DNA of 64,000 bases. It comes from Terriglobia bacterium (GTDB taxonomy: Bacteria; Acidobacteriota; Thermoanaerobaculia; Thermoanaerobaculales; Thermoanaerobaculaceae). Position 1 is the stretch's first letter. Each line of letters begins with the position of its first letter. Location of the stretch: NCBI GenBank assembly GCA_020073245.1, contig JAIQFQ010000003.1, forward strand, positions 1 through 64,000, given 5' to 3'. Below the pieces are notes generated by a model. The model saw only the letters and a program-made list of their open reading frames with translations, was not told the DNA's origin and did no database searches. The position numbers were made by a program, and so were the translations under genes. This document shows, one piece after another, positions 1 through 64,000 of the stretch.

Positions 1-1
1 C

Positions 2-140
2 GAAGGTTCGGCGGCCAAGCGGGAGGCCTTGGAGGGCGGCGTCATGTTGGCGGCGGCCGCCATGCTCTTCTACGTCTCGTACTGGCTGGTTTCGAAGGTG
101 GACGCCGCTGCGTGGCAGCGATTCGTGCACCTCAAGATCC
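2..140 (+). pseudogene. FTR1-family iron permease fragment (5' outside window, 3' end lost at an abrupt junction)
   Basis: Frame +2 reads EGSAAKREALEGGVMLAAAAMLFYVSYWLVSKVDAAAWQRFVHLKIR, typical of an FTR1 internal segment, then degenerates into Arg/Gly-rich sequence out of frame with the next gene. Confidence 0.55.
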
Positions 141-155
141 GCAGGGGCGGGGGAG

Positions 156-794
156 GTGAGTCCGATCCCGGCGCCGCCTGGTCAAGTCCAGGTGAACGTC
201 GTCCTGGTGCACGCGGACGGCTCGAAGGGGCCCGCCGCGGATGCCATCGCCTGGCTGCCAGGCGCGGTGATCTCCGACCCCTCCCAACACAAAGCGCCGG
301 CAACGATCGGCCAGCGGCAGAAGGCGTTCGACCCCCACGTGGAGGTAGTCGCCGCGGGATCGGAGGTGTCGTTCCCCAATTTCGATCGCATCTACCACAA
401 CGTGTTCAGCCTGTCCGAGCTGGCCCGCTTCGACCTCGGCCTCTACCGCAACGGCGCGTCCCGGTCGGTGACGTTTGCCAAGCCGGGGGTTGTGCGGATC
501 TACTGCAACATCCATCCGACGATGTCGGCGTTCCTGGTCGTGGTGGCCGGTAACGCCTACGCCAAGACCGGGGCCGACGGCGTCGCGCTCCTGCCGCAGG
601 TGACGCCGGGAGCGTACCGGCTGTCGGTGTGGCACGAGCGCGGCGGCGAGCGCGAGCTGGACGTGGTCGTGAAGCCTGGCGCCGTGACGCCGGTGGACGT
701 GTCCCTCGATGCTTCTCGGTGGCGGTCGGAGCCGCACAAGAACAAGTACGGAAAGGACTACCCGCCTCCCGATGACGATCAGACCCGCTACTGA
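156..794 (+). CDS. Cupredoxin-like / methylamine-utilisation-type protein (plastocyanin fold), apparently lacking a signal peptide
   Basis: EVSFPNFDRIYHNVFSLS...GVVRIYCNIHPTMSAFLVVV copper-site-like motif (H...C.IH..M); GTG start. Confidence 0.7.
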   Translation: MSPIPAPPGQVQVNVVLVHADGSKGPAADAIAWLPGAVISDPSQHKAPATIGQRQKAFDPHVEVVAAGSEVSFPNFDRIYHNVFSLSELARFDLGLYRNGASRSVTFAKPGVVRIYCNIHPTMSAFLVVVAGNAYAKTGADGVALLPQVTPGAYRLSVWHERGGERELDVVVKPGAVTPVDVSLDASRWRSEPHKNKYGKDYPPPDDDQTRY

Positions 795-2940
795 CACGAG
801 CATCCCCGACTCGATGGTGACGGCGAGGACGCCGCGGCCGCCACGGCCGCCACGGCAGTCCGAGCCGGAACCTCCGCCACAGGTGGGGCGCATCGCGCGG
901 CTCAGCCTCGGCACCCGCATCTCGATCGCTGCCGCCGGGCTCCTCATCGTCACGCTGGGGAGCGCCGTCGCGGTGGTGAGCTGGAAGGCCAACACGATCG
1001 CGCAGCGCACGATCCGGGAAGACCTCGAGCGGGCGCCGGTGATCTTCCGGACATACCTTTCGGACCTGCAGTCGCGCGTGGCGAGCCAGGTGCGCTCTCT
1101 GGCGGCCGAGCCTGGAACCAAAGCGGTTTTCGACCCCGGGGTGAGCGTGTCGACCCGCTACGAGTTCGTGCGTGACGCCGTTGGGGAGCTCGCCGGCGCG
1201 CGCACAGCGTTCCTCTTCAGCGGTGAGGCAACCGTGCTGGCGCGCAGCGACCGAGCCGAAGGCGAAGGGCTCGGCCAGCAGTTCGGTGCGGTCAAGTGGG
1301 TGGTGGGTCCGCTGGAGACTTGGCGCGAAGCCACGGCAATCATGCGGGAGGGAAACCTGCTGTCGGTTGTGGTGGCCACGCCCGTGATCTCGGGCGCCGC
1401 CGAGAACGCCGCGCTCGAGGGCGTGCTGGCCGCCACGTTTCCCCTCGACGCCTCAACCAGCACGTCGCTTCGGGGTCTGACGAGGGGAGAGGTGGGGTTT
1501 CTGGTCGATCGCGCCGCGCGCGGCGAACCGCCGAACCCGGGCGTGTCGGTGGTGAGCTCGGGCCTCGCCGCCGGTGACCTCGCCGATGCGTTCACACGGA
1601 TCCCGGGGGCCGTCGAGGCGGTGTTCGTCAGGGGCGCAACGTTCGGTCCCTTCGAGGCGGTGCTCAGCGGGGAGCGGCGCATCGGCGTGGCGCTCCCGGT
1701 CAAGAGCGCCTCCGGCGAGACGTATGGCGCCTTCGTGGTGACCCGCACGGTCGCCGAGGAGACCGCCGCATTCCGTGCGATCCGGCGAACGCTTTTCCTC
1801 GTTGGGGGAGTTGCGGTGCTGGTGGCGATGTCCCTCTCGTTCTTGCTGGGCCGCCGCCTCGGACGGCCGCTCCGAGAGCTGGCGCGAGGGGCCGCGGCCA
1901 TCCGGGAAGGCAACCTCGATGTCGCACTCCCGCTCGTCGGCGGCGGAGAGGTCGGCGTCCTCGCGCACGCGTTCAGGGGGATGCTCGGGGAGCTTCGAGA
2001 AAAACGGGCCCTCGAGCAGCTCGTGGCGTCGTTCCGGCGCCCCATGCCGGGATCGTCCTCCTCAGCCTCGCCGGCGGCGGCCTCCTCGGTGGGGGCGTTG
2101 AGCGGAAGGATGCCGAAGCCGGGCGAGACGCTGGCGGGGCGCTACCTGCTGCGCGCGGTCCTGGGCACCGGAGCGGGGGGACAGGTCTTCCTCGCCGATG
2201 ACCTGCAGCTCGACGACCAGGTCGCGCTCAAGGTCCTGAACGAGACCACGCTCGGACCCGGAACGACCGCGGTCCAGAACATCAAGACCGAGATCCGCCT
2301 CGCCCGGAAGATCGCCCATCAGAACGTGGTCCGGGTACACGACCTGGGAGACGCCGAGGGGGTTCATTTCCTCACCATGGAGTACGTGCCGGGCGTCACG
2401 CTCAAGCAGGTGCTGCACCAGCAGGGGACGCTCGCCTTCGCGCCCGGGCTCCAGGTCGCGAAGCAGCTCTGTCGCGGCCTCGGGGCGGTCCACGAGAGCG
2501 GGATCATTCACCGCGACGTCAAGCCGCAGAACATCATGGTCCTGCCCAACGGCCTCGTGAAGCTGATGGACTTCGGCATCGCCAAGGTTGAGGCCACCGC
2601 CGATCCGCAGACGCGAGGCGGTTTCGTGGTCGGAACTCCCCACTACATGAGCCCGGAGCAGACTCTCGGCATGGAGCTCGACCAACGCAGCGACATCTAC
2701 GCTGTGGGCGTCGTGATGTTCGAGATGTTTACCGGCGCGGTACCGTTCTCGGGGACTCCGTTGGAGGTCATCAACCAGCACCGCCATGCCGAGCCGCCGC
2801 ACGCCACGTCGCTCCGACCGGACCTGCCCGAGCCGCTCGACCGGCTCATCTTCGCCTGTCTGGCCAAGCAACCGGCGCGTCGGCCCGCTTCGGCCCAGGA
2901 TCTCTACGGAGCGCTCCTCCGCATGCACCCTCCCGAGTGA
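772..2940 (+). CDS. Membrane receptor-type Ser/Thr protein kinase (N-terminal sensor + TM + HAMP-like + C-terminal PknB-like kinase)
   Basis: ATG at 772 in frame; two TM stretches; RPLRELARGAAAIREGNLDVALP (HAMP-like); kinase motifs GTGAGGQVFLA, HRDVKPQNIM, DFGIAK. Confidence 0.85.
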   Translation: MTIRPATDTSIPDSMVTARTPRPPRPPRQSEPEPPPQVGRIARLSLGTRISIAAAGLLIVTLGSAVAVVSWKANTIAQRTIREDLERAPVIFRTYLSDLQSRVASQVRSLAAEPGTKAVFDPGVSVSTRYEFVRDAVGELAGARTAFLFSGEATVLARSDRAEGEGLGQQFGAVKWVVGPLETWREATAIMREGNLLSVVVATPVISGAAENAALEGVLAATFPLDASTSTSLRGLTRGEVGFLVDRAARGEPPNPGVSVVSSGLAAGDLADAFTRIPGAVEAVFVRGATFGPFEAVLSGERRIGVALPVKSASGETYGAFVVTRTVAEETAAFRAIRRTLFLVGGVAVLVAMSLSFLLGRRLGRPLRELARGAAAIREGNLDVALPLVGGGEVGVLAHAFRGMLGELREKRALEQLVASFRRPMPGSSSSASPAAASSVGALSGRMPKPGETLAGRYLLRAVLGTGAGGQVFLADDLQLDDQVALKVLNETTLGPGTTAVQNIKTEIRLARKIAHQNVVRVHDLGDAEGVHFLTMEYVPGVTLKQVLHQQGTLAFAPGLQVAKQLCRGLGAVHESGIIHRDVKPQNIMVLPNGLVKLMDFGIAKVEATADPQTRGGFVVGTPHYMSPEQTLGMELDQRSDIYAVGVVMFEMFTGAVPFSGTPLEVINQHRHAEPPHATSLRPDLPEPLDRLIFACLAKQPARRPASAQDLYGALLRMHPPE

Positions 2941-2957
2941 GGCTCCCCCGGCCGCCG

Positions 2958-4316
2958 TCAGCTCGACGGCGTCAGTGCGAAGAACAGGGTGACCAGGCCC
3001 TCGTCGGGGTGGAGCCTGCCGCCGTTGCTCAGGACGACGTCGTTGTGGGAGTACTCCACGGTGAGGTCGACGCCCCGCACGATCCCCACCCTCACGCCCG
3101 CGTCGAGCTTGCGCCAGTCCCACGCGAACGACGGCGCCACATAACCGGTCGGCGCCGAGAAGTGGTTGCTGATGGTCGAGAAGCGCACCGCCGGCTGAGC
3201 CCAGTTCACGACCGGAGAATCGCCGGAGGCGAAGAGACCGGGGAGGCTGAAGCGGTACGCCAACTCGACCTCGACCCCGTCCCGCTTCAGGCCGGCGATA
3301 TCCTGCCAGATACCCTGGGCAAAGAGCTTCATCCCGCCGAGTCGGCCCTGGAGGTTGACGCCTTGTTCCACCTTGTCACGGCCCGAGACCGGAAGAGAGA
3401 TCCCGAACACACCTCTCAGCAGCTCGAGGTCACCGTGGTAGTAGCTCCCGCGGATGGGAGTTTCGTCCGCCAGCTGGCGCCGGAAGTACCAGGCGAGAAC
3501 GTCGAGCCCGATGCGCCGTTCAAGGTCCGTGAACCGTAGCCCGATCCCTCCGCCGAGCTGCGTGTGCCCGGTGGAATTGATGTCGTTGGACTTCGCGTCA
3601 TAGAGGATCGGAAAGCCGGACTGGTAGATCAGGTGGAGGTTGCCCGGGACCTGCTCGGGGGTGCCGTTGTCGCCTGCGAGCGCATTGGGATCGCGCATGA
3701 ACAGAGGGTTCGCTGCGCCGGCCTGGAGTCGGAAGTAGACGTGAGGTCCAATGGAGCCGCCGAGTTGAGCCTGAACTTCTTCGAAACGTCCCACCGCGGT
3801 GCCCCACAGCCCGTAGCTCTCCAGGTTGCGCTCGATCTGCTTGGTGAAGCGCGGCGCCTTGCCGACCAGGAGGAAGAGACTGCTGCCGGGCATCGGCTGG
3901 AGTGCCTCCCAGCGATGTCCCATGAGCAGCCAGGCCTCGCGTACGAAGATGCGGTCGTCCGAGGAGGTAGGGTTGCGGTTGTAGAGATCGAGGAAATGGA
4001 GGCGGATGTGGCCGTGGATGCCGGGGCTGAAGTCGCCGTCCGCCACGACTGCGATGTTGGAGAGCTCGAACGACTGCCCAGGCGCCGGCGTCTTCTCGTA
4101 GACACCGTCCTCGCCGGGAGGGATCCAGCTGGGCGGGAAGTTGTACGGTATAAGGAACTCCCCGGCGCGCGAGTCCCGCGCGTTGAGTTTCAGCTCGAGC
4201 GAGAGCCGGAAGCCCGTCGGCTCGCTGGCGGAAGGCGGCGCAGCTTCCTGTGCCGCTACCTGCATCGGAATGGCCAACGCGAGCACGAGGGCGACGAGCG
4301 GCGCCGTGGACCTCAT
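2958..4316 (-). CDS. Outer-membrane porin-like beta-barrel protein
   Basis: Signal peptide MRSTAPLVALVLALAIPMQVAAQ, alternating amphipathic beta-strand pattern, terminal aromatic-rich strand. Confidence 0.6.
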   Translation of the reverse strand: MRSTAPLVALVLALAIPMQVAAQEAAPPSASEPTGFRLSLELKLNARDSRAGEFLIPYNFPPSWIPPGEDGVYEKTPAPGQSFELSNIAVVADGDFSPGIHGHIRLHFLDLYNRNPTSSDDRIFVREAWLLMGHRWEALQPMPGSSLFLLVGKAPRFTKQIERNLESYGLWGTAVGRFEEVQAQLGGSIGPHVYFRLQAGAANPLFMRDPNALAGDNGTPEQVPGNLHLIYQSGFPILYDAKSNDINSTGHTQLGGGIGLRFTDLERRIGLDVLAWYFRRQLADETPIRGSYYHGDLELLRGVFGISLPVSGRDKVEQGVNLQGRLGGMKLFAQGIWQDIAGLKRDGVEVELAYRFSLPGLFASGDSPVVNWAQPAVRFSTISNHFSAPTGYVAPSFAWDWRKLDAGVRVGIVRGVDLTVEYSHNDVVLSNGGRLHPDEGLVTLFFALTPSS

Positions 4317-4554
4317 CCTCCGTGTCACGTGAGCCTCCCCGGTTATGCGACCTTGTCGCCAGTATATCGAAACCCTGAGCGTGGCCTTCACCTTCCCGGC
4401 GAGGCCTGGTTCGGTGGGTCAGTGTGAGGGAACGCGCCGGTGTTTCTCATCCGGGGGACGCTCCGGTGGTGGTCTCGGGATTCTCAGGGGAGAAGCGGAG
4501 TGGCCGGAAGATGCACCTCTCCCCAGCAACCTGGCGGTGCCGCGTGTCTTGCGG

Positions 4555-5973
4555 CTACCGAGCCAGAAACAGATTCTTCATGAACTTGGAGAGGCCGAGG
4601 TTCCTCTTTTCCTTGACCAGGTTGACGAGGTACCGTAGGTCTCCCTCCATCACCTTCCGCCTGGCCATCGTGAGCACCGCCCTCCGGTACGCGACCTTCC
4701 TCCAGTGGCGAACCCTGTCTGCGGAGAGGTTGTTCGTGAAGAACACCTCATCTCTCACCTCAAGGTTCGTCGGGAAGAACGCGTTCCAGTCCGGGTTCTT
4801 CGGGTCGATCCGTCCCAGCCGCACGGCTTCATCCCAGCATTCCGTTCCGGGATAGGGCATGAGCATCGCGAACTGGAACTCGTCGGCCGGTAACGCGAGA
4901 GCGAAGTCGATGGTCGTCCGGATCGTCTCGTCCGTGTCCCATGGGAAGCCGATGATGAAGTAGACCTTCGAGTAGATCCCGGACCGCTTTGTCATGTCGA
5001 GCGCCCGGCGCGCCTGGTCCAGGGTGATCCTCTTCTTCATGCGATCGAGAATCTCCTGGACGCCGCTCTCGATGCCGAAGTGGACCGATCTGCACCCTGC
5101 CTTCTTCATCCACGCCAGCATCTCCTCGTCGATCGTGTCGACCCGAGCGGTGCACAGCCATGACATCTTGAGGTCGCGCTCGAGCATCCCCTGGCAGATG
5201 GCGATGACTCTCTTCTTGTCCGTGGTGAAGAGATCGTCGTGGAAGTAGACCACCCTGGCGGCGTACCGGGCATGGATGTCCTGCAGCTCCCGAAGGACGT
5301 TCTCGGCACTCCTCGGCCGCCAGATGCGATAGCTGTTCTTCGCGCAGTAGAAGCACTGATACGGGCAGCCCCTGCTCGTGATCATGACGTGGAGGTTCTG
5401 GCCGTCGACGGGGTTGACGTACCTGTCGATCTTGAGCAGATGCCTGGCCGGGAAGGGGAGGGCGTCCAGGTCGGTTCGCGGCGTCCTGGGTTCCGTTGGT
5501 ATGACGCCGTCACCGTTCTTGTACCAGATGCCCTTTACCTTCTTGAAATCGCCTCCCGATGCCAGCGCCTCAACGATCTCGAGGAGCGCGTCCTCTCCGT
5601 CGCACGTAACGCCGAAGTCGGCGTCGCTCTCCTCCAGTGTCTCTCGGGGCAGTGCCGTCACATGCGAGCCGCCGACCACGATCGGGACCTTCGGGTTGAT
5701 CGACCGGATCTCCGAGATGAGTTTCTTGGCGGAGAGGTAGAACACCGAGAGCACCGAGATGCCGACGATGTCGGCCCGCGCCGACTCTCGGACCGCCTCC
5801 AGCGGGTCGTCCTCGACGTTGAGGTCGAAGATCTTGACCTCATGGCCCTTCTGCTCGAGGTAGGCGGCCAGGTAGGCGATGCCGAGGGGCGGCCTCTCCT
5901 TCATGAACTCCCGGATGTGGGAGGCCTGCGGGTACACCAGGGCAACCTTCACCCGCCGCTCCGTCGTCCGCAT
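4555..5973 (-). CDS. B12-binding-domain radical SAM protein
   Basis: N-terminal KVALVYPQ...RPPLGIAYLAAYLEQKGHEV cobalamin-binding type; CPYQCFYCAKNSY (CxxxCxxC) radical SAM motif. Confidence 0.85.
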   Translation of the reverse strand: MRTTERRVKVALVYPQASHIREFMKERPPLGIAYLAAYLEQKGHEVKIFDLNVEDDPLEAVRESARADIVGISVLSVFYLSAKKLISEIRSINPKVPIVVGGSHVTALPRETLEESDADFGVTCDGEDALLEIVEALASGGDFKKVKGIWYKNGDGVIPTEPRTPRTDLDALPFPARHLLKIDRYVNPVDGQNLHVMITSRGCPYQCFYCAKNSYRIWRPRSAENVLRELQDIHARYAARVVYFHDDLFTTDKKRVIAICQGMLERDLKMSWLCTARVDTIDEEMLAWMKKAGCRSVHFGIESGVQEILDRMKKRITLDQARRALDMTKRSGIYSKVYFIIGFPWDTDETIRTTIDFALALPADEFQFAMLMPYPGTECWDEAVRLGRIDPKNPDWNAFFPTNLEVRDEVFFTNNLSADRVRHWRKVAYRRAVLTMARRKVMEGDLRYLVNLVKEKRNLGLSKFMKNLFLAR

Positions 5974-6457
5974 CCCCCGGACGGGCGCCGCACCTCTTCG
6001 GATCCGGATGCCAGCCGTGAGGACAAGGCCACCTCTGCTGCCCGAGACCTCATTGCGCCCCTTCCAGATCGGCTGCCAGGGCGAAGGCAACCGGTCGTTC
6101 GGCAGACCTCACCAGGACAGAACCGTGAGAACCACACGTCTCCTTCCACCGTTCGCACGCCGAGTCGGAGCCCTCCAACGGCCGCGCCTGCGGAATGCCC
6201 CAGGTCCCACCTGGGAACTGGACGCCACTTTCCACCGGCCGCGTCTGCAAACCCGACCCGACCCGCCCCAACTGCGTTCGTATCTTAGCCCTCTCAGGAA
6301 CGCGCCAACGATTTGAGCTGCGACCCCCTCCTTCGACTTGACGTCGGGAGTGCTCTCTCGTCCCGTGCCGGAGTCGAGGGCCCTACCGACCTCGCGAAAG
6401 GCGCCCCAGCGCCCGGGGGACCGCTCTCCGCTCCTGCGTGGTAGCGTAGTCACAACA

Positions 6458-7594
6458 ATGAGGCATCGGGCGGTTCTTCCTGCAGCGCTGCTCGTGACCG
6501 TGGTGGCGTTCGTCCTGGAGGCTGGAGTCGGCCGGTGTCAGTCTCTACCCGCTCCGCCGCCGCCGAGGCCCACGCCGACAGCGACGACGAACCCGGAACA
6601 GACGCCTTCCGGGGGCGCCGCAACAGCGACGCCAACGCCCGCCCCCACGGGATCGCCGGCGGGGCAGGGCTATCGCCCGACGCTCGTTCCGTGCCGCCAG
6701 GCTGCGCGCGCCGGGGATGGGGCGCTCGATGCCACGCGCCGTGACCTGTATGACACGCTGTGCGAGGCCTCCCTCTGGTTGGACGGCCTTTTCGGGAGAC
6801 ATGGCAGCCTGGAGGCCGCGGAGCGGATAAACGGGCGGGCAGAGCTCGCGGTGCTGCGGTCGAGCGTCGCGGGGACGAAGGTGAACACCGGCCTCGACGT
6901 GAACTTCAAGCTGCCCCACCTGGAGAAGAGGCTCAACGTCTTCATCGGGCGGAGCGATCCGCAGGACTACGTCCGCGACCGCCAGGAAGGGTTCGGGCTC
7001 CGTTCTCAGTTCGTCGGACTGGAGAGCAGGGAGAAGTGGCTCGCCGGGCTCGGGTACTCGCTGCCGGGCGCGGTCGGGGATCGCGTCAGCCTCCGTGCCG
7101 GCGTGGCGGGGGGGGTCCACGCAATCGTCTTCGGACAGGCGGTCTACCAGCAGAACATCGCGGTCGGCGAGCGGAACCTCTGGTATCTGCGAGAGGTCGC
7201 CTACTGGAAGAGGCTCGAGGGGTTCGGCTTCACGTCGAGCGCGGACTACGACCACGTGCTGACCAAGACCCTGTTGCTGCGGTGGGGCACGGTCGGAACG
7301 GTTTCGGAGGGGTCGCACGGCCTCGACTGGCGCACCGCGCTCGTCCTTTACCAGAACCTGCATCGAACGCGGGCGATGGCCTACGAGGCGTTCCTGCGCG
7401 GCGTCAGCGGCACGCTGGGACTGACCGAGTACGGCGCGCGGGCGATCTACCGGCAGAGCGTCTTCCGGTCGTGGTTCTTCGTCGACCCACTGCTCGGGTA
7501 CAGCTGGCTCCGCCTGAACCCCGGCGAGCGCCACCGGGGTTCGACCATCTTCGGCCTGGGCGGCGAGCTCTGGTTCGGCCCGGAGGCGCACTAG
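6458..7594 (+). CDS. Hypothetical exported protein with Pro/Thr-rich N-terminal linker and beta-rich C-terminus
   Basis: Signal peptide after ATG 6458; PAPPPPRPTPTATTNPEQTPSGGAATATPTPAPTG linker. Confidence 0.55.
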   Translation: MRHRAVLPAALLVTVVAFVLEAGVGRCQSLPAPPPPRPTPTATTNPEQTPSGGAATATPTPAPTGSPAGQGYRPTLVPCRQAARAGDGALDATRRDLYDTLCEASLWLDGLFGRHGSLEAAERINGRAELAVLRSSVAGTKVNTGLDVNFKLPHLEKRLNVFIGRSDPQDYVRDRQEGFGLRSQFVGLESREKWLAGLGYSLPGAVGDRVSLRAGVAGGVHAIVFGQAVYQQNIAVGERNLWYLREVAYWKRLEGFGFTSSADYDHVLTKTLLLRWGTVGTVSEGSHGLDWRTALVLYQNLHRTRAMAYEAFLRGVSGTLGLTEYGARAIYRQSVFRSWFFVDPLLGYSWLRLNPGERHRGSTIFGLGGELWFGPEAH

Positions 7595-7660
7595 CCCGGA
7601 CGGCCGCGGCCCGGACTCGGAGGCTCGACACGACCGCAAGGTGCGCGACCAGCACGGGCG

Positions 7661-8182
7661 CTAGCCGGCGTTGCCGCCCGCTCGGTCGTCCCTTGTGGGC
7701 GCGGGGTCCCTGGCGAACGAGAAGTGCATCTGCACGATGACCCACGCGCCGTCGCGTTTCTCGAGCACGCCCGTCCAGCGCGTGTCCTTCCAGCAGGAGG
7801 GCTTGCCGTCCCAGGCGCCGCAGTCGTCGAGGACCGCCGAGAACCACGAGACGTCGCCGGAGCGGGAGAGGTTGATCCTGAGGTCCCTGATCTCGTAGCC
7901 GGTGGCTTTGAACCGGGGGTCCATCCAGAAGCCGAAGAGCTTCTCCATCGGCTCCCAGCCGGCGACGGTCGTCTTCGAGTCCGGATGGAAGATGAAGAAG
8001 GCGGGGTCGTGGGACAAGACGCTCTCGAGGAGGGCCCTGTCCTTGGTGAGCGCCCAGCCGATCGAGGCGTGGATCGCCTTGCGGATGGCCGCGATGTCGT
8101 TGCCGGCCGCAGGTTGCGCGGCGATGGGCGTCGGGGAAGCCAGGACGAGACCGAGGGCCAGGCCCGGTAACGAGAGCTTCAT
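7661..8182 (-). CDS. SnoaL/NTF2-like exported protein
   Basis: MKLSLPGLALGLVLASPTPIAAQ signal peptide; DPAFFIFHPD...VLEKRDGAWVIVQMHFSFA typical of SnoaL-like domains. Confidence 0.65.
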   Translation of the reverse strand: MKLSLPGLALGLVLASPTPIAAQPAAGNDIAAIRKAIHASIGWALTKDRALLESVLSHDPAFFIFHPDSKTTVAGWEPMEKLFGFWMDPRFKATGYEIRDLRINLSRSGDVSWFSAVLDDCGAWDGKPSCWKDTRWTGVLEKRDGAWVIVQMHFSFARDPAPTRDDRAGGNAG

Positions 8183-8407
8183 GCGTGCCTCCAGCGGTTC
8201 GGGGCGCCGCGGGCAGGGAGTCGTGCGCCCCGTCTCTCGGGTGTTGTACGGCATCGGCGCGGCGCCGGTTCTCCGGTCCGGGCCGCGCGGCGATTGCGAG
8301 GGCGAGACTCAATCCATCGTGTTGAGAATCGGCAGCTCCTGCTATGCTCTCGGGGGTTCCGCGGCCGCCTTCGGACCCGCGGCCGCCGGGGGGGGAGATC
8401 AACAGCG

Positions 8408-8959
8408 ATGGGACGGGAGCTACACCTCCACTCGATGGTCGTGCACGCGGTGATCGCGTTCGCTGTGGTCGCCGCGGCGGCGTTCGCGTTCGACTCGGCC
8501 GGCGCGACCGTCGCCGGGATCGCGCCCGGCACATGGGCGTTCCTCTGGCGCGCGTCGCTGCTGCTCGTGCTGCTGGCGGCGCTGCCGGCGACGCTCACCG
8601 GGATCACGGAACGCAGCCACATGTACGTCAACTGGCATCGCAGCCACAAGGCCAAGCTCGTGCTTTCCCTGCTCCTCCTCGCGCTCACGGTGGCGGAGCT
8701 CGTCGCCGCAGCCCGGCTCGGCGGCCGTGCCGTCTCGGTCGGCTCACCGCTCGGCCTCGCGGTGGTCGCGGGCAACCCAGTGGTGTGCCTGGCGCTCTCG
8801 TTCTACGGCTTGCGGATCTCGCTCGGGCGGCAGGCGGTCGCGCGGGCGTCGTACGTGCCCGACATGCTGAAGACCCCGCCGGTGGACGTGCTCGCGGCCG
8901 CCGCGGCTCACGTCGCGGAGCGCGCCAGGGTCATCGAGGTGATGGAGGAGGGGATTTGA
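8408..8959 (+). CDS. DUF2231-like membrane protein
   Basis: LHSMVVHAVIAFAVVAAAAF (HxMxxHxxIA signature) and four TM segments. Confidence 0.55.
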   Translation: MGRELHLHSMVVHAVIAFAVVAAAAFAFDSAGATVAGIAPGTWAFLWRASLLLVLLAALPATLTGITERSHMYVNWHRSHKAKLVLSLLLLALTVAELVAAARLGGRAVSVGSPLGLAVVAGNPVVCLALSFYGLRISLGRQAVARASYVPDMLKTPPVDVLAAAAAHVAERARVIEVMEEGI

Positions 8960-8961
8960 CC

Positions 8962-10098
8962 ATGGAGTTCAACCTGACCCCGCAACAGCAGGAACGGGTC
9001 GAGGCCGCGCGGGAGTTCACCCGCGAGTGGATCTCTCCCAACGCCGCCGCCCACGACCGCTCCGGCGAGTTCCCGCTCGAGATCTGCCGCGAGGCGTTCA
9101 AGCGCGGCCTGATGAACTCTCACATCCCGAAGGAGTACGGCGGCGCCCACGAGGCCGTCCTGGATCACTGTATGGTGATGGAGGAGCTCGCCACCGGCTG
9201 CTCCGGGATCGCCACCGCGATCGACGGCAACGGGCTCTCGCAGTACCCGGTGATCCTGGCCGGCACCGACGACCAGAAGCGACGGTTCCTCGCGCCGATG
9301 CTCGACGAGCTGATGTTCTCCGCCTATGCCGTGACCGAGCCGGAGGCCGGGTCCGACGTGGCCCGGGTCAAGACCACGGCGACGAAGGTGGGCAACGACT
9401 ACGTCCTCAACGGCGTCAAGTGGTGGATCACGAACGGCTCGGTCGCGAGCTGGTACTTCGTGCTCGCTCGCACCGGCGAGGAGCTCACCGGGTTCATCGT
9501 GCCCGCCGGCTCGCCGGGAATCGTCCGCGGCCCCAAGGAGATCAACCTCGGGCAGCACGCCTCGAACACCGTGCGCGTCACGCTCGAGGACGTCAAGGTG
9601 CCGGAGGCCAACCGCCTCGGGGCCGAGGGCAAGGGCTTCGACATCGCGATGGCGACGTTCAACCACACACGGCCCGGCGTCGCCGCGGGCGCCAACGGCA
9701 TCACCAAGGCCGCGCTCAACATCGCTCTCTCGTACGCGAAGCGGCGCCGCACGTTCGACAAGAAGCTGATCTCCAACCAGGGGATCTCGTTCAAGCTCGC
9801 GGAGATGATGACGCGGCTCGACGCCGCGCGGTTCCTGACCTACAAGGCCGCGTGGCTGTTCGACCAGGGGCAGGACAACGCGCGCGAGGCGGCGCAGGCC
9901 AAGTGGTTCGCGGCGGACGTCGCGATGAGCGCGGCGATCGAGTGCGCGCAGGTGCTCGGAGGGTACGGGTACACGCAGGAGATGCCGGCCGAGAAGCTGA
10001 TCCGAGACGCCAAAATCTACCAGATCTACGAGGGCGCCACCGAGATCCAGAAGATGATCATCGTTTCCAAGCTGTTGCGCATGCGCGAGGTGCACTGA
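8962..10098 (+). CDS. Acyl-CoA dehydrogenase
   Basis: AYAVTEPEAGSDVARVKTTA, WWITNG, LGGYGYTQEMPAEKLIRDAKIYQIYEGATEIQ signatures. Confidence 0.93.
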   Translation: MEFNLTPQQQERVEAAREFTREWISPNAAAHDRSGEFPLEICREAFKRGLMNSHIPKEYGGAHEAVLDHCMVMEELATGCSGIATAIDGNGLSQYPVILAGTDDQKRRFLAPMLDELMFSAYAVTEPEAGSDVARVKTTATKVGNDYVLNGVKWWITNGSVASWYFVLARTGEELTGFIVPAGSPGIVRGPKEINLGQHASNTVRVTLEDVKVPEANRLGAEGKGFDIAMATFNHTRPGVAAGANGITKAALNIALSYAKRRRTFDKKLISNQGISFKLAEMMTRLDAARFLTYKAAWLFDQGQDNAREAAQAKWFAADVAMSAAIECAQVLGGYGYTQEMPAEKLIRDAKIYQIYEGATEIQKMIIVSKLLRMREVH

Positions 10099-10099
10099 G

Positions 10100-10810
10100 A
10101 TGCTCGCCGACATTCGCAGACTGGCCGGGCGCATCTCGGAGCGCTTCAAGCGCGCGTACTACGGGCCGACGTTCCGGTGCCCGGTGTGCCATTTCGTGCT
10201 TGCCGCCGTGGACGCCGACGGCAACGGTCTGCTCGTCTGCCCGGTGTGCGGTGCGGTGATCGAGATCGAGGCCGTCTACGGGCACATCGTCCCGGTGGTG
10301 CTCGACATGGAGCTGTACCGGCCGCAGCCGAAGCTGCGCGTCCACCCGATGGCGACCCACCTCCCGATCGGGCTGTTCCCGGTGGCTTTGCTCGGTGTGG
10401 TGACGCTACTCGCGGCCACATTCCTCAAGAGGCTCGGTTTGGTGGGCGCTGCCCCCGGCGGACGTCTGAGTGTGCTCGCGAGCGCGGTGCTGGTGCTGCT
10501 CGTGGTCTCGGTGGGCGCATCCCTGGCGACGCTTGCCTCGGGGCTGTGGGACTGGAACTTCCGCTACCGCAGGCGCACCTACCGGCAGATCCGCTTGAAG
10601 ATCGCGTGCTCGATCGTGTTCCTTGCGTTGGGCGCGGGAGCGATCGCCCTTCACGCGTCGGGGCTCGTGTTCGCTGCCAGCGGGCTCATGCGCCTGGACT
10701 CGGCGGCGGGGGTCGCCGCCGACTTCGCGTACCTCGCTGCGCTCGCCGGGGACATGGTCGTCCTCGCGACACTGGGTCACATCGGCGGCACGCTGGTGTT
10801 CGGCCGGTAG
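10100..10810 (+). CDS. Zinc-ribbon (CPVC...CPVC) + DUF2231-like membrane protein
   Basis: FRCPVCHFVLAAVDADGNGLLVCPVCGAVIE followed by VHPMATHLPIGLFPVALLGVVTLLAA. Confidence 0.65.
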   Translation: MLADIRRLAGRISERFKRAYYGPTFRCPVCHFVLAAVDADGNGLLVCPVCGAVIEIEAVYGHIVPVVLDMELYRPQPKLRVHPMATHLPIGLFPVALLGVVTLLAATFLKRLGLVGAAPGGRLSVLASAVLVLLVVSVGASLATLASGLWDWNFRYRRRTYRQIRLKIACSIVFLALGAGAIALHASGLVFAASGLMRLDSAAGVAADFAYLAALAGDMVVLATLGHIGGTLVFGR

Positions 10811-10992
10811 CAACGACGTACCCGGAACGGTTGTAAGGCACCCCGACGACGGAGGCCCACTCCCGTCCGACGGTGATGCGCCGGCACGAGCGCCACGGCC
10901 AGAGCAACCAAGCCGGTGGCCAAAGAGAAAACCATCCCACCGGAGCGTCCACCGCATCCGGCGGGATGTCCCGCACAAGGCCGCCGCCGCGG

Positions 10993-11646
10993 TTACGCGC
11001 GCAGGCGCAGGATGATGAACACCCCGGCGATCAGGAGCAGCGCGGCCAGCACGGCCAGCCCGAAGAAGCCGGCCGTGGGGATCGCGCCGGCCTCGCCCTG
11101 GAGCGCCTGGCTGGTAACGATGTTGCAATTGCCGCAGCCATCGAGGATCACTTCCCATCCGCCGATGACTCTGTGGAACTGATCCACGAGCGTGATGGTG
11201 ACGTGGATCGGCTGACCGGAAGGCAGCGGCCAGGTCCCCGTGGCGGTGCCGCCATCGTTTACGAAGAACAGACCCCAGCTGCCCACGCCTGAACCACTGA
11301 GGAAGGAACCCAGCTGGTCCATGTAGACGACGCCATTGACGATGACCAGCGTGTGTTCCACCGTGGTGGCCGGGAGGTTGCTGAACGAGACGGCCAGACT
11401 CGTGGTGTCAATCGCGCAGCCACAGGCGGTCACCCCGGTGATCTGGATACCCGGGCCTGCCAAACCGTCCGGGGCAGGCAGGTTGCGGGGCGTGGCGGCC
11501 GTGTTCGTTGTGCTCGCGGCCACCGCGCTTTGAGTGCCGTGGTTGAGGGCCGTGGTGCTCGCCGCCACCGAAGCGGCGCCCAGCGCGAGCAACCCGACGA
11601 CCAAGAGAGTGAAGACCACTTGTGGAGCCTTGAATCCCGTCCTCAT
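10993..11646 (-). CDS. Exported protein with IPTL-CTERM-like C-terminal sorting tail
   Basis: C-terminus GAIPTAGFFGLAVLAALLLIAGVFIILRLRA (IPT motif, TM, basic tail); N-terminal signal peptide. Confidence 0.55.
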   Translation of the reverse strand: MRTGFKAPQVVFTLLVVGLLALGAASVAASTTALNHGTQSAVAASTTNTAATPRNLPAPDGLAGPGIQITGVTACGCAIDTTSLAVSFSNLPATTVEHTLVIVNGVVYMDQLGSFLSGSGVGSWGLFFVNDGGTATGTWPLPSGQPIHVTITLVDQFHRVIGGWEVILDGCGNCNIVTSQALQGEAGAIPTAGFFGLAVLAALLLIAGVFIILRLRA

Positions 11647-11844
11647 GAACTCCTCCTCCTCGTCCGAATGGGGCGATTTTGTTAAGCCTAGAACGCGACC
11701 CCCGAGGTGTCAACGGTCGGAGGGGGCGAGGGGTTCGTCTCAAGTGAGGTGAGCCAATCGGCACCAAAGGACAGGGGGTTCTTCTCGGCGCGCCGGCCGC
11801 CATGTGGCCGCCAGGGCGGCCGGTTTCGCGGTTGCAGGTCGCCC

Positions 11845-12384
11845 TTAGTGCTGAGCTGCGGACTTCACCCGCGTCAGGTAGAACATCCCGCTCGAGATCT
11901 TCCCACCGAGCTCGTACCCCCACTCCTCGTTATGGTGGTCGGCATCCACGAGCGTGATCGCCAGGCGGCCCATGTGGCCGTCACCGGGCCTGATGTTGGT
12001 GCCGTCCTTGAACTGGAACACGACGGTCTTGGGGTCGGACGAGGGCGCCGCCACGAAGCGCGGCTGGTTGTGGGCCGAGCAATAGTGCGTCGCCATCAGG
12101 GTGTCCTTGTCCACGTGGAACATGGTGACCATCTCGTGAGGCGTGCCGGCGTCGATCCAATGCATGACGGCCGAACCGTCGCCGGTCATGCGGATTGCGA
12201 CGTGCGTCGGCATCTTTTGGTCGCCCTCCATGTGGTACCCGTCCCACTCCCCGACGAGCGACTTGATGCTTTCCCACTGCGGGGTGCTCGCGACCTTCGA
12301 GACGTGCATTTCGTGGTCCTCTGCGCCCGCAATTCCGAGCCCGAGGACGAAAGCGCCAACCAGGACAGCGATCACTCGCTTCAT
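11845..12384 (-). CDS. Hypothetical exported protein
   Basis: MKRVIAVLVGAFVLGLGIAGAEDHE signal peptide; single clean ORF. Confidence 0.6.
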   Translation of the reverse strand: MKRVIAVLVGAFVLGLGIAGAEDHEMHVSKVASTPQWESIKSLVGEWDGYHMEGDQKMPTHVAIRMTGDGSAVMHWIDAGTPHEMVTMFHVDKDTLMATHYCSAHNQPRFVAAPSSDPKTVVFQFKDGTNIRPGDGHMGRLAITLVDADHHNEEWGYELGGKISSGMFYLTRVKSAAQH

Positions 12385-12550
12385 ACGAAGTCCTCCCGGG
12401 GGCCGATTGTCCTGCACCTGAGATTCGGTGTCAACGCCGGGCCAGCCGTGGCTCCCGCTGCCAGAACTCATGACGCGGGTCGCGCTGCCGGTCGGGCAGC
12501 GCTGCAACCTGCGGCAGGCCCGCTTCGTATTTCAGCCGGAGGATGCGCCC

Positions 12551-13060
12551 GTGCCGAACGTCCTTCCGTGGCTGGAGTACAGGTGGAACTTCGACTTCCC
12601 AGTCGGCATGTTCCGTGCGATTGTGGAGCGCCTGCGCGGAACGCCCGCCCGACTCGAGGAGATCGTTCGGGATGCCTCAGGCGACCGCCTCATCCATCGT
12701 GCGGGAGAGTCCTGGTCGGCGCAGGAGCACGTCGGGCACCTGGTCAGCGTGGAGGTTCTCTGGCACCGACGGCTCGAGGAGTACCTCCTCGGTACGCTTA
12801 GGCTGACAGCGGCTGACATGGAGAACCGGGCTACGAAGGAAGCCGCGTACAACGGGCGCCCCCTGACCTCGATCCTGGCCGAGTTCCGCACCGGTCGCGG
12901 CGCCACCGTGGGGATCCTGGATGGCCTCGACCTCGAGGCAGCCTCGCGGACCGCGCACCACCCGAGGCTCAACCGCCCGATGCGCCTTGTGGACCTGTGC
13001 CTCTTCGCCGCCGAGCACGACGATCACCATCTGGCCTTGATCCATGAGCTCCTGCGGTAG
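12551..13060 (+). CDS. DinB-family protein
   Basis: WSAQEHVGHLVSVEVLWHRRL...LFAAEHDDHHLALIHEL (DinB-type His pattern). Confidence 0.75.
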   Translation: MPNVLPWLEYRWNFDFPVGMFRAIVERLRGTPARLEEIVRDASGDRLIHRAGESWSAQEHVGHLVSVEVLWHRRLEEYLLGTLRLTAADMENRATKEAAYNGRPLTSILAEFRTGRGATVGILDGLDLEAASRTAHHPRLNRPMRLVDLCLFAAEHDDHHLALIHELLR

Positions 13061-13185
13061 CCAAGGAAGGCGCCGCCGGCGCCGGACCACCTATCCGGGC
13101 GGGGGGTCCCGCCGCCGATCCACGACCCACCTCGCCGCTCCAGATCCCCCGAGCCCTCCACTCGTCCCGCCGGAGGCGGGACTCG

Positions 13186-13447
13186 CCCGTCCTCAACGTA
13201 CCCTCCGGGTACGCCCCCTGTGCAACCGGCTCGCGCGACTTGCGACAGGCCCAACGGTGGCGGCGCGGCTCCACGCCGTGCTTCGAGGCCCTGCTGTCGG
13301 TTGAGCGGGAACAGGTAAGAGGGAAGAGGGAAGACGGAAGAGGTCAAAGGGAAGACGAAGACCTCACGCGAAGAGAGCCCTGCGTTCCTCGTCTTTCGTT
13401 TGACGTTTTACGTTTGACCTTTCACCCGTCCTCAACGAACCCTCGAA
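13186..13447. repeat. Intergenic repeat cluster: direct repeat CCCGTCCTCAACGNACCCTC (13186.. and 13425..) flanking purine-arm/pyrimidine-arm hairpin element A
   Basis: Purine-rich arm 13306-13363 and pyrimidine-rich arm 13384-13425; a 22-nt stretch (13322-13343) is identical to 28739-28760. Confidence 0.6.
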
Positions 13448-13558
13448 CGGGCTCTGATCCTCCGTTCCTCGACCCCTCCGCTCTTCTGCCAGTCTCTACG
13501 GACCCCTGAGCCCGGTCCCCGGTCTGTCGGACAGCGCAAGCGCTACGGTAGCTCTTGG

Positions 13559-14695
13559 TCACTCGAGGGCCACGGACAGTGCCAGTTTCTTGCCGGCTTC
13601 GGCGTTGACCTGAACCGTCTTTCCGGTGTGGCCCGGCGCCACGACGTCGATGCGGTGCGGACCCGGCGACACCACGACGCCCTGCCCTAGGCGCGCCAGA
13701 TCATCGCCCGTTCCGATCAGGGCGCCATCGAGGTACACGGCTGCGCCAGGCGGCGACACCCGCAGCTCCAGCGCGGTGAATCCGGAGGCCGAGGCGGCGG
13801 GTTGGATCGCGCCGGCACCGCCGGGCGAGGGTGTGGCCTGGGTCGCGGCCGGTCCGAAGCTCGGACCGAACCTCCGGCCATGGGGCAGCCCCGGGGATGG
13901 CGTCGGTGCCCCTCCGGCGCCGCCGGCCGGATCGACCTGGAGGTCGACGCTGAGAACGACCTTGTTTTCGCCGCCGACGCTGAGGTTCAACGATTTGCTC
14001 CGATAGCCGGGCAGGCGGAGGTCGAGGGTGTACCGACCGGGGTCGAGGTAGAGATATTCGGGGTGGCCATCGAACTCATCGACGGAGCCGACGAGCACGC
14101 CGTTGAGGTGGACCAGAGCACTCCTCGGGGACACCTCCATGTCCACCGGCGAGGCGCCGGGAATCGCGGTGGTTGTCTCGCTCGAAACCGCTGCAGAGGC
14201 ATCACCCGAGCCCGCACCAGCTGCCGCTGAATCCGGGGGCACGACGAAGATGCTGGAGTCGGGGTATCCGTAGGGGTAATCGTAGAGGTCGTAGTATCCA
14301 TAGGCCCCGTGGTACCCGTAGTATCCGAATGGCCAACCCCAGGCCCAGTAGGCGTCCCACCACAGCGGGAAGCTGAGATAGAGGCCGCCCCAAAAGGAAG
14401 GCCCGTGCCAACCGAAGTGGCCGCTGCCGTGGAACGGGAGCCCCGGGTGATGGTTCCCATGCGGTTGGGCCGCTGGCACGCCGTGGCCGACGGGACCGTG
14501 ATGTCCTCCCGAGGCGGGCTGCCGCCCGGCCGACGAGTGTCCACTCCGGGACGAATTCCCGCCGCCGGAGGCGTGCCCACCGGTGAACGAGTGCATGCCC
14601 CCGCTGTGCCCACTGCCTCTGCTCTGGCTCCAGGCCGGTCCCGCAAAGACCAAGAGGCCTGCGATCAGGACCGTTCCGACCGCCCGCGCTCGCAT
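13559..14695 (-). CDS. Exported PEGA-domain protein with Gly/Ser/His-rich and Tyr/Trp-rich N-terminal region
   Basis: Two PEGA-like blocks: VDMEVSPRSALVHLNGVLVGSVDEF...GRYTLDLRLPGY and ELRVSPPGAAVYLDGALIGTGDDL...GPHRIDVVAPGH. Confidence 0.75.
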   Translation of the reverse strand: MRARAVGTVLIAGLLVFAGPAWSQSRGSGHSGGMHSFTGGHASGGGNSSRSGHSSAGRQPASGGHHGPVGHGVPAAQPHGNHHPGLPFHGSGHFGWHGPSFWGGLYLSFPLWWDAYWAWGWPFGYYGYHGAYGYYDLYDYPYGYPDSSIFVVPPDSAAAGAGSGDASAAVSSETTTAIPGASPVDMEVSPRSALVHLNGVLVGSVDEFDGHPEYLYLDPGRYTLDLRLPGYRSKSLNLSVGGENKVVLSVDLQVDPAGGAGGAPTPSPGLPHGRRFGPSFGPAATQATPSPGGAGAIQPAASASGFTALELRVSPPGAAVYLDGALIGTGDDLARLGQGVVVSPGPHRIDVVAPGHTGKTVQVNAEAGKKLALSVALE

Positions 14696-14942
14696 AGACA
14701 CCCCCGAGCCGAGGTCGAACGCAGCAGCTCCGGCTCACAACCAATTCCATCCTAAAGCAAACCCCCTGCCAGGGGGCGGTGCCTTCACACCTGGTCTCAC
14801 GGCGACCTCACCTACTCGAGGCAGCGCCGTCAGGGGACAGGACCGTCCCCGAAGGAAGACGGCCCGCCGATGGCCCCAAATGGCGTACGGAGCGGAGGTG
14901 AGATGACTGCTCAATTCTGGGGGGGCCGTGTGCCTGAGCCCT

Positions 14943-15764
14943 TCACGATCCCGGGCCGAGCACGGCGCCCACGAATGCCGCAAGTGCCTCTTGCGCCTCC
15001 GGGCTGACCGCGATCCCGCCGCTGTTGTGGCCACCGCTCAGGTCGGCGAACGCCTTGGGCTGGCGAGCGGCGGCGAACAGCTCGCGACCCATGGCGTACG
15101 GCACGATGTCGTCGTCCGGCGAGTGGATGATCAAGGTGGGGCAAGCGACATCCCGCATGCGCGAAAGAGAGTCGTAGCGGATCGTGACGAGCAGTCGCGC
15201 CGGCAGCCACGGGTAGTACCTTCTCGCCATGGCGTGGACGCTGGTGAACGAGGACTCGAGGACCAGCCCGGCGGGAGGACGCCTCGACGCGGCCTCGACC
15301 GCGACGGCGCCCCCGAGCGACTCACCCAGGTACAGAACTCTGGCGGGCGGGACGCCCTTGTCCCCCGTGACGAACCCCACCGCGGCGTCCATGTCCCGGT
15401 ATGTGCCCTGCTCCGAGGGTCGCCCCTGGCTCTCTCCGTACCCGCGGTAGTCGAACGCCAGCACCGACAGGCCCAGTCCGTGGAGAAGCGCCAGCTTGTC
15501 GATCCGGTGCGAGATGTTGCCGCCGTTCCCGTGGGCGAACACGAGCGCTCCGCGCGGACGCTCGGCGGGAATCCACCACGCCCCGAGCGCCAGCCCGTCG
15601 GCAGTCTGAAGCCGCACCGGCTCGTACCGCAGGCCAACGTCCACCGGCGTCCCGGCGATGGCACGCTCGGGGAAGAAGACGAACGACTCCTGCCGCAGGA
15701 AGATCATGCCGCACACCCCCGCGTAGCCCAGAACGAGCAACCCGCCGGCCACCGCGACCGCCAC
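14943..15764 (-). CDS. Alpha/beta hydrolase (membrane-anchored, Bem46/YfhR-like)
   Basis: VFAHGNGGNISHR, LGESLGGAVAV (GxSxG), IIHSPDDDIVPY. Confidence 0.8.
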   Translation of the reverse strand: MAVAVAGGLLVLGYAGVCGMIFLRQESFVFFPERAIAGTPVDVGLRYEPVRLQTADGLALGAWWIPAERPRGALVFAHGNGGNISHRIDKLALLHGLGLSVLAFDYRGYGESQGRPSEQGTYRDMDAAVGFVTGDKGVPPARVLYLGESLGGAVAVEAASRRPPAGLVLESSFTSVHAMARRYYPWLPARLLVTIRYDSLSRMRDVACPTLIIHSPDDDIVPYAMGRELFAAARQPKAFADLSGGHNSGGIAVSPEAQEALAAFVGAVLGPGS

Positions 15765-15913
15765 CCGCGCTCTCGCTGCCAGACGGTCCTCCCTTCGTTG
15801 AGTCTAGCCGAGAGGGCCGGTTTGGGGTCCCACCGTCCGTGCGCGATTCGGTGAACCGTCCGGCCGCCTGCGGCGTATCATGACGTACCGATAATTCACA
15901 ACGGAGGCCGACC

Positions 15914-16807
15914 ATGGATGGGAAGGGAAGAACAATCGGCGTGACAGTCGCCATCGCGGTGGCTATGGCCGCGGGGTGCTGGGAGGTCGCGAGTGCAGAG
16001 CCGGAGCTGGCGGTGTCTGGCCACGCGCGGTCGGCGGACGGAGTCGAGATCGCCTACGCGGATCAGGGAAGCGGATTGGTTGCGATCGTATTTATCCACG
16101 GTGGCCTGGCAGACCGCACGTTCTGGGCGCCCCAGTTCGTGCTGCTGAGCGGCAGGTACCGCCTGGTGGCGGTGGACCTCGCCGGGCACGGCGCGTCGGG
16201 GTCCAACCGCCAGGCGTTGACGATCGCCGCGTGGGCGGTCGACGTGTGCGCCGTGGTGAACGCACTCAAGCTCCCCCGCGTTGTGCTCGTGGGGAACTCG
16301 CTCGGCGGGCCAGTGGCTCTCGAGGCGGCCTCGCTACTGCCGGGGCGGGCGATCGGCGTGGTCGGCGTGGACACACTTCACCTCGCGACCCAGAGCATGC
16401 CGAAGGAGGAAGCGCACGCTCGCGCGGAGGCGTTCCGAAAGGACTTCGCGGGAACGTGCCACGCCATGGTGGAGGCACTCTTCCACCCCGGTACCCAGGC
16501 CGAGCTTCGGGCGTGGGCCGAGAAACGCATGTGCTCGGCGTCGCCCGTGGTGGCCGCCGCGATGATGGAAGGGTTCGGCGGCTACGACATCGCGCAGGCG
16601 TTTCGCAAGGCGGGAGTGCCGGTCCGCGCGATCAACGGCGACCTCTGGCCCACGCAAACCGAGGTCAACCGCACGATCACACCCGACTTCCAGGCGGTGA
16701 TCATGAAGGGCGCCGGCCACTACCCGATGCTCGAACGCCCCGCCGAGTTCAACCGCCTGCTCATGGTGTACGTCCAAGCTCTCGATCAGGCGGCCAGGTC
16801 CAAGTAG
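15914..16807 (+). CDS. Exported alpha/beta hydrolase
   Basis: IHGGLADRTFW, GNSLGGPVAL nucleophile elbow, KGAGHYPMLERP. Confidence 0.85.
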   Translation: MDGKGRTIGVTVAIAVAMAAGCWEVASAEPELAVSGHARSADGVEIAYADQGSGLVAIVFIHGGLADRTFWAPQFVLLSGRYRLVAVDLAGHGASGSNRQALTIAAWAVDVCAVVNALKLPRVVLVGNSLGGPVALEAASLLPGRAIGVVGVDTLHLATQSMPKEEAHARAEAFRKDFAGTCHAMVEALFHPGTQAELRAWAEKRMCSASPVVAAAMMEGFGGYDIAQAFRKAGVPVRAINGDLWPTQTEVNRTITPDFQAVIMKGAGHYPMLERPAEFNRLLMVYVQALDQAARSK

Positions 16808-16830
16808 GGTAGCGGTCCGCCCGCACTCGA

Positions 16831-16856
16831 GCGGGAGGGGGCAAGCGCCGCCCCAA
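16831..16856. repeat. Intergenic GC palindrome resembling the repeat inside icmF
   Basis: GCGGGAGGGGGCAAGCGCCGCCCCAAC vs GGGCGGGGGCAAGCCCCGCCCCTAC at 17805-17829. Confidence 0.45.
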
Positions 16857-16939
16857 CGTGCCGCACCGGCACCGGACGCCGATGTCGTGGAGGGCCTGCG
16901 TCATCTGGTTTGAAGCGCGACCTCGTCAAAGCGAGGCGG

Positions 16940-17443
16940 CTACTTCATCGGCTCGATGGTCGCGCTGAACGTGACGTCGTAGCTGTACGGCACGTCATCG
17001 AACGACTTCTGCGGAGACTTGGTGCGGGCGCGCCCGGCGATGAGTTTCTTGTCGAAGGTCTTCGCCTCGAAGACGTGCTCGGTAGACCCCCCGCTCTCGG
17101 GCATCTTGAAGCGTTCGTGCCTCACCTCGTAGTTGATCACTTGCCCTTCCGCGTCGATCGTTTGCTTGACGAAATGGAGCTTGCCCGCCTTTGCCAGGTC
17201 GGCAAGCGCGAAATGGTCGCGCAGCGCCGCAGCGGCCACCTCGGCGTCCGCCATGACTACCACCACGTCTTGCTTCTTCGAATCGAAAAAGCCTTTCTCG
17301 GCGTAGGCGTAGACGTGGGTCAGCTTGATCGGCGTGCCGTCCACAACGAACGTGCCCTCGACCGTGTTCTGCGCCGCTGCCGGAGCCGCCACGAGGCCAA
17401 CGAGTCCTGCGAGAAGAACGCCAAGAAGTGCCTTGTGGTTCAT
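16940..17443 (-). CDS. Hypothetical exported protein
   Basis: MNHKALLGVLLAGLVGLVAAPAAAQ signal peptide; clean ORF with ATG at 17443. Confidence 0.65.
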   Translation of the reverse strand: MNHKALLGVLLAGLVGLVAAPAAAQNTVEGTFVVDGTPIKLTHVYAYAEKGFFDSKKQDVVVVMADAEVAAAALRDHFALADLAKAGKLHFVKQTIDAEGQVINYEVRHERFKMPESGGSTEHVFEAKTFDKKLIAGRARTKSPQKSFDDVPYSYDVTFSATIEPMK

Positions 17444-17622
17444 TTCGACCTCCTTTTGCCGGCCAACCGCCAGCCTCGCGATTGAACTCTCCGGAGTCAC
17501 GGCAAGCAGCGTACCACGAGCCAGCCGCACCGAACCGTTCCTCGGGGTTCGTCGCGACGGCAGCACCACACCCGGGCCGACAAGCGGCCTGCGAAACTCC
17601 AGTGTGGACGGGAGCAGCGCCT

Positions 17623-20600
17623 TCACATGCTCCTGCGGTACTGCCCACCGACCTCGTAGAGCGCGTGCGTGATCTGACCGAGGGAGCAGGAACAGACGGT
17701 CTGCAGCAGCTCCGCGAAGAGGTTGGCGCCCGACCGTGCCACCGCCTGCAGGTTCGCCAGCGCCTCGGCGCTCGGGACCTGCCAGGGAGACACCACCCCG
17801 ACACGGGCGGGGGCAAGCCCCGCCCCTACATTCGTGTCGCCGTCGGCGGTCTCTTGTAGGGGCGGCCCTTGCGGCCGCCCGCCGGCGACACCGGTCTCTC
17901 CGGGCCCCGGACCTCGGACCCCGGACCCCTCGTGTCTCTCCTGGAAGTCCCGCACGTGGGCGAGGCGCGCCTCCTTCTCACCCGTGGTGGCACGTGTGAG
18001 CGTCTTCGCCTCGAGGACGTTCTCTCCCCGATGCGGATCGAGGAACGTGTTGACGCCGACGACCGGGAACTCGCCCGAGTGCTTCAGGCGTTCGTAGTGG
18101 AGCGACTCCTCCTGGATCCGGGAGCGCTGATAGCCGGTCTCCATGGCGCCCAGCACCCCGCCGCGCTCGGAGAGGCGCTCGAACTCCTCCAGCACGCCGC
18201 GCTCGACCTCGTCGGTCAGCCACTGGAGGAACGCCGAGCCCTGGAGAGGGTTCTCGTTCGCGAGCAGCCCGAACTCCTTGGCGTTGATCATCTGGATCGC
18301 CAGCGCTCGCCGCACCGACTCCTCGGTCGGGGTCGTGATCGCCTCGTCGTAGGCGTTGGTGTGGAGGGAGTTGCAGTTGTCGGCCATCGCGAGGAGGGCC
18401 TGCAACGTCGTGCGGATGTCGTTGAACGCGATCTCCTGGGCGTGCAGGCTGCGCCCCGACGTCTGGATGTGGTACTTGAGCTTCTGCGAGCGCTCGTTGG
18501 CGCCGTAGCGCTCACTCATCGCGACCGCCCAGATCCGCCGCGCAACCCTGCCGATCACGGTGTACTCGGGGTCCATCCCGTTCGAGAAGAAGAACGAGAG
18601 GTTGGGCGCGAACTCGTCGATCGCCATCCCGCGTGCGAGGTAGACCTCGACGTAGGCGAACCCGTTGGCGAGCGTGAACGCGAGCTGGCTGATCGGGTTC
18701 GCGCCCGCCTCGGCGATGTGGTAGCCGGAGATCGACACCGAGTAGAAGTTGCGCACGTCGTTGGCGATGAACCACTGCTGGATGTCGCCCATCATCCGCA
18801 GCGCGAACTCGGTCGAGAAGATGCACGTGTTCTGCGCCTGATCTTCCTTGAGGATGTCGGCCTGGACGGTGCCGCGAACCTGCGCGACCGCGCAGGCGAG
18901 CGCCTTGTCCCACTCGCCCGGCGATAGCAGGGCGGCGATCTCGTCCCAGCGCTTCCCGTCCACGAACGGCTGCAGCGCGTCGTCCGGATTCGCGCGCAGG
19001 CGTCCGTCGGCGATCATGCGGCGCTTCGCCTCCTGGCGCCCGGCGACGTTGAAGAACATGGCGAGGATCATCGGCGCCGGGCCGTTGATCGTCATCGAGA
19101 CCGAGGTGTTGGCCGCGCACAGGTCGAACCCGGCGTACAGCCGCTCCATGTCCTCGACGGTGCAGATCGAGACGCCCGACTCGCCGACCTTGCCGATGAT
19201 GTCCGGACGCTCGGCGGGGTCCTCGCCGTAGAGCGTCACAGAGTCGAACGCGGTCGAAAGGCGCACGGACGACTGCCCGCGCGAAACGTAGTGAAAGCGG
19301 GCGTTGGTGCGCTCCGGGCCGCCCTCGCCCGCGAACATGCGTGTGGGCAGCTCTTCGGTGCGCCTGAAGGGGAAAACGCCGGCGGTGTACGGGTAGGCGC
19401 CGGGGACGTTCTCGGTGGCGAGGAAGAGGACGATGTCGCCCCAGTCCTCCAGCTTCGGCAGGGCGACCTTGGGAACGTGCGTGCCCGACAGCGAGACCGA
19501 GGTCAGCGGGACCGTGATCGCGCGGCGGCGCACCGTGTACGTGAACGTGTCGCCTGCGTACTCGCGCCGGAGCTCGGCCCAGGTCGCGAGTTGCTCGCGG
19601 GTATCGGGCTCGAGGTCGGCGGCCGCCCGCCGGATCTCCTCATCGAGCAGGGCGAGCGCGCCCTCGGAGTGCGTGGCGCCCGCGGCGATCTGCTCGAACA
19701 GTCCCCACAACGCTTCGTACCCGTCCTCGTCGGGGCCCGGAGCCCTGAGCCCGGACCCCGCTCCTGCCACCACGGCCCTCGCTCCGACGAGCTGGTAAAG
19801 CGACCGTGCGACTCGCGCCTGGGCCTCCGCGTGGGAGCGGGCGCTGCGGCACGCGGCCGAGATTTCGCGCAGGTAGCCGATCCGCTCCCCCGGGATGAGC
19901 GGGTGACGGTCCGGCTCTCCGGTCGGCTGGGCGTGCGTGCTCTCGAGGCGCCAGGCGCCGCCGAACCCCTTCTCGAGGTGGGACACCAGCGCGAGGTAAA
20001 GCAGGTTCACGCCGCGGTCGTGGAACTGGTGGGCGCACGTGGGGAAGACCGGAAGCCCCTCATCGGGCATCGTGAACTCCGAGCGGCTCCGCCGGAGCTG
20101 CTTGCGCACGTCGCGCAACGCGTCGAGCGCGCCTGGGCGGTCGAACTTGTTTATCGCGACCATGTCCGCGAAGTCCAGCATGTCGATCTTCTCGAGCTGC
20201 ATCGCCGCGCCGTATTCGGGGGTCATGACGTAGACCGACTGATCGGCGAGGTCGGCGATCTCACTGTCGGCTTGACCGGCGCCGGCCGACTCCACGAGGA
20301 CGAGGCCGAACCCCGCCGCGATGCACACGTCGATCGCCGTCTTGGTGTTGGCCGAGAGCGTGCGATGCGCTTGGCGGGTGGCGAGGGAACGCATGTAGAC
20401 GCGAGGGGAGGAGGCGAGCGAGTTCATGCGGATGCGGTCGCCGAGCAGCGCACCGCCGGTGCGCCGCTTGGTGGGATCCACCGCCAGCACGGCAATCGTG
20501 AGGTTGGGGAAGTCGGCCAGGAACCGCCGCACGAGTTCGTCCGTCAGCGAGGACTTTCCGGCACCCCCGGTGCCTGTGATCCCGACGACCGGACACCGGG

Positions 20601-21213
20601 CTCCAGACCCCGTGGTTCGTGGTTCGTGGTCCGTGGATCGCACAGACGTGGCCGCCAGCTTCCCTAGTTCGGCAAGCGTGATCAGGTGGGCCACTTCCAG
20701 GAATCCGGAAACGTCGGTTTCGCTGGTGCCTTTCTCGAACAACGATCCACGATCCACGATCCGCGGCCGTTCGATGTTTGGAACGGGTTCGCAGGCGCCG
20801 AGCATGGCCTGGATCATGCCGTCGAGACCGAGCGTCCGCCCATCGTCAGGAGAAAAGATCCGGGCGACACCGCGCCTGTGCAGCTCGGCTATCTCCTCTG
20901 GGACGATGACCCCACCACCCCCGCCGAAGACCTTGATGTGCCCCGAGTTCTGGCGCCGCAGCAGGTCCACCATATAGGTGAAGAACTCCATGTGGCCGCC
21001 TTGGTACGAGGAGACGGCGATCGCCTGGGCGTCCTCCTGGATGGCCGCGTCCACGATCTCGGCGACCGAGCGGTTGTGGCCGAGATGGATGACCTCGGCG
21101 CCGTGGGCTTGGAGCAGCCTCCGAATGATATTGATCGCGGCATCGTGCCCGTCGAACAGCGACGCGGCGGTCACGAACCGGATCTTGGGTTGCGGCGTGG
21201 TCGTCTCCCCCAT
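17623..21213 (-). CDS. icmF: Fused acyl-CoA (isobutyryl-CoA-type) mutase: B12 domain - MeaB-like GTPase - mutase
   Basis: B12 domain ([29 protein letters not shown]), G-domain [13 protein letters not shown] and [18 protein letters not shown], mutase domain [30 protein letters not shown]. Confidence 0.9.
17782..17943. repeat. Repeat-derived insertion with inverted repeats inside the icmF coding region
   Basis: Arms 17805-17829 (GGGCGGGGGCAAGCCCCGCCCCTAC) and 17856-17880 (GTAGGGGCGGCCCTTGCGGCCGCCC) are imperfect inverted copies; outer CCAGGGAGACAC / GTGTCTCTCCTGG. Confidence 0.65.
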
Positions 21214-21351
21214 GTGGCCAGCCTTCCTGGGGCGCATTCTAGCGCGAGGTGCGCCGCGGCGACGCATCCGAGCTTCTCCAGGGGCTCCGGAGGGTTCCAC
21301 AGCGGCGGCGTAACCGCAGGGGCGCCGGAACCGTCCCTATAATTGAAACTG

Positions 21352-24084
21352 ATGGAGAATTCCGGAGAAGGCGGTCGCGACGACCCGCGCACGTGGCCCT
21401 CGGGTGGGGCGAGCGGGTCGGGAAACTTCGCGCTGCCCGCCCGCTGGAAGCTCGGCAGGCTGCTCGGCTCCGGCGGTCAGGCCGAGGTCTGGCTTGCCCA
21501 GGACCAGGAGGTCGGCGAGTGGGTGGCGATCAAGGTTTTCGGGGCCGACCTCTCCGAGACCGACCGGGAGCGCCTCCGGCGCGAGGTGCGACTAGGCCGC
21601 TCGTTGCAGCACCCCGGCCTGGTGCGGTTGTTCGAGCTGGTCGAGAGTTCGGGACGCCTCGCGCTGGTCATGGAGTGGATGCCGAGCGGCAGCCTGGTCC
21701 GCCGCCTCGAAGGCGGCCCACTCCCGATCGACGAGGTGATCAGGGTCGCCGAGGAGGCACTCGAGATCCTGGAGTACCTCCACGCGAATGGCGTCGTGCA
21801 TCGCGACGTGAAGCCGTCCAATCTGCTGCTCGACAACGATGGAAACGTCAAGCTCGCCGACCTGGGTCTCGCGCGGCCGCTCGAGGAAGATCGCGACGTC
21901 ACGAGGACGAACACGACGGTCGGAACGCCAGGCTTCATGAGCCCCGAGCAGCTCCGGGGCGAGAACGTGGCGCCGGCTTCGGACCTGTACTCCCTGGGTG
22001 TCACGCTCTACCAGTTGCTCACCGGGGTCCAGGTGTTCGAGGGTGTCTCGCAATTCGAGGTCGCCAGGCGCCATCTCGCGAGCCGGCCCCGGGACCCGAG
22101 GGAACTGCGGCCGGACTGCCCGAGGTGGTTTGCCCGTTTCGTTCTCCGCCTCCTGGAGAAGCGGCCCGAGGACCGGTGGCCGGACGCTGGCGGGGCTCGG
22201 CTGGCCCTCCACCGCCGGGCCGGGCTGACCCCACCGAGGGTCCTTCGCAACCTGACGATGACCGGCGCCGCGGTGGTCGTCGTCGCGCTGGGCTTGGTTT
22301 ACGTGGGAAGGATTGCGTTCGACAGGTTCTGGCACCCTGTGGCGGAGCGAATCGAGGCTAGCGGTCGTGAGGTTCGTGGCCTCGATGCCCGCGGCACCGT
22401 CGTCTGGAAAGTTGCCTTCGAGAACCCCATCCGGCAGATCGAGCAGGTCGACCTGACAGGCGATGGCGTTGCGGAGATCATGATCAGCGCATGGCCGGTC
22501 GCGTTCCGGCGCTCAACGACACCCGAGCGCTCCGAGGTCGCGATCCTCGACCGGCGGGGTGACGTGATCAGCAGACTCGTCCCCGAGGAGGCTGTCTCGT
22601 ACTGGCCGTTCGACTACCCGGTGTCGTTCAATCCCACCGTCCACGTTGTCGCCATCGGGAGGAACGGCGAGCCGGCGGTGGCGGTGAACTGCCGCCACGC
22701 CATCTTCTACCCGACGGTTGTTCTCGTGTACTGGCCTCGGACAGGGGTCTGGGAGCCCGCCCTCTATCACACGGGCTGGCTCACCGACCTTGCCCCCGTT
22801 CAGGGGAGTGACCCGCCGCGACTGCGCTTCGAGGGCGTCAACAACCGGCTGTGCATGTACCCGGTGGTAGGGGAGCTCGTGGTCAACAATCCCGACCCTT
22901 CCGCGGTCCGACAGCAGCGCGCGGTGGAGATCAGCGAGAGCGTGTCGGATCATCTGGATGGCGGGTTCTCGCTAGCCTGGTACACGCCGCTGGACCTGCA
23001 AGGGCCGACACACGGCGCGTTGGAGCTTGCCGGCAACGGAAACGCGGTCCTGAGGTACCCGACGGCGACTCTCGAGGTGGACCGCTTCGGCAACCCCGTG
23101 CCTGGGCCCAACGCCGGCCGGGACCTGGTTACGGAACGACGGGCGTTCCTTACGGATCTCTCGGCCCTGGTGCCCGGCAACCAACCCGTGAGCGCGGCGG
23201 GAGTCAGTGCGCTTCTCGACGGCCTGCGCCTCCGGCACGCCGACCTGCTCCGAGAGCGACCCTACCGGACGATCTTGGACACGCTGGCGGCACGCGCCCT
23301 CGCGCGTGTCGGCGGGTTGCAGGATGCCATTCGGATGTTGCGGCGCTTGCGCAACGGCTCCGATGCGCCCGAGGTGACCCTCCGTCTGGCACACCTCGAG
23401 GCCGTCGCGGGAAACCTCGACGAGGCCAAGCGCCTTGCCCAAGAGGTCCTGGACGGCGCGAACGCCAACCGTCGGTACGACGCCGCCCAGCTCCTGCGGC
23501 ACCTGGCGTTCGAGACGAGGGACGTGGAAGGGGTCCGCAGGGCGGCGACGGCGATCGGGTACTTCGAACAGAGCAACCAAGACGCGGCCGGGATTACGGC
23601 CACCCTCTGGGTCAGCGCCCACCTCTGGTGGGATGAGCTCACCGATACCGACACCCGTTGTATCCCATCGCCGCTTGCGTCGGCGGCGGAGGCTGCGGCG
23701 TGCGTCGCGCGGTGGCGCTTGGGCCGCACTGCGCCCGGCGACTTGGAGGCAATGAAGGCTTGCGAGGAGACGAACCCGGAGGTCAGGCGCCCGTGCAGGG
23801 CGGCTCGCGCCGCCGCCCTGCTCGGCCTGGGCCGCGCGCGTGAGGCCGCGTCGCTGCTCAACGACGTCTCCGCCCAGATGGAGTCCACCGCGCCCGACGA
23901 CTTCGAGGACCAGCAGGGGCTCGGGCTCGCGCGCGCAATCTACGCCAAGGCGCTTCTTGCTGCCGGGGAGCGCGACCAGGCTGTCCGGCTCGCTCGGAGG
24001 TGGCAGCAGCAGCTCCGCCCGGGGTTGCTCCCCAGGATCTTGGTTGACGAGGTCCTCAAGAGTGGGACGGTGGACGGCAGGTAG
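21352..24084 (+). CDS. Ser/Thr protein kinase with TM and long extracytoplasmic C-terminal region (TPR-like helices near the end)
   Basis: GSGGQAEVWLAQDQ, HRDVKPSNLLLDNDGNVKLADLGLARP, TM TGAAVVVVALGLVYVGRIAF. Confidence 0.88.
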   Translation: MENSGEGGRDDPRTWPSGGASGSGNFALPARWKLGRLLGSGGQAEVWLAQDQEVGEWVAIKVFGADLSETDRERLRREVRLGRSLQHPGLVRLFELVESSGRLALVMEWMPSGSLVRRLEGGPLPIDEVIRVAEEALEILEYLHANGVVHRDVKPSNLLLDNDGNVKLADLGLARPLEEDRDVTRTNTTVGTPGFMSPEQLRGENVAPASDLYSLGVTLYQLLTGVQVFEGVSQFEVARRHLASRPRDPRELRPDCPRWFARFVLRLLEKRPEDRWPDAGGARLALHRRAGLTPPRVLRNLTMTGAAVVVVALGLVYVGRIAFDRFWHPVAERIEASGREVRGLDARGTVVWKVAFENPIRQIEQVDLTGDGVAEIMISAWPVAFRRSTTPERSEVAILDRRGDVISRLVPEEAVSYWPFDYPVSFNPTVHVVAIGRNGEPAVAVNCRHAIFYPTVVLVYWPRTGVWEPALYHTGWLTDLAPVQGSDPPRLRFEGVNNRLCMYPVVGELVVNNPDPSAVRQQRAVEISESVSDHLDGGFSLAWYTPLDLQGPTHGALELAGNGNAVLRYPTATLEVDRFGNPVPGPNAGRDLVTERRAFLTDLSALVPGNQPVSAAGVSALLDGLRLRHADLLRERPYRTILDTLAARALARVGGLQDAIRMLRRLRNGSDAPEVTLRLAHLEAVAGNLDEAKRLAQEVLDGANANRRYDAAQLLRHLAFETRDVEGVRRAATAIGYFEQSNQDAAGITATLWVSAHLWWDELTDTDTRCIPSPLASAAEAAACVARWRLGRTAPGDLEAMKACEETNPEVRRPCRAARAAALLGLGRAREAASLLNDVSAQMESTAPDDFEDQQGLGLARAIYAKALLAAGERDQAVRLARRWQQQLRPGLLPRILVDEVLKSGTVDGR

Positions 24085-24104
24085 CGCGCCCCGGCCGCGC
24101 CGGG

Positions 24105-24578
24105 TCAGGTGAGCTGGCCGCGCGACGGCGGGGGGAGTTCGTCGGCCGCTCCCATGACGGCGCTTGGCTCTCCCTGGAGCCAGTAGAGGGCGCGGCCGCT
24201 TGTCCAGAGCAGGTTGTGGCCACCCGGGCCGACGGTCACCCACCGCCCGGTTGCGCCGTTCTCCTCCCGGGGTTCCGCGAACGGCGTGCCGCCGCTGCGC
24301 ATCCCGTCGACCATGCGGGTCAGGACCTTCTGGGCCTCGACGCCGTCGGTGAATCGAGAGAGCCACACCCGCAGCTGGCCGCTGCGTCCGTAGTCCGCGA
24401 CGGTCGAGTCATCGGGCGCGACGTCCCTGCCGTGCAGTTCAGCAACCATCCTGGCCGCACGCGCGCCAGACCAGAGGCGAGTGCGATGGAGCCCTGCAAG
24501 GCGGGGCGGAAGCGGCGCCCGCAGGCAGGCGGTCACCACGGCGATCGCAACAAGGATGGGAAGTACGCTACGTCGCAC
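24105..24578 (-). CDS. Hypothetical lipoprotein-like exported protein
   Basis: GTG start overlapping upstream gene; VLPILVAIAVVTAC lipobox-like. Confidence 0.5.
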   Translation of the reverse strand: MRRSVLPILVAIAVVTACLRAPLPPRLAGLHRTRLWSGARAARMVAELHGRDVAPDDSTVADYGRSGQLRVWLSRFTDGVEAQKVLTRMVDGMRSGGTPFAEPREENGATGRWVTVGPGGHNLLWTSGRALYWLQGEPSAVMGAADELPPPSRGQLT

Positions 24579-25137
24579 CGGCGAGCCCCAGCTCGGAGGC
24601 GATGGACGCCATCGCATCGCGCACGAAGGCGATGTGGGCCGCAAGCTCCATTCCGATCTCTTCCGCCCCGCGGCGAATGTCCTCACGGTTCACAGAACGC
24701 GCGAATGCCTTGTCTTTCATCCGCTTCAGGACCGACTCGACCGGCACGTTGGCGATAGCCTTGTCAGGCCGCACCAACGTGGCGGCCGTCAGGAATCCCG
24801 TCAGCTCGTCCACGGCAAACAGACAGCGCGCCATGTCGGTGTCGCGGGGAACCCCGGTGTAGTCGGCGTGCCCCTCAATGGCGCGTACCCATGCCTCCGG
24901 CCACCCCTGCTCCCTGAGCACCCGCGCCCCGGCGTATACGTGAGTCTCGGCGGTCGGGTTCTTCTCGTAATCGAAGTCGTGGAGCAACCCGACGATCCCG
25001 AAGGCGTTCTCATCGGCTCCCAGCCTGCGGCCATGGGCGCGCATCGACGCCTCGACGGCCAAGGCGTGCTTGCGCAGGTTTGCGTTCTCCGTCCAGTCGC
25101 AGAGCAGCTTCCATGCGGCATCGCGATCGTAGGGCAT
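24568..25137 (-). CDS. HD-domain phosphohydrolase
   Basis: LRKHALAVEASMR...GLLHDFDYEK...HADYTG HD-type His/Asp pattern. Confidence 0.8.
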   Translation of the reverse strand: MPYDRDAAWKLLCDWTENANLRKHALAVEASMRAHGRRLGADENAFGIVGLLHDFDYEKNPTAETHVYAGARVLREQGWPEAWVRAIEGHADYTGVPRDTDMARCLFAVDELTGFLTAATLVRPDKAIANVPVESVLKRMKDKAFARSVNREDIRRGAEEIGMELAAHIAFVRDAMASIASELGLAGAT

Positions 25138-25187
25138 GCGAGAAGCCTACCGCAGCGCCGCTGCAGGACCAAACGCCGGCGTTAGGA

Positions 25188-25306
25188 GTTCAAAGTGAAG
25201 AGTGAAGAGTTGAAGGACCAGGAACCGATGCAGTGTCGGGGAGGCGGGGGTCAGCGAATGGGGCTCCTTGTTGTTAACTCTTAACTCTCCACTCTCAACT
25301 CTTAGC
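25188..25306. repeat. Intergenic hairpin element B
   Basis: TTCAAAGTGAAGAGTGAAGAGTTGAAGG ... GTTAACTCTTAACTCTCCACTCTCAACTCTTAG. Confidence 0.55.
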
Positions 25307-25341
25307 TGGCCTTTGGGGGTTTTCGAGCCTGGTGGCTGCCG

Positions 25342-26949
25342 TCAGGCCTCGGACGCGGTTCGGACGGGGACGCCGATGACGTAGTGACAGCCCACGGAGG
25401 TGGGGTTGCGTTGCGCGGCCGCCGCGATCAAACCCGCCGCGGTGCATCCTTGGACCAGGTCAACGAGCGCCGCCGAGATCGGGGTCGAGCGGTAGAACTC
25501 GGTCAACCTGCCGCGCTGGTGCCGTAGGTCCGAGACCGCGCGTGCGAGCCGCTCAGGGGTGCGCACGATGCCGACGTAGTTCCACATCGTGTGCCGAAGC
25601 GCCGACCAGTCCTGGGCGATCAACGCCGGGTCCTCGTTGGACGGTCCGGGCACCGGCTCCCAATCCGGGATCACCGACGCGAGGCTCTCGGCGAGCGGCA
25701 TGCGTTGTCCGCGGCTTGCCGCGTGCTCGCCGGCCGCCAGCCCGAACGTGAGACCCTCCAGCAGCGACGTGGAGGCGAGGCGGTTCGCGCCGTGCACGCC
25801 GGTGCACGCCACCTCGCCGGCGACGTACAGGCCCGGGATCGTGGTCCGACCGGCAAGGTCGGATACGACGCCCCCGCAGGTGTAGTGAGCCGCCGGCACG
25901 ACGGGGATGCGTTCGCGCCTGATGTCGATGCCGTGCTCGAGGCAGCTCTCCGTGACGTTGGGGAATCGCTTGGCGAGCGCCTCGCCCCGGTCGCCGAGGT
26001 CGAGGAAGACACACTCCGTATCGGTGCGGTGCATCTCGTCGACGATCCCGCGTGCCACCACGTCGCGGGGTGCGAGTTCTCCGAGAGCGTGGTGGTTTTG
26101 CATGAAGCGCTCACCCTTCTGGTTGACGAGTTGCGCGCCGGCACCGCGCAACGCCTCCGTGATCAGGAAGCGAGGCGCGCCCGGGACGTAGAGGCAGGTC
26201 GGATGGAATTGGATGAACTCGAGATTCAGCAGGCGCGCGCCAGCGCGCGATGCCATCGCGAGGCCGGAGCCGATCGAGCCGGGGTGGTTCGACGTGTGGA
26301 TGAAGAGCGCGCCCGCACCGCCCGTCGCGAGCACGGTCGCAGAGGCAAGCACCGTGCAGACGCGGCTGCTGTCGACCTCGAGGACGTAGGCCCCTACGCA
26401 GCAGTTGTCCAGGGCGTACCGGTCCTCGGCGCGCCGCGACTGGTGGTGGGTGGTGAGCAGATCCACGGCCTGCGCGCCTTCGACGATGCGAATCCCTGGC
26501 GTGCGCCGAGCCTCGGTCAGCAGGGCCTGCTCGATCGCGGCGCCGGTGCGGTCGGCGGCGTGCAGGATCCGCGGCACCGAGTGAGCGGCTTCGAGAGCGA
26601 GGTCGAGCTGGCCGTTCGGGCGCCGGTCGAACGGCACCGCGAGCCGCTCGAGCAGCCATTGCTGCACGCAACGCGGGCCCTCGCTCGCGAGAAAGCGGGC
26701 GGCCTCAGTCAGGCCGTATTCGGCGCCGGCGCTGAGAATGTCCTTGGCGAGCAGCTCGGGCGAGTCGTCCTCCCCGCGGAACACGATCCCGCCCTGCGCG
26801 CGCCAGGTGTTGGTCGCTGCCGGATCCGTGGCCCGACAGAGCAGGAGCACGTCGGCGCCGGCTCGGGCGGCAGAGAGCGCTGCCGCCAGGCCGGCCACTC
26901 CCGTGCCGACCACCAGGACGTCACAGCGTTCGCGGTCGGCAAGGGTCAT
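25342..26949 (-). CDS. nadB: L-aspartate oxidase
   Basis: DVLVVGTGVAGLAAALSAARAGADVLLL; TNTWRAQGGI; HGANRLASTSLLEGLTFG; followed by nadC. Confidence 0.9.
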   Translation of the reverse strand: MTLADRERCDVLVVGTGVAGLAAALSAARAGADVLLLCRATDPAATNTWRAQGGIVFRGEDDSPELLAKDILSAGAEYGLTEAARFLASEGPRCVQQWLLERLAVPFDRRPNGQLDLALEAAHSVPRILHAADRTGAAIEQALLTEARRTPGIRIVEGAQAVDLLTTHHQSRRAEDRYALDNCCVGAYVLEVDSSRVCTVLASATVLATGGAGALFIHTSNHPGSIGSGLAMASRAGARLLNLEFIQFHPTCLYVPGAPRFLITEALRGAGAQLVNQKGERFMQNHHALGELAPRDVVARGIVDEMHRTDTECVFLDLGDRGEALAKRFPNVTESCLEHGIDIRRERIPVVPAAHYTCGGVVSDLAGRTTIPGLYVAGEVACTGVHGANRLASTSLLEGLTFGLAAGEHAASRGQRMPLAESLASVIPDWEPVPGPSNEDPALIAQDWSALRHTMWNYVGIVRTPERLARAVSDLRHQRGRLTEFYRSTPISAALVDLVQGCTAAGLIAAAAQRNPTSVGCHYVIGVPVRTASEA

Positions 26950-27791
26950 GGCCGCACCTTGAGCGAGAGGTCGAGTGCCGGAGCGGAGTGAGTGAGCGTG
27001 CCCACGGACACGAAGTCCACGCCGGCCTCGGCCAGTGCGCGGGCGCTCTCCAGCGTGACGCCACCGGATGCCTCCAGCTTTGCGCGGCCGGCGACCAGCG
27101 TGACAGCGTTGCGAACGAGGGAGACATCCAGGTTATCGAGCATGATGTGGCCGACCCGGCAGGCGAGAGCCTCCTCGACCATCGCGAGGTCGGCGCACTC
27201 GACGACCAGCGGCACGGAACCGCCCCAACGCTCTCGCACCTTCGCGACGGCGGCGGTGATCGACCCGGTGGCCGCGAGGTGGGTGTCCTTGAGCATTGCG
27301 ACGTCGAAGAGGCCCATCCGATGGTTGGCGCCGCCGCCGCACCGCACGGCGTGTTTCTCGAGCGCGCGCCACCCCGGTGTGGTCTTTCGGGTGTCGAGGA
27401 CCGTACAGGACGTCCCGGCGACGGCGTCCACGAACCTCCGGGTCAGAGTCGCGATTCCGGAGAGGCGCGTCACGAAGTTGAGCGCCGTGCGCTCGGCGGC
27501 GAGGACGGCCCGCGCCGGACCGTGCACCACCGCGGCCTGGTCGCCCGAAGCGACGCCGTCGCCATCGCCGTGCGAGGGTTCGACCGTGCAGCGCTGGTCC
27601 AGGAACTCGAACGCCGCGACGAACGCCGGAACACCGGCCAAAACCCCGGCCTTCTTTACGAGCAGCACGGCGGTCGTACGGTCATCGGCGCCGAAGACCG
27701 CGGCGCCGGTCAGGTCCGGGAGATCTTCGGAGAAGGCGGCCGCGAGCAGGGGCGGGAGGTGCGTGGCGTACGGTTCCGGGAGGGGATGCAC
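26946..27791 (-). CDS. nadC: Nicotinate-nucleotide pyrophosphorylase (carboxylating)
   Basis: LDTRKTTPGWRALEKHAVRCGGGANHRMGLFD; overlaps nadB by 4 nt. Confidence 0.94.
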   Translation of the reverse strand: MHPLPEPYATHLPPLLAAAFSEDLPDLTGAAVFGADDRTTAVLLVKKAGVLAGVPAFVAAFEFLDQRCTVEPSHGDGDGVASGDQAAVVHGPARAVLAAERTALNFVTRLSGIATLTRRFVDAVAGTSCTVLDTRKTTPGWRALEKHAVRCGGGANHRMGLFDVAMLKDTHLAATGSITAAVAKVRERWGGSVPLVVECADLAMVEEALACRVGHIMLDNLDVSLVRNAVTLVAGRAKLEASGGVTLESARALAEAGVDFVSVGTLTHSAPALDLSLKVRP

Positions 27792-27800
27792 GAGTTCATT

Positions 27801-28685
27801 CTAGCTCTGAAGCGTCGAAGCGACCGCAGCGATGTGAGCGGGAGCCGTGCCGCAGCAGCCGCCGACGAGCCGCGCGCCCGCTGCGGCCCAGGCGAGTGCG
27901 TAGCGGGCGTACAGCAGCGGCGTCAGAGGATCCGCGGCGAGCCATGGTGAGTCGGAGGACGACCAGGCATTGTTCGCATAGGCAACGAGCGGCAGGTCGG
28001 TCCCCTCCGCGACCCGCACGAGCGCCGCCATCAGCTCCCGCGCGGCGGTGCAGTTCACCCCCACAGCGACGACACCCGGGACGGCCACAGCTGCGGCGGC
28101 GTCACGAGCGTCTTCGTCCGAAAGGAGACGGCCGCCCTCCTGGCAGGCGAGGCTCACGACGACCGGAAGCCCGGTCCCCGTCGCGGCATCGGCGGCGATG
28201 CGTGCCTCCCGCACCGTGTTGAACGTCTCGAGGAGCAGCGCATCGGGTTTGGCTGCAGCGAGGAGGCCGGCGGTGGCAGCGTGCTCGCGGGCAAGGGTCG
28301 CGTCGTCCGGGACCAGGTCGGGTCGGTAGCAGTCCTCGAGGGTGGTCTGGGAGGCGAACACGAGGGCGTTTCGACCCGCGGCGCGGGTACCCTCCCGGGC
28401 AAGGCGCACGGCGAGGGCAGCGAGTTCGCCGGCGCGGGCTTCGAGCCCGGCGCCCCGCAGAGCGTACGGGGCCACACGGAACGTCGCGGCGGTGAGCGCC
28501 TCGGCGCCGGCCGCCGCATAGTCCCGGTGGAGATTGCGGACGGCGTCCGTTGCATCGAGGAGCGCGCCGACACCCCACAGGTACGCGGCCGCAGTCACCC
28601 CGTTCCGCAGAAGCTCGCTCCCGCAGGCCCCGTCGAGCACCCGGGGCCGCTCGGCCAGCCACGCTCTCATCTCGCCCGGTGCCAT
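27801..28685 (-). CDS. Homocysteine S-methyltransferase family protein
   Basis: VLDGACGSELLR; VGVNCTAARELM; LVGGCCGTAPAHIAAVA (Zn-binding GGCCGT). Confidence 0.85.
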   Translation of the reverse strand: MAPGEMRAWLAERPRVLDGACGSELLRNGVTAAAYLWGVGALLDATDAVRNLHRDYAAAGAEALTAATFRVAPYALRGAGLEARAGELAALAVRLAREGTRAAGRNALVFASQTTLEDCYRPDLVPDDATLAREHAATAGLLAAAKPDALLLETFNTVREARIAADAATGTGLPVVVSLACQEGGRLLSDEDARDAAAAVAVPGVVAVGVNCTAARELMAALVRVAEGTDLPLVAYANNAWSSSDSPWLAADPLTPLLYARYALAWAAAGARLVGGCCGTAPAHIAAVASTLQS

Positions 28686-28729
28686 CGCGCGCAAGGTAGC
28701 AGAAGTTCGAAGGTCCCGGGGTTGCGACA

Positions 28730-28842
28730 AGGGAACAAGGAAGAGGGAAGACGGAAGAGGAAGAACCGGAGACGAGGCGATGCCACGTAGTTCTCACTTT
28801 CCTTGCCTTCCTCTACCTTCTATCTTCTTCCCTCGGTCCCTC
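28730..28842. repeat. Intergenic hairpin element C
   Basis: GGGAACAAGGAAGAGGGAAGACGGAAGAGGAAG ... CTTTCCTTGCCTTCCTCTACCTTCTATCTTCTTCCCTCG. Confidence 0.55.
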
Positions 28843-28909
28843 GCCGAACCCGCGAACGTTCGAACCTTCGAGCCAGCCTTGATTGACCCCGCGCCATCTC
28901 GCACTTAGC

Positions 28910-30292
28910 ATGCCGGGAATGGGAAATCGCGATTCACAGCGTGCGCCGAGACAGAAGGCGGGGTCCGGGCACGGCCGCGACCGCGGTCCGCGAGCCGGGG
29001 TGCGGCCGGAGCACGAGCCAACCGCGGATGACACCACCGGCGACGAAACCATCGCCGCCGAGGCTCCGGCCCGCAAGAACGTCCCATCCGGCGGGCGCGA
29101 GCGCGCGGTCCTGGTTGCGGTCGTCATCGGCAAGGCGGCGCGCACGGCGGTCGAGTCCCACCTCGACGAGCTTGCGCAGCTCGTGGACACGGCCGGCGGC
29201 GAGGCGGTTGCCCGGATGGTGCAGGAGCGCAAGTCCCCCGATTCCACCTTCTTCATCGGCAAGGGAAAGGTGGACGAGCTCGCGGCCCTTGCCAGGCAGA
29301 ACGGCGCGAAGCTCGTCGTGTTCGACGACGACCTCTCGCCCTCGCAGGCGCGCCACCTCGATGAGGCGTTGCCCGAGGACGTCAAGGTCCTCGACCGGGC
29401 GGGAGTGATCCTCGACATCTTCGCGCTGCGGGCACGCACCCGTGAGGCGCAGATCCAGGTCGAGCTGGCGCAGCTCACGTACCAGATGTCGCGGCTAACC
29501 CGGCGGTGGGCGCACCTGTCGCGTCAGGCCGGCGGGATCGGCACCCGCGGGGTGGGCGAGACCCAGCTCGAGAGCGACCGCCGCGTCATCCGGCGGCGCA
29601 TCGCCGCGCTGCGCGAGCGCCTCGATGTGGTCGAGCGCGAGCGCGAAGTGCAGCGTAAGCGGCGCGCCTGGCTCCCCGCCGTGGCCCTGGTCGGCTACAC
29701 GAACGCAGGTAAGAGCACGCTGTTCGAGAGGCTGACCGGCACCTCGACGCTGGTCGAGGACCGGCTCTTCGCGACGCTCGATCCGCGCACCAGGCGCGCG
29801 GAGGTCGGTGACAACGTTGCCGTTGCGGTGGCGGACACCGTAGGGTTCATCCGCAAGCTGCCCCACCACCTCGTCGCGTCGTTCCGCGCGACGCTGGCCG
29901 AGGCAACGCTCGCCCAGGTCGTCGTGCACCTGGTGGACGCCTCGCACCCGGACTGGCCCGAGCAGCTCAAAGTCGGCGAGGAGGTGCTCACGTCGCTCGG
30001 CGTCGAGCCGAAGAGCTGCATCGTCGTGCTCAACAAGGCGGACCGTCTGGGTGGTGTGCTGCCGCCGGCGCCGGTCGACCGCAACGTCGTCGTGATCTCG
30101 GCGCTCACCGGAGAGGGCCTCGAACGACTCCGACTCGAGCTGCGCGCAGCGGTCCTCTCTCAGCCCGGGATGGAAACCCTCCGCTTCCCGGCCGACGGCG
30201 GCGAGGATTTGCAGCGCGCCCTCCGCGACGAGGACGTCGTTGCACGTCGGTTCACGCAGGACGGCATCGAGCTGGTGGTGCGCCGCCGCTGA
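28910..30292 (+). CDS. hflX: GTPase HflX
   Basis: RLTRRWAHLSRQAGGIGTRGVGETQLESDRR; VALVGYTNAGKSTLF. Confidence 0.94.
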   Translation: MPGMGNRDSQRAPRQKAGSGHGRDRGPRAGVRPEHEPTADDTTGDETIAAEAPARKNVPSGGRERAVLVAVVIGKAARTAVESHLDELAQLVDTAGGEAVARMVQERKSPDSTFFIGKGKVDELAALARQNGAKLVVFDDDLSPSQARHLDEALPEDVKVLDRAGVILDIFALRARTREAQIQVELAQLTYQMSRLTRRWAHLSRQAGGIGTRGVGETQLESDRRVIRRRIAALRERLDVVEREREVQRKRRAWLPAVALVGYTNAGKSTLFERLTGTSTLVEDRLFATLDPRTRRAEVGDNVAVAVADTVGFIRKLPHHLVASFRATLAEATLAQVVVHLVDASHPDWPEQLKVGEEVLTSLGVEPKSCIVVLNKADRLGGVLPPAPVDRNVVVISALTGEGLERLRLELRAAVLSQPGMETLRFPADGGEDLQRALRDEDVVARRFTQDGIELVVRRR

Positions 30293-30389
30293 GGAAAACG
30301 AAAGAGGCAAGAGCGGGTACGGAGACGGGGGAGGAAAGGGAACTCTCCTTTCGTTGCTCGTTTCTGGCTTCTCCCTCTCTTCTTCTCCA
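30293..30389. repeat. Intergenic hairpin element D
   Basis: GAGGAAAACGAAAGAGGCAAGAGCGGG ... CTCCTTTCGTTGCTCGTTTCTGGCTTCTCCCTCTCTTCTTCTCC. Confidence 0.5.
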
Positions 30390-30407
30390 AGCCAATTGTG
30401 AACAGCG

Positions 30408-32612
30408 TTGCGTATAATGCCCACAATGCGAGAGCCTCGCTCCGCGGCCCTCCTATTCTGTGCTCTGGGGCACGTCGCTACAACACTCGCGACACAGGCC
30501 AACGGCCAGCCGCCGCGGGTGTTGGCTGGACGGGCGACATCACCCATCCAGGTCGACGCCTTCCTGAACGAACCGGCGTGGCGCGACGCCGGCGTGATCG
30601 CCGATCTATCGCAACAGTCGCCGAGGCCCGGCGCTTCCACGCCGTACCGCACCGAGGTCCGCGTCCTCGTGGACGACGACACGCTGTACCTCGGCATCAC
30701 CTGCTTCGACCCCGACCCCTCTCGGGTTGCGGTCCACACGATGCAGCGCGATGGCGACCTGACGGGAGACGACACGGTCGCCATCATCCTGGACCCCTTC
30801 GGCGACCGCACCACCGGTTACTTCTTCCAGCTCAACGCCGCGGGTGCACGCCAGGACGGTGTGTACTCCGACCCAGAGAACATCCCGCTGGACTGGGACG
30901 GAATCTGGGACGCACGAGCACGGCTGACGACGCAGGGCTGGACGGCGGAGATCGCCATCCCGTCGCGCTCGTTGCGCTTCCCGAAAGGTCAGACGGTTTG
31001 GGGTTTCAACGTGGAGCGCCGGATAGCCCACGACCGCGTGGTGGTCCGCTGGGCCGGCACCACGTTGGATTCCCTGCTCGGCGACTTGCGCCGGGCAGGG
31101 GAGCTGAGCGGCGTTGAGAACCTCCGTCAGGGCAAGGGGTGGTCGGTTTCTCCGTACGGGCTGGCGCGCTCAGAGCGTGACTTCACCACTGGCCAAGCGA
31201 CTACCAGCACTGACGGCGGACTCGATGTCAGCTACAGCCTCGGCCCCGGACTGACCGGCGTTTTCACCCTCAACACCGACTTCGCCGAGACCGAGGTGGA
31301 CACGCGCCAGATCAACCTGACTCGCTTTCCGCTCTTCTACCCGGAGAAGCGTCAGTTCTTCAACGACGGGTCGAACCAGTTCTCGTTCGGCCTTGGGCTC
31401 GAGGAGGAGTTCATCCCGTTTTTCTCCCGGCGGGCGGGGCTGTTGGACGGCCAGCAGGTGCCGATCCGGGACGGCATCAAGCTGGTCGGTCGCCAGGACC
31501 GATGGGGCATCGGGGTGCTCGACGTTCAGACCGAGGACATTCCGGCCGCACCGGGGTCCAACCTCTTCGCGGGACGCGTAACTTACGATGTGGACCAGCA
31601 CCTGCGACTCGGGGCCATCGCCACCGATGGCAACCCCGACGGCGTCCACGACAACTCACTCGTCGGCGTAGACGCCGTCTGGCGCACCTCGACGTTTCAC
31701 GGTGACAAGAACTTCGCGGTCGGGGTTTGGGGCGTCCGCACCGACGGCGACGTGCCTACCGGCAAGCGTGGCGGGTACGGGCTCAAGATCGACTACCCCA
31801 ACGACCTATGGGACGTGTCAGTGACGTATACCGAGTTCGGTGATGGCCTCGACCCCGCGTTGGGGTTCCTTCCCCGGCCGGGCACGCAGTGGTACACCTC
31901 CGGCCTCAGCTACCAGCCGAGGCCGCAGCATGGGTGGTGGGCGGGGTGGGTGCGCCAGTTCAAGTTCGAGCTCGAGCCGCAGGTTGTCACGGATCTCAAG
32001 GGCACGACACAGTCATGGAGCGTTTTCACCGCGCCGGTCAACGTCGAGATGCAGTCAGGGGACGGCTTCGAGGTGAACTGGCAGCCGCAGTTCGAGCGGC
32101 TGGATGCGCCTTTCGAAATCGCGAAGGATGTGGTGATCCCGGCTGGCTCCTACCGGTTCGACCGGTTCCGGGCCGAGGTGGACACATCTCTGCATCGTCC
32201 GTGGCAGAGCTCTACTCAGGTCTGGTTCGGGACGTTCTACACAGGACGGATGGTCGAATGGATCCAGAGCCTGGCATTCACGATGCCCGGTGGGCACCTT
32301 CAGCTCAAGCTGTCCGCGGACAACGCGTTCGGCCACCTACCGCAGGGAGGCTTCGCCGAGCGCGTGTGGCAACTGAACGTCGTGTTCGCGTTCACGCCGG
32401 ATCTACTGCTCTCCGCCTACGCCCAATACGACAACGACTCGGACAACCTCGGTGTCAACACCCGGCTGCGTTGGACTGTTAAGGCCGGAACGGACCTCTA
32501 CGTAGTTTGGAACCACGGTTGGCTCCACCCCGAAGCCGAGGAGCGATGGAGCGTCCTCAGGCCCATCTCAGACCAAGCGGTGGTCAAGCTTCGCTATACC
32601 TGGCGTTCCTGA
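30408..32612 (+). CDS. DUF5916 / CBM9-like N-terminal domain outer-membrane protein
   Basis: IQVDAFLNEPAWRDAGVIADL...EVRVLVDDDTLYLGITCFD; LTRFPLFYPEKRQFFNDGSNQFSFG. Confidence 0.8.
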   Translation: MRIMPTMREPRSAALLFCALGHVATTLATQANGQPPRVLAGRATSPIQVDAFLNEPAWRDAGVIADLSQQSPRPGASTPYRTEVRVLVDDDTLYLGITCFDPDPSRVAVHTMQRDGDLTGDDTVAIILDPFGDRTTGYFFQLNAAGARQDGVYSDPENIPLDWDGIWDARARLTTQGWTAEIAIPSRSLRFPKGQTVWGFNVERRIAHDRVVVRWAGTTLDSLLGDLRRAGELSGVENLRQGKGWSVSPYGLARSERDFTTGQATTSTDGGLDVSYSLGPGLTGVFTLNTDFAETEVDTRQINLTRFPLFYPEKRQFFNDGSNQFSFGLGLEEEFIPFFSRRAGLLDGQQVPIRDGIKLVGRQDRWGIGVLDVQTEDIPAAPGSNLFAGRVTYDVDQHLRLGAIATDGNPDGVHDNSLVGVDAVWRTSTFHGDKNFAVGVWGVRTDGDVPTGKRGGYGLKIDYPNDLWDVSVTYTEFGDGLDPALGFLPRPGTQWYTSGLSYQPRPQHGWWAGWVRQFKFELEPQVVTDLKGTTQSWSVFTAPVNVEMQSGDGFEVNWQPQFERLDAPFEIAKDVVIPAGSYRFDRFRAEVDTSLHRPWQSSTQVWFGTFYTGRMVEWIQSLAFTMPGGHLQLKLSADNAFGHLPQGGFAERVWQLNVVFAFTPDLLLSAYAQYDNDSDNLGVNTRLRWTVKAGTDLYVVWNHGWLHPEAEERWSVLRPISDQAVVKLRYTWRS

Positions 32613-32807
32613 GAGCGAGGTCCGGGAGGGGGGGAACGACTTGTCGCGACGACTCCATCGTTCGTGCGGGGTCGGTAGAGGCATCGAGAGCGGGAGTCGT
32701 CACCACAGGGGGATGACCTCACCGATATGAGGTGTTCCCCAAGGCAGGAAGACGAGCGCGAGGGTTAGCCTGGTGGTGATGGCGCCGGTGAGAGACGAGG
32801 TGTGGCG

Positions 32808-33884
32808 ATGAAATTGGACCCAAAGACAGTTGTGGCCGTGATGCTGCTGCTCGCGCTCACTGCGTTCCGGGCGCACGCGTTGTCCCCGCCGACGGAGGGC
32901 ACCGTTGTCCTGAAGGACTTCCGCTTCGCGTCGGGCGAGACCCTGCCGGAGCTGCGGTTGCACTACCGCGCGTTCGGCAGGCCCGAGCGCGACGCACGGG
33001 GTACGGTGCGCAACGCCGTTCTGGTCCTCCACGGTACCACCGGCAGCGGCGCACAGTTCGTGCGGCCGGAGTTCGCGGGCGAGCTGTTCGAACCCGGGCA
33101 GCCGCTCGACGCCACCCGCTTCTTCATCGTCCTACCCGACGGGATCGGCCACGGAGGGTCGAGCAAGCCCAGCGACGGCCTCCACGCGCGTTTTCCCCGG
33201 TACGGCTACAAGGACATGGTCGAGGCGCAGTACCGGCTCCTCACCGAGGGGCTAGGCGTCGACCATTTGCGGCTCGTATTGGGGACCTCGATGGGCGGCA
33301 TGCACACGTGGCTCTGGGGGGAGCTCCACCCGGATTTCATGGACGCACTCATGCCGCTTGCGTGCCTGCCGACCCAGATCTCGGGCCGCAACAGGGTCTG
33401 GCGCCGGGTCATCATCGATTCGATCCGGGGCGACCCCCAGTGGAGGGGAGGCGAGTATGCGATCGAGCCGCCGAGCCTCCGCAGCGCGATCGAGATGCTC
33501 TTCTTCATGAGCAGCAACCCCGTGTTGCGGCAGGGCGAGATGCCGACGCTCGAGCGGAGCGACCAGGTGCTCGACGCGTTCGTCGCCCGCGAGACGAATG
33601 CGTTGGACGCCAACGACGTCCTCTATGCAGTCGAGGCCTCCCGCGACTACGATCCCGGGCCCGCGCTCGCGAGGATCGCGGCGCCGCTGTTTGCAGTCAA
33701 CTCGGCCGACGACCTCATCAACCCGGCCGAGCTCGGCATCCTCGAGCACGAGATCACGCGGGTCGCGCGAGGGCACGCTGTGGTGCTTTCGTACACGGAG
33801 AAGACCCGCGGACACGGGACCCACACCCTGGCTGCGCTCTGGAAGCAGTACCTGGTCGAGCTGCTCAAGGTAGCCGCACACTGA
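32808..33884 (+). CDS. Exported alpha/beta hydrolase of the homoserine O-acetyltransferase (MetX)-like fold
   Basis: VLVLHGTTGSGAQF; LVLGTSMGGMHTWLW; N-terminal signal peptide. Confidence 0.8.
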   Translation: MKLDPKTVVAVMLLLALTAFRAHALSPPTEGTVVLKDFRFASGETLPELRLHYRAFGRPERDARGTVRNAVLVLHGTTGSGAQFVRPEFAGELFEPGQPLDATRFFIVLPDGIGHGGSSKPSDGLHARFPRYGYKDMVEAQYRLLTEGLGVDHLRLVLGTSMGGMHTWLWGELHPDFMDALMPLACLPTQISGRNRVWRRVIIDSIRGDPQWRGGEYAIEPPSLRSAIEMLFFMSSNPVLRQGEMPTLERSDQVLDAFVARETNALDANDVLYAVEASRDYDPGPALARIAAPLFAVNSADDLINPAELGILEHEITRVARGHAVVLSYTEKTRGHGTHTLAALWKQYLVELLKVAAH

Positions 33885-33980
33885 AGCCGAGCCGGAGGTC
33901 CGGGCTGCCGATTGCCCCCGAGACGAGGGCGGCGTCACGCCGGCCTCGGAGTACCGGAGTTCAGGCCTCGGGAAGGATGC

Positions 33981-35600
33981 TCAGTCCCTCCACCTCTCGA
34001 CCGTGACTACGTTCATGGCCTTGTGGTACTTGCAGTAGAAGCCCACCGAGGTGAGCCCGCCAAGGGAGACCATCTTCTTCGTCTTGTCCAGGAACATGTT
34101 GTTGGCCAGCTGGAGCTTGATCTCATTGTCGTGATAGCTGAACACGTTCGTCTTGGGGTCGAAGTTGCCGGACATGTAGGCGGCAAGGGCGTTGATGTCT
34201 ACGAACCACTCCCCGCCAGCGTTCTGCTGCGGTGGGTTGCCGAACTGGATTAGCGACCCGAACGGCGCAAAACGGGCGCTGGGGAAGGCTATGTCCTCAG
34301 ATTCTACGTAGGCGCCGAATGGAACGACCGGCGTGCTGTTGTCAGGGTTCGCCTTGTCGATCCTGAACCTGTCCACCACGGTCCCGTCCTCGAGCTTGGT
34401 CGTGATTGTGAGCCTGTCGCGATCCACAGCGACCACGAGGTAGCAGGTCTGGGCCTGTGGGTCGTAGAAGAACGAGTGCCAAAACTTGCCGCCCAGGCTG
34501 TCCTTGGCGTTGTCGCCCGACCTCCCGGAGACAAAGTACACGGTTCCGTCCGCGGCTCGCGCCACGAAATCCTCGTTCTTGATGAAGTAGCTCCTGGCCA
34601 TCCCATGGTCGTGGCCGTTGAACACCACGTCCACATGGTGTTTGTCGATGACCGGCCCGAAGTTGACCTTGGTGGGGACTCCTGCTCGGTCAGGGATCAG
34701 ATTGTAGGTGGCCTCGTGGTACACGAGGACCTTCCACGGTCTGGTCGTCGCCGTGAGGTCCGCGTCCAACCAGGCAACCTCGGCGTCAATCATGGCCTTG
34801 CGGTGCGCAGCGTCCTCAAACTCGTAGGTAAACTCGCTGTTGAGCACCGCGATGTGCGCCGCCCCGTAGTCGAAGGAGTAGACCTCACCTTTGAAGTCCG
34901 CAGGGCCATTCTGGGGAACCCTGAACAGCTTGACGAAGTACTCCGGTCTCTGCCATTCGTCCTTGCTCGTGACGCCCCGCGGCTCGTGATCGCCGATCAC
35001 CGGCATCTCCGGGATCCGAGCGACGACATCCTGGGCACCCGCAAACCATGCATGCCACTGGGTATAATCCTTCCCCGAGTAGATCAGATCGCCGACGCTC
35101 ATGATGAACTTCGCCTCTGGGTTCTGCTGGTAGGCCTGGGTCACGGTCTTCTTCCAGACCGTGTAGATCGGCTTCTTCTCATGGGAGTCGCCGAAGACGA
35201 TGAACTGGAACCTCTCCGGCTCGGCCTTTTCGGTCTCGAAGGTGTAATACGGGCTCCAGGTGGAATCCTCGCCCACGCGGTACACGTACATGGTCCCTGG
35301 TTCCAGGTCGCGCAGCGTCACGGAGAACAGTTTGATGGCGCCCACGTTGGTGGCGAGCGTATCGGGTGGGGGAGCCAAAACGGTCGCAGGGCTGCCGCCG
35401 ATGGCGGCGTACTCGACCTTCCCGACAGTCACTGTCGTGTCGGTGCGCCAGCCGATGGTCTGGGTGGTTTTCGGGCTCTCAGACCAGGTGAGCCGGATGT
35501 CGTCGGGGACCGCGGACGCGGCCGCACCGGCGTGGGCGGACGCCGCCAACGCGAACACCAACGCCGCGACGGCCACAATCAGCCAGGGTTTTCGGGACAT
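33981..35600 (-). CDS. Purple-acid-phosphatase-like metallophosphoesterase with C-terminal stalk/copper-amine-oxidase-N-like domain
   Basis: FIVFGDSHEKK, SVGDLIYSGKD, PVIGDHEPRG, VFNGHDHGMARS metal-ligand motifs; signal peptide. Confidence 0.8.
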   Translation of the reverse strand: MSRKPWLIVAVAALVFALAASAHAGAAASAVPDDIRLTWSESPKTTQTIGWRTDTTVTVGKVEYAAIGGSPATVLAPPPDTLATNVGAIKLFSVTLRDLEPGTMYVYRVGEDSTWSPYYTFETEKAEPERFQFIVFGDSHEKKPIYTVWKKTVTQAYQQNPEAKFIMSVGDLIYSGKDYTQWHAWFAGAQDVVARIPEMPVIGDHEPRGVTSKDEWQRPEYFVKLFRVPQNGPADFKGEVYSFDYGAAHIAVLNSEFTYEFEDAAHRKAMIDAEVAWLDADLTATTRPWKVLVYHEATYNLIPDRAGVPTKVNFGPVIDKHHVDVVFNGHDHGMARSYFIKNEDFVARAADGTVYFVSGRSGDNAKDSLGGKFWHSFFYDPQAQTCYLVVAVDRDRLTITTKLEDGTVVDRFRIDKANPDNSTPVVPFGAYVESEDIAFPSARFAPFGSLIQFGNPPQQNAGGEWFVDINALAAYMSGNFDPKTNVFSYHDNEIKLQLANNMFLDKTKKMVSLGGLTSVGFYCKYHKAMNVVTVERWRD

Positions 35601-35635
35601 GTGTGTTCCTTTCTTTCTGACGTCTCTGACGTCGC

Positions 35636-36928
35636 TCACGACCGATAGCCCTGCGGTACGTAAGCCGGCAACATCTTGTCTGCAAACACCGGCTTGAGCC
35701 TGGCGAACCTCTGCAGGCCCCCGACGAGCGGCACGCTCGGCCAGTCGCTCCCCACCAGCGGGAGCGCGTAGTCCACAAACTCCTCCGTGACGTCGGTGCG
35801 CGAAGGCGCGATCCACGCTGCCGGGAACGACCTCTCGGAGTTCGCGACGGCCCGAAGCGGCACCCTGTCGTACCGGACGCGGTAGCCGGGCCCGGGCTCG
35901 CGCAGGATCGTCGCCATGTACCCGGAGCCGTGCTCGACCGCTATCGAGACCGCCTGACACCCGACGAGGTAGGCCTCCTCGAGGTCCACCGTGGAAGCAT
36001 GAATGATGCTGCCTCTCTGGTCGGTGCCTGGGACGTTGCCCCGCGCCAGTCCCAGGCAGGCGAGCCCTGCCCCGTTGAGATGGTTGACGACGACCTGCGC
36101 GACCGTCGTCTCGCTCGATGAGAACGTGGTGTGCCCGAAGGCATCCTTCCGCTCGCCGATCTCTCCGACGTCAAAACCTTCGCTCACCACGACCAGCGCC
36201 CTCCCGCGCTGCTTGAGCGTATCGTTCACCCTGTCGGCCAACGCCTCGAGCGTGAGCCCCGACTCGCGTAGGAGAATCAGCAAAGGCATCCGACGCTCGG
36301 GGTCCGCGAGGCGAGCGGCGGCCGGGATGAAGCCGATCTTCCGGCCCATCGCCTGCATCACGAGCACCGGGTCGGATGGGCAGGAGCCGGCGTTCTCCTC
36401 GTCGGCGTTCTGGACGGCCAACGCCCAGTACCGGGCCACACTGCCGTAGCCGGGTGTGTGGTCGATGAGCCGGAACTCGGTGTCCCCGACGTCGTTGTCT
36501 ATGGTCTTGGGCACACCGGTGGCCACGAGCTCCACCCCTCTCTCGTGAGCCAGCTGGGCGACCTTGGCCGCGGTGTCCATCGAGTCGTTGCCGCCTATGT
36601 AGAAGAGGTAGCCGACGTCGTGGGCCTTGAGGACCTCGATGGCCCGCTCGAAGTCCTCCTCCTGCGCCTTCCTCAGCTTGTAGCGGCAGGTTCCGATCGA
36701 ACCGGCGGCCGGAGTTGTCCGGAGAAGGGCGATCTCCTCATGGTCCTGCGCCGAGAGGTTCAGCAGCTCCTCGCGAAGGATCCCCTCGATGCCGTGCACG
36801 CCCGCATACACGGCGCCGAAGCGCTCACGCAGCTCGCGGCACGACTCGACCACGCCACGCAGCGTGTTGTTGATCACCGGTGTCGGACCGCCTGACTGCG
36901 CAACGACGACGTTTGGTGGTTTGCTCAT
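35636..36928 (-). CDS. 6-phosphofructokinase, PPi-type motif
   Basis: VVAQSGGPTPVINNTLRGVV; YIGGNDSMDTAAKVA; VPKTIDNDVGDTEF. Confidence 0.85.
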   Translation of the reverse strand: MSKPPNVVVAQSGGPTPVINNTLRGVVESCRELRERFGAVYAGVHGIEGILREELLNLSAQDHEEIALLRTTPAAGSIGTCRYKLRKAQEEDFERAIEVLKAHDVGYLFYIGGNDSMDTAAKVAQLAHERGVELVATGVPKTIDNDVGDTEFRLIDHTPGYGSVARYWALAVQNADEENAGSCPSDPVLVMQAMGRKIGFIPAAARLADPERRMPLLILLRESGLTLEALADRVNDTLKQRGRALVVVSEGFDVGEIGERKDAFGHTTFSSSETTVAQVVVNHLNGAGLACLGLARGNVPGTDQRGSIIHASTVDLEEAYLVGCQAVSIAVEHGSGYMATILREPGPGYRVRYDRVPLRAVANSERSFPAAWIAPSRTDVTEEFVDYALPLVGSDWPSVPLVGGLQRFARLKPVFADKMLPAYVPQGYRS

Positions 36929-36953
36929 GTCACCCCCGACGGCAGCCCGCGTC

Positions 36954-38411
36954 CTACGCCTTGTAGGTCGTCGACGTCACGGCGCCGCCGTGCCCGGTCC
37001 AGTTGGTGTGGAAGAACCTGCCACGTGGTTGGTCCACACGCTCGTAGGTATGCGCGCCGAAGTAGTCACGCTGCGCCTGGATCAGGTTGGCAGGCAGGCG
37101 CTCGTGGCGGTACCCGTCGAAGAACGCGAGGGCGCTGGCCGTCGCCGGAACCGGGATCCCGATTTCGACCGCTCTCGCGACCACCCGACGCCACGCCGGC
37201 TGCGCAGCCTCCACCTGGCCCCTGAAGTACGGGTCGAGGAGGAGGTTGCGGAGGGAGGGATCGCGGTCGAACGCCTCCTTGATCTTGCCCAGGAACACCG
37301 ACCGGATGATGCATCCGCCGCGCCACATCAGGGCGATCCCTCCGTAGTTGAGGTTCCAGCCGTACTCGGCTGCTGCCGCGCGCATCAGCATGTACCCCTG
37401 CGCGTAGGAGGCGATCTTCGCGGCATACAAGGCATGGTGGAGGTCATCGACGAAAGCCCAACGGTCCTCGGGAACCGTGTGCGCGCCCTGTGGCCCCCGC
37501 AATACCTTGGCCGCGGCCATACGCTCGTCCTTCAGCGCCGAGAGCGACCGCGCGAGCACCGCCTCGGCAATCAGGGTCAGCGGTATGCCCATGTCCAGCG
37601 CCGAGATCACCGTCCACTTCCCGGTGCCCTTCTGCCCGGCGGCGTCCAGGATCTTCTCGAGCACCGGCTCACCGTCCTGGCCCCTGAAGGCGAGGATGTT
37701 GGCCGTGATCTCGATCAGGTAGGAGTTGAGGTCGCCCCGATTCCATTCGGCGAACACGCGGTGCATCTCATCCGGGCTCAAGCCCAGGCCTTCGTTCATC
37801 AGGTGGTAGGCCTCGGAGATCAGCTGCATGTCGCCGTACTCGATCCCGTTGTGAACCATCTTCACGAAGTGACCGGCGCCGCTCTCGCCCACCCAGTCGC
37901 AGCACGGCGACCCGTCCTCCACCTTGGCGGCCACGGCCTGGAAGATCGGCTTCACGTGGGGCCAGGCCGCAGGCGACCCGCCCGGCATGATGGACGGACC
38001 GTGGCGTGCCCCTTCCTCGCCCCCGGACACGCCGGTACCGATGTAGAGCAACCCCTTGGACTGGACCAACGCGGCGCGCCGCATGGTGTCCTGGTAGTTG
38101 GAGTTGCCGCCGTCGATAATGATGTCCCCCTGCTGCAAGAGGGGCACGAGGCGCTCGATGAAGGCATCCACGGGCGCGCCTGCCTTGACGAGTAGCATCA
38201 CTCGACGTGGGCGCTCAAGGACGCTCACCAACTCCTCGAGCGAGTGCGTTCCGATCACCCGGGTCCCCTTGGCGTTACCTTTGACGAATTCGTCCACGGT
38301 CGAGACGGTGCGATTGAAGACGGCCACCCGGAACCCGTGGTCGTCCATGTTCAAGACGAGGTTCTGTCCCATCACCGCCAGTCCGATGAGGCCGATGTCT
38401 GCCTTCTCCAT
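36954..38411 (-). CDS. gnd: 6-phosphogluconate dehydrogenase (decarboxylating)
   Basis: IGLIGLAVMGQNLVLNMDDHGF; GTGVSGGEEGARHGPSIMPGG; HFVKMVHNGIEYGDMQLI; GKWTVISALDMGIPLTLI. Confidence 0.95.
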   Translation of the reverse strand: MEKADIGLIGLAVMGQNLVLNMDDHGFRVAVFNRTVSTVDEFVKGNAKGTRVIGTHSLEELVSVLERPRRVMLLVKAGAPVDAFIERLVPLLQQGDIIIDGGNSNYQDTMRRAALVQSKGLLYIGTGVSGGEEGARHGPSIMPGGSPAAWPHVKPIFQAVAAKVEDGSPCCDWVGESGAGHFVKMVHNGIEYGDMQLISEAYHLMNEGLGLSPDEMHRVFAEWNRGDLNSYLIEITANILAFRGQDGEPVLEKILDAAGQKGTGKWTVISALDMGIPLTLIAEAVLARSLSALKDERMAAAKVLRGPQGAHTVPEDRWAFVDDLHHALYAAKIASYAQGYMLMRAAAAEYGWNLNYGGIALMWRGGCIIRSVFLGKIKEAFDRDPSLRNLLLDPYFRGQVEAAQPAWRRVVARAVEIGIPVPATASALAFFDGYRHERLPANLIQAQRDYFGAHTYERVDQPRGRFFHTNWTGHGGAVTSTTYKA

Positions 38412-38451
38412 CGTTCCATTCCTCCCCGCCGAGCCAGCCCTCGCAGGGCGG

Positions 38452-39717
38452 CTACACGGTCTCCACCTTGTACAGGATCTCGCCGGCCCTTCTCACGAGC
38501 AGGACTCCCTCGTGTTCGCGGTTCGCCCACGCTTCGGGGACTACCGTTTTCGGGTCCAGGTAGCCGAGACCGATCCGCTCGCACCGATCGCGCGGGATCC
38601 CGGTGGCCAGCGTCACCCGAATCCGCGGCCGCTCGACACCGCCCTCGAAGGTACCGGCACCCCGCAGGTGCGTCGAGTGGGCCAGGACACCCCAGGGGTA
38701 GTGCTTGAAGCGGTCCCACTGTGCGAGGAAGTAATCGCGCACGTGGTACCCGATCTCCTCGATGTTTCTTCCATGAACGTACGACACCTCGGTGAGGTGG
38801 GGGGCGAAGATCACCACCTCACCGCCGTCAGCGATGGCGGGCTCCAGCTTGTACATTCCCTTCGCCGCGGTCCACAGGTCGGCGTACATCTCCGGGATGA
38901 CCGAGAGGACGCGCTGGTACGCCCTTTCGACCCGGATGATGTTGAGTTTCTCCGAGAGCGCAGCGGCCGCTCGCCAAGCCTCTTCCATCGTGCCGACGAA
39001 CAACCCGTGCAGCGAGTTGTGGTGCATCACCAGCGCAACGCACAGCCGGGGCGTCGGGATGAATGACGCGGCTCGGTCGATCAGCCGGCGGACCGGCGTG
39101 TTCGCCACGCCGATGATCTCCCGGCTGGTGAGCAGCGCGCCCAGCCAGTGCGTCACGTTGATGACCTCGGCGCCGGCGACACCGGGGAAGAAGTACTTGT
39201 TCCCGCCCGAGAAACCGACCACCTCGTGCGGGAACACCGGACCGCACACGATGATCTGGTCGTACTGCGACCGCCCATCGGGTGAGCCCACGAGCCGGTT
39301 GAGCCGGACCGGGACGTCGAGTTCGAGCCGACCCCCGCTCAGCGTCGCGATTTCGGCGGCGCTCACCTTGCCCAACGTGACGAACGTTTCCGGCAGATCC
39401 CAGCGGTGGTTGAAGACCCGCGACGTCCCGGCTTCTCCGCCGTGCACCGGCACGCCAAGAAGCCTGCCGAGCGCCGCGTCGTCCATCGGTTGATGGGTGC
39501 CAAGAGCCGCGAGGTAGTCGAGTGCCGCGACCTTCGGCCCCAGCAGCTCGTCGAGCACCGTGCGGAGGAGCGCCACAGGGGCGGTGCGGGTGCCGTCGGG
39601 AACGATCACGAGCACCCGGTGACCGGCCAGGTTGACTCTTGCAAGAGCCTCGGCCATCAGGCCATGGACCTCGGCCTCCGTCAGAGGGTGTTCGCGAGCG
39701 CTCTTGCCGACGAGCAT
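38452..39717 (-). CDS. LarA-family nickel-pincer-dependent racemase/epimerase (DUF2088)
   Basis: LGTHQPM plus PHEVVGFSGGNKYFFPGVAGAEVINVTHW; the H-(10)-K-(16)-H spacing equals LarA His174/Lys184/His200. Confidence 0.85.
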   Translation of the reverse strand: MLVGKSAREHPLTEAEVHGLMAEALARVNLAGHRVLVIVPDGTRTAPVALLRTVLDELLGPKVAALDYLAALGTHQPMDDAALGRLLGVPVHGGEAGTSRVFNHRWDLPETFVTLGKVSAAEIATLSGGRLELDVPVRLNRLVGSPDGRSQYDQIIVCGPVFPHEVVGFSGGNKYFFPGVAGAEVINVTHWLGALLTSREIIGVANTPVRRLIDRAASFIPTPRLCVALVMHHNSLHGLFVGTMEEAWRAAAALSEKLNIIRVERAYQRVLSVIPEMYADLWTAAKGMYKLEPAIADGGEVVIFAPHLTEVSYVHGRNIEEIGYHVRDYFLAQWDRFKHYPWGVLAHSTHLRGAGTFEGGVERPRIRVTLATGIPRDRCERIGLGYLDPKTVVPEAWANREHEGVLLVRRAGEILYKVETV

Positions 39718-39725
39718 GGTGCCCT

Positions 39726-40676
39726 TCAGACTTCCCCGGAGGCCCTACCCAACGCGGCGCGAGCGGAGGATTCGTCAGCGCCGAGCCAGGGCGGCACCTC
39801 CGGCAGGAGCGCCTCGAACTCGGCAATCAACGCCGCCTCGTACGCCCCGGCGTAGGTGCCCCGGAGGAACCTGTTCATCGCCTCGTCGTGGAACCGCTGC
39901 CACGAGGTCTCCTCACGGCCCGGGTTGATGGGGTAGAAGAACGCACGGTTCGCGCGGGCCGCCGCCATGTCCCCAGGGGCGTCGCCAATCATGAGGACGT
40001 GCTGGGGTGCGTACTTGGCGCCAGACGCCAGCTCGAGATGCAGAGACTTGCTGCCCATCTCCTGTCCCGCGATGACCCGCACGTGGCGGTCGAGATCGTG
40101 CTCCTGCCACTCCCTGCTCAATGCCTCGACCGGGGTCGCCGAGACCACGATCATGTCGGCCTTCTTGGCCAGGGCCCACAGGCTCTCCCGCACGAACGGG
40201 AACGGAGGCACGCCGTGGACCATATCCGCGACGGCCGCGTTCACCGCGGTCGTCCATGCCAGCGCCGTCTCGAGCTCCGGACCGGGGTGTCGGGCCATGT
40301 ACGCCCGCAGTCCGTCGTTGCTCTTGGGAAAGTCGTTGTCGGCGATGAACTCGCGCAGCTTGGTGGCGGGCGGAGGCTCGAAACCGCGTGCTTTCACCTC
40401 CGGCCGTTCGCGCAGCAGGTCGAAAACCATGACCAGCGCCGGCCACCGGTTGATGCCTCGCCATCTGGAGTAGAGGTTCACGAACTCCGCAGCCTCCCGT
40501 GCATACTTGGACACGGGCTGCAGGCCCCAGTGCTTGATGATGTTGGGGATGAAGCACTCTTTGTGCTTGATCTCCATCGTGTCGAAGGCACAACCGTCGG
40601 AATCGATGCCCGCGAAGAACCGATGCTGCGGTTCGAGCTCCGCCAGCACGCGGGCCGCATCCGGGTAGGTGCTCAT
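39726..40676 (-). CDS. HAD-superfamily hydrolase
   Basis: FFAGIDSDGCAFDTMEIKHKECF (DxD), MIVVSATP, VLMIGDAPGDMAAARANRAFFYPI. Confidence 0.8.
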   Translation of the reverse strand: MSTYPDAARVLAELEPQHRFFAGIDSDGCAFDTMEIKHKECFIPNIIKHWGLQPVSKYAREAAEFVNLYSRWRGINRWPALVMVFDLLRERPEVKARGFEPPPATKLREFIADNDFPKSNDGLRAYMARHPGPELETALAWTTAVNAAVADMVHGVPPFPFVRESLWALAKKADMIVVSATPVEALSREWQEHDLDRHVRVIAGQEMGSKSLHLELASGAKYAPQHVLMIGDAPGDMAAARANRAFFYPINPGREETSWQRFHDEAMNRFLRGTYAGAYEAALIAEFEALLPEVPPWLGADESSARAALGRASGEV

Positions 40677-40688
40677 CGCCCCCTCCTC

Positions 40689-41567
40689 TCACACCCCGCT
40701 GAATGCCGAAAACCCGCCGTCCACGGGCACCACGACACCGGTCACGAACGAGGCCGCGGGAGAAAGCAACCACAGCGCCGTTCCCAGCAGGTCCTCGGGC
40801 TGTCCAAACCGGCCCATCGGAGTGTGCTCGATGATGGTGCTGCCGCGCGGGGTCAACTCGCCGGTCGACGTGTCGGTCAGGAGGAACCGGTTCTGGTCAG
40901 TGAGGAAGAACCCGGGAGCGATTGCGTTGACTCGGATCTGCGGCGAATACTCGCGCGCCATGTGAACTGCCAGCCATTGGGTGAAGTTGGCCACCGCCGC
41001 TTTGGCGGCGGAGTATGCCGGGATCCGGGTCAGTGGTCTGAACGCGTTCATTGAGCACACGTTGAGGACCACACCCCGCTGGCGCTCGGCCATTCCGCGA
41101 CCGAACGCCTGGCAGGGCAGGATGGTCCCGAGGACGTTCAGGTCGGCCACGAAACGGAGCGCCTCCTCGGGTAGATCGAAGAACGACCGCTCCGGGCCCG
41201 TGGTGGCCGAGGGGCTGTTGCCCCCCGCCGCGTTGATCAGGGTGTCGACGGGGCCGAGTTCGTCGAGCACCGTCTTTTCCGCCGCCACCAGCGAAGGCCG
41301 GCTCAGGACATCACATTGGACGACGATCGAGCGGCCGGGGCCACGGTCGAGGCGTTCCCTGAAACGATCGATGCCGGTCGGCTGCAAATCAAGGACCGCC
41401 ACGTTGGCTCCACACGAGACCAGCGCGACCGCAATCTCGCCACCGAGCACACCCGCGCCGCCCGTGACGACCGCGGTCCGCCCCGCCAGGTTGTACCACC
41501 CCGCAACGAAGTTCGCGTCCACCTGACTCCCTTCCGCCACGCCTCTTGATCTCCTCGAGAAGCTCAC
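40689..41567 (-). CDS. SDR-family D-mannonate oxidoreductase (fructuronate reductase, YjmF/UxuB-type)
   Basis: GRTAVVTGGAGVLGGEIA; SMNAFRPLTRIPAYSAAKAAVANFTQWLAVH; APGFFLTDQNRFLL; VDGGFSAFSGV. Confidence 0.82.
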   Translation of the reverse strand: MSFSRRSRGVAEGSQVDANFVAGWYNLAGRTAVVTGGAGVLGGEIAVALVSCGANVAVLDLQPTGIDRFRERLDRGPGRSIVVQCDVLSRPSLVAAEKTVLDELGPVDTLINAAGGNSPSATTGPERSFFDLPEEALRFVADLNVLGTILPCQAFGRGMAERQRGVVLNVCSMNAFRPLTRIPAYSAAKAAVANFTQWLAVHMAREYSPQIRVNAIAPGFFLTDQNRFLLTDTSTGELTPRGSTIIEHTPMGRFGQPEDLLGTALWLLSPAASFVTGVVVPVDGGFSAFSGV

Positions 41568-41579
41568 CGCACCACGACC

Positions 41580-43064
41580 TCAGCTCAACAGCGGCGCCAA
41601 GTGCCGCCTGAAGTGCGCTTCCAGCACGGTCGCGTAGATCTCCTCATTCTTCCTCAGGGTCTCCCGAAGCCTGTCACCGAACCTGTCCAGCACGGAGCCA
41701 AACGTCACGTGCATGACCTGCCGAGCATCGAACTTTTCCAACAGGAGCGGCAGATCCGCGCTCTTCACCGAATCGACGCTCGGGACCCTCGCCAGGGTGG
41801 CCGACACATGGTAGGTCATCCGATCGTGCTCGTAGCGTTCCCTGGCGTACGTCAGGATCTCCCGGAACAGCTCCCCGTCCACGCGCGCCGTCGCCCGCAG
41901 GGCCTCGAGGTAGCTGGTGCCGGCGGTCTTCACGTGGACCAAGGGCCCGCCGAGGCCCATAGATGAGCCATCCGTCAACCGCGCGGCGACCGGGTAGACG
42001 CTGAACTTGTCCGAACCCGAGTGCAGGCTCAGCTTGTATGGCCCGAGAACTCGCGACACCGCGGCGTGCCGGGCAAATTCAGCAGAGAACACGCCCAGAT
42101 CACCGATGTAGTCCACGCCCTTCTCGAAACGCCCCACGAACCGAGGGGCCAGGCTCACCCACCGCACCCCGAGACGTCGCAGCTCCCGGGCGATGTAGAC
42201 GTGCTCTGCGACCGTCGTGGAGTTCGAGGTCTCGTCCACGGAAACCTCCAGCTCGAAGGCGCGGTCTCCGAGCCGGGACACGATGTGCCGGTACATCGCG
42301 ACGGTGTGGGCGACGGCGCGGCCGTACTTGACGGCCCCACGCCACAGCTGCTCGGTGTCGATGTTCAAGGCCGAACCCTCGAGATCGAAGGGCTCGGAGA
42401 GGTAGCGCCGCTTGAGGTCACCCAAGCTGTCCTCGAGAGCGTCCCACGGCAGCGCTCGGACTCTGGCCTCAAGGGCGGCCGGCGGCAGGTCGTGCGCCTT
42501 GTCGTCCACGTGCGTGCCGGGATCGATGGTGAAGAACGTGTACCCCGCAGCGGCGAAGTCGTCCACATCCGTGGGTGTCTTGAGGTGGTCGGCATCCGCG
42601 CCCCATGGTTCGCGCCACCCCTCCTGGAAGAGACCCCAGGTGGCGTCGTCGAGCACCTCTTGCGGTGTCCGGCCGGTGCGGGCGTTCTCGCGCACTGACT
42701 GCTGGGCGAATACCCCGGCGATCTTCCCCTCGCCGCCGGGGAACTGGCGGATTGCCCGCGCATGCCCGGGTGTCGCCAGCCCAAGGCGATCCCCGAAGCC
42801 GACCGACGTTCTGAGGCCGAGCGGAACGGGGCGAAGCCACGGCAGCCGCGCACGCAGGGCAGCGGCGTTGGCGCGGTTCAGCGGGCACAGCAGTTCCCCC
42901 CGCGGTCCAGGCCCCGTGCCCTCGAACCCCCGGCTCTCACCGCGGACCACGAGCACCTTGGATTGACCGTCCTCATTTGCCGCCAGGCAAAACGTGGTGC
43001 CCGCCACCTCCACCATCGAGTGTGGACGAACCGCCCAACCTGGCAGCGCCTCTGGACCGGCCAT
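41580..43064 (-). CDS. uxaE: Tagaturonate/fructuronate epimerase family protein
   Basis: Full-length ~494 aa; FTIDPGTHVDDKAHDLP, SLHSGSDKFSVYP, HVKTAGTSYLEALR, MTYHVSAT. Confidence 0.78.
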   Translation of the reverse strand: MAGPEALPGWAVRPHSMVEVAGTTFCLAANEDGQSKVLVVRGESRGFEGTGPGPRGELLCPLNRANAAALRARLPWLRPVPLGLRTSVGFGDRLGLATPGHARAIRQFPGGEGKIAGVFAQQSVRENARTGRTPQEVLDDATWGLFQEGWREPWGADADHLKTPTDVDDFAAAGYTFFTIDPGTHVDDKAHDLPPAALEARVRALPWDALEDSLGDLKRRYLSEPFDLEGSALNIDTEQLWRGAVKYGRAVAHTVAMYRHIVSRLGDRAFELEVSVDETSNSTTVAEHVYIARELRRLGVRWVSLAPRFVGRFEKGVDYIGDLGVFSAEFARHAAVSRVLGPYKLSLHSGSDKFSVYPVAARLTDGSSMGLGGPLVHVKTAGTSYLEALRATARVDGELFREILTYARERYEHDRMTYHVSATLARVPSVDSVKSADLPLLLEKFDARQVMHVTFGSVLDRFGDRLRETLRKNEEIYATVLEAHFRRHLAPLLS

Positions 43065-43111
43065 CAGTTCCGCCCCTCTCGAGGGTCGCGCGCCGACCGC
43101 GACCGTTCTCC

Positions 43112-43915
43112 TCAGAGCCTCCTCAGGTACGTGATGCTCCGCTGCGCTGCCGTGTCGGCATCCGGCAGCGGCCTGAATTCCCCGGAGACGAAACCTCGGT
43201 AGCCCGTGGCCGCGAGCGTGTCCAGAATCGCCTTGAAATCGAGGTGGCCGGCGCCGGGATACCACCGGTTGGAGTCGGCCACGTGGAAGTGGAAGATGCG
43301 CTCGCCGCACGCCCGGATGCTGTCCGCGATTGCCGGTTCCTCGATGTTCATGTGAAAGGTGTCCAGGAGAAGCCCGAAGTTGTCTGCACCTATTCGATCT
43401 GCAAGATGAAGTCCCTCGGCGACCGTATGAACGAGATCCGTCTCGTACCGGTTCATCGGCTCGAGGGCGAACCTCACCCCGGTTCCGGCGGCCGCAGCCG
43501 CACACTGCTTGATTGCCTCGACGAGGTACTCCATCGAGCGCTCGTGAGTCTGCCCGGGCGGCGTGATCCCCCGGATCAGACCGATGATGATGACCGCGTT
43601 GAGGCGCGTCGCCAGCGGGATGTGGCTCCAGATCCGCTCGATGGCCGCCTCCCGCACCGCGGGGATATCGCTCGTGAACGACAGCTTCTCTTCGCCCCAC
43701 GCTTGACCGGTGCCGATGGCGGGCACGACCAGGCCGTGCCCGCCCACAACCCGTTCGAGCTCACCGACCTCGACCAGGCGCGGATCGCGAATCGCAAGCT
43801 CGACGCCGTCGTACCCCCACCCGGCGATCTTGGCCACGTTCGCCTCGAAGTCGCCCTTAAGCGCCACCGCGTCGAAGCTGGCGGCGTGGGTTGAGAGGAC
43901 GACGCTGAGCTTCAT
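43112..43915 (-). CDS. iolO: Sugar isomerase/epimerase TIM barrel, 5-keto-L-gluconate epimerase-like (IolO)
   Basis: MKLSVVLSTHAASFDAVALKGD...AIGTGQAWGE...FALEPMNRYETDLVHT...DTFHMNIEE...IFHFHVADSNRWYPGAGHLDF; starts in ATGA overlap with iolN. Confidence 0.8.
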   Translation of the reverse strand: MKLSVVLSTHAASFDAVALKGDFEANVAKIAGWGYDGVELAIRDPRLVEVGELERVVGGHGLVVPAIGTGQAWGEEKLSFTSDIPAVREAAIERIWSHIPLATRLNAVIIIGLIRGITPPGQTHERSMEYLVEAIKQCAAAAAGTGVRFALEPMNRYETDLVHTVAEGLHLADRIGADNFGLLLDTFHMNIEEPAIADSIRACGERIFHFHVADSNRWYPGAGHLDFKAILDTLAATGYRGFVSGEFRPLPDADTAAQRSITYLRRL

Positions 43916-45039
43916 CACTGGTCGAAGCCCTGGCCGATCGTCGGCAGGTTGTACACCGGCTTCCACCCTGGGCTCATCGGCTCCCGAAGGTACGGCTCCA
44001 TATCCTTGGCGGTCCGCAGCGTCACCTCCTCGACCGGCGGCACCTTTCCGGGAGGGAACGCCTCGAGGATCTGGTCGTTGAGCAGCGTCAGGTAGCGCAG
44101 GATCGCAGCGACCGGACGCTTGGCCTTGGCCGCCGAGCCGCGGGTGGACTTGCCGACGACACCCTCCGGCGTGGCCACGATCTCGATCGCGAAGTGACCC
44201 TCTCCCTCGGACCAGCGACTGGGCCGGCCGAACGGGTCGACCGACTTGTCGAAGTGCCCGTCGGGCAGGTAGCTCTTGCCCTTGGTGTCCACGGCGTACT
44301 TCATGTCCACCATGTCGGGATGGAGCAGCAGCCCGAGCGACGTCTCCGACTCGTCCGCGTGCACGAAGTTGGTGTCTAGCTTGCCACCCTTCTCGGTGGT
44401 CCGGAAGAACTCGCGCACGGCCCGGTGCCAGTCGATCACCCGGAAGATCCCGGGGAGCTGGTACCGCTTCTGGAACTGCTGGATCGCCGACTCGAGCACC
44501 CACAGCTGGCCGTGGTTGTTGATGACGATCTGCTTCCTGAACCCGTCGTTCCACAACCCCAGCATGACGTCGATCATCAGCTCCCGCGTCACGTTCTCGC
44601 GAACGATCACGGTGCCCGCCATGCCCAGGTGGTGGTAGGGGTGCGAGCCGTAATTCAGCGGCGGCAGCGCCAAGGCACACGGCGCCCCGCGCTTGGCGGT
44701 GTAGCGCCGCAGCCCCTCAAGGATCTGACTCACGTACAGCGTGTCGGACGCGCTGGGCAGGTGCCTGCCGTGCATCTCGGTGCAGCCGACCGGAATGAAG
44801 ACGATGTCGTTCTTCTTCCGGTTGGCCTCGACCTGGTGCCGGACGGTTGTCTGGATGTACGAGCCTGACTTGCCCCACTCGGGAGGGGAGGGGATTCCGT
44901 ACTCGGCGAGGATGGCATCTATCTCTTTGTCGCTGGCGTCCCACACCGCCTTCTTGCAGCGCCCCACCGTGTTGTCCTCGAAGAACAGGTCTGGTTCCTT
45001 GGTAGCGAGCAGCGTCGGGGTTTCTGGGTTCTCTGCCAT
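43915..45039 (-). CDS. iolN: Creatininase-superfamily hydrolase, 3-dehydro-scyllo-inosose hydrolase-like (IolN)
   Basis: FIPVGCTEMHGRHLPSASDT; NNHGQLWVLESAIQQF; HADESETSLGLLLHPDMV; neighbours iolO/iolM homologues. Confidence 0.78.
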   Translation of the reverse strand: MAENPETPTLLATKEPDLFFEDNTVGRCKKAVWDASDKEIDAILAEYGIPSPPEWGKSGSYIQTTVRHQVEANRKKNDIVFIPVGCTEMHGRHLPSASDTLYVSQILEGLRRYTAKRGAPCALALPPLNYGSHPYHHLGMAGTVIVRENVTRELMIDVMLGLWNDGFRKQIVINNHGQLWVLESAIQQFQKRYQLPGIFRVIDWHRAVREFFRTTEKGGKLDTNFVHADESETSLGLLLHPDMVDMKYAVDTKGKSYLPDGHFDKSVDPFGRPSRWSEGEGHFAIEIVATPEGVVGKSTRGSAAKAKRPVAAILRYLTLLNDQILEAFPPGKVPPVEEVTLRTAKDMEPYLREPMSPGWKPVYNLPTIGQGFDQ

Positions 45040-45083
45040 TTCGCATCTCCTTTCAGCCGTGAGAGCCGAAGCTTCACGGTCGT

Positions 45084-45320
45084 TCACACCTTCCTGTCTC
45101 TCCTCTGACGCCCTTCGTCGGATGACGAGAGGGCGCTTTTCTTTGCCGTGGTTTCGGGAGGGCCCAACTCGACGTTCACGGGTCGTCCGTCGCGGATTGA
45201 CTGGGTGGCAGCCAGGCTGACCGCGACCAGGCGCGCGCCGTGCGTGCGGTGCGCAACGGTCTCCGCATGCGGCAGCCTGATGCGGCCTACGCCAATGATG
45301 CCGATCCTCACATCGCTCAT
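45084..45320 (-). pseudogene. Internally deleted Gfo/Idh/MocA (iolG-like) remnant
   Basis: N-terminus MSDVRIGIIGVGRIRLPHAETVAHRTHGARLVAV is joined in frame to C-terminal motif SLAATQSIRDGRPVNVELG; 78 aa total. Confidence 0.7.
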
Positions 45321-45330
45321 GACACCGCCC

Positions 45331-46221
45331 TTACGCTGTGGCGTACGTCCTCCGCATGAATTCTTCGATCTCCTCTCGGGACTTGCGAATCGGGCCCTGA
45401 GCCTCCATCTTCAGGCTCGTCAGCGCCGCCGCCCAGAGCGTGGCCTCAGCCGGCCGAGCGCTCAGCCTCGCCGCCACATACGAGCCGAGACAGGAATCGC
45501 CCCGACCGCTGCGGCCGACGAGGGACTTGGACCGGAACTCCGCCTCGTGGATCCTGCCTCGCGCGAGCACGAGCAGCCCGTGCCTGTGAGTGAGCACGAT
45601 CTCGCCAGGTCCGAAGGCGGCGAGCGCGCTCGCTGCGCGCCTGAGATCGCTCTCCCCAGTGAGAGCCTCGGCCTCCACCGCGTCCGCCTTGAGAATGTCC
45701 ACGAGCGGCAGCACCTCCGCCCGCTCCGGCCATTCCCGGTGGTGCAGCCTGCCGTCAGCCTCACGGATGCGGACAAATCCTTGCGCATCTGCGCTGATCG
45801 TCGTCTCCTTCTTCCTGAGTTCCTGGATGACTTCGAGCGGCACCTCGCCGCGGATCGATGGGCTGATCACAAACGCGCGGGCGTCCACGCTGCGCACCTG
45901 GTCGGCGGTGAACGATCCCGCGGTCGCTGCCACGGTGAGGATCCGCTCGTCGACATTCGCCGTCGGGTACTCCAACCGCATCAGCGTCGATGAAGCGGTG
46001 GTTTCCGCGAAGACGGTGACACCCGCGCGCTCGAGCGCCTCCACCACCCGGCTATCCTCGGCGGCAAGCCGCGTGACCGCCGCCACCTTGCACCCCGACG
46101 CCAGCGCTGCGAACGCCGCGTAGTTGAACCCGCCCCCATCGATCTGCCGGGTACCGGTGGACGTCACGATTGTGTCCTTGGTGTAGTTGCCAATCGTGGC
46201 GACGTCGTAGCGCTCTTTCAT
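45331..46221 (-). CDS. PfkB-family carbohydrate kinase, non-canonical GRGD motif
   Basis: YDVATIGNYTKDTIV...GGGFNYAAFAA; LVGRSGRGDSCLGSYVAARL. Confidence 0.78.
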   Translation of the reverse strand: MKERYDVATIGNYTKDTIVTSTGTRQIDGGGFNYAAFAALASGCKVAAVTRLAAEDSRVVEALERAGVTVFAETTASSTLMRLEYPTANVDERILTVAATAGSFTADQVRSVDARAFVISPSIRGEVPLEVIQELRKKETTISADAQGFVRIREADGRLHHREWPERAEVLPLVDILKADAVEAEALTGESDLRRAASALAAFGPGEIVLTHRHGLLVLARGRIHEAEFRSKSLVGRSGRGDSCLGSYVAARLSARPAEATLWAAALTSLKMEAQGPIRKSREEIEEFMRRTYATA

Positions 46222-46237
46222 CGTTTCGCCGCCCTTC

Positions 46238-47587
46238 TCAGTCCCTCAGCCGGACTCGCCACAGCGTCGTCGCCAGGACCAGCGAGAGCACGGATGAGCC
46301 CACCCAAAACCAGATCGCCGTCGAGAAGTCGTAGTGCCGGACCCCATCGACCATGACCATCCCGCGTTGGATCAAATGGCCACTCAGCCACTCCTGGAGC
46401 GCTGCGCCCACGTAGGAGAAGACCCCTACGAACCCCATGGCGGCACCTGCTGCCTTCTTGGGCGCGATGTCGATTGCGAAGAGTCCCCCGAGCGAGGTCA
46501 CGAGGCCCGTCACGCCGAACCCATACAGTAGGAAGCCCGCCGTCATGAACACCGGCTTGCCCGGCGGACCGAAGAAGATCATGAAGAGTCCCGCGAGCTC
46601 GAGGATGCCGAAGATCAGGTTGACCGGTGGCCGCCGGGCTTTGAAGAGCTTGTCCGAGGCGAAGCCGAATGCGACCGCGCCCGCCATCCCGGTCAGCGTT
46701 CTGGCCATCTGCACGCTGCCGGCGAGCATCAGTGAGTAGCCCTTGCCCTCCTGCAGGTAGAGGATCCCCCAGCTGTCGATGGCGTACCGCGTGACGTACA
46801 TCAACGCGCTCGCGAGCGCGAGCACCCAGATCGCGGGGTGCTTCAACACCACACGCTGGCTCGCCCAGATGCTGCCTTTCTGATCTTCGCTGCTTGCCTT
46901 TCCTGTCAGGTGGTCGTTCTTCCAGTCCGCGACCGGGGGCAGGCCGAGCGTCTGCGGCCGGTCCTGCATCAGGAGGTAGATGGCGATAGCCACCAGAACG
47001 CCGAGCAGCCCCGGTCCCCAGTAGCCGGCCCTCCAGCCCCACGCCGTGACCACCGCAGCAACCCCGATAAACGTCAGCCCCTCGCCGAGGCCGTGAGCGG
47101 TACTCCAGATGCCGTAGATCCGACCACGCTCGCGGTTGGAAAACCACTGCGCCATCGCCACTGCACCGGCGGGCGCGCCGAACGCCTGGAACCAGCCGTT
47201 GAGCGCCCACAGCACCACCGAGAGCCAGAGCGCCGTCGAGAACCCCATCCCGAGATTGAGCGCCGCAGAGACAAGCACGCCGGTCGCGAAGAAAACTCGC
47301 AGGTTGGCGTGGTCGGCGAGAAAACCGTTCGTGAGCTTGCCGACTGCGTACGTGTAGAAGAGAGCGGCACCGATGATTCCGAGTTGCTCCGCAGAGAAGA
47401 TCCCCTCGTCGATCAGGGGCTTCTTGACCATCGACAGGGCCAGGCGGCACGTGTAGGCCAGGCCGTAGCCCACGGTGATCGCCAGCATGATGCGCAGGCG
47501 GTGCCGCTTGTAGAGACGGTCGACCTCCGCCGCGTTCGTGAGCAGCGGTCTGTCCGGACCTGTCGCGAAGAAGCTCAGCAGGCTCAT
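46238..47587 (-). CDS. MFS transporter, organophosphate:phosphate antiporter (OPA; GlpT/UhpT-like)
   Basis: YGLAYTCRLALSMVKKPLIDEGIFSAEQLGIIGAALFYTYAVGKLTNGFLADHANLR; 12 TM pattern. Confidence 0.82.
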   Translation of the reverse strand: MSLLSFFATGPDRPLLTNAAEVDRLYKRHRLRIMLAITVGYGLAYTCRLALSMVKKPLIDEGIFSAEQLGIIGAALFYTYAVGKLTNGFLADHANLRVFFATGVLVSAALNLGMGFSTALWLSVVLWALNGWFQAFGAPAGAVAMAQWFSNRERGRIYGIWSTAHGLGEGLTFIGVAAVVTAWGWRAGYWGPGLLGVLVAIAIYLLMQDRPQTLGLPPVADWKNDHLTGKASSEDQKGSIWASQRVVLKHPAIWVLALASALMYVTRYAIDSWGILYLQEGKGYSLMLAGSVQMARTLTGMAGAVAFGFASDKLFKARRPPVNLIFGILELAGLFMIFFGPPGKPVFMTAGFLLYGFGVTGLVTSLGGLFAIDIAPKKAAGAAMGFVGVFSYVGAALQEWLSGHLIQRGMVMVDGVRHYDFSTAIWFWVGSSVLSLVLATTLWRVRLRD

Positions 47588-48609
47588 CAGCCCTTCTTGG
47601 ACGCGATAGATGCCGGTTTCTCGACCCGGACCGGCCGGTTCTCGAGCAACGACTGTTTGGCTGCCAGGACGATGAGCAGTGCCATGAGGCCGTCGTTGCC
47701 CCCTGCCGGGGGTTCCCTGTCCCCGCGGATGCTGGCGAAGAAAGCCTCGAGCTCGAGCACAAATGACCGTTGATAGCGCTCCAGGAAGAAGTACAGCGGA
47801 TTCTCGTGGCGCACGCCCGCGCCGCTGCGGAGAACCGTCCGCGCGGGGGTCTCGTTGAACGCCTCGATCCCACCCTTCGAGCCGAACACCTCGATCCGCT
47901 GGTCGTAGCCGAACACCGCCTGGCGGCTGTTCTCGATCACCGCGAGCGCGCCGTTTGACAGCCGCATCGAGATCACGGCAGTGTCGATGTCCCCAGCCAC
48001 CCCGATCGCGGGATCCACGAGGACGGCTCCGTAGGCGTGCACCTCCTCCACCTCGCTCCCCGAGAGGAACCGCACCATGTCGAAGTCGTGGATCGTCATG
48101 TCAGCGAACATCCCGCCCGAGGACTTGACGTACTCGATCGGCGGTGCGGCCGGGTCGCGCGCCGTGATCCTGACCAACTGGACGTCTCCGACCTCGCCGT
48201 CGGCTACGGCCCGCCGGACCCTGGCAAAGGTGGGATCGAAGCGCCGGTTGAAACCCTCCTGGAGCTTCACGCCGCTACGCTTAACCGTCTCGAGCGTGGC
48301 GCGGACTCGCTCCGCGTCGACGGCGATCGGTTTTTCGCAGAAGACGTGCTTGCCCACCTTTGCGGCCGCCTCCGTGAACTCCGCGTGCGACGGCGTCGGC
48401 GAGCAGACCAGCACCGCCTCGATCTCCGGGTCCTTCAACACGTCCTCGGGGTTCTTGCTCGTGGCGACCGCAGGCCCCGGCCACTCCTTGAAGTCGACGT
48501 AGGGATCCGCGATCGCCTTCAGACGGACACCGGTCATTGCCATGAGGTTGTTCGCGTGAATCTTGCCGATCCTCCCGGCGCCCAGGATCCCTGCGGTGAT
48601 CACTCTCAT
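47587..48609 (-). CDS. iolG: Inositol 2-dehydrogenase-like Gfo/Idh/MocA oxidoreductase (copy 1)
   Basis: ITAGILGAGRIGKIHANNL; HVFCEKPIAVDAERV; QEGFNRRFDPTFARVR; MTIHDFDMVRFLSG. Confidence 0.85.
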   Translation of the reverse strand: MRVITAGILGAGRIGKIHANNLMAMTGVRLKAIADPYVDFKEWPGPAVATSKNPEDVLKDPEIEAVLVCSPTPSHAEFTEAAAKVGKHVFCEKPIAVDAERVRATLETVKRSGVKLQEGFNRRFDPTFARVRRAVADGEVGDVQLVRITARDPAAPPIEYVKSSGGMFADMTIHDFDMVRFLSGSEVEEVHAYGAVLVDPAIGVAGDIDTAVISMRLSNGALAVIENSRQAVFGYDQRIEVFGSKGGIEAFNETPARTVLRSGAGVRHENPLYFFLERYQRSFVLELEAFFASIRGDREPPAGGNDGLMALLIVLAAKQSLLENRPVRVEKPASIASKKG

Positions 48610-49643
48610 CGCCGTTGCCCTCCGCTGCTGCGCTGGACGTCTTCCGAAAGCCGGACCGGTCTGTGCTCCAGGTGCGAGGTCTTTGCGGCAGCGGCCGCCT
48701 TCACTGCGGCCAGAGCATCCTCGGCACCGACGCGGACCGGCGATCCCTCCCGAACCGCCGCGACGAACGCAGAAAGCTCCGCGATGAACGCCTCGCGGTA
48801 CCGCCCGACGAAGTTCTCGTGCGGCTTGTCGGCCACGACGCCCCCCTTCGAGCTCGAGACGACCGTTGTGGGGGTGGTGTTCTCGACGACGATGCTCCCT
48901 TTCGAGCCGAACACCTCGAACCTCTGGTCGTAGCCGTAGTTCGTCTGGCGGCTGCAATCGATGACCCCGAGGGCGCCGCTGGCGAGCCGCACGGTGATGA
49001 CGGCCGTGTCGACGTCGCCGGCCTTTCCGATCTCCGGGTCCACGAGCACTGCCCCCACCGCAAACAGCTCCACGATCTCGCTGCCGGAGAGGAAGCGGAT
49101 GGTGTCGAAGTCGTGGATCGCAAAGTCGAAGAACAAACCCCCGGAGCGTTTCACGAACTCGATCGGAGGCGCTTTCGGATCACGGTTCGTGACCCGCAGG
49201 TGGTGGATCTCGCCGACCGCTCCGGCCTTGACCCCCTGCCACATCTTGAGAAGGCTCGGATCGAAGCGACGGTTGAAACCTACCTGGAGCTTGACGCCGG
49301 CGGAGGCTGCCGCGGCTCGGGCCTGCTCGATGGGCTCCGGCTCGAACGCCACCGGTTTCTCGCAGAAAATGTGCTTGCCCGCCGCGGCAGCCCGCCGGAT
49401 CAACTCGACGTGAAACCCTGATGGGGCCGTGATGACGACGCCCTCGATCTCCGGGTCTTGGAGAATCTTGTCAGCGTTGGTCGATCGCACCGGGATGCCC
49501 AACGCGTCGGCCCAGGCCGGATCGACCTGCCTCCGGCTGACGACCGCCTTGACGTAGGCATCGGGTATGGCGTGCACGAGGTTCTCCGTGTGCATCCTTC
49601 CGATGCGTCCGATACCTATCACCCCAACCGTCGTCGGCCTCAT
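48606..49643 (-). CDS. iolG: Inositol 2-dehydrogenase-like Gfo/Idh/MocA oxidoreductase (copy 2)
   Basis: GVIGIGRIGRMHTENLVHAIPDAYVKAVV; HIFCEKPVAFEPEPI; QVGFNRRFDPSLLK; FAIHDFDTIRFLSG; ATGA overlap with copy 1. Confidence 0.85.
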   Translation of the reverse strand: MRPTTVGVIGIGRIGRMHTENLVHAIPDAYVKAVVSRRQVDPAWADALGIPVRSTNADKILQDPEIEGVVITAPSGFHVELIRRAAAAGKHIFCEKPVAFEPEPIEQARAAAASAGVKLQVGFNRRFDPSLLKMWQGVKAGAVGEIHHLRVTNRDPKAPPIEFVKRSGGLFFDFAIHDFDTIRFLSGSEIVELFAVGAVLVDPEIGKAGDVDTAVITVRLASGALGVIDCSRQTNYGYDQRFEVFGSKGSIVVENTTPTTVVSSSKGGVVADKPHENFVGRYREAFIAELSAFVAAVREGSPVRVGAEDALAAVKAAAAAKTSHLEHRPVRLSEDVQRSSGGQRR

Positions 49644-49817
49644 GAGTCACCTACCTCCCGCTCTTCCTCGAGCGACCACGCCATGAGATGGGCGCAAGCC
49701 GCGGGCACACACTTTGCGTCTTCCCAACTCCGTAAGAGAAAGGGCTCGCGATCGCAACCGACGAGGCTGGGATCGTTTGGAAGCTAGCTCAGATCATCGT
49801 CTCCGCGGTTCTGCCTC

Positions 49818-52517
49818 CTAGAAGTTGAGCTTCACCCCGATAGTCCCCCACCACTTGTAGTACTCCTCCTGCAGCGGCCTGTCCGACGTACCCTCGTAGA
49901 TGCGGTACGGCTCGTTGGTGAGGTTGTTCACCTCTAGGAACGCAGCGATCTTGTGCCCTATCTGCTGCTGGGCCGAGAAGTCGAGCTGGGTGTGGGTGTC
50001 CACCCACTGGTCGGGCGCGCCTTCCGTTCCGACAAAGAAGATGGCCTTGCCGTTGTAGTTGACCGAGACCCGCCCGGAGAACCCGGCCTTCTCGTAGGTC
50101 AGCGCGACGTTGCCGATGCCCTTGGCCTGCCCGGGCAGGGCGCTGTCGGGGTGTCCCGGGTAGCTCGACTTCGAGTCGGCGTAGGTGTAGTTCAAGTACA
50201 GCCCGAGCCCGTCGAGAGGCTTCGGAAGCGAGCTGAAGCGTGCCTGGTACGCGGCCTCGAGACCGCGCAGCCAGCCCTCCTCGGCGTTGATCGGCTGGGT
50301 GACCTCGTACGGTACGCCGTCGATGATCTCCTGTCCGACGGCGGTGTAGATGTTGTCCGTGATCCGCTTGTAGAACGCCCCCGCCGAGAAGATGCCGACC
50401 GACGGCAGGTAGTGCTCGAACAGCAGGTCGAGGTTCCACGACGTCGTGGCTTTGAGGTCGGGGTTGCCCTTGGTGATGGACTGACCCTCGTGACTAAGGA
50501 TGACGTTGGGGTTCACCTGAAAGAAGTCGGGACGCGCGAAGGAGCGTGTGATGGCGACCCGGAAGTTGGAACGCTCGCCGACCTTGTACTTGAGGTGGAC
50601 CATCGGCAGCACCGTGGTGTAGTCCTTCTTGCCGGAGATCGGGGTCAGGCCCGACGGGTTCCCTTCCGTATCGTAGATCAACTCGTGGGAGTCGTACGTG
50701 TTGTGGGTGTTCTCCGCCCGCACCCCGGCCAGGATGATGAGGTTGGCACCGAGGTCGAACTCGGCCATCCCATAGACCGCGATCGTGTTCTCCTTGGCAT
50801 TGAGGCCAGCCAGGGAATCTTCGAGGCTGTACTCGCCGGTCAGCGTGCCGTCTGCCTTGCCGTTGGCGAGGAAGTCCCTCATCTTCTTGGGATCCTCGAA
50901 CAACGGAAGGGTGTAGCGGCCGTCGACGAACGGCGTTGCGGTTGTGAAGGAGCCGAGGAAGTCGGTCAAGTACAACGTCTGGTCGGTGGTGTACGTGTAC
51001 AAGTCGTACGTCTGGTTCTTTTCCTTGAAGCGGGCCTTGGCGCCGAACTTGACGAGGCCGCTGAAGCTGGTGTCGCGGTAGAACGCTCTGGTGAGGTCGA
51101 CCGAGCCGGTGTAGTCCCTCTCGCTGGCGTGCTTGGCGGTCGTCACGAGCTTGTTGAACAGCGCCTTGGTAATGTCCATGTTGGTGGGGTTCGCCTGGAT
51201 GTTGTCCGGATCGATGGAGGTGGGGGAGACGTTGGGGCTGAACTTCACCTTCTTCTGGGTGAACGTCGTGGTGACCTGATCCGGTGTGTCCTCGGAGGAC
51301 TTGTTCCATGCGACGTGGTAGTTGAGGACCGACTCGCCGAGCATTGCACTCCCTCCGGCGCTGAGGGAGTTGATGTGGGAGGTCTGGGTGCGGTCGCGCA
51401 GCTCCCATCCTTCTTGGCCCTTCGTGACCAGGTTGCGGAGGTTCCGACGGATCTCGCTGTCCTTGTACAGGTTGAACAGCCCGCGCAGGTGGAACTCCGA
51501 GCCAGTCGAGAACTGCCGGTCGATCGAACCGGTGAAGCCGGACCGCTCCCGCGTGAGCGTGTAGTCACGGAGCGAGAGCTCATCCAGGTTGCCTTCGACA
51601 TAGGTCGGCTCGAAGTCGTCGGAGCCCCGGTTGGCCTGGCTGCCGGTCAGCGACAGCAGGAGGCCGGTCTTGCCCTCGCTGAAGCGCCGACCCCAGGTGA
51701 ACGCCGCGTTCGCGAGCGTGTCCTTCGAGATCGCGTCCCACCCCCCTCCGATCGTTGCCTGGATGCGCTGCTCCAGGGGCGCCCTCTTGGTCACCAGGTC
51801 CACCGTGCCCCCGATCGCGTCGCCGTCCATGTCGGGGGTGAGCGCCTTCGAGACCTGGATCGCCTCGAGGAGGTCGGCCGGGATGGTGTCGAGAGCGATC
51901 GTGCGCACATCGGCTTCGGACGCGGGGATGCGCTCGCCGTTGACGGTCGTGGAGTTCAGCCGCTGTTCGGTGCCGCGGATCAGCACGTAGCGCCCCTCGC
52001 CCTGGTCACGCAGCAGCGAGACTGCGGGGAGCCGCTGCGTCGCCTCGGCCGCGTTGGGGTCGGGGAACTGGCTCATCTGGTCCGACGCGACAACGTTGGT
52101 GATGTTGACCGCGTTCTCCTGGGTGTTGAGCGCCTTCGCCTGCCCCTCGATGATCGGCGAACCGCTGACCCTGATCGCCTCGCTGTACGCGAGCTTGGCG
52201 TCCAGGGTCGCCGTCTCACCGGCCGCTACCTTCACCGTCCCCGTCACCGCTGCCAAACCGAGGTAGGTGAACACGAGCGTGTGCTCGCCGGCGGGAACTG
52301 GGCCGATGCGGTACGCCCCGCGGAAGTTCGTGGTGGCTTCCAGGTTTGTTCCCGCCAGCGTGACGCTCACCTTGGACAGCGCATCGCCCGTCGGCCCTCG
52401 TACTGTTCCGACGATCGTGCCGCTGCCCGACTGCGCCTGGGCGACGCCAGAAAGCAGGGCAAGCCCAGCAATGAGAAACGGAATGATCCAACTTCGGTTC
52501 CTGTGCCCGGACGCCAT
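49818..52517 (-). CDS. TonB-dependent receptor
   Basis: Signal peptide, carboxypeptidase-regulatory-like domain, plug (AVNITNVVASDQMSQFPDPNAAEATQRLPAVSLLRDQGEGRYVLIRG), C-terminal Phe. Confidence 0.93.
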   Translation of the reverse strand: MASGHRNRSWIIPFLIAGLALLSGVAQAQSGSGTIVGTVRGPTGDALSKVSVTLAGTNLEATTNFRGAYRIGPVPAGEHTLVFTYLGLAAVTGTVKVAAGETATLDAKLAYSEAIRVSGSPIIEGQAKALNTQENAVNITNVVASDQMSQFPDPNAAEATQRLPAVSLLRDQGEGRYVLIRGTEQRLNSTTVNGERIPASEADVRTIALDTIPADLLEAIQVSKALTPDMDGDAIGGTVDLVTKRAPLEQRIQATIGGGWDAISKDTLANAAFTWGRRFSEGKTGLLLSLTGSQANRGSDDFEPTYVEGNLDELSLRDYTLTRERSGFTGSIDRQFSTGSEFHLRGLFNLYKDSEIRRNLRNLVTKGQEGWELRDRTQTSHINSLSAGGSAMLGESVLNYHVAWNKSSEDTPDQVTTTFTQKKVKFSPNVSPTSIDPDNIQANPTNMDITKALFNKLVTTAKHASERDYTGSVDLTRAFYRDTSFSGLVKFGAKARFKEKNQTYDLYTYTTDQTLYLTDFLGSFTTATPFVDGRYTLPLFEDPKKMRDFLANGKADGTLTGEYSLEDSLAGLNAKENTIAVYGMAEFDLGANLIILAGVRAENTHNTYDSHELIYDTEGNPSGLTPISGKKDYTTVLPMVHLKYKVGERSNFRVAITRSFARPDFFQVNPNVILSHEGQSITKGNPDLKATTSWNLDLLFEHYLPSVGIFSAGAFYKRITDNIYTAVGQEIIDGVPYEVTQPINAEEGWLRGLEAAYQARFSSLPKPLDGLGLYLNYTYADSKSSYPGHPDSALPGQAKGIGNVALTYEKAGFSGRVSVNYNGKAIFFVGTEGAPDQWVDTHTQLDFSAQQQIGHKIAAFLEVNNLTNEPYRIYEGTSDRPLQEEYYKWWGTIGVKLNF

Positions 52518-52594
52518 CGTCTCCTCCTTGCAGGTTGGTTGTGCCCTTCGCACGGTGGATTCGCTCCGTACCTACCGCGTTTGGGACCCCGTTA

Positions 52595-52606
52595 TGGAAC
52601 GTTCCA
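52595..52606. promoter_or_regulatory. LacI-family operator O1 TGGAACGTTCCA
   Basis: Perfect 12-bp palindrome in TonB receptor/lacI intergenic region. Confidence 0.75.
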
Positions 52607-52684
52607 ACTGCGCCGTTTAAAAGAATCACCTCCCGTCCTACGTGCTACCTGCACACCGCGCTTGGCGGTTTCGTGGCGCCGTAC

Positions 52685-52696
52685 TGGAACGTTCCA
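52685..52696. promoter_or_regulatory. LacI-family operator O2 TGGAACGTTCCA
   Basis: Perfect 12-bp palindrome. Confidence 0.75.
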
Positions 52697-52698
52697 TC

Positions 52699-52728
52699 TT
52701 GCAACCAACCGAATAGTTCTGCTATGAT
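52699..52728 (+). promoter_or_regulatory. Predicted lacI promoter (TTGCAA - 18 nt - TATGAT)
   Basis: -35/-10-like hexamers located between operators O2 and O3. Confidence 0.55.
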
Positions 52729-52729
52729 T

Positions 52730-52741
52730 CGGAGCGTTCCA
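52730..52741. promoter_or_regulatory. LacI-family operator O3 CGGAGCGTTCCA
   Basis: 10/12 match to palindrome, directly downstream of -10 and 12 bp upstream of the lacI ATG. Confidence 0.65.
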
Positions 52742-52752
52742 GGAGGAATCTA

Positions 52753-53808
52753 ATGCCAAGGAGGAGCAATGTCAAGACTCAGCCCTCTCAAAGCGAACCC
52801 ACGATCCTGGATGTGGCACGCAAGGCGCGCGTCTCGAAGTCGCTCGTCTCGATGGTGATCCGCGGAGACGACGGCGTCAGCCCCAAGAACCGGGAGGCGG
52901 TACTGAATGCCATCGAGGAGCTCAACTACCGCCCCAACGCGATCGCCCGTAGCCTCGTGGAACGCCGGACCCGGATACTCGGAGTGATGATCTCGGACCT
53001 CCGCAACCCGTTCTTCGGTGACGTGGTGTCCGGAATCCAGATACGGGCCGAGGAGCTTGGCTACCGGGTGCTGTTCAACACCGGTGACTGCGTGCCGAAG
53101 CTGGAGGAGGCAGCGATCGAGAGCCTTCTCGAGCTTCGGGTCGACGGTTTGATCCTGGCGGCCCCGCGGGTCGACGATCCGATCATCGAGCGTGCCGGCC
53201 GCGTGCTGCCGGTCGTTGTGCTCAACCGAGACACCTCCGCCACCCACAGCGACAGCGTCACCAACGACAACATCGCCGGTGCCGGCCTCGCGGTCGAGCA
53301 CCTCGCCGGCCTGGGGCATACCCGCATCGCCCACATCGACGGTGGAGGCGGTGCTGGAGCCAGCGTGCGCCGAGAGGGGTATCTGCGGGCAATGCGGCGG
53401 CTGGGCCTCGGGGACCATATCCTCACGGTCGAAGGAGCGTTCACCGAGAACGGCGGCTACCGCGGCGCCTGCGAACTCCTCAAGAGCGCCCCGCTCCCCA
53501 CTGCGATCTTCGCCGCCAACGACATTTCCGCAATCGGCGCGCTGAGGGCGCTTGAAGAGGCGGGACTGCGCACCCCCGCCGACGTCTCCGTTGTCGGCTA
53601 CGACAACACCTCGCTGGCGGCGCTTCATCAGATCTCGCTCACGAGCGTCCAGCAGTTCGGGACGGACAACGGTCGCCTCGGGGTCGAGTGCCTCGTCGAG
53701 CGCATCGAGGGGAAACGGTCGACGCCCCGGCACGAGGTCCATGCGCCGACGCTGGTGGTGCGCTCCTCCACTGGGCCGCCTCCCAACGAACCCAAAACGC
53801 TTTCCTGA
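52753..53808 (+). CDS. LacI-family transcriptional regulator
   Basis: TILDVARKARVSKSLVSMVIRGDDGVSPKNREAVLNAIEELNYRPNAIARSL HTH; SBP-like effector domain. Confidence 0.95.
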   Translation: MPRRSNVKTQPSQSEPTILDVARKARVSKSLVSMVIRGDDGVSPKNREAVLNAIEELNYRPNAIARSLVERRTRILGVMISDLRNPFFGDVVSGIQIRAEELGYRVLFNTGDCVPKLEEAAIESLLELRVDGLILAAPRVDDPIIERAGRVLPVVVLNRDTSATHSDSVTNDNIAGAGLAVEHLAGLGHTRIAHIDGGGGAGASVRREGYLRAMRRLGLGDHILTVEGAFTENGGYRGACELLKSAPLPTAIFAANDISAIGALRALEEAGLRTPADVSVVGYDNTSLAALHQISLTSVQQFGTDNGRLGVECLVERIEGKRSTPRHEVHAPTLVVRSSTGPPPNEPKTLS

Positions 53809-53860
53809 AGCGTCCTCCAGGATCCCTCGGCCCGTGACTCCAGCGGCGAGGGTGTTCGGA

Positions 53861-55360
53861 TCAAGACCGGGACTCACCAAGGGCCAGCTGCATGACCCGC
53901 TCCTGTGTGGCCTCGGCGCGGTCCAGCACGCCTTGGAGCGCACCCTCGTGCATGACCGCCACGCGATCGGCCAGACCGAGCAGCTCCGGCATCTCGCTCG
54001 TGATCAACACCACGGCGACGCCTTGCCCGACCAGCTCGCCGATCAGCTCGTAGATCTCGGCCTTGGCCGCCACGTCGATCCCACGCGTGGGCTCGTCGAA
54101 CAGCAGCACTCGACACCGGGCCGCGAGCCAGCGGGCCAGCACCACTTTCTGCTGGTTCCCGCCCGAGAGGCTTACGGTCTCCTGATCCAGAGACGCGAGG
54201 TGGATTTTCAGCCTCTCGACCAGCCCCTCGGCCCTTTCGCGCTCGGCGCGGAGATCGAGCACGCCGAACCGGGCGACGTCGTCGAGGCTGGTCAGGGTGA
54301 TGTTCTCCCCGACCGAGCGCTGCAGCATCAACCCCTGGCGCTTTCGGTCCTCGGTGATGAACCCCAGGCCCGCGGCGATGGACGCGCCTGGGTTCCGGCC
54401 CGACATCGTCCGGCCTGTCACGCGGACCGTGCCACCGTCAGCGACATCGGCACCGAAGATGGCTCGGGCCAGCTCAGTTCGCCCCGACCCCATCAGACCG
54501 GCAACACCCAGGATCTCTCCCGAACGGACCGACAGGCTGACCGGCGAGAGGACGCCCGCGCGAACGAGGCCCTCCACCTGCAAGACGACCTCTCCGATCC
54601 GCACCTCGCGCTTGGGGATCTGCTCGGCGATGGTGCGCCCCACCATGAGCTGAATGAGTTCGGCCACCTCCGTGTGCTTTACGTCCCGCGTTCCCACGGT
54701 ACGGCCGTCGCGCATCACGGTGACACGGTCGCCGATGGCGAAGATGTCTTTCATCCGGTGCGAGATGAAGATCACTGGCACGCCGTCGCCGCAGAGCGAG
54801 TGAATCACATCGAAAAGGGCCTCGATCTCGCTGTCGGAGAGCGCGGCCGTGGGCTCGTCCATCACCAGCAGCCGGGCCCTCTGCCGGAGCGCGCAGGCGA
54901 TCTCGACGAGCTGCTGCTCGGCCACCGACAGATCGGCGACCGGCGTGTCCGGGTCCACATCACAGCGAAGCTTGGCGAGCAGGTTCTGCGCGCCCTGGCG
55001 CATCGCATCGCTCCGGATCAAACCGCCGTGGGTGGGCTCATGGCCCAGGAAGACGTTCTCGGCCACGCTCAGGCCAGGCACCAGGTTGAGCTCCTGGTGG
55101 ATCATGACGAGACCCCGGGACTCAGCTTCCAGAGGGCTCGCTGGCCGGATGGCCTCGCCCGCAAAAGTCACGACGCCGGAGTCGGCGGTGTACTGGCCGC
55201 ACAGGATCTTCATGAGGGTGGACTTGCCGGCGCCGTTCTCGCCGAGCAGCACGTGGACCTCACCCGGAAGCACGTCGAGTCCGGCGTCCTGGAGGGCCTG
55301 CACGCCGGGGAAGCGTTTGCAGATCCCCCGCATCCGGAGAATCGGCTCCATGCCCGTCAC
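53861..55360 (-). CDS. Sugar ABC transporter ATP-binding protein (RbsA/MglA-type, duplicated ATPase)
   Basis: LLGENGAGKSTLMKILCG; DLSVAEQQLVEIACAL; SLSGGNQQKVVLARWLA; EPTRGIDVAAKAEIY. Confidence 0.94.
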   Translation of the reverse strand: MTGMEPILRMRGICKRFPGVQALQDAGLDVLPGEVHVLLGENGAGKSTLMKILCGQYTADSGVVTFAGEAIRPASPLEAESRGLVMIHQELNLVPGLSVAENVFLGHEPTHGGLIRSDAMRQGAQNLLAKLRCDVDPDTPVADLSVAEQQLVEIACALRQRARLLVMDEPTAALSDSEIEALFDVIHSLCGDGVPVIFISHRMKDIFAIGDRVTVMRDGRTVGTRDVKHTEVAELIQLMVGRTIAEQIPKREVRIGEVVLQVEGLVRAGVLSPVSLSVRSGEILGVAGLMGSGRTELARAIFGADVADGGTVRVTGRTMSGRNPGASIAAGLGFITEDRKRQGLMLQRSVGENITLTSLDDVARFGVLDLRAERERAEGLVERLKIHLASLDQETVSLSGGNQQKVVLARWLAARCRVLLFDEPTRGIDVAAKAEIYELIGELVGQGVAVVLITSEMPELLGLADRVAVMHEGALQGVLDRAEATQERVMQLALGESRS

Positions 55361-57315
55361 GGGTTCCCCCTCGAGGGCGGGGCCTTCATCCCCCTCTTCG
55401 CGAAGGAGCCGACGTTCAGCCGGTCGATCATCTCTACCCGCGTGAGGATCTCCCTGGGGGGAGTCGTGCCGTCCCGCAGGAGGGCGACGGCATGGCGCAA
55501 TCCCAGGCGTCCCATCTCGCCGGGAAACTGGGCAACCGAGCCAAGCAGGCGCCCCGAGCCGATGTTGGCCAGGGCATCCGGGATCGCATCGAAGCCGACC
55601 ACGCCCACGTGCCCCAGTCGCCGCGCAGCAGCCACGGCCTCGAGCGCCCCCAATGCCATCTCATCGTTGGCGGCGAAGATGGCATCGAGGTCCGGATGGG
55701 CCTGAAGCAGGTTCTCCGCCACGGTGTAGGCGCGGGCCCGCTCCCAGTCGGCCGTCTGGCTCGCCACCACTCGGATACCCGGATGAGCCTCGATTCCATT
55801 CAGGAACCCGAGGCGTCGCCGATCAGCGGTCTCGTGCCCCGAGATCCCCTCGATGATCGCCACGTTTCCTTTGCCGCCCAATTTGTCCGCAAGATAGCGA
55901 CCGGCCACGGCGCCGCCTTCGAAGTTATCCGAGCCGATGAAGGTGAGTACCCTAGCTCCCATCGACTCGGCCGCTCCCTGATCGATCCGTGTGTCGAGAA
56001 TCAACACCGGGATGCCCGCGTCGTTGGCCTTCCGGATCGCCGGGACGAGTTCCTTGGAGCCGGCCGGCGCCAGCAGGATGGCGTCCACCTTTTGCTGAAT
56101 CAGGTTCTCGATGATCTGATACTGCCGTTCGACGTCCGTCTCCCGGTCTGCTGCAAGCGAGACGAGACGGACCCCTTGGGCCGCGGCTTCGCGTTCGGCC
56201 GCCTGTTGCATCTCCGCCCAGAACGGTGAGTTCAAGGCCTTGGGCACGAAGGCGATGGTGAATGTCTTTGCCTGCGTGGGCGCATTGAAGGTGGCCCGGA
56301 TCCCAAAGGCTGCCGCCATGACCACCGCCGCGCCGATGCCAGCGAGGACAAGCTTGCGGTAGCGCGTCCATCCCCTGAGCTTCTCGGCCTCGGCAGCGCG
56401 GTGCCGCGCGCGGTCGAAGACGACCGCGGCCACGAGCACCCCACCCACCACCATCCCTTCCAAGGCAGATGGGACGTTCAGAGCGTTCAAACCGTTGCGC
56501 AGCGTCCCCATGATCAGCGCGCCGACGAGCGTGCCCAGAACACCGCCCTCACCACCCATCAGGCTCACCCCGCCGATGACTGCCGCAGCGATGGCGTACA
56601 GCTCGTACATCTCGCCCGAGAGCGGCGAGGCGGCATTCAGCCGCGAGGTCATCAGGACCGCCGCCACACCGGCCATCAGCCCGGACAGCGTGTAAATCGC
56701 CACCTTGTATCGGCCGACCCGCACGCCGGAAAGCCACGCTGCCTGTTCGTTGCCACCGATGGCGTAGCTGTAGCGGCCGAGCTTTGTGCGCGTGAGCACG
56801 AGGTGGGCAAGCACGTACAGGACCGCCACGATCAGAACCAGGACGGGGACACCTGCGACGCTGCCGGAAAGCGCGCGGAACGACTCCGGCAGGCCGCTGA
56901 TCGGTTTGGACCCGGAGTAGATCTTGGCCGCGCTGCGGGCGATCAGCATCATGCCGAGCGTGGTGATGAACGGGGGAATCCGACCCAAGGTGGTAATCAG
57001 CCCGTTGGCCAGGCCGCACACCCCTCCGACCAGCAGTCCGGCACCGATGGCGACCGCGCCCGAGTGCCCGGCCACGAGTTGGTCGGCCACCACCAGACCG
57101 CACAAGGCGAGGATGGAGCCTACCGACAGATCGATCCCCCCCGAGATGATCACGAACGTCAAGCCGATGCCGAGGATCGCGTTGATCGCCGACTGCTGCA
57201 TCACGTTGAGCAGGTTGTCCGTGGCCAGGAAGTGGGGTGAGGCGATGCCGAAAAGGAGCGCTACCCCGATCAGCACGAAGAGCGTCTGTAGGCGCGGGGA
57301 GAGATGGCGGATCAT
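55357..57315 (-). CDS. Fused sugar ABC permease (RbsC-like) + periplasmic binding domain (RbsB-like)
   Basis: N-terminal permease (GLTFVIISGGIDLSVGSILAL) continues in one ORF into FTIAFVPKALNSPFWAEMQQAAEREAAAQGV...LDAIFAANDEMALGALEA. Confidence 0.9.
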   Translation of the reverse strand: MIRHLSPRLQTLFVLIGVALLFGIASPHFLATDNLLNVMQQSAINAILGIGLTFVIISGGIDLSVGSILALCGLVVADQLVAGHSGAVAIGAGLLVGGVCGLANGLITTLGRIPPFITTLGMMLIARSAAKIYSGSKPISGLPESFRALSGSVAGVPVLVLIVAVLYVLAHLVLTRTKLGRYSYAIGGNEQAAWLSGVRVGRYKVAIYTLSGLMAGVAAVLMTSRLNAASPLSGEMYELYAIAAAVIGGVSLMGGEGGVLGTLVGALIMGTLRNGLNALNVPSALEGMVVGGVLVAAVVFDRARHRAAEAEKLRGWTRYRKLVLAGIGAAVVMAAAFGIRATFNAPTQAKTFTIAFVPKALNSPFWAEMQQAAEREAAAQGVRLVSLAADRETDVERQYQIIENLIQQKVDAILLAPAGSKELVPAIRKANDAGIPVLILDTRIDQGAAESMGARVLTFIGSDNFEGGAVAGRYLADKLGGKGNVAIIEGISGHETADRRRLGFLNGIEAHPGIRVVASQTADWERARAYTVAENLLQAHPDLDAIFAANDEMALGALEAVAAARRLGHVGVVGFDAIPDALANIGSGRLLGSVAQFPGEMGRLGLRHAVALLRDGTTPPREILTRVEMIDRLNVGSFAKRGMKAPPSRGNP

Positions 57316-57450
57316 GCGCGTCCTCCCTTTTCAGGGCCGCGGTGCCGATGAGCCTGGCTCCAGCACCGTCGTGCGAAGAGAAGCGGTGGTAAGTTGCGAG
57401 GATCCCTCAAATCTCGGTGGGCTACTCGTGACGGCGCGGAAGGGGGAGAC

Positions 57451-57479
57451 TTGACATCGTTCCGTTTAGCCATTAGATT
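57451..57479 (+). promoter_or_regulatory. Predicted promoter TTGACA - 17 nt - TAGATT for the iolM/phytase operon
   Basis: Consensus -35 with 17-bp spacer; operator O4 begins 5 bp after the -10. Confidence 0.6.
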
Positions 57480-57484
57480 CCTTT

Positions 57485-57496
57485 TGGAACGCTCCG
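57485..57496. promoter_or_regulatory. LacI-family operator O4 TGGAACGCTCCG
   Basis: 10/12 match to TGGAACGTTCCA. Confidence 0.65.
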
Positions 57497-57528
57497 AAGG
57501 ATACCGCGTGAGTTGCGAAGGTGCAAGC

Positions 57529-57540
57529 TGGAACGTTCCT
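57529..57540. promoter_or_regulatory. LacI-family operator O5 TGGAACGTTCCT
   Basis: 11/12 match. Confidence 0.7.
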
Positions 57541-57610
57541 AGGGACGATACTAATGCGTTTCTTGCCGTAGGGAGGGTGAATCCGGAAGCCATTTCATTA
57601 GGGTTGGTGT

Positions 57611-57622
57611 TGGAACGTTCCA
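57611..57622. promoter_or_regulatory. LacI-family operator O6 TGGAACGTTCCA
   Basis: Perfect palindrome (TTGGAACGTTCCAA). Confidence 0.75.
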
Positions 57623-57659
57623 AAACGAGCCTTGCGAACTGACGAAAGGGAGAGAGGCC

Positions 57660-58859
57660 ATGCAAACGACGATGCGGGGTGTGACGCTTCACGCGGAGTG
57701 GAAGCCGAAACCGGGGTTCAAGCTGGGTGCCAAGGACATCGACGGGAAGCAGACCTACCTCGGCAGCAAGGTCTGGAAGAACCCGAAGTTGTCGATCGAC
57801 GAGCACCGGATCCCGGAGCCGAAGGACGACGAGGTGCTGATCGAGATGAAGGCGGTCGGGATCTGCGGCTCCGACGTCCACATGAACCAGGCCACCGATG
57901 ACGGGTACATCTTCTACCCCGGTCTCACCGGCTTCCCGGCGATCCTGGGCCACGAGGTGGCCGGCGTTGTCGTCAGGGGCGGCAAGAACGCCCTCGACAA
58001 AAGGACGATGAAGCCGTTCAAAGGCGGCGAACCCGTCTGCTCCGAGGAGATGGTGTGGTGCGCCAAGTGCCGGCCGTGCGCGGACGGGCTGCCCAACCAC
58101 TGCGAGAAGCTGGACGAGATCGGTTTCAACGTGAACGGCGGGTTTGCCCGCTACATCGTTGTGCCGTCGCGCCTGGTCTGGAGCCTGGAGCCGCTGCGCC
58201 GAGCGTATAAGGGGGACGACATCTTCCTCGCCGGCTCGCTGATCGAACCTACCTCTGTCGCCTACACCGCCATGATCCAGTGGGGTGGGGGCGTTCGCCC
58301 CGGCGACAACGTGGTGATCTGCGGCGGCGGACCGATCGGAATGGCGGCGCTCAGGATCATGAAGACGCAGGGGGCATCCACGGTCATCCTCTCGGAGACC
58401 GAACCCGCGCGCCAGAAGCTCGGCAAGCTGATGGGCGCAGACCACGTGATCGATCCCAGCAAAGAGAACTTCACCGAGCGTGTGCTGCAGTTGACCGATG
58501 GCATGGGAGCCAAGCTCTACCTCGAGGCTACGGGCTTGCCGACGATCGTCTACCCCGCCATCGAGCAGGCGATCTGGGAGGGGAGAACGCTCAACTCAAC
58601 GGTGGTGGTTGTCGCCCGCGCCGACGCGAAGATGCCGGTGACGGGTGAGGTTCTCCAGGTGCGCCGCGCGCAGATCGTCGGGTCGCAGGGGCACTCGGGC
58701 CACGGGACGTTCCCGCACGTGATCGAGGCGATGGCGGCTGGGATGGACATGACGCCGATCATCACGAAGAGGATCAAGCTTGACCAGGTCCCTGAGCACA
58801 TAACCCTGCTGCGTACGAACCGCACCGAGGTCAAGATCACCTGCGTGGACTTCCAATAA
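57660..58859 (+). CDS. iolM: Zn-dependent alcohol dehydrogenase, scyllo-inosose 3-dehydrogenase-like (IolM)
   Basis: GVTLHAEWKPKPGFKLGAKDIDGKQTYLGSKVW; CGSDVHMNQATDDGYIFYPGLTGFPAILGHEVAG; EEMVWCAKCRPCADGLPNHCEKL; RRAQIVGSQGHSGHGTFPHVI. Confidence 0.85.
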   Translation: MQTTMRGVTLHAEWKPKPGFKLGAKDIDGKQTYLGSKVWKNPKLSIDEHRIPEPKDDEVLIEMKAVGICGSDVHMNQATDDGYIFYPGLTGFPAILGHEVAGVVVRGGKNALDKRTMKPFKGGEPVCSEEMVWCAKCRPCADGLPNHCEKLDEIGFNVNGGFARYIVVPSRLVWSLEPLRRAYKGDDIFLAGSLIEPTSVAYTAMIQWGGGVRPGDNVVICGGGPIGMAALRIMKTQGASTVILSETEPARQKLGKLMGADHVIDPSKENFTERVLQLTDGMGAKLYLEATGLPTIVYPAIEQAIWEGRTLNSTVVVVARADAKMPVTGEVLQVRRAQIVGSQGHSGHGTFPHVIEAMAAGMDMTPIITKRIKLDQVPEHITLLRTNRTEVKITCVDFQ

Positions 58860-58946
58860 CCCCGGCGACGGTGCGAGTGCGCCTGACCGCGCGTGCGCGA
58901 GGTGCAAGAGGAGAAGGCGGGTTGCGCTCCTCAAGGAGGGGACACG

Positions 58947-60140
58947 ATGCAAGGGCTGATACGGCCGGCCATTCTCGCCATGGGTGTAGTCACCGTGCTC
59001 GGCTGCACGGGGGCCGTCCCGGTGACGGAGCATTTCCAGGTAGTGCAATCCACGGTGACGACTGGACCCTGTCACTCGGCGGGCGACGCCTGCGACGATA
59101 GCGCGATCTGGATCCACCCGACCGATGCCTCACAGAGCCTGATCATCGGCGACGACAAGAACGGAGGCATGGTGGTCTGGACCCTCACCGGCCAGGAGAT
59201 CCAGTTCATCGACGGGGGCACGAACATGAACAACGTCGACCTCCGGTACAACTTCCCGCTCACCGGGACTTTTTCCACCGGACAGACGCACACGCACGTG
59301 GCATTGGTCGGCGTCACCAACGAGACAGACGCGGGCGTGACCCTCTACAAGGTGAACCCATACTCCTCGCCAGCGGGCAAACTCGAATATGCCAACGCCA
59401 CGCTGGCGGCAAGCACGCTCCCACTTGCCAAACCGCTGGTCTACGGCGGCTGCATGTACTACAGCCAGCCGTCCGGCACGTACTACTTCTTCGCGAACTG
59501 GAAGGACGGGACGGTCAAGCAGGTGGAGCTGATCGGCGGCTCGGCGGTGAGCGGGAAGGTGGTGCGGACCTTCGACGTCGGAGGGCAGGTCGAGGGATGC
59601 GTTGCCGACGATGTGTATCAGGGCTTCTACATCGGCGAGGAGGACGTAGGGATCTGGAGGTACGGCGCCGAGCCAACGGCCGGCGACTCTCGCGCCCAAG
59701 TGGACCGGGTCGGCTCCGCAACGGGGCTCAAGGCGGATGTCGAGGGTCTCACGCTCTACTACAAGAGCGACGGCAGCGGCTACCTGATCGCCTCCGGCCA
59801 GAGCGCCGGGCCCGACGTGCGGAACGTCGTCTACGAGCGTACCGGCACGAATGCATGGGTGGGGACGTTCCGCGTCCAGGACACGGATGAGACCGACGGC
59901 ATGGACGTGACCAACCTCCCACTCGGCCCAGCCTTCCCGCACGGTGTTCTCGTAACGCACGACGCCTCACCGACACCGTCGCGCCACCGTTTGACACCGT
60001 TCGAACGGATAGCCACAGCGCTCAACCTGACGATGGACTCGACGTGGGACCCGCGATGCTCACCGTACGGGACCTGCACTGGCAGCGCGCCGAGACCCGC
60101 CGTCACACCGACGAGCGCCCCGAGGGGGCCGGCACGCTAG
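58947..60140 (+). CDS. Beta-propeller phytase (3-phytase-like), lipoprotein
   Basis: Lipobox VTVLGC; DDSAIWIHPTDASQSLIIGDDKNGGMVVWTLTGQEIQFIDGG; EGCVADDVYQGFYIGEEDVGIW; LTPFERIATALNLTMDSTWDPR. Confidence 0.88.
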   Translation: MQGLIRPAILAMGVVTVLGCTGAVPVTEHFQVVQSTVTTGPCHSAGDACDDSAIWIHPTDASQSLIIGDDKNGGMVVWTLTGQEIQFIDGGTNMNNVDLRYNFPLTGTFSTGQTHTHVALVGVTNETDAGVTLYKVNPYSSPAGKLEYANATLAASTLPLAKPLVYGGCMYYSQPSGTYYFFANWKDGTVKQVELIGGSAVSGKVVRTFDVGGQVEGCVADDVYQGFYIGEEDVGIWRYGAEPTAGDSRAQVDRVGSATGLKADVEGLTLYYKSDGSGYLIASGQSAGPDVRNVVYERTGTNAWVGTFRVQDTDETDGMDVTNLPLGPAFPHGVLVTHDASPTPSRHRLTPFERIATALNLTMDSTWDPRCSPYGTCTGSAPRPAVTPTSAPRGPAR

Positions 60141-60202
60141 CTCGCGTCAAGAATGGGTTCCCAGTGAGCATCGATGACCGAACCCGCCGAACTTCGAGCC
60201 GG

Positions 60203-60955
60203 ATGCGGTGGGCCACCCTCTTCCTATCGAGCGTCATCGTCGCCACGGTGGCCCGGGCGGGCCCCCCGTTTGTGACCGACGATCCCGAGATTCCGCCTTT
60301 GCACGGTTGGGAGATCAACATCCCGCTGTCCCTTGAGCACGAGACCGGGGAGAGTGTAGTCGAGGCGCCGGTGGTCGACATCAACTACGGCTTGACCTCG
60401 AACGTGGAGCTGATGATCGAGTTCGCGTTCCTGCATGCAACCCTGGGCGAAAACCGAACGGAGCACGGGCTGAGCGACACCGGCGTTGGGGTGAAGTGGA
60501 GGTTCTTGAAGGAGGGCCCACAGGCGCCCCAGATCGCTGTCTACCCCCAGGTCGTGATCCCGACCGGCGACAGCCGGCGCGGCCTCGGGGAGGGGAAGGC
60601 CTCGTATGTGCTTCCCCTGGTCGCACAGAAGAGCTGGGGTGCCTGGACCGTGTTCGGCAACCTCGGGGGAGTCGTTCAGCGCACCTCCGAAAGCCGAGAC
60701 TTCTGGTTCCAGGGGGTGGCGGTAGTCCGGGAGGTCACTCCCCATTTGGAGCTCGGTGTCGAGGAGTACGGCAACTCGCCGATCGACCGGGACGAGCCGT
60801 CCTCGCTCGGGTTCAACGCCGGTGGTATCTGGATGGCCTCCGAGACGGTCGGTGTGCTGTTCTCGGCGGGGCGAACCGTACGCGGCGAGCAGGCCACGAC
60901 GCTCTACCTGGGTGTGCAGCTCCTGATGGGGGGTGCCGGCGGAAGCCCCGATTAG
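60203..60955 (+). CDS. Outer-membrane beta-barrel/transporter-like protein
   Basis: Signal peptide; GPPFVTDDPEIPPLHGWEINIP; repeated beta strands (NYGLTSNVELMIEFAF, GVGVKWRFL, YPQVVIPTGDSRRGLG). Confidence 0.6.
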   Translation: MRWATLFLSSVIVATVARAGPPFVTDDPEIPPLHGWEINIPLSLEHETGESVVEAPVVDINYGLTSNVELMIEFAFLHATLGENRTEHGLSDTGVGVKWRFLKEGPQAPQIAVYPQVVIPTGDSRRGLGEGKASYVLPLVAQKSWGAWTVFGNLGGVVQRTSESRDFWFQGVAVVREVTPHLELGVEEYGNSPIDRDEPSSLGFNAGGIWMASETVGVLFSAGRTVRGEQATTLYLGVQLLMGGAGGSPD

Positions 60956-61025
60956 ACCAAGAACGGCCGCCTCCGGGGACCCTGGCACGTGGCACCGGCG
61001 CGCAAGGTGAGAAAGGAGATTTCGA

Positions 61026-62354
61026 ATGGCCTTGAAGAGACCTGAGTCGTTGATCCTGGCTACCTTGCTTCTCTGCCTGGGCACGGGGGCCGTCTCGGCT
61101 CAGGAGACTCCGGTGCCTCGCGCGGAGCTCAAGTTCGTCGTGATCTTGAGCCGACATGGGGTTCGATCCCCGACATGGAAGACGGACCGACTCAACGAGT
61201 ACTCGACCGAGCGCTGGCCGGATTGGGGTGTCCCGCCGGGATTCCTCACGCCGCACGGCAGCCGGCTGATGGAGCTTGTCGGTGCGTACGACCGCGCCGA
61301 CCTCGCGCAGAGAGGGCTGCTGAGCTCGAACGGCTGTGTCGACGCCGGGCGTGTCTTCCTCTGGGCGGACAGCGAGCAGCGGACGTTGGCGACCGGCCAC
61401 GCTCTGGCGTCAGGCATGTTTCCGGGCTGCGGAGTCCAGGTTCGATCGCTGCCGGAAGGGACCGACGATCCGCTCTTCAGCCCCATGGCAGTCGGTATCG
61501 GACATCCGGACCGTGCCTTGGCGGTCGCATCGGTACTGGGCCGGATCGGCATCAAACCGGGACCACTGATTGAGGCGTATCGACCCGCCTTTGAAACGAT
61601 GCAGCAGGTGCTCCTCGGCTGCACGCCGGGCGCCAAGTGTCCGCCGGAGGGCACGTCCGTCAAGCAATCTCTTTTGGAACTGACGATGTCGGTCACGGAG
61701 GGCAACGGCGACAAACTCGTTGATTTCGCCGGACCCCTCAGCACAGCGTCGACAATTGCCCAGAACTTCCTTCTCGAATACACCAACGGCATGGCAGAGA
61801 AGGATCTCGGATGGGGCCGAGTCACCGAGTCCAACCTGCGGCAGATGATGAGTCTCCATGCGGCGTACTCCGACCTGCTGCGCCGAACGTCGTACCTCGC
61901 ACGCACCAACGGTTCGAACGTGGCGAGCCACATACTCAAGTCGATCGAGCAAGCTGTCGCGGGCAAACCAGTGCGGGGAGCGCTCGGCAAGCCAGGCGAC
62001 AAGGTCATCATCATCGCTGGGCACGACACCAACATCTGCAATGTCGCCGGAATGTTGGGCCTTTCCTGGCTGATCGAGGGCTATCAGCGCGACGACACGC
62101 CACCCGGGGGTGCCCTCGTCTTCGAGCTGTGGCGTCACCCTGTCACACGTGCGTACACCGTTCGAACCTCCTACATGGCTCAGACCCTGAAGCAGATGCG
62201 CGAGGCGCTGCCCTTGACGCTCGCGTCGCCACCAGCAAGAGCCGCGGTCTTCGTGCCGGGTTGCAGCACCTCGGACGGAGCATTCGCGTGCGGCTGGAAG
62301 GAATTCCGGCGGACGCTCGAAACCGCCATTGATCCCGCGTTTGTGAGGCCTTAG
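61026..62354 (+). CDS. Histidine acid phosphatase / AppA-like phytase
   Basis: Signal peptide; VVILSRHGVRSPTWKTD (RHGxRxP-like); IIAGHDTNICNVAGML...DDTPPGGALVFELWR. Confidence 0.88.
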   Translation: MALKRPESLILATLLLCLGTGAVSAQETPVPRAELKFVVILSRHGVRSPTWKTDRLNEYSTERWPDWGVPPGFLTPHGSRLMELVGAYDRADLAQRGLLSSNGCVDAGRVFLWADSEQRTLATGHALASGMFPGCGVQVRSLPEGTDDPLFSPMAVGIGHPDRALAVASVLGRIGIKPGPLIEAYRPAFETMQQVLLGCTPGAKCPPEGTSVKQSLLELTMSVTEGNGDKLVDFAGPLSTASTIAQNFLLEYTNGMAEKDLGWGRVTESNLRQMMSLHAAYSDLLRRTSYLARTNGSNVASHILKSIEQAVAGKPVRGALGKPGDKVIIIAGHDTNICNVAGMLGLSWLIEGYQRDDTPPGGALVFELWRHPVTRAYTVRTSYMAQTLKQMREALPLTLASPPARAAVFVPGCSTSDGAFACGWKEFRRTLETAIDPAFVRP

Positions 62355-62555
62355 AGAGATGGGCGCCCCATCCCTGGAATCCGAAGACCGTGCCAGCCTT
62401 CAATTGCGGGAATTGCCGTCATGCCGGTCGCCGCGGTGCTCGGTGTGGACGGTTCGGGTCAGTCGGTTCCGTTGTCCAGCGCTGGTAGAGAGGGAGTGCC
62501 CGAGGGGACGGGTCGGTCAGCAGAGATCGCAAGATCCAAGAAAGGGGAGGACGCA

Positions 62556-63590
62556 ATGACGCACAAACATGGCTTGGCTGTCGCACTGCTTTCGCTCGCG
62601 ACGGCGCTCGCGGCAGCGGCACAGCCTGCGCCGGGGGGGTATCGGCTGGTTCGTGCGATCCCGATAGGGGGCGAAGGAGGCTGGGACTACCTCACCGTGG
62701 ACACGGTGGCGCACCGCCTCTACGTCAGCCACGCCACCCGCGTGGAGGTGATCGATACGGAAAAGAACGTGGTCGTGGGTGCGATCCCTGACACACCCGG
62801 GGTCCACGGCATCGCCCTCGCGCCAGGGCTGGGCCGCGGCTTCACCAGCAACGGCCGCGCCGGAACGGTGACCGTATTCGACCTCAAGAGCTTAGCGGTC
62901 ATCACCACGGTCAGGGTGACTGGCGACAAACCCGATGCGATCGCCTACGAGCCAACCTCACACCGGGTTTTCACGTTCAACGGTGGTAGCGCTAACGCCA
63001 CGGCGATCGAAGCTGCGACCGGCCAGGTCCTGGGCACGCTCGCCCTCGGTGGGAGCCCGGAGTTCGCGGTCGCCGACGGCAAAGGGCAGATGTATGTGAA
63101 CCTCGAGGACACGGCGACGCTCGTGACGTTCGACGCACGCACCCTCGAGGTCAAGGGCCGTTGGCCGCTCGCCCCGTGCCAGACGCCGACCGGGCTTGGT
63201 ATGGACCGTGAGCACCGGCGTCTGTTTGTCGGCTGCAGGAGCAAGGTGATGGCGGTGGTGGACGGCGACAGTGGGCGCGTCATTACGACCCTTCCGATCG
63301 GCAGCGGTGTGGACGCCGTGGCCTTCGATCCGGCAAGCGCGCTCGTCTTCGCCTCCAACGGCGACGGGACAGTAACGGTCGTCCACGAGGACTCGCCCGA
63401 GAAGTTCACTCTGGTGGGCAACGTTGCGACCAAGCCTGGGGCGAAGACCCTCGCGTTGGACGGGACCACCCACCGGATCTACCTCTCCACGGCACAGTAC
63501 GGCCCGCCCCCATCGCCCACCGCCGAGCAACCTCACCCGAAGCCGAGCATTCTCGCCGGAACGTTCGAGATCCTGGTCCTAGAGCGTTGA
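62556..63590 (+). CDS. YncE-like (YVTN) beta-propeller exported protein
   Basis: Signal peptide; repeated blades (VDTVAHRLYVSHATRVEVIDTEKNVVVGAIPDTPGVHGIALAP, SLAVITTVRVTGDKPDAIAYEPTSHRVFTFNGG). Confidence 0.75.
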   Translation: MTHKHGLAVALLSLATALAAAAQPAPGGYRLVRAIPIGGEGGWDYLTVDTVAHRLYVSHATRVEVIDTEKNVVVGAIPDTPGVHGIALAPGLGRGFTSNGRAGTVTVFDLKSLAVITTVRVTGDKPDAIAYEPTSHRVFTFNGGSANATAIEAATGQVLGTLALGGSPEFAVADGKGQMYVNLEDTATLVTFDARTLEVKGRWPLAPCQTPTGLGMDREHRRLFVGCRSKVMAVVDGDSGRVITTLPIGSGVDAVAFDPASALVFASNGDGTVTVVHEDSPEKFTLVGNVATKPGAKTLALDGTTHRIYLSTAQYGPPPSPTAEQPHPKPSILAGTFEILVLER

Positions 63591-63782
63591 GGGGAGGCGC
63601 ACGGCTGGCCTTCGGGCCGCTCTCCCAGCCCGAAGCCCGCTGAAGAGGTGGGTGAGAGACGAGGGGATGAGGCCTCGCCTCATGCTTGCTCCTCCCCCTT
63701 CGAGGAGGGTGTGTTTCTGAGGACCGGCATCCCCCCGTTGCGTACTGCGACGATGATCCTTCCGCTTGGGCGGCCGCCAGGG

Positions 63783-63809
63783 GGTGACCGCCCGGCCCGG
63801 TCGGTCACC
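63783..63809. repeat. Perfect 8-bp inverted repeat GGTGACCG-N11-CGGTCACC upstream of a GH13 gene
   Basis: Exact inverted repeat read from sequence. Confidence 0.5.
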
Positions 63810-63923
63810 ATCACGTGAACACACCGTGCCAGGATGTGAGCCACCGATGCGGTCGCGAGTGTGCTCAGCTAGAATTTGGGAAACCTCCGCGCGGTGCGGA
63901 TGGGATCCGGGGGAAGCGCCCAC

Positions 63924-64000
63924 ATGACCGAGCCGCGGGTTCCGAGTTGGGTTCAGGATGCAGTCTTCTATCAGATCTTCCCCGATCGCTTTGCACGTAG
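63924..64000 (+). CDS. Start of GH13 alpha-amylase/neopullulanase-like glycosidase (truncated by window)
   Basis: [25 protein letters not shown] matches the GH13 N-terminal YQIFPDRF motif. Confidence 0.75.

Follow-up and report, generated by a model that had tools for sequence, protein, structure and literature searches.

Gene content of the locus

We analyzed a 64,000-nucleotide stretch of DNA from the genome of an uncultured member of the Acidobacteriota (the window). Toward its right end, iolM is followed on the plus strand by genes for a beta-propeller phytase (BPP), a small outer-membrane-protein-like protein (OMP), a histidine acid phosphatase (HAP), and a YVTN-type propeller protein, with intergenic gaps of 87, 62, 70, and 202 bp (Table 1). 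No terminator-like site above background lies within this run. Given the single strand, the short gaps, and the lack of such a site, co-transcription of the five genes is likely.

The initial annotation had described a lipoprotein BPP and an AppA-like HAP behind iolM, and comparisons with Pfam, NCBIfam, and PDB bear this out. It had placed the two phosphatases three genes apart, but only one open reading frame (60203-60955) lies between them. Its further statement that they form one operon agrees with the shared strand and the gap lengths; as a claim of co-transcription it reaches only the level of likelihood given above. Nor are most Iol enzymes downstream of the phytases, as had been proposed: they lie in a divergent minus-strand operon (33981-52553) that is part of the same predicted regulon.

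The gene divergent from iolM encodes an ABC permease and a periplasmic sugar-binding domain as one 652-aa protein, a fusion that orthologous proteins of relatives also seem to have (for one of them, 80% identity over 638 aa). In the minus-strand operon, the antiporter retains GlpT residues Arg45, Lys80, His165, and Arg269, to which we assign their presumed roles in GlpT and which are conserved in the regulon copies. It is adjoined by the TM0415-type kinase, and the pair is kept in the regulon relatives examined. The kinase keeps K171, F221, R229, R232, and M266 (the last varies in some relatives) together with the RXGRGD motif, which has been proposed as a signature of pyrophosphate (PPi)-dependent inositol kinases (PMC5931981). 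The LarA-like epimerase and Gnd (36954-39717) suggest a lower route from mannonate through gluconate and 6-phosphogluconate to ribulose 5-phosphate. For the HAD-type protein, a sequence search of the PDB gave no match, and an AlphaFold model had a pLDDT of 55, too poor for use. The purple-acid-phosphatase-like enzyme carries GDHE where GNHE is usual, and a weak relative is found in the iol cluster of another genome. The single inositol monophosphatase of the genome is located outside the regulon.

Table 1. Features of the inositol locus, with positions in the window and the basis of each assignment.
Feature	Position	Strand	Basis
Purple-acid-phosphatase-like secreted metallophosphoesterase, operon end	33981..35600	-	GDSH, GDLIY, GDHE, VYHE, GHDH
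PPi-dependent phosphofructokinase	35636..36928	-	NF010675, 367 bits, above cut-off
6-Phosphogluconate dehydrogenase (Gnd)	36954..38411	-	TIGR00873, 758 bits
LarA-like nickel-dependent hexonate epimerase family	38452..39717	-	NF052594, 190 bits, below cut-off of 500
HAD-type phosphatase-like protein	39726..40676	-	profile match
SDR, D-mannonate oxidoreductase subfamily	40689..41567	-	NF006132, 354 bits, above cut-off of 281
UxaE-type tagaturonate epimerase	41580..43064	-	PF16257, E 3e-136
IolO-like sugar-acid epimerase (xylose-isomerase-like)	43112..43915	-	name assigned from position and sequence by eye
IolN, 3-dehydro-scyllo-inosose hydrolase	43915..45087	-	NF041098, 316 bits, above cut-off of 245
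PfkB kinase, homologue of PPi-dependent inositol 1-kinase TM0415	45331..46221	-	RXGRGD and other PPi residues
MFS transporter, organophosphate:phosphate antiporter (OPA) type (GlpT/UhpC)	46238..47587	-	1pw4, E 1.6e-58
IolG2, inositol 2-dehydrogenase	47587..48609	-	TIGR04380, 427 bits, above cut-off
IolG1, inositol 2-dehydrogenase	48606..49643	-	TIGR04380, 405 bits, above cut-off
TonB-dependent receptor (TBDR), first gene of inositol operon	49818..52553	-	profile match
Three LacI-type operators (52594, 52684, 52729)	52594..52742	.	between TBDR and lacI
LacI-family regulator, presumed operator reader	52753..53808	+	operators conserved beside its orthologues
ABC ATPase of the same importer as the permease below	53861..55360	-	profile match
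Ribose-type ABC permease fused to periplasmic sugar-binding domain	55357..57315	-	BPD_transp_2 34-298, Peripla_BP_4 354-614
Promoter-like TTGACA-17-TAGATT, sigma-70-like	57451-57479	+	5' of iolM
Three LacI-type operators (57484, 57528, 57610)	within 57451..57623	+	palindromes 5' of iolM
IolM, scyllo-inosose 3-dehydrogenase	57660..58859	+	NF041097, 502.7 bits, above cut-off of 450
Beta-propeller phytase (BPP), lipoprotein	58947..60140	+	PF02333, PDB comparison
Small outer-membrane-protein-like gene (OMP), signal peptide	60203..60955	+	PF13557, E 5e-10; predicted start
AppA-like histidine acid phosphatase (HAP), signal peptide	61026..62354	+	PF00328, NCBIfam, PDB
YVTN/PQQ-type beta-propeller protein, end of the run	62557..63590	+	recurrent HAP neighbour
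Terminator-like hairpin 3' of YVTN gene	63689..63707	+	count of such sites in the region no higher than in shuffles

Two unrelated phosphatases of phytase families

The BPP matches PF02333 over its full length (E 4.8e-69; 234 bits against a cut-off of 21) and aligns full-length with the Bacillus structures 3amr and 1poo (E about 1e-56). It is encoded once in the genome behind a strong ribosome site, AAGGAGGGG, and its lipobox cysteine (VLGC) has a counterpart at the same position in both congeners. We compared it by alignment with what we take to be the calcium and catalytic residues of TS-Phy, numbering positions by offset on 3amr. It keeps D52, D55, D56, K76, N100, D102, Y159, K179, E211, E227, D258, E260, Q279, and D314, and differs from 3amr at Arg122 (Glu), Glu43 (Thr), Asp308 (Gln), Lys77 (Asn), and Glu180 (Asp). 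Position 122 is Glu in all three genus members and Arg in the 13 other aligned BPPs. Because this conserved Arg is replaced, canonical activity on phytate should not be assumed; we regard it as likely but uncertain. Five BPPs in the inositol regulon of a sister family lack both Tyr159 (Met in its place) and Arg104 of the Bacillus enzyme, and thus represent a divergent BPP subfamily.

The HAP matches PF00328 with an E-value of 2.2e-26 and solved AppA-type phytases with E-values of 1e-70 to 1e-74. It scores 309 bits against the NCBIfam AppA model NF007552, below the cut-off of 585, and 203 bits against the Agp model; judged by sequence, it is an AppA homologue and not an equivalog. Its signal peptide was judged by eye, and its gene has the ribosome site AAGGAG. 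Alignment with AppA phytases places RHGVRSPT, the distal Arg119 (equivalent to Arg92 of the family), and HDTN in the active site, and R43, H44, R47, T50, R119, H333, and D334 are invariant in seven homologues. The protein falls in an Acidobacteriota-rich clade. The initial annotation had made its reading depend on both proteins retaining their catalytic residues: the HAP set is intact, and the BPP keeps most positions but has Glu for Arg122.

A YVTN propeller gene adjoins or lies near an AppA-like HAP at eight loci in other genomes, often with a TonB receptor. Since such TBDR-YVTN-HAP cassettes are frequent elsewhere, the HAP and YVTN genes may have arrived together.

Shared operators define a predicted LacI regulon

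Conserved palindromic operators lie at promoters adjoining the lacI gene, and the one at 57484 overlaps the expected transcription start of the iolM run. The GGAACGTTCC sites are presumed to be bound by LacI. Eight related genomes, together about 33 Mb, contain 19 perfect TGGAACGTTCCA 12-mers, all of them in the inositol locus and mostly in arrays with a 44-bp spacing that recurs in relatives. Allowing up to one mismatch, TTGGAACGTTCCAA occurs at two sites genome-wide, one in the gap 5' of iolM and one in the TBDR/lacI gap. An operator-like core upstream of a HAP gene in one other genome lies at the end of the neighbouring YVTN gene, and we set it aside as chance.

Phytase genes are repeatedly linked to IolN

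Among 120 relatives, nine genomes have a strong BPP match, nine a true IolN, and eight both (Fisher p about 1e-10, for genomes that are related and so not independent); in several, a single contig carries BPP and IolN no more than about 12 kb apart. The sister-family gene order is TBDR-IolG-...-IolM-IolN, with a divergent lacI-BPP. BPP is the sole phytase seen in that cluster, without HAP, so the BPP and HAP pair is not essential to the regulon. In congener G004, BPP comes after iolM, and in congener G006 (Acidobacteria bacterium RBG_13_68_16) HAP directly follows lacI and BPP is on a separate contig. The part of the initial interpretation that places the phytases in a unit for inositol catabolism is thus supported, by common operators and by a phytase/IolN-type linkage conserved in two families.

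In a tree, genus and sister-family BPPs form separate clades with 100/100 support, each together with non-inositol BPPs. This pattern indicates displacement or separate recruitment of the BPPs in the regulon; alternatively, the ancestor may have had both BPP lineages, followed by loss. IolM proteins of the genus and the sister family (four loci) are about 40% identical, although IolN is 83-86% identical, so IolM too may have been displaced. BPP and HAP, two unrelated secreted phosphatases of phytase families, were probably recruited into a predicted inositol regulon.

Among 396 genomes of the phylum, BPP occurs in 16, HAP in 13, and both in this genome only. About 0.5 such genomes are expected by chance, so finding both enzymes in one genome says little by itself; their apparent shared operon carries more weight. 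At 23 further HAP loci, inspected with up to 10 kb of flanking sequence, HAP had no BPP gene beside it. A control genome, Caulobacter vibrioides, has matches to both families. The relatives' genomes and the source genome are drafts, and an assembly or binning artefact that put a foreign phosphatase into the cluster would fit the 89 contigs of the source and the single genome in 396 with both genes, but we consider it extremely unlikely, because the contig is 289.7 kb long and the iolM-BPP of G004 and the lacI-HAP of G006 encode proteins 73-84% identical to those here under the same operators.

Inositol phosphates as a probable carbon source

We think it probable that the locus is a LacI-controlled regulon through which inositol phosphates, either phytate itself or what is released from it, serve as a carbon source. 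This interpretation is well supported: other genera also carry phytases in this regulon, and non-orthologous ones. It also draws on the common operators, the confinement of TGGAACGTTCCA to the locus in eight genomes, the BPP/IolN linkage, and the GlpT-type residues and RXGRGD signature in the regulon copies. Weighing against it are the Arg122Glu change in the BPPs of all three genus members, the Ins(2)P end product expected of AppA-type HAPs, and a sister family whose sole phytase is a divergent BPP without Tyr159.

In the flow we propose, the BPP lipoprotein and HAP would strip phosphates outside the cytoplasm. Free inositol would enter through the ABC importer, while the organophosphate antiporter would bring in inositol monophosphate, at which HAP is expected to stop, and export phosphate in return. 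Import of the monophosphate would close the gap between an Ins(2)P end product and inositol catabolism. Inside the cell, IolG, IolM, IolN, IolO, UxaE, and the SDR would convert inositol to hexonates, which would feed pentose phosphate metabolism through Gnd. The substrates that we give to these proteins are inferred, as is any sharing of work between BPP and HAP. In a far more speculative extension, which we hold to be quite improbable, HAP and BPP would yield a monophosphate for import by the GlpT-type antiporter, the neighbouring TM0415-type kinase, with phosphate in abundance, would run in reverse to give inositol and PPi, and the PPi-dependent phosphofructokinase of this operon would use the PPi. 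If so, phytate would yield carbon, phosphate, and the energy of a pyrophosphate bond.

Two narrower readings are sub-cases of the carbon-source regulon, so our confidence in them overlaps with our confidence in it. One, which we rate as possible though unlikely, is that the true substrates are lower or other inositol phosphates, such as soil scyllo-inositol phosphates or phospholipid-derived compounds, and not myo-InsP6; HAP and the Arg122Glu BPP would then be broad inositol-phosphate phosphatases, with help from the purple-acid-type enzyme that the last gene of the operon encodes. The Arg122Glu and Tyr159Met changes in the genus and sister-family BPPs, the HAP score below the AppA equivalog cut-off, the purple-acid-type phosphatase itself, and an OPA antiporter expected to take monophosphates all fit. 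The HAP active-site motifs, which are those of AppA phytases, and the mostly intact calcium and catalytic positions of the BPP do not.

The other, somewhat less likely still, is the sequential scheme of the initial annotation, in which BPP takes InsP6 to InsP3 and HAP takes InsP3 to free myo-inositol. Both enzymes are predicted to be exported from one apparent operon, and the regulon consumes inositol. An AppA-type HAP can, however, act on InsP6 by itself, and its reaction generally ends at Ins(2)P, whose axial 2-phosphate resists removal; moreover, in a sister species HAP and BPP are found on different contigs behind different genes.

It is improbable that the phytases serve phosphate scavenging, with their position in an inositol locus incidental or a bonus. 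In other Acidobacteriota, BPP and HAP adjoin TonB receptors without iol genes, and low phosphate induces both a BPP of Flavobacterium johnsoniae and the TonB receptor paired with it (PMC8115612). Arguing against scavenging here are the common operators and the recurrent linkage of non-orthologous phytases to IolN-type clusters of two families.

The preferred carbon-source reading bears on how these enzymes are viewed. Phytate is the phosphate store of seeds, and bacterial phytases are mostly treated as enzymes of phosphorus acquisition. Phytases of unrelated lineages, two of BPP and one of HAP, occur in the same predicted inositol regulon of different genera, which suggests that uncultured Acidobacteriota draw carbon, and not just phosphate, from phytate or inositol phosphates. 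A defined operator and gene set are now available for testing, and a route for inositol monophosphate, suggested by the antiporter and PPi-kinase linked to them, can be tested as well.

Comparison with known systems

Carbon use of phytate has precedents: Mitsuokella degrades phytate to Ins(2)P and inositol, which is then catabolised (PMC7618129), and Klebsiella and Chryseobacterium isolates use phytate as sole carbon source (PMC11219571). The portions of these two reports available to us describe other phytase sets and give no phytase-iol gene linkage. A phytase-IolN regulon was not found in the literature that we searched, where subscription journals were thinly covered, which makes this weak evidence of novelty.

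The HAP shares RHGVRxPT and HDTN with enterobacterial AppA (1dkp, 4tsr, 4ars) over a full-length match (E 1e-70), but differs in its score below the equivalog cut-off, its inositol-regulon context, and its Acidobacteriota-rich clade. The BPP keeps most of what we take to be the calcium and catalytic residues in the Bacillus enzymes (3amr, 1poo), but is a lipoprotein with Arg122Glu and Glu43Thr. BPP and TonB receptor pairs such as Fjoh_1367/1368 combine a PF02333 enzyme with an outer-membrane receptor, as here; that pair is induced by low phosphate (PMC8115612), whereas the genes described here are predicted to be under inositol (carbon) control.

The inositol pathway of Thermotoga maritima comprises the same enzyme families, IolG, IolM, IolN, and IolO, and the TM0415 kinase (Rodionova 2013, as cited in PMC5931981 and PMC3750489). 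At our locus IolM and IolN score above curated cut-offs and IolG is present, and the minus-strand operon, by its predicted gene products, encodes a Thermotoga-type inositol route whose lower part differs. T. maritima has a ROK-family IolR and an InoEFGK importer, whereas the acidobacterial locus has LacI, a TonB receptor, an OPA antiporter, Gnd, and phytases.
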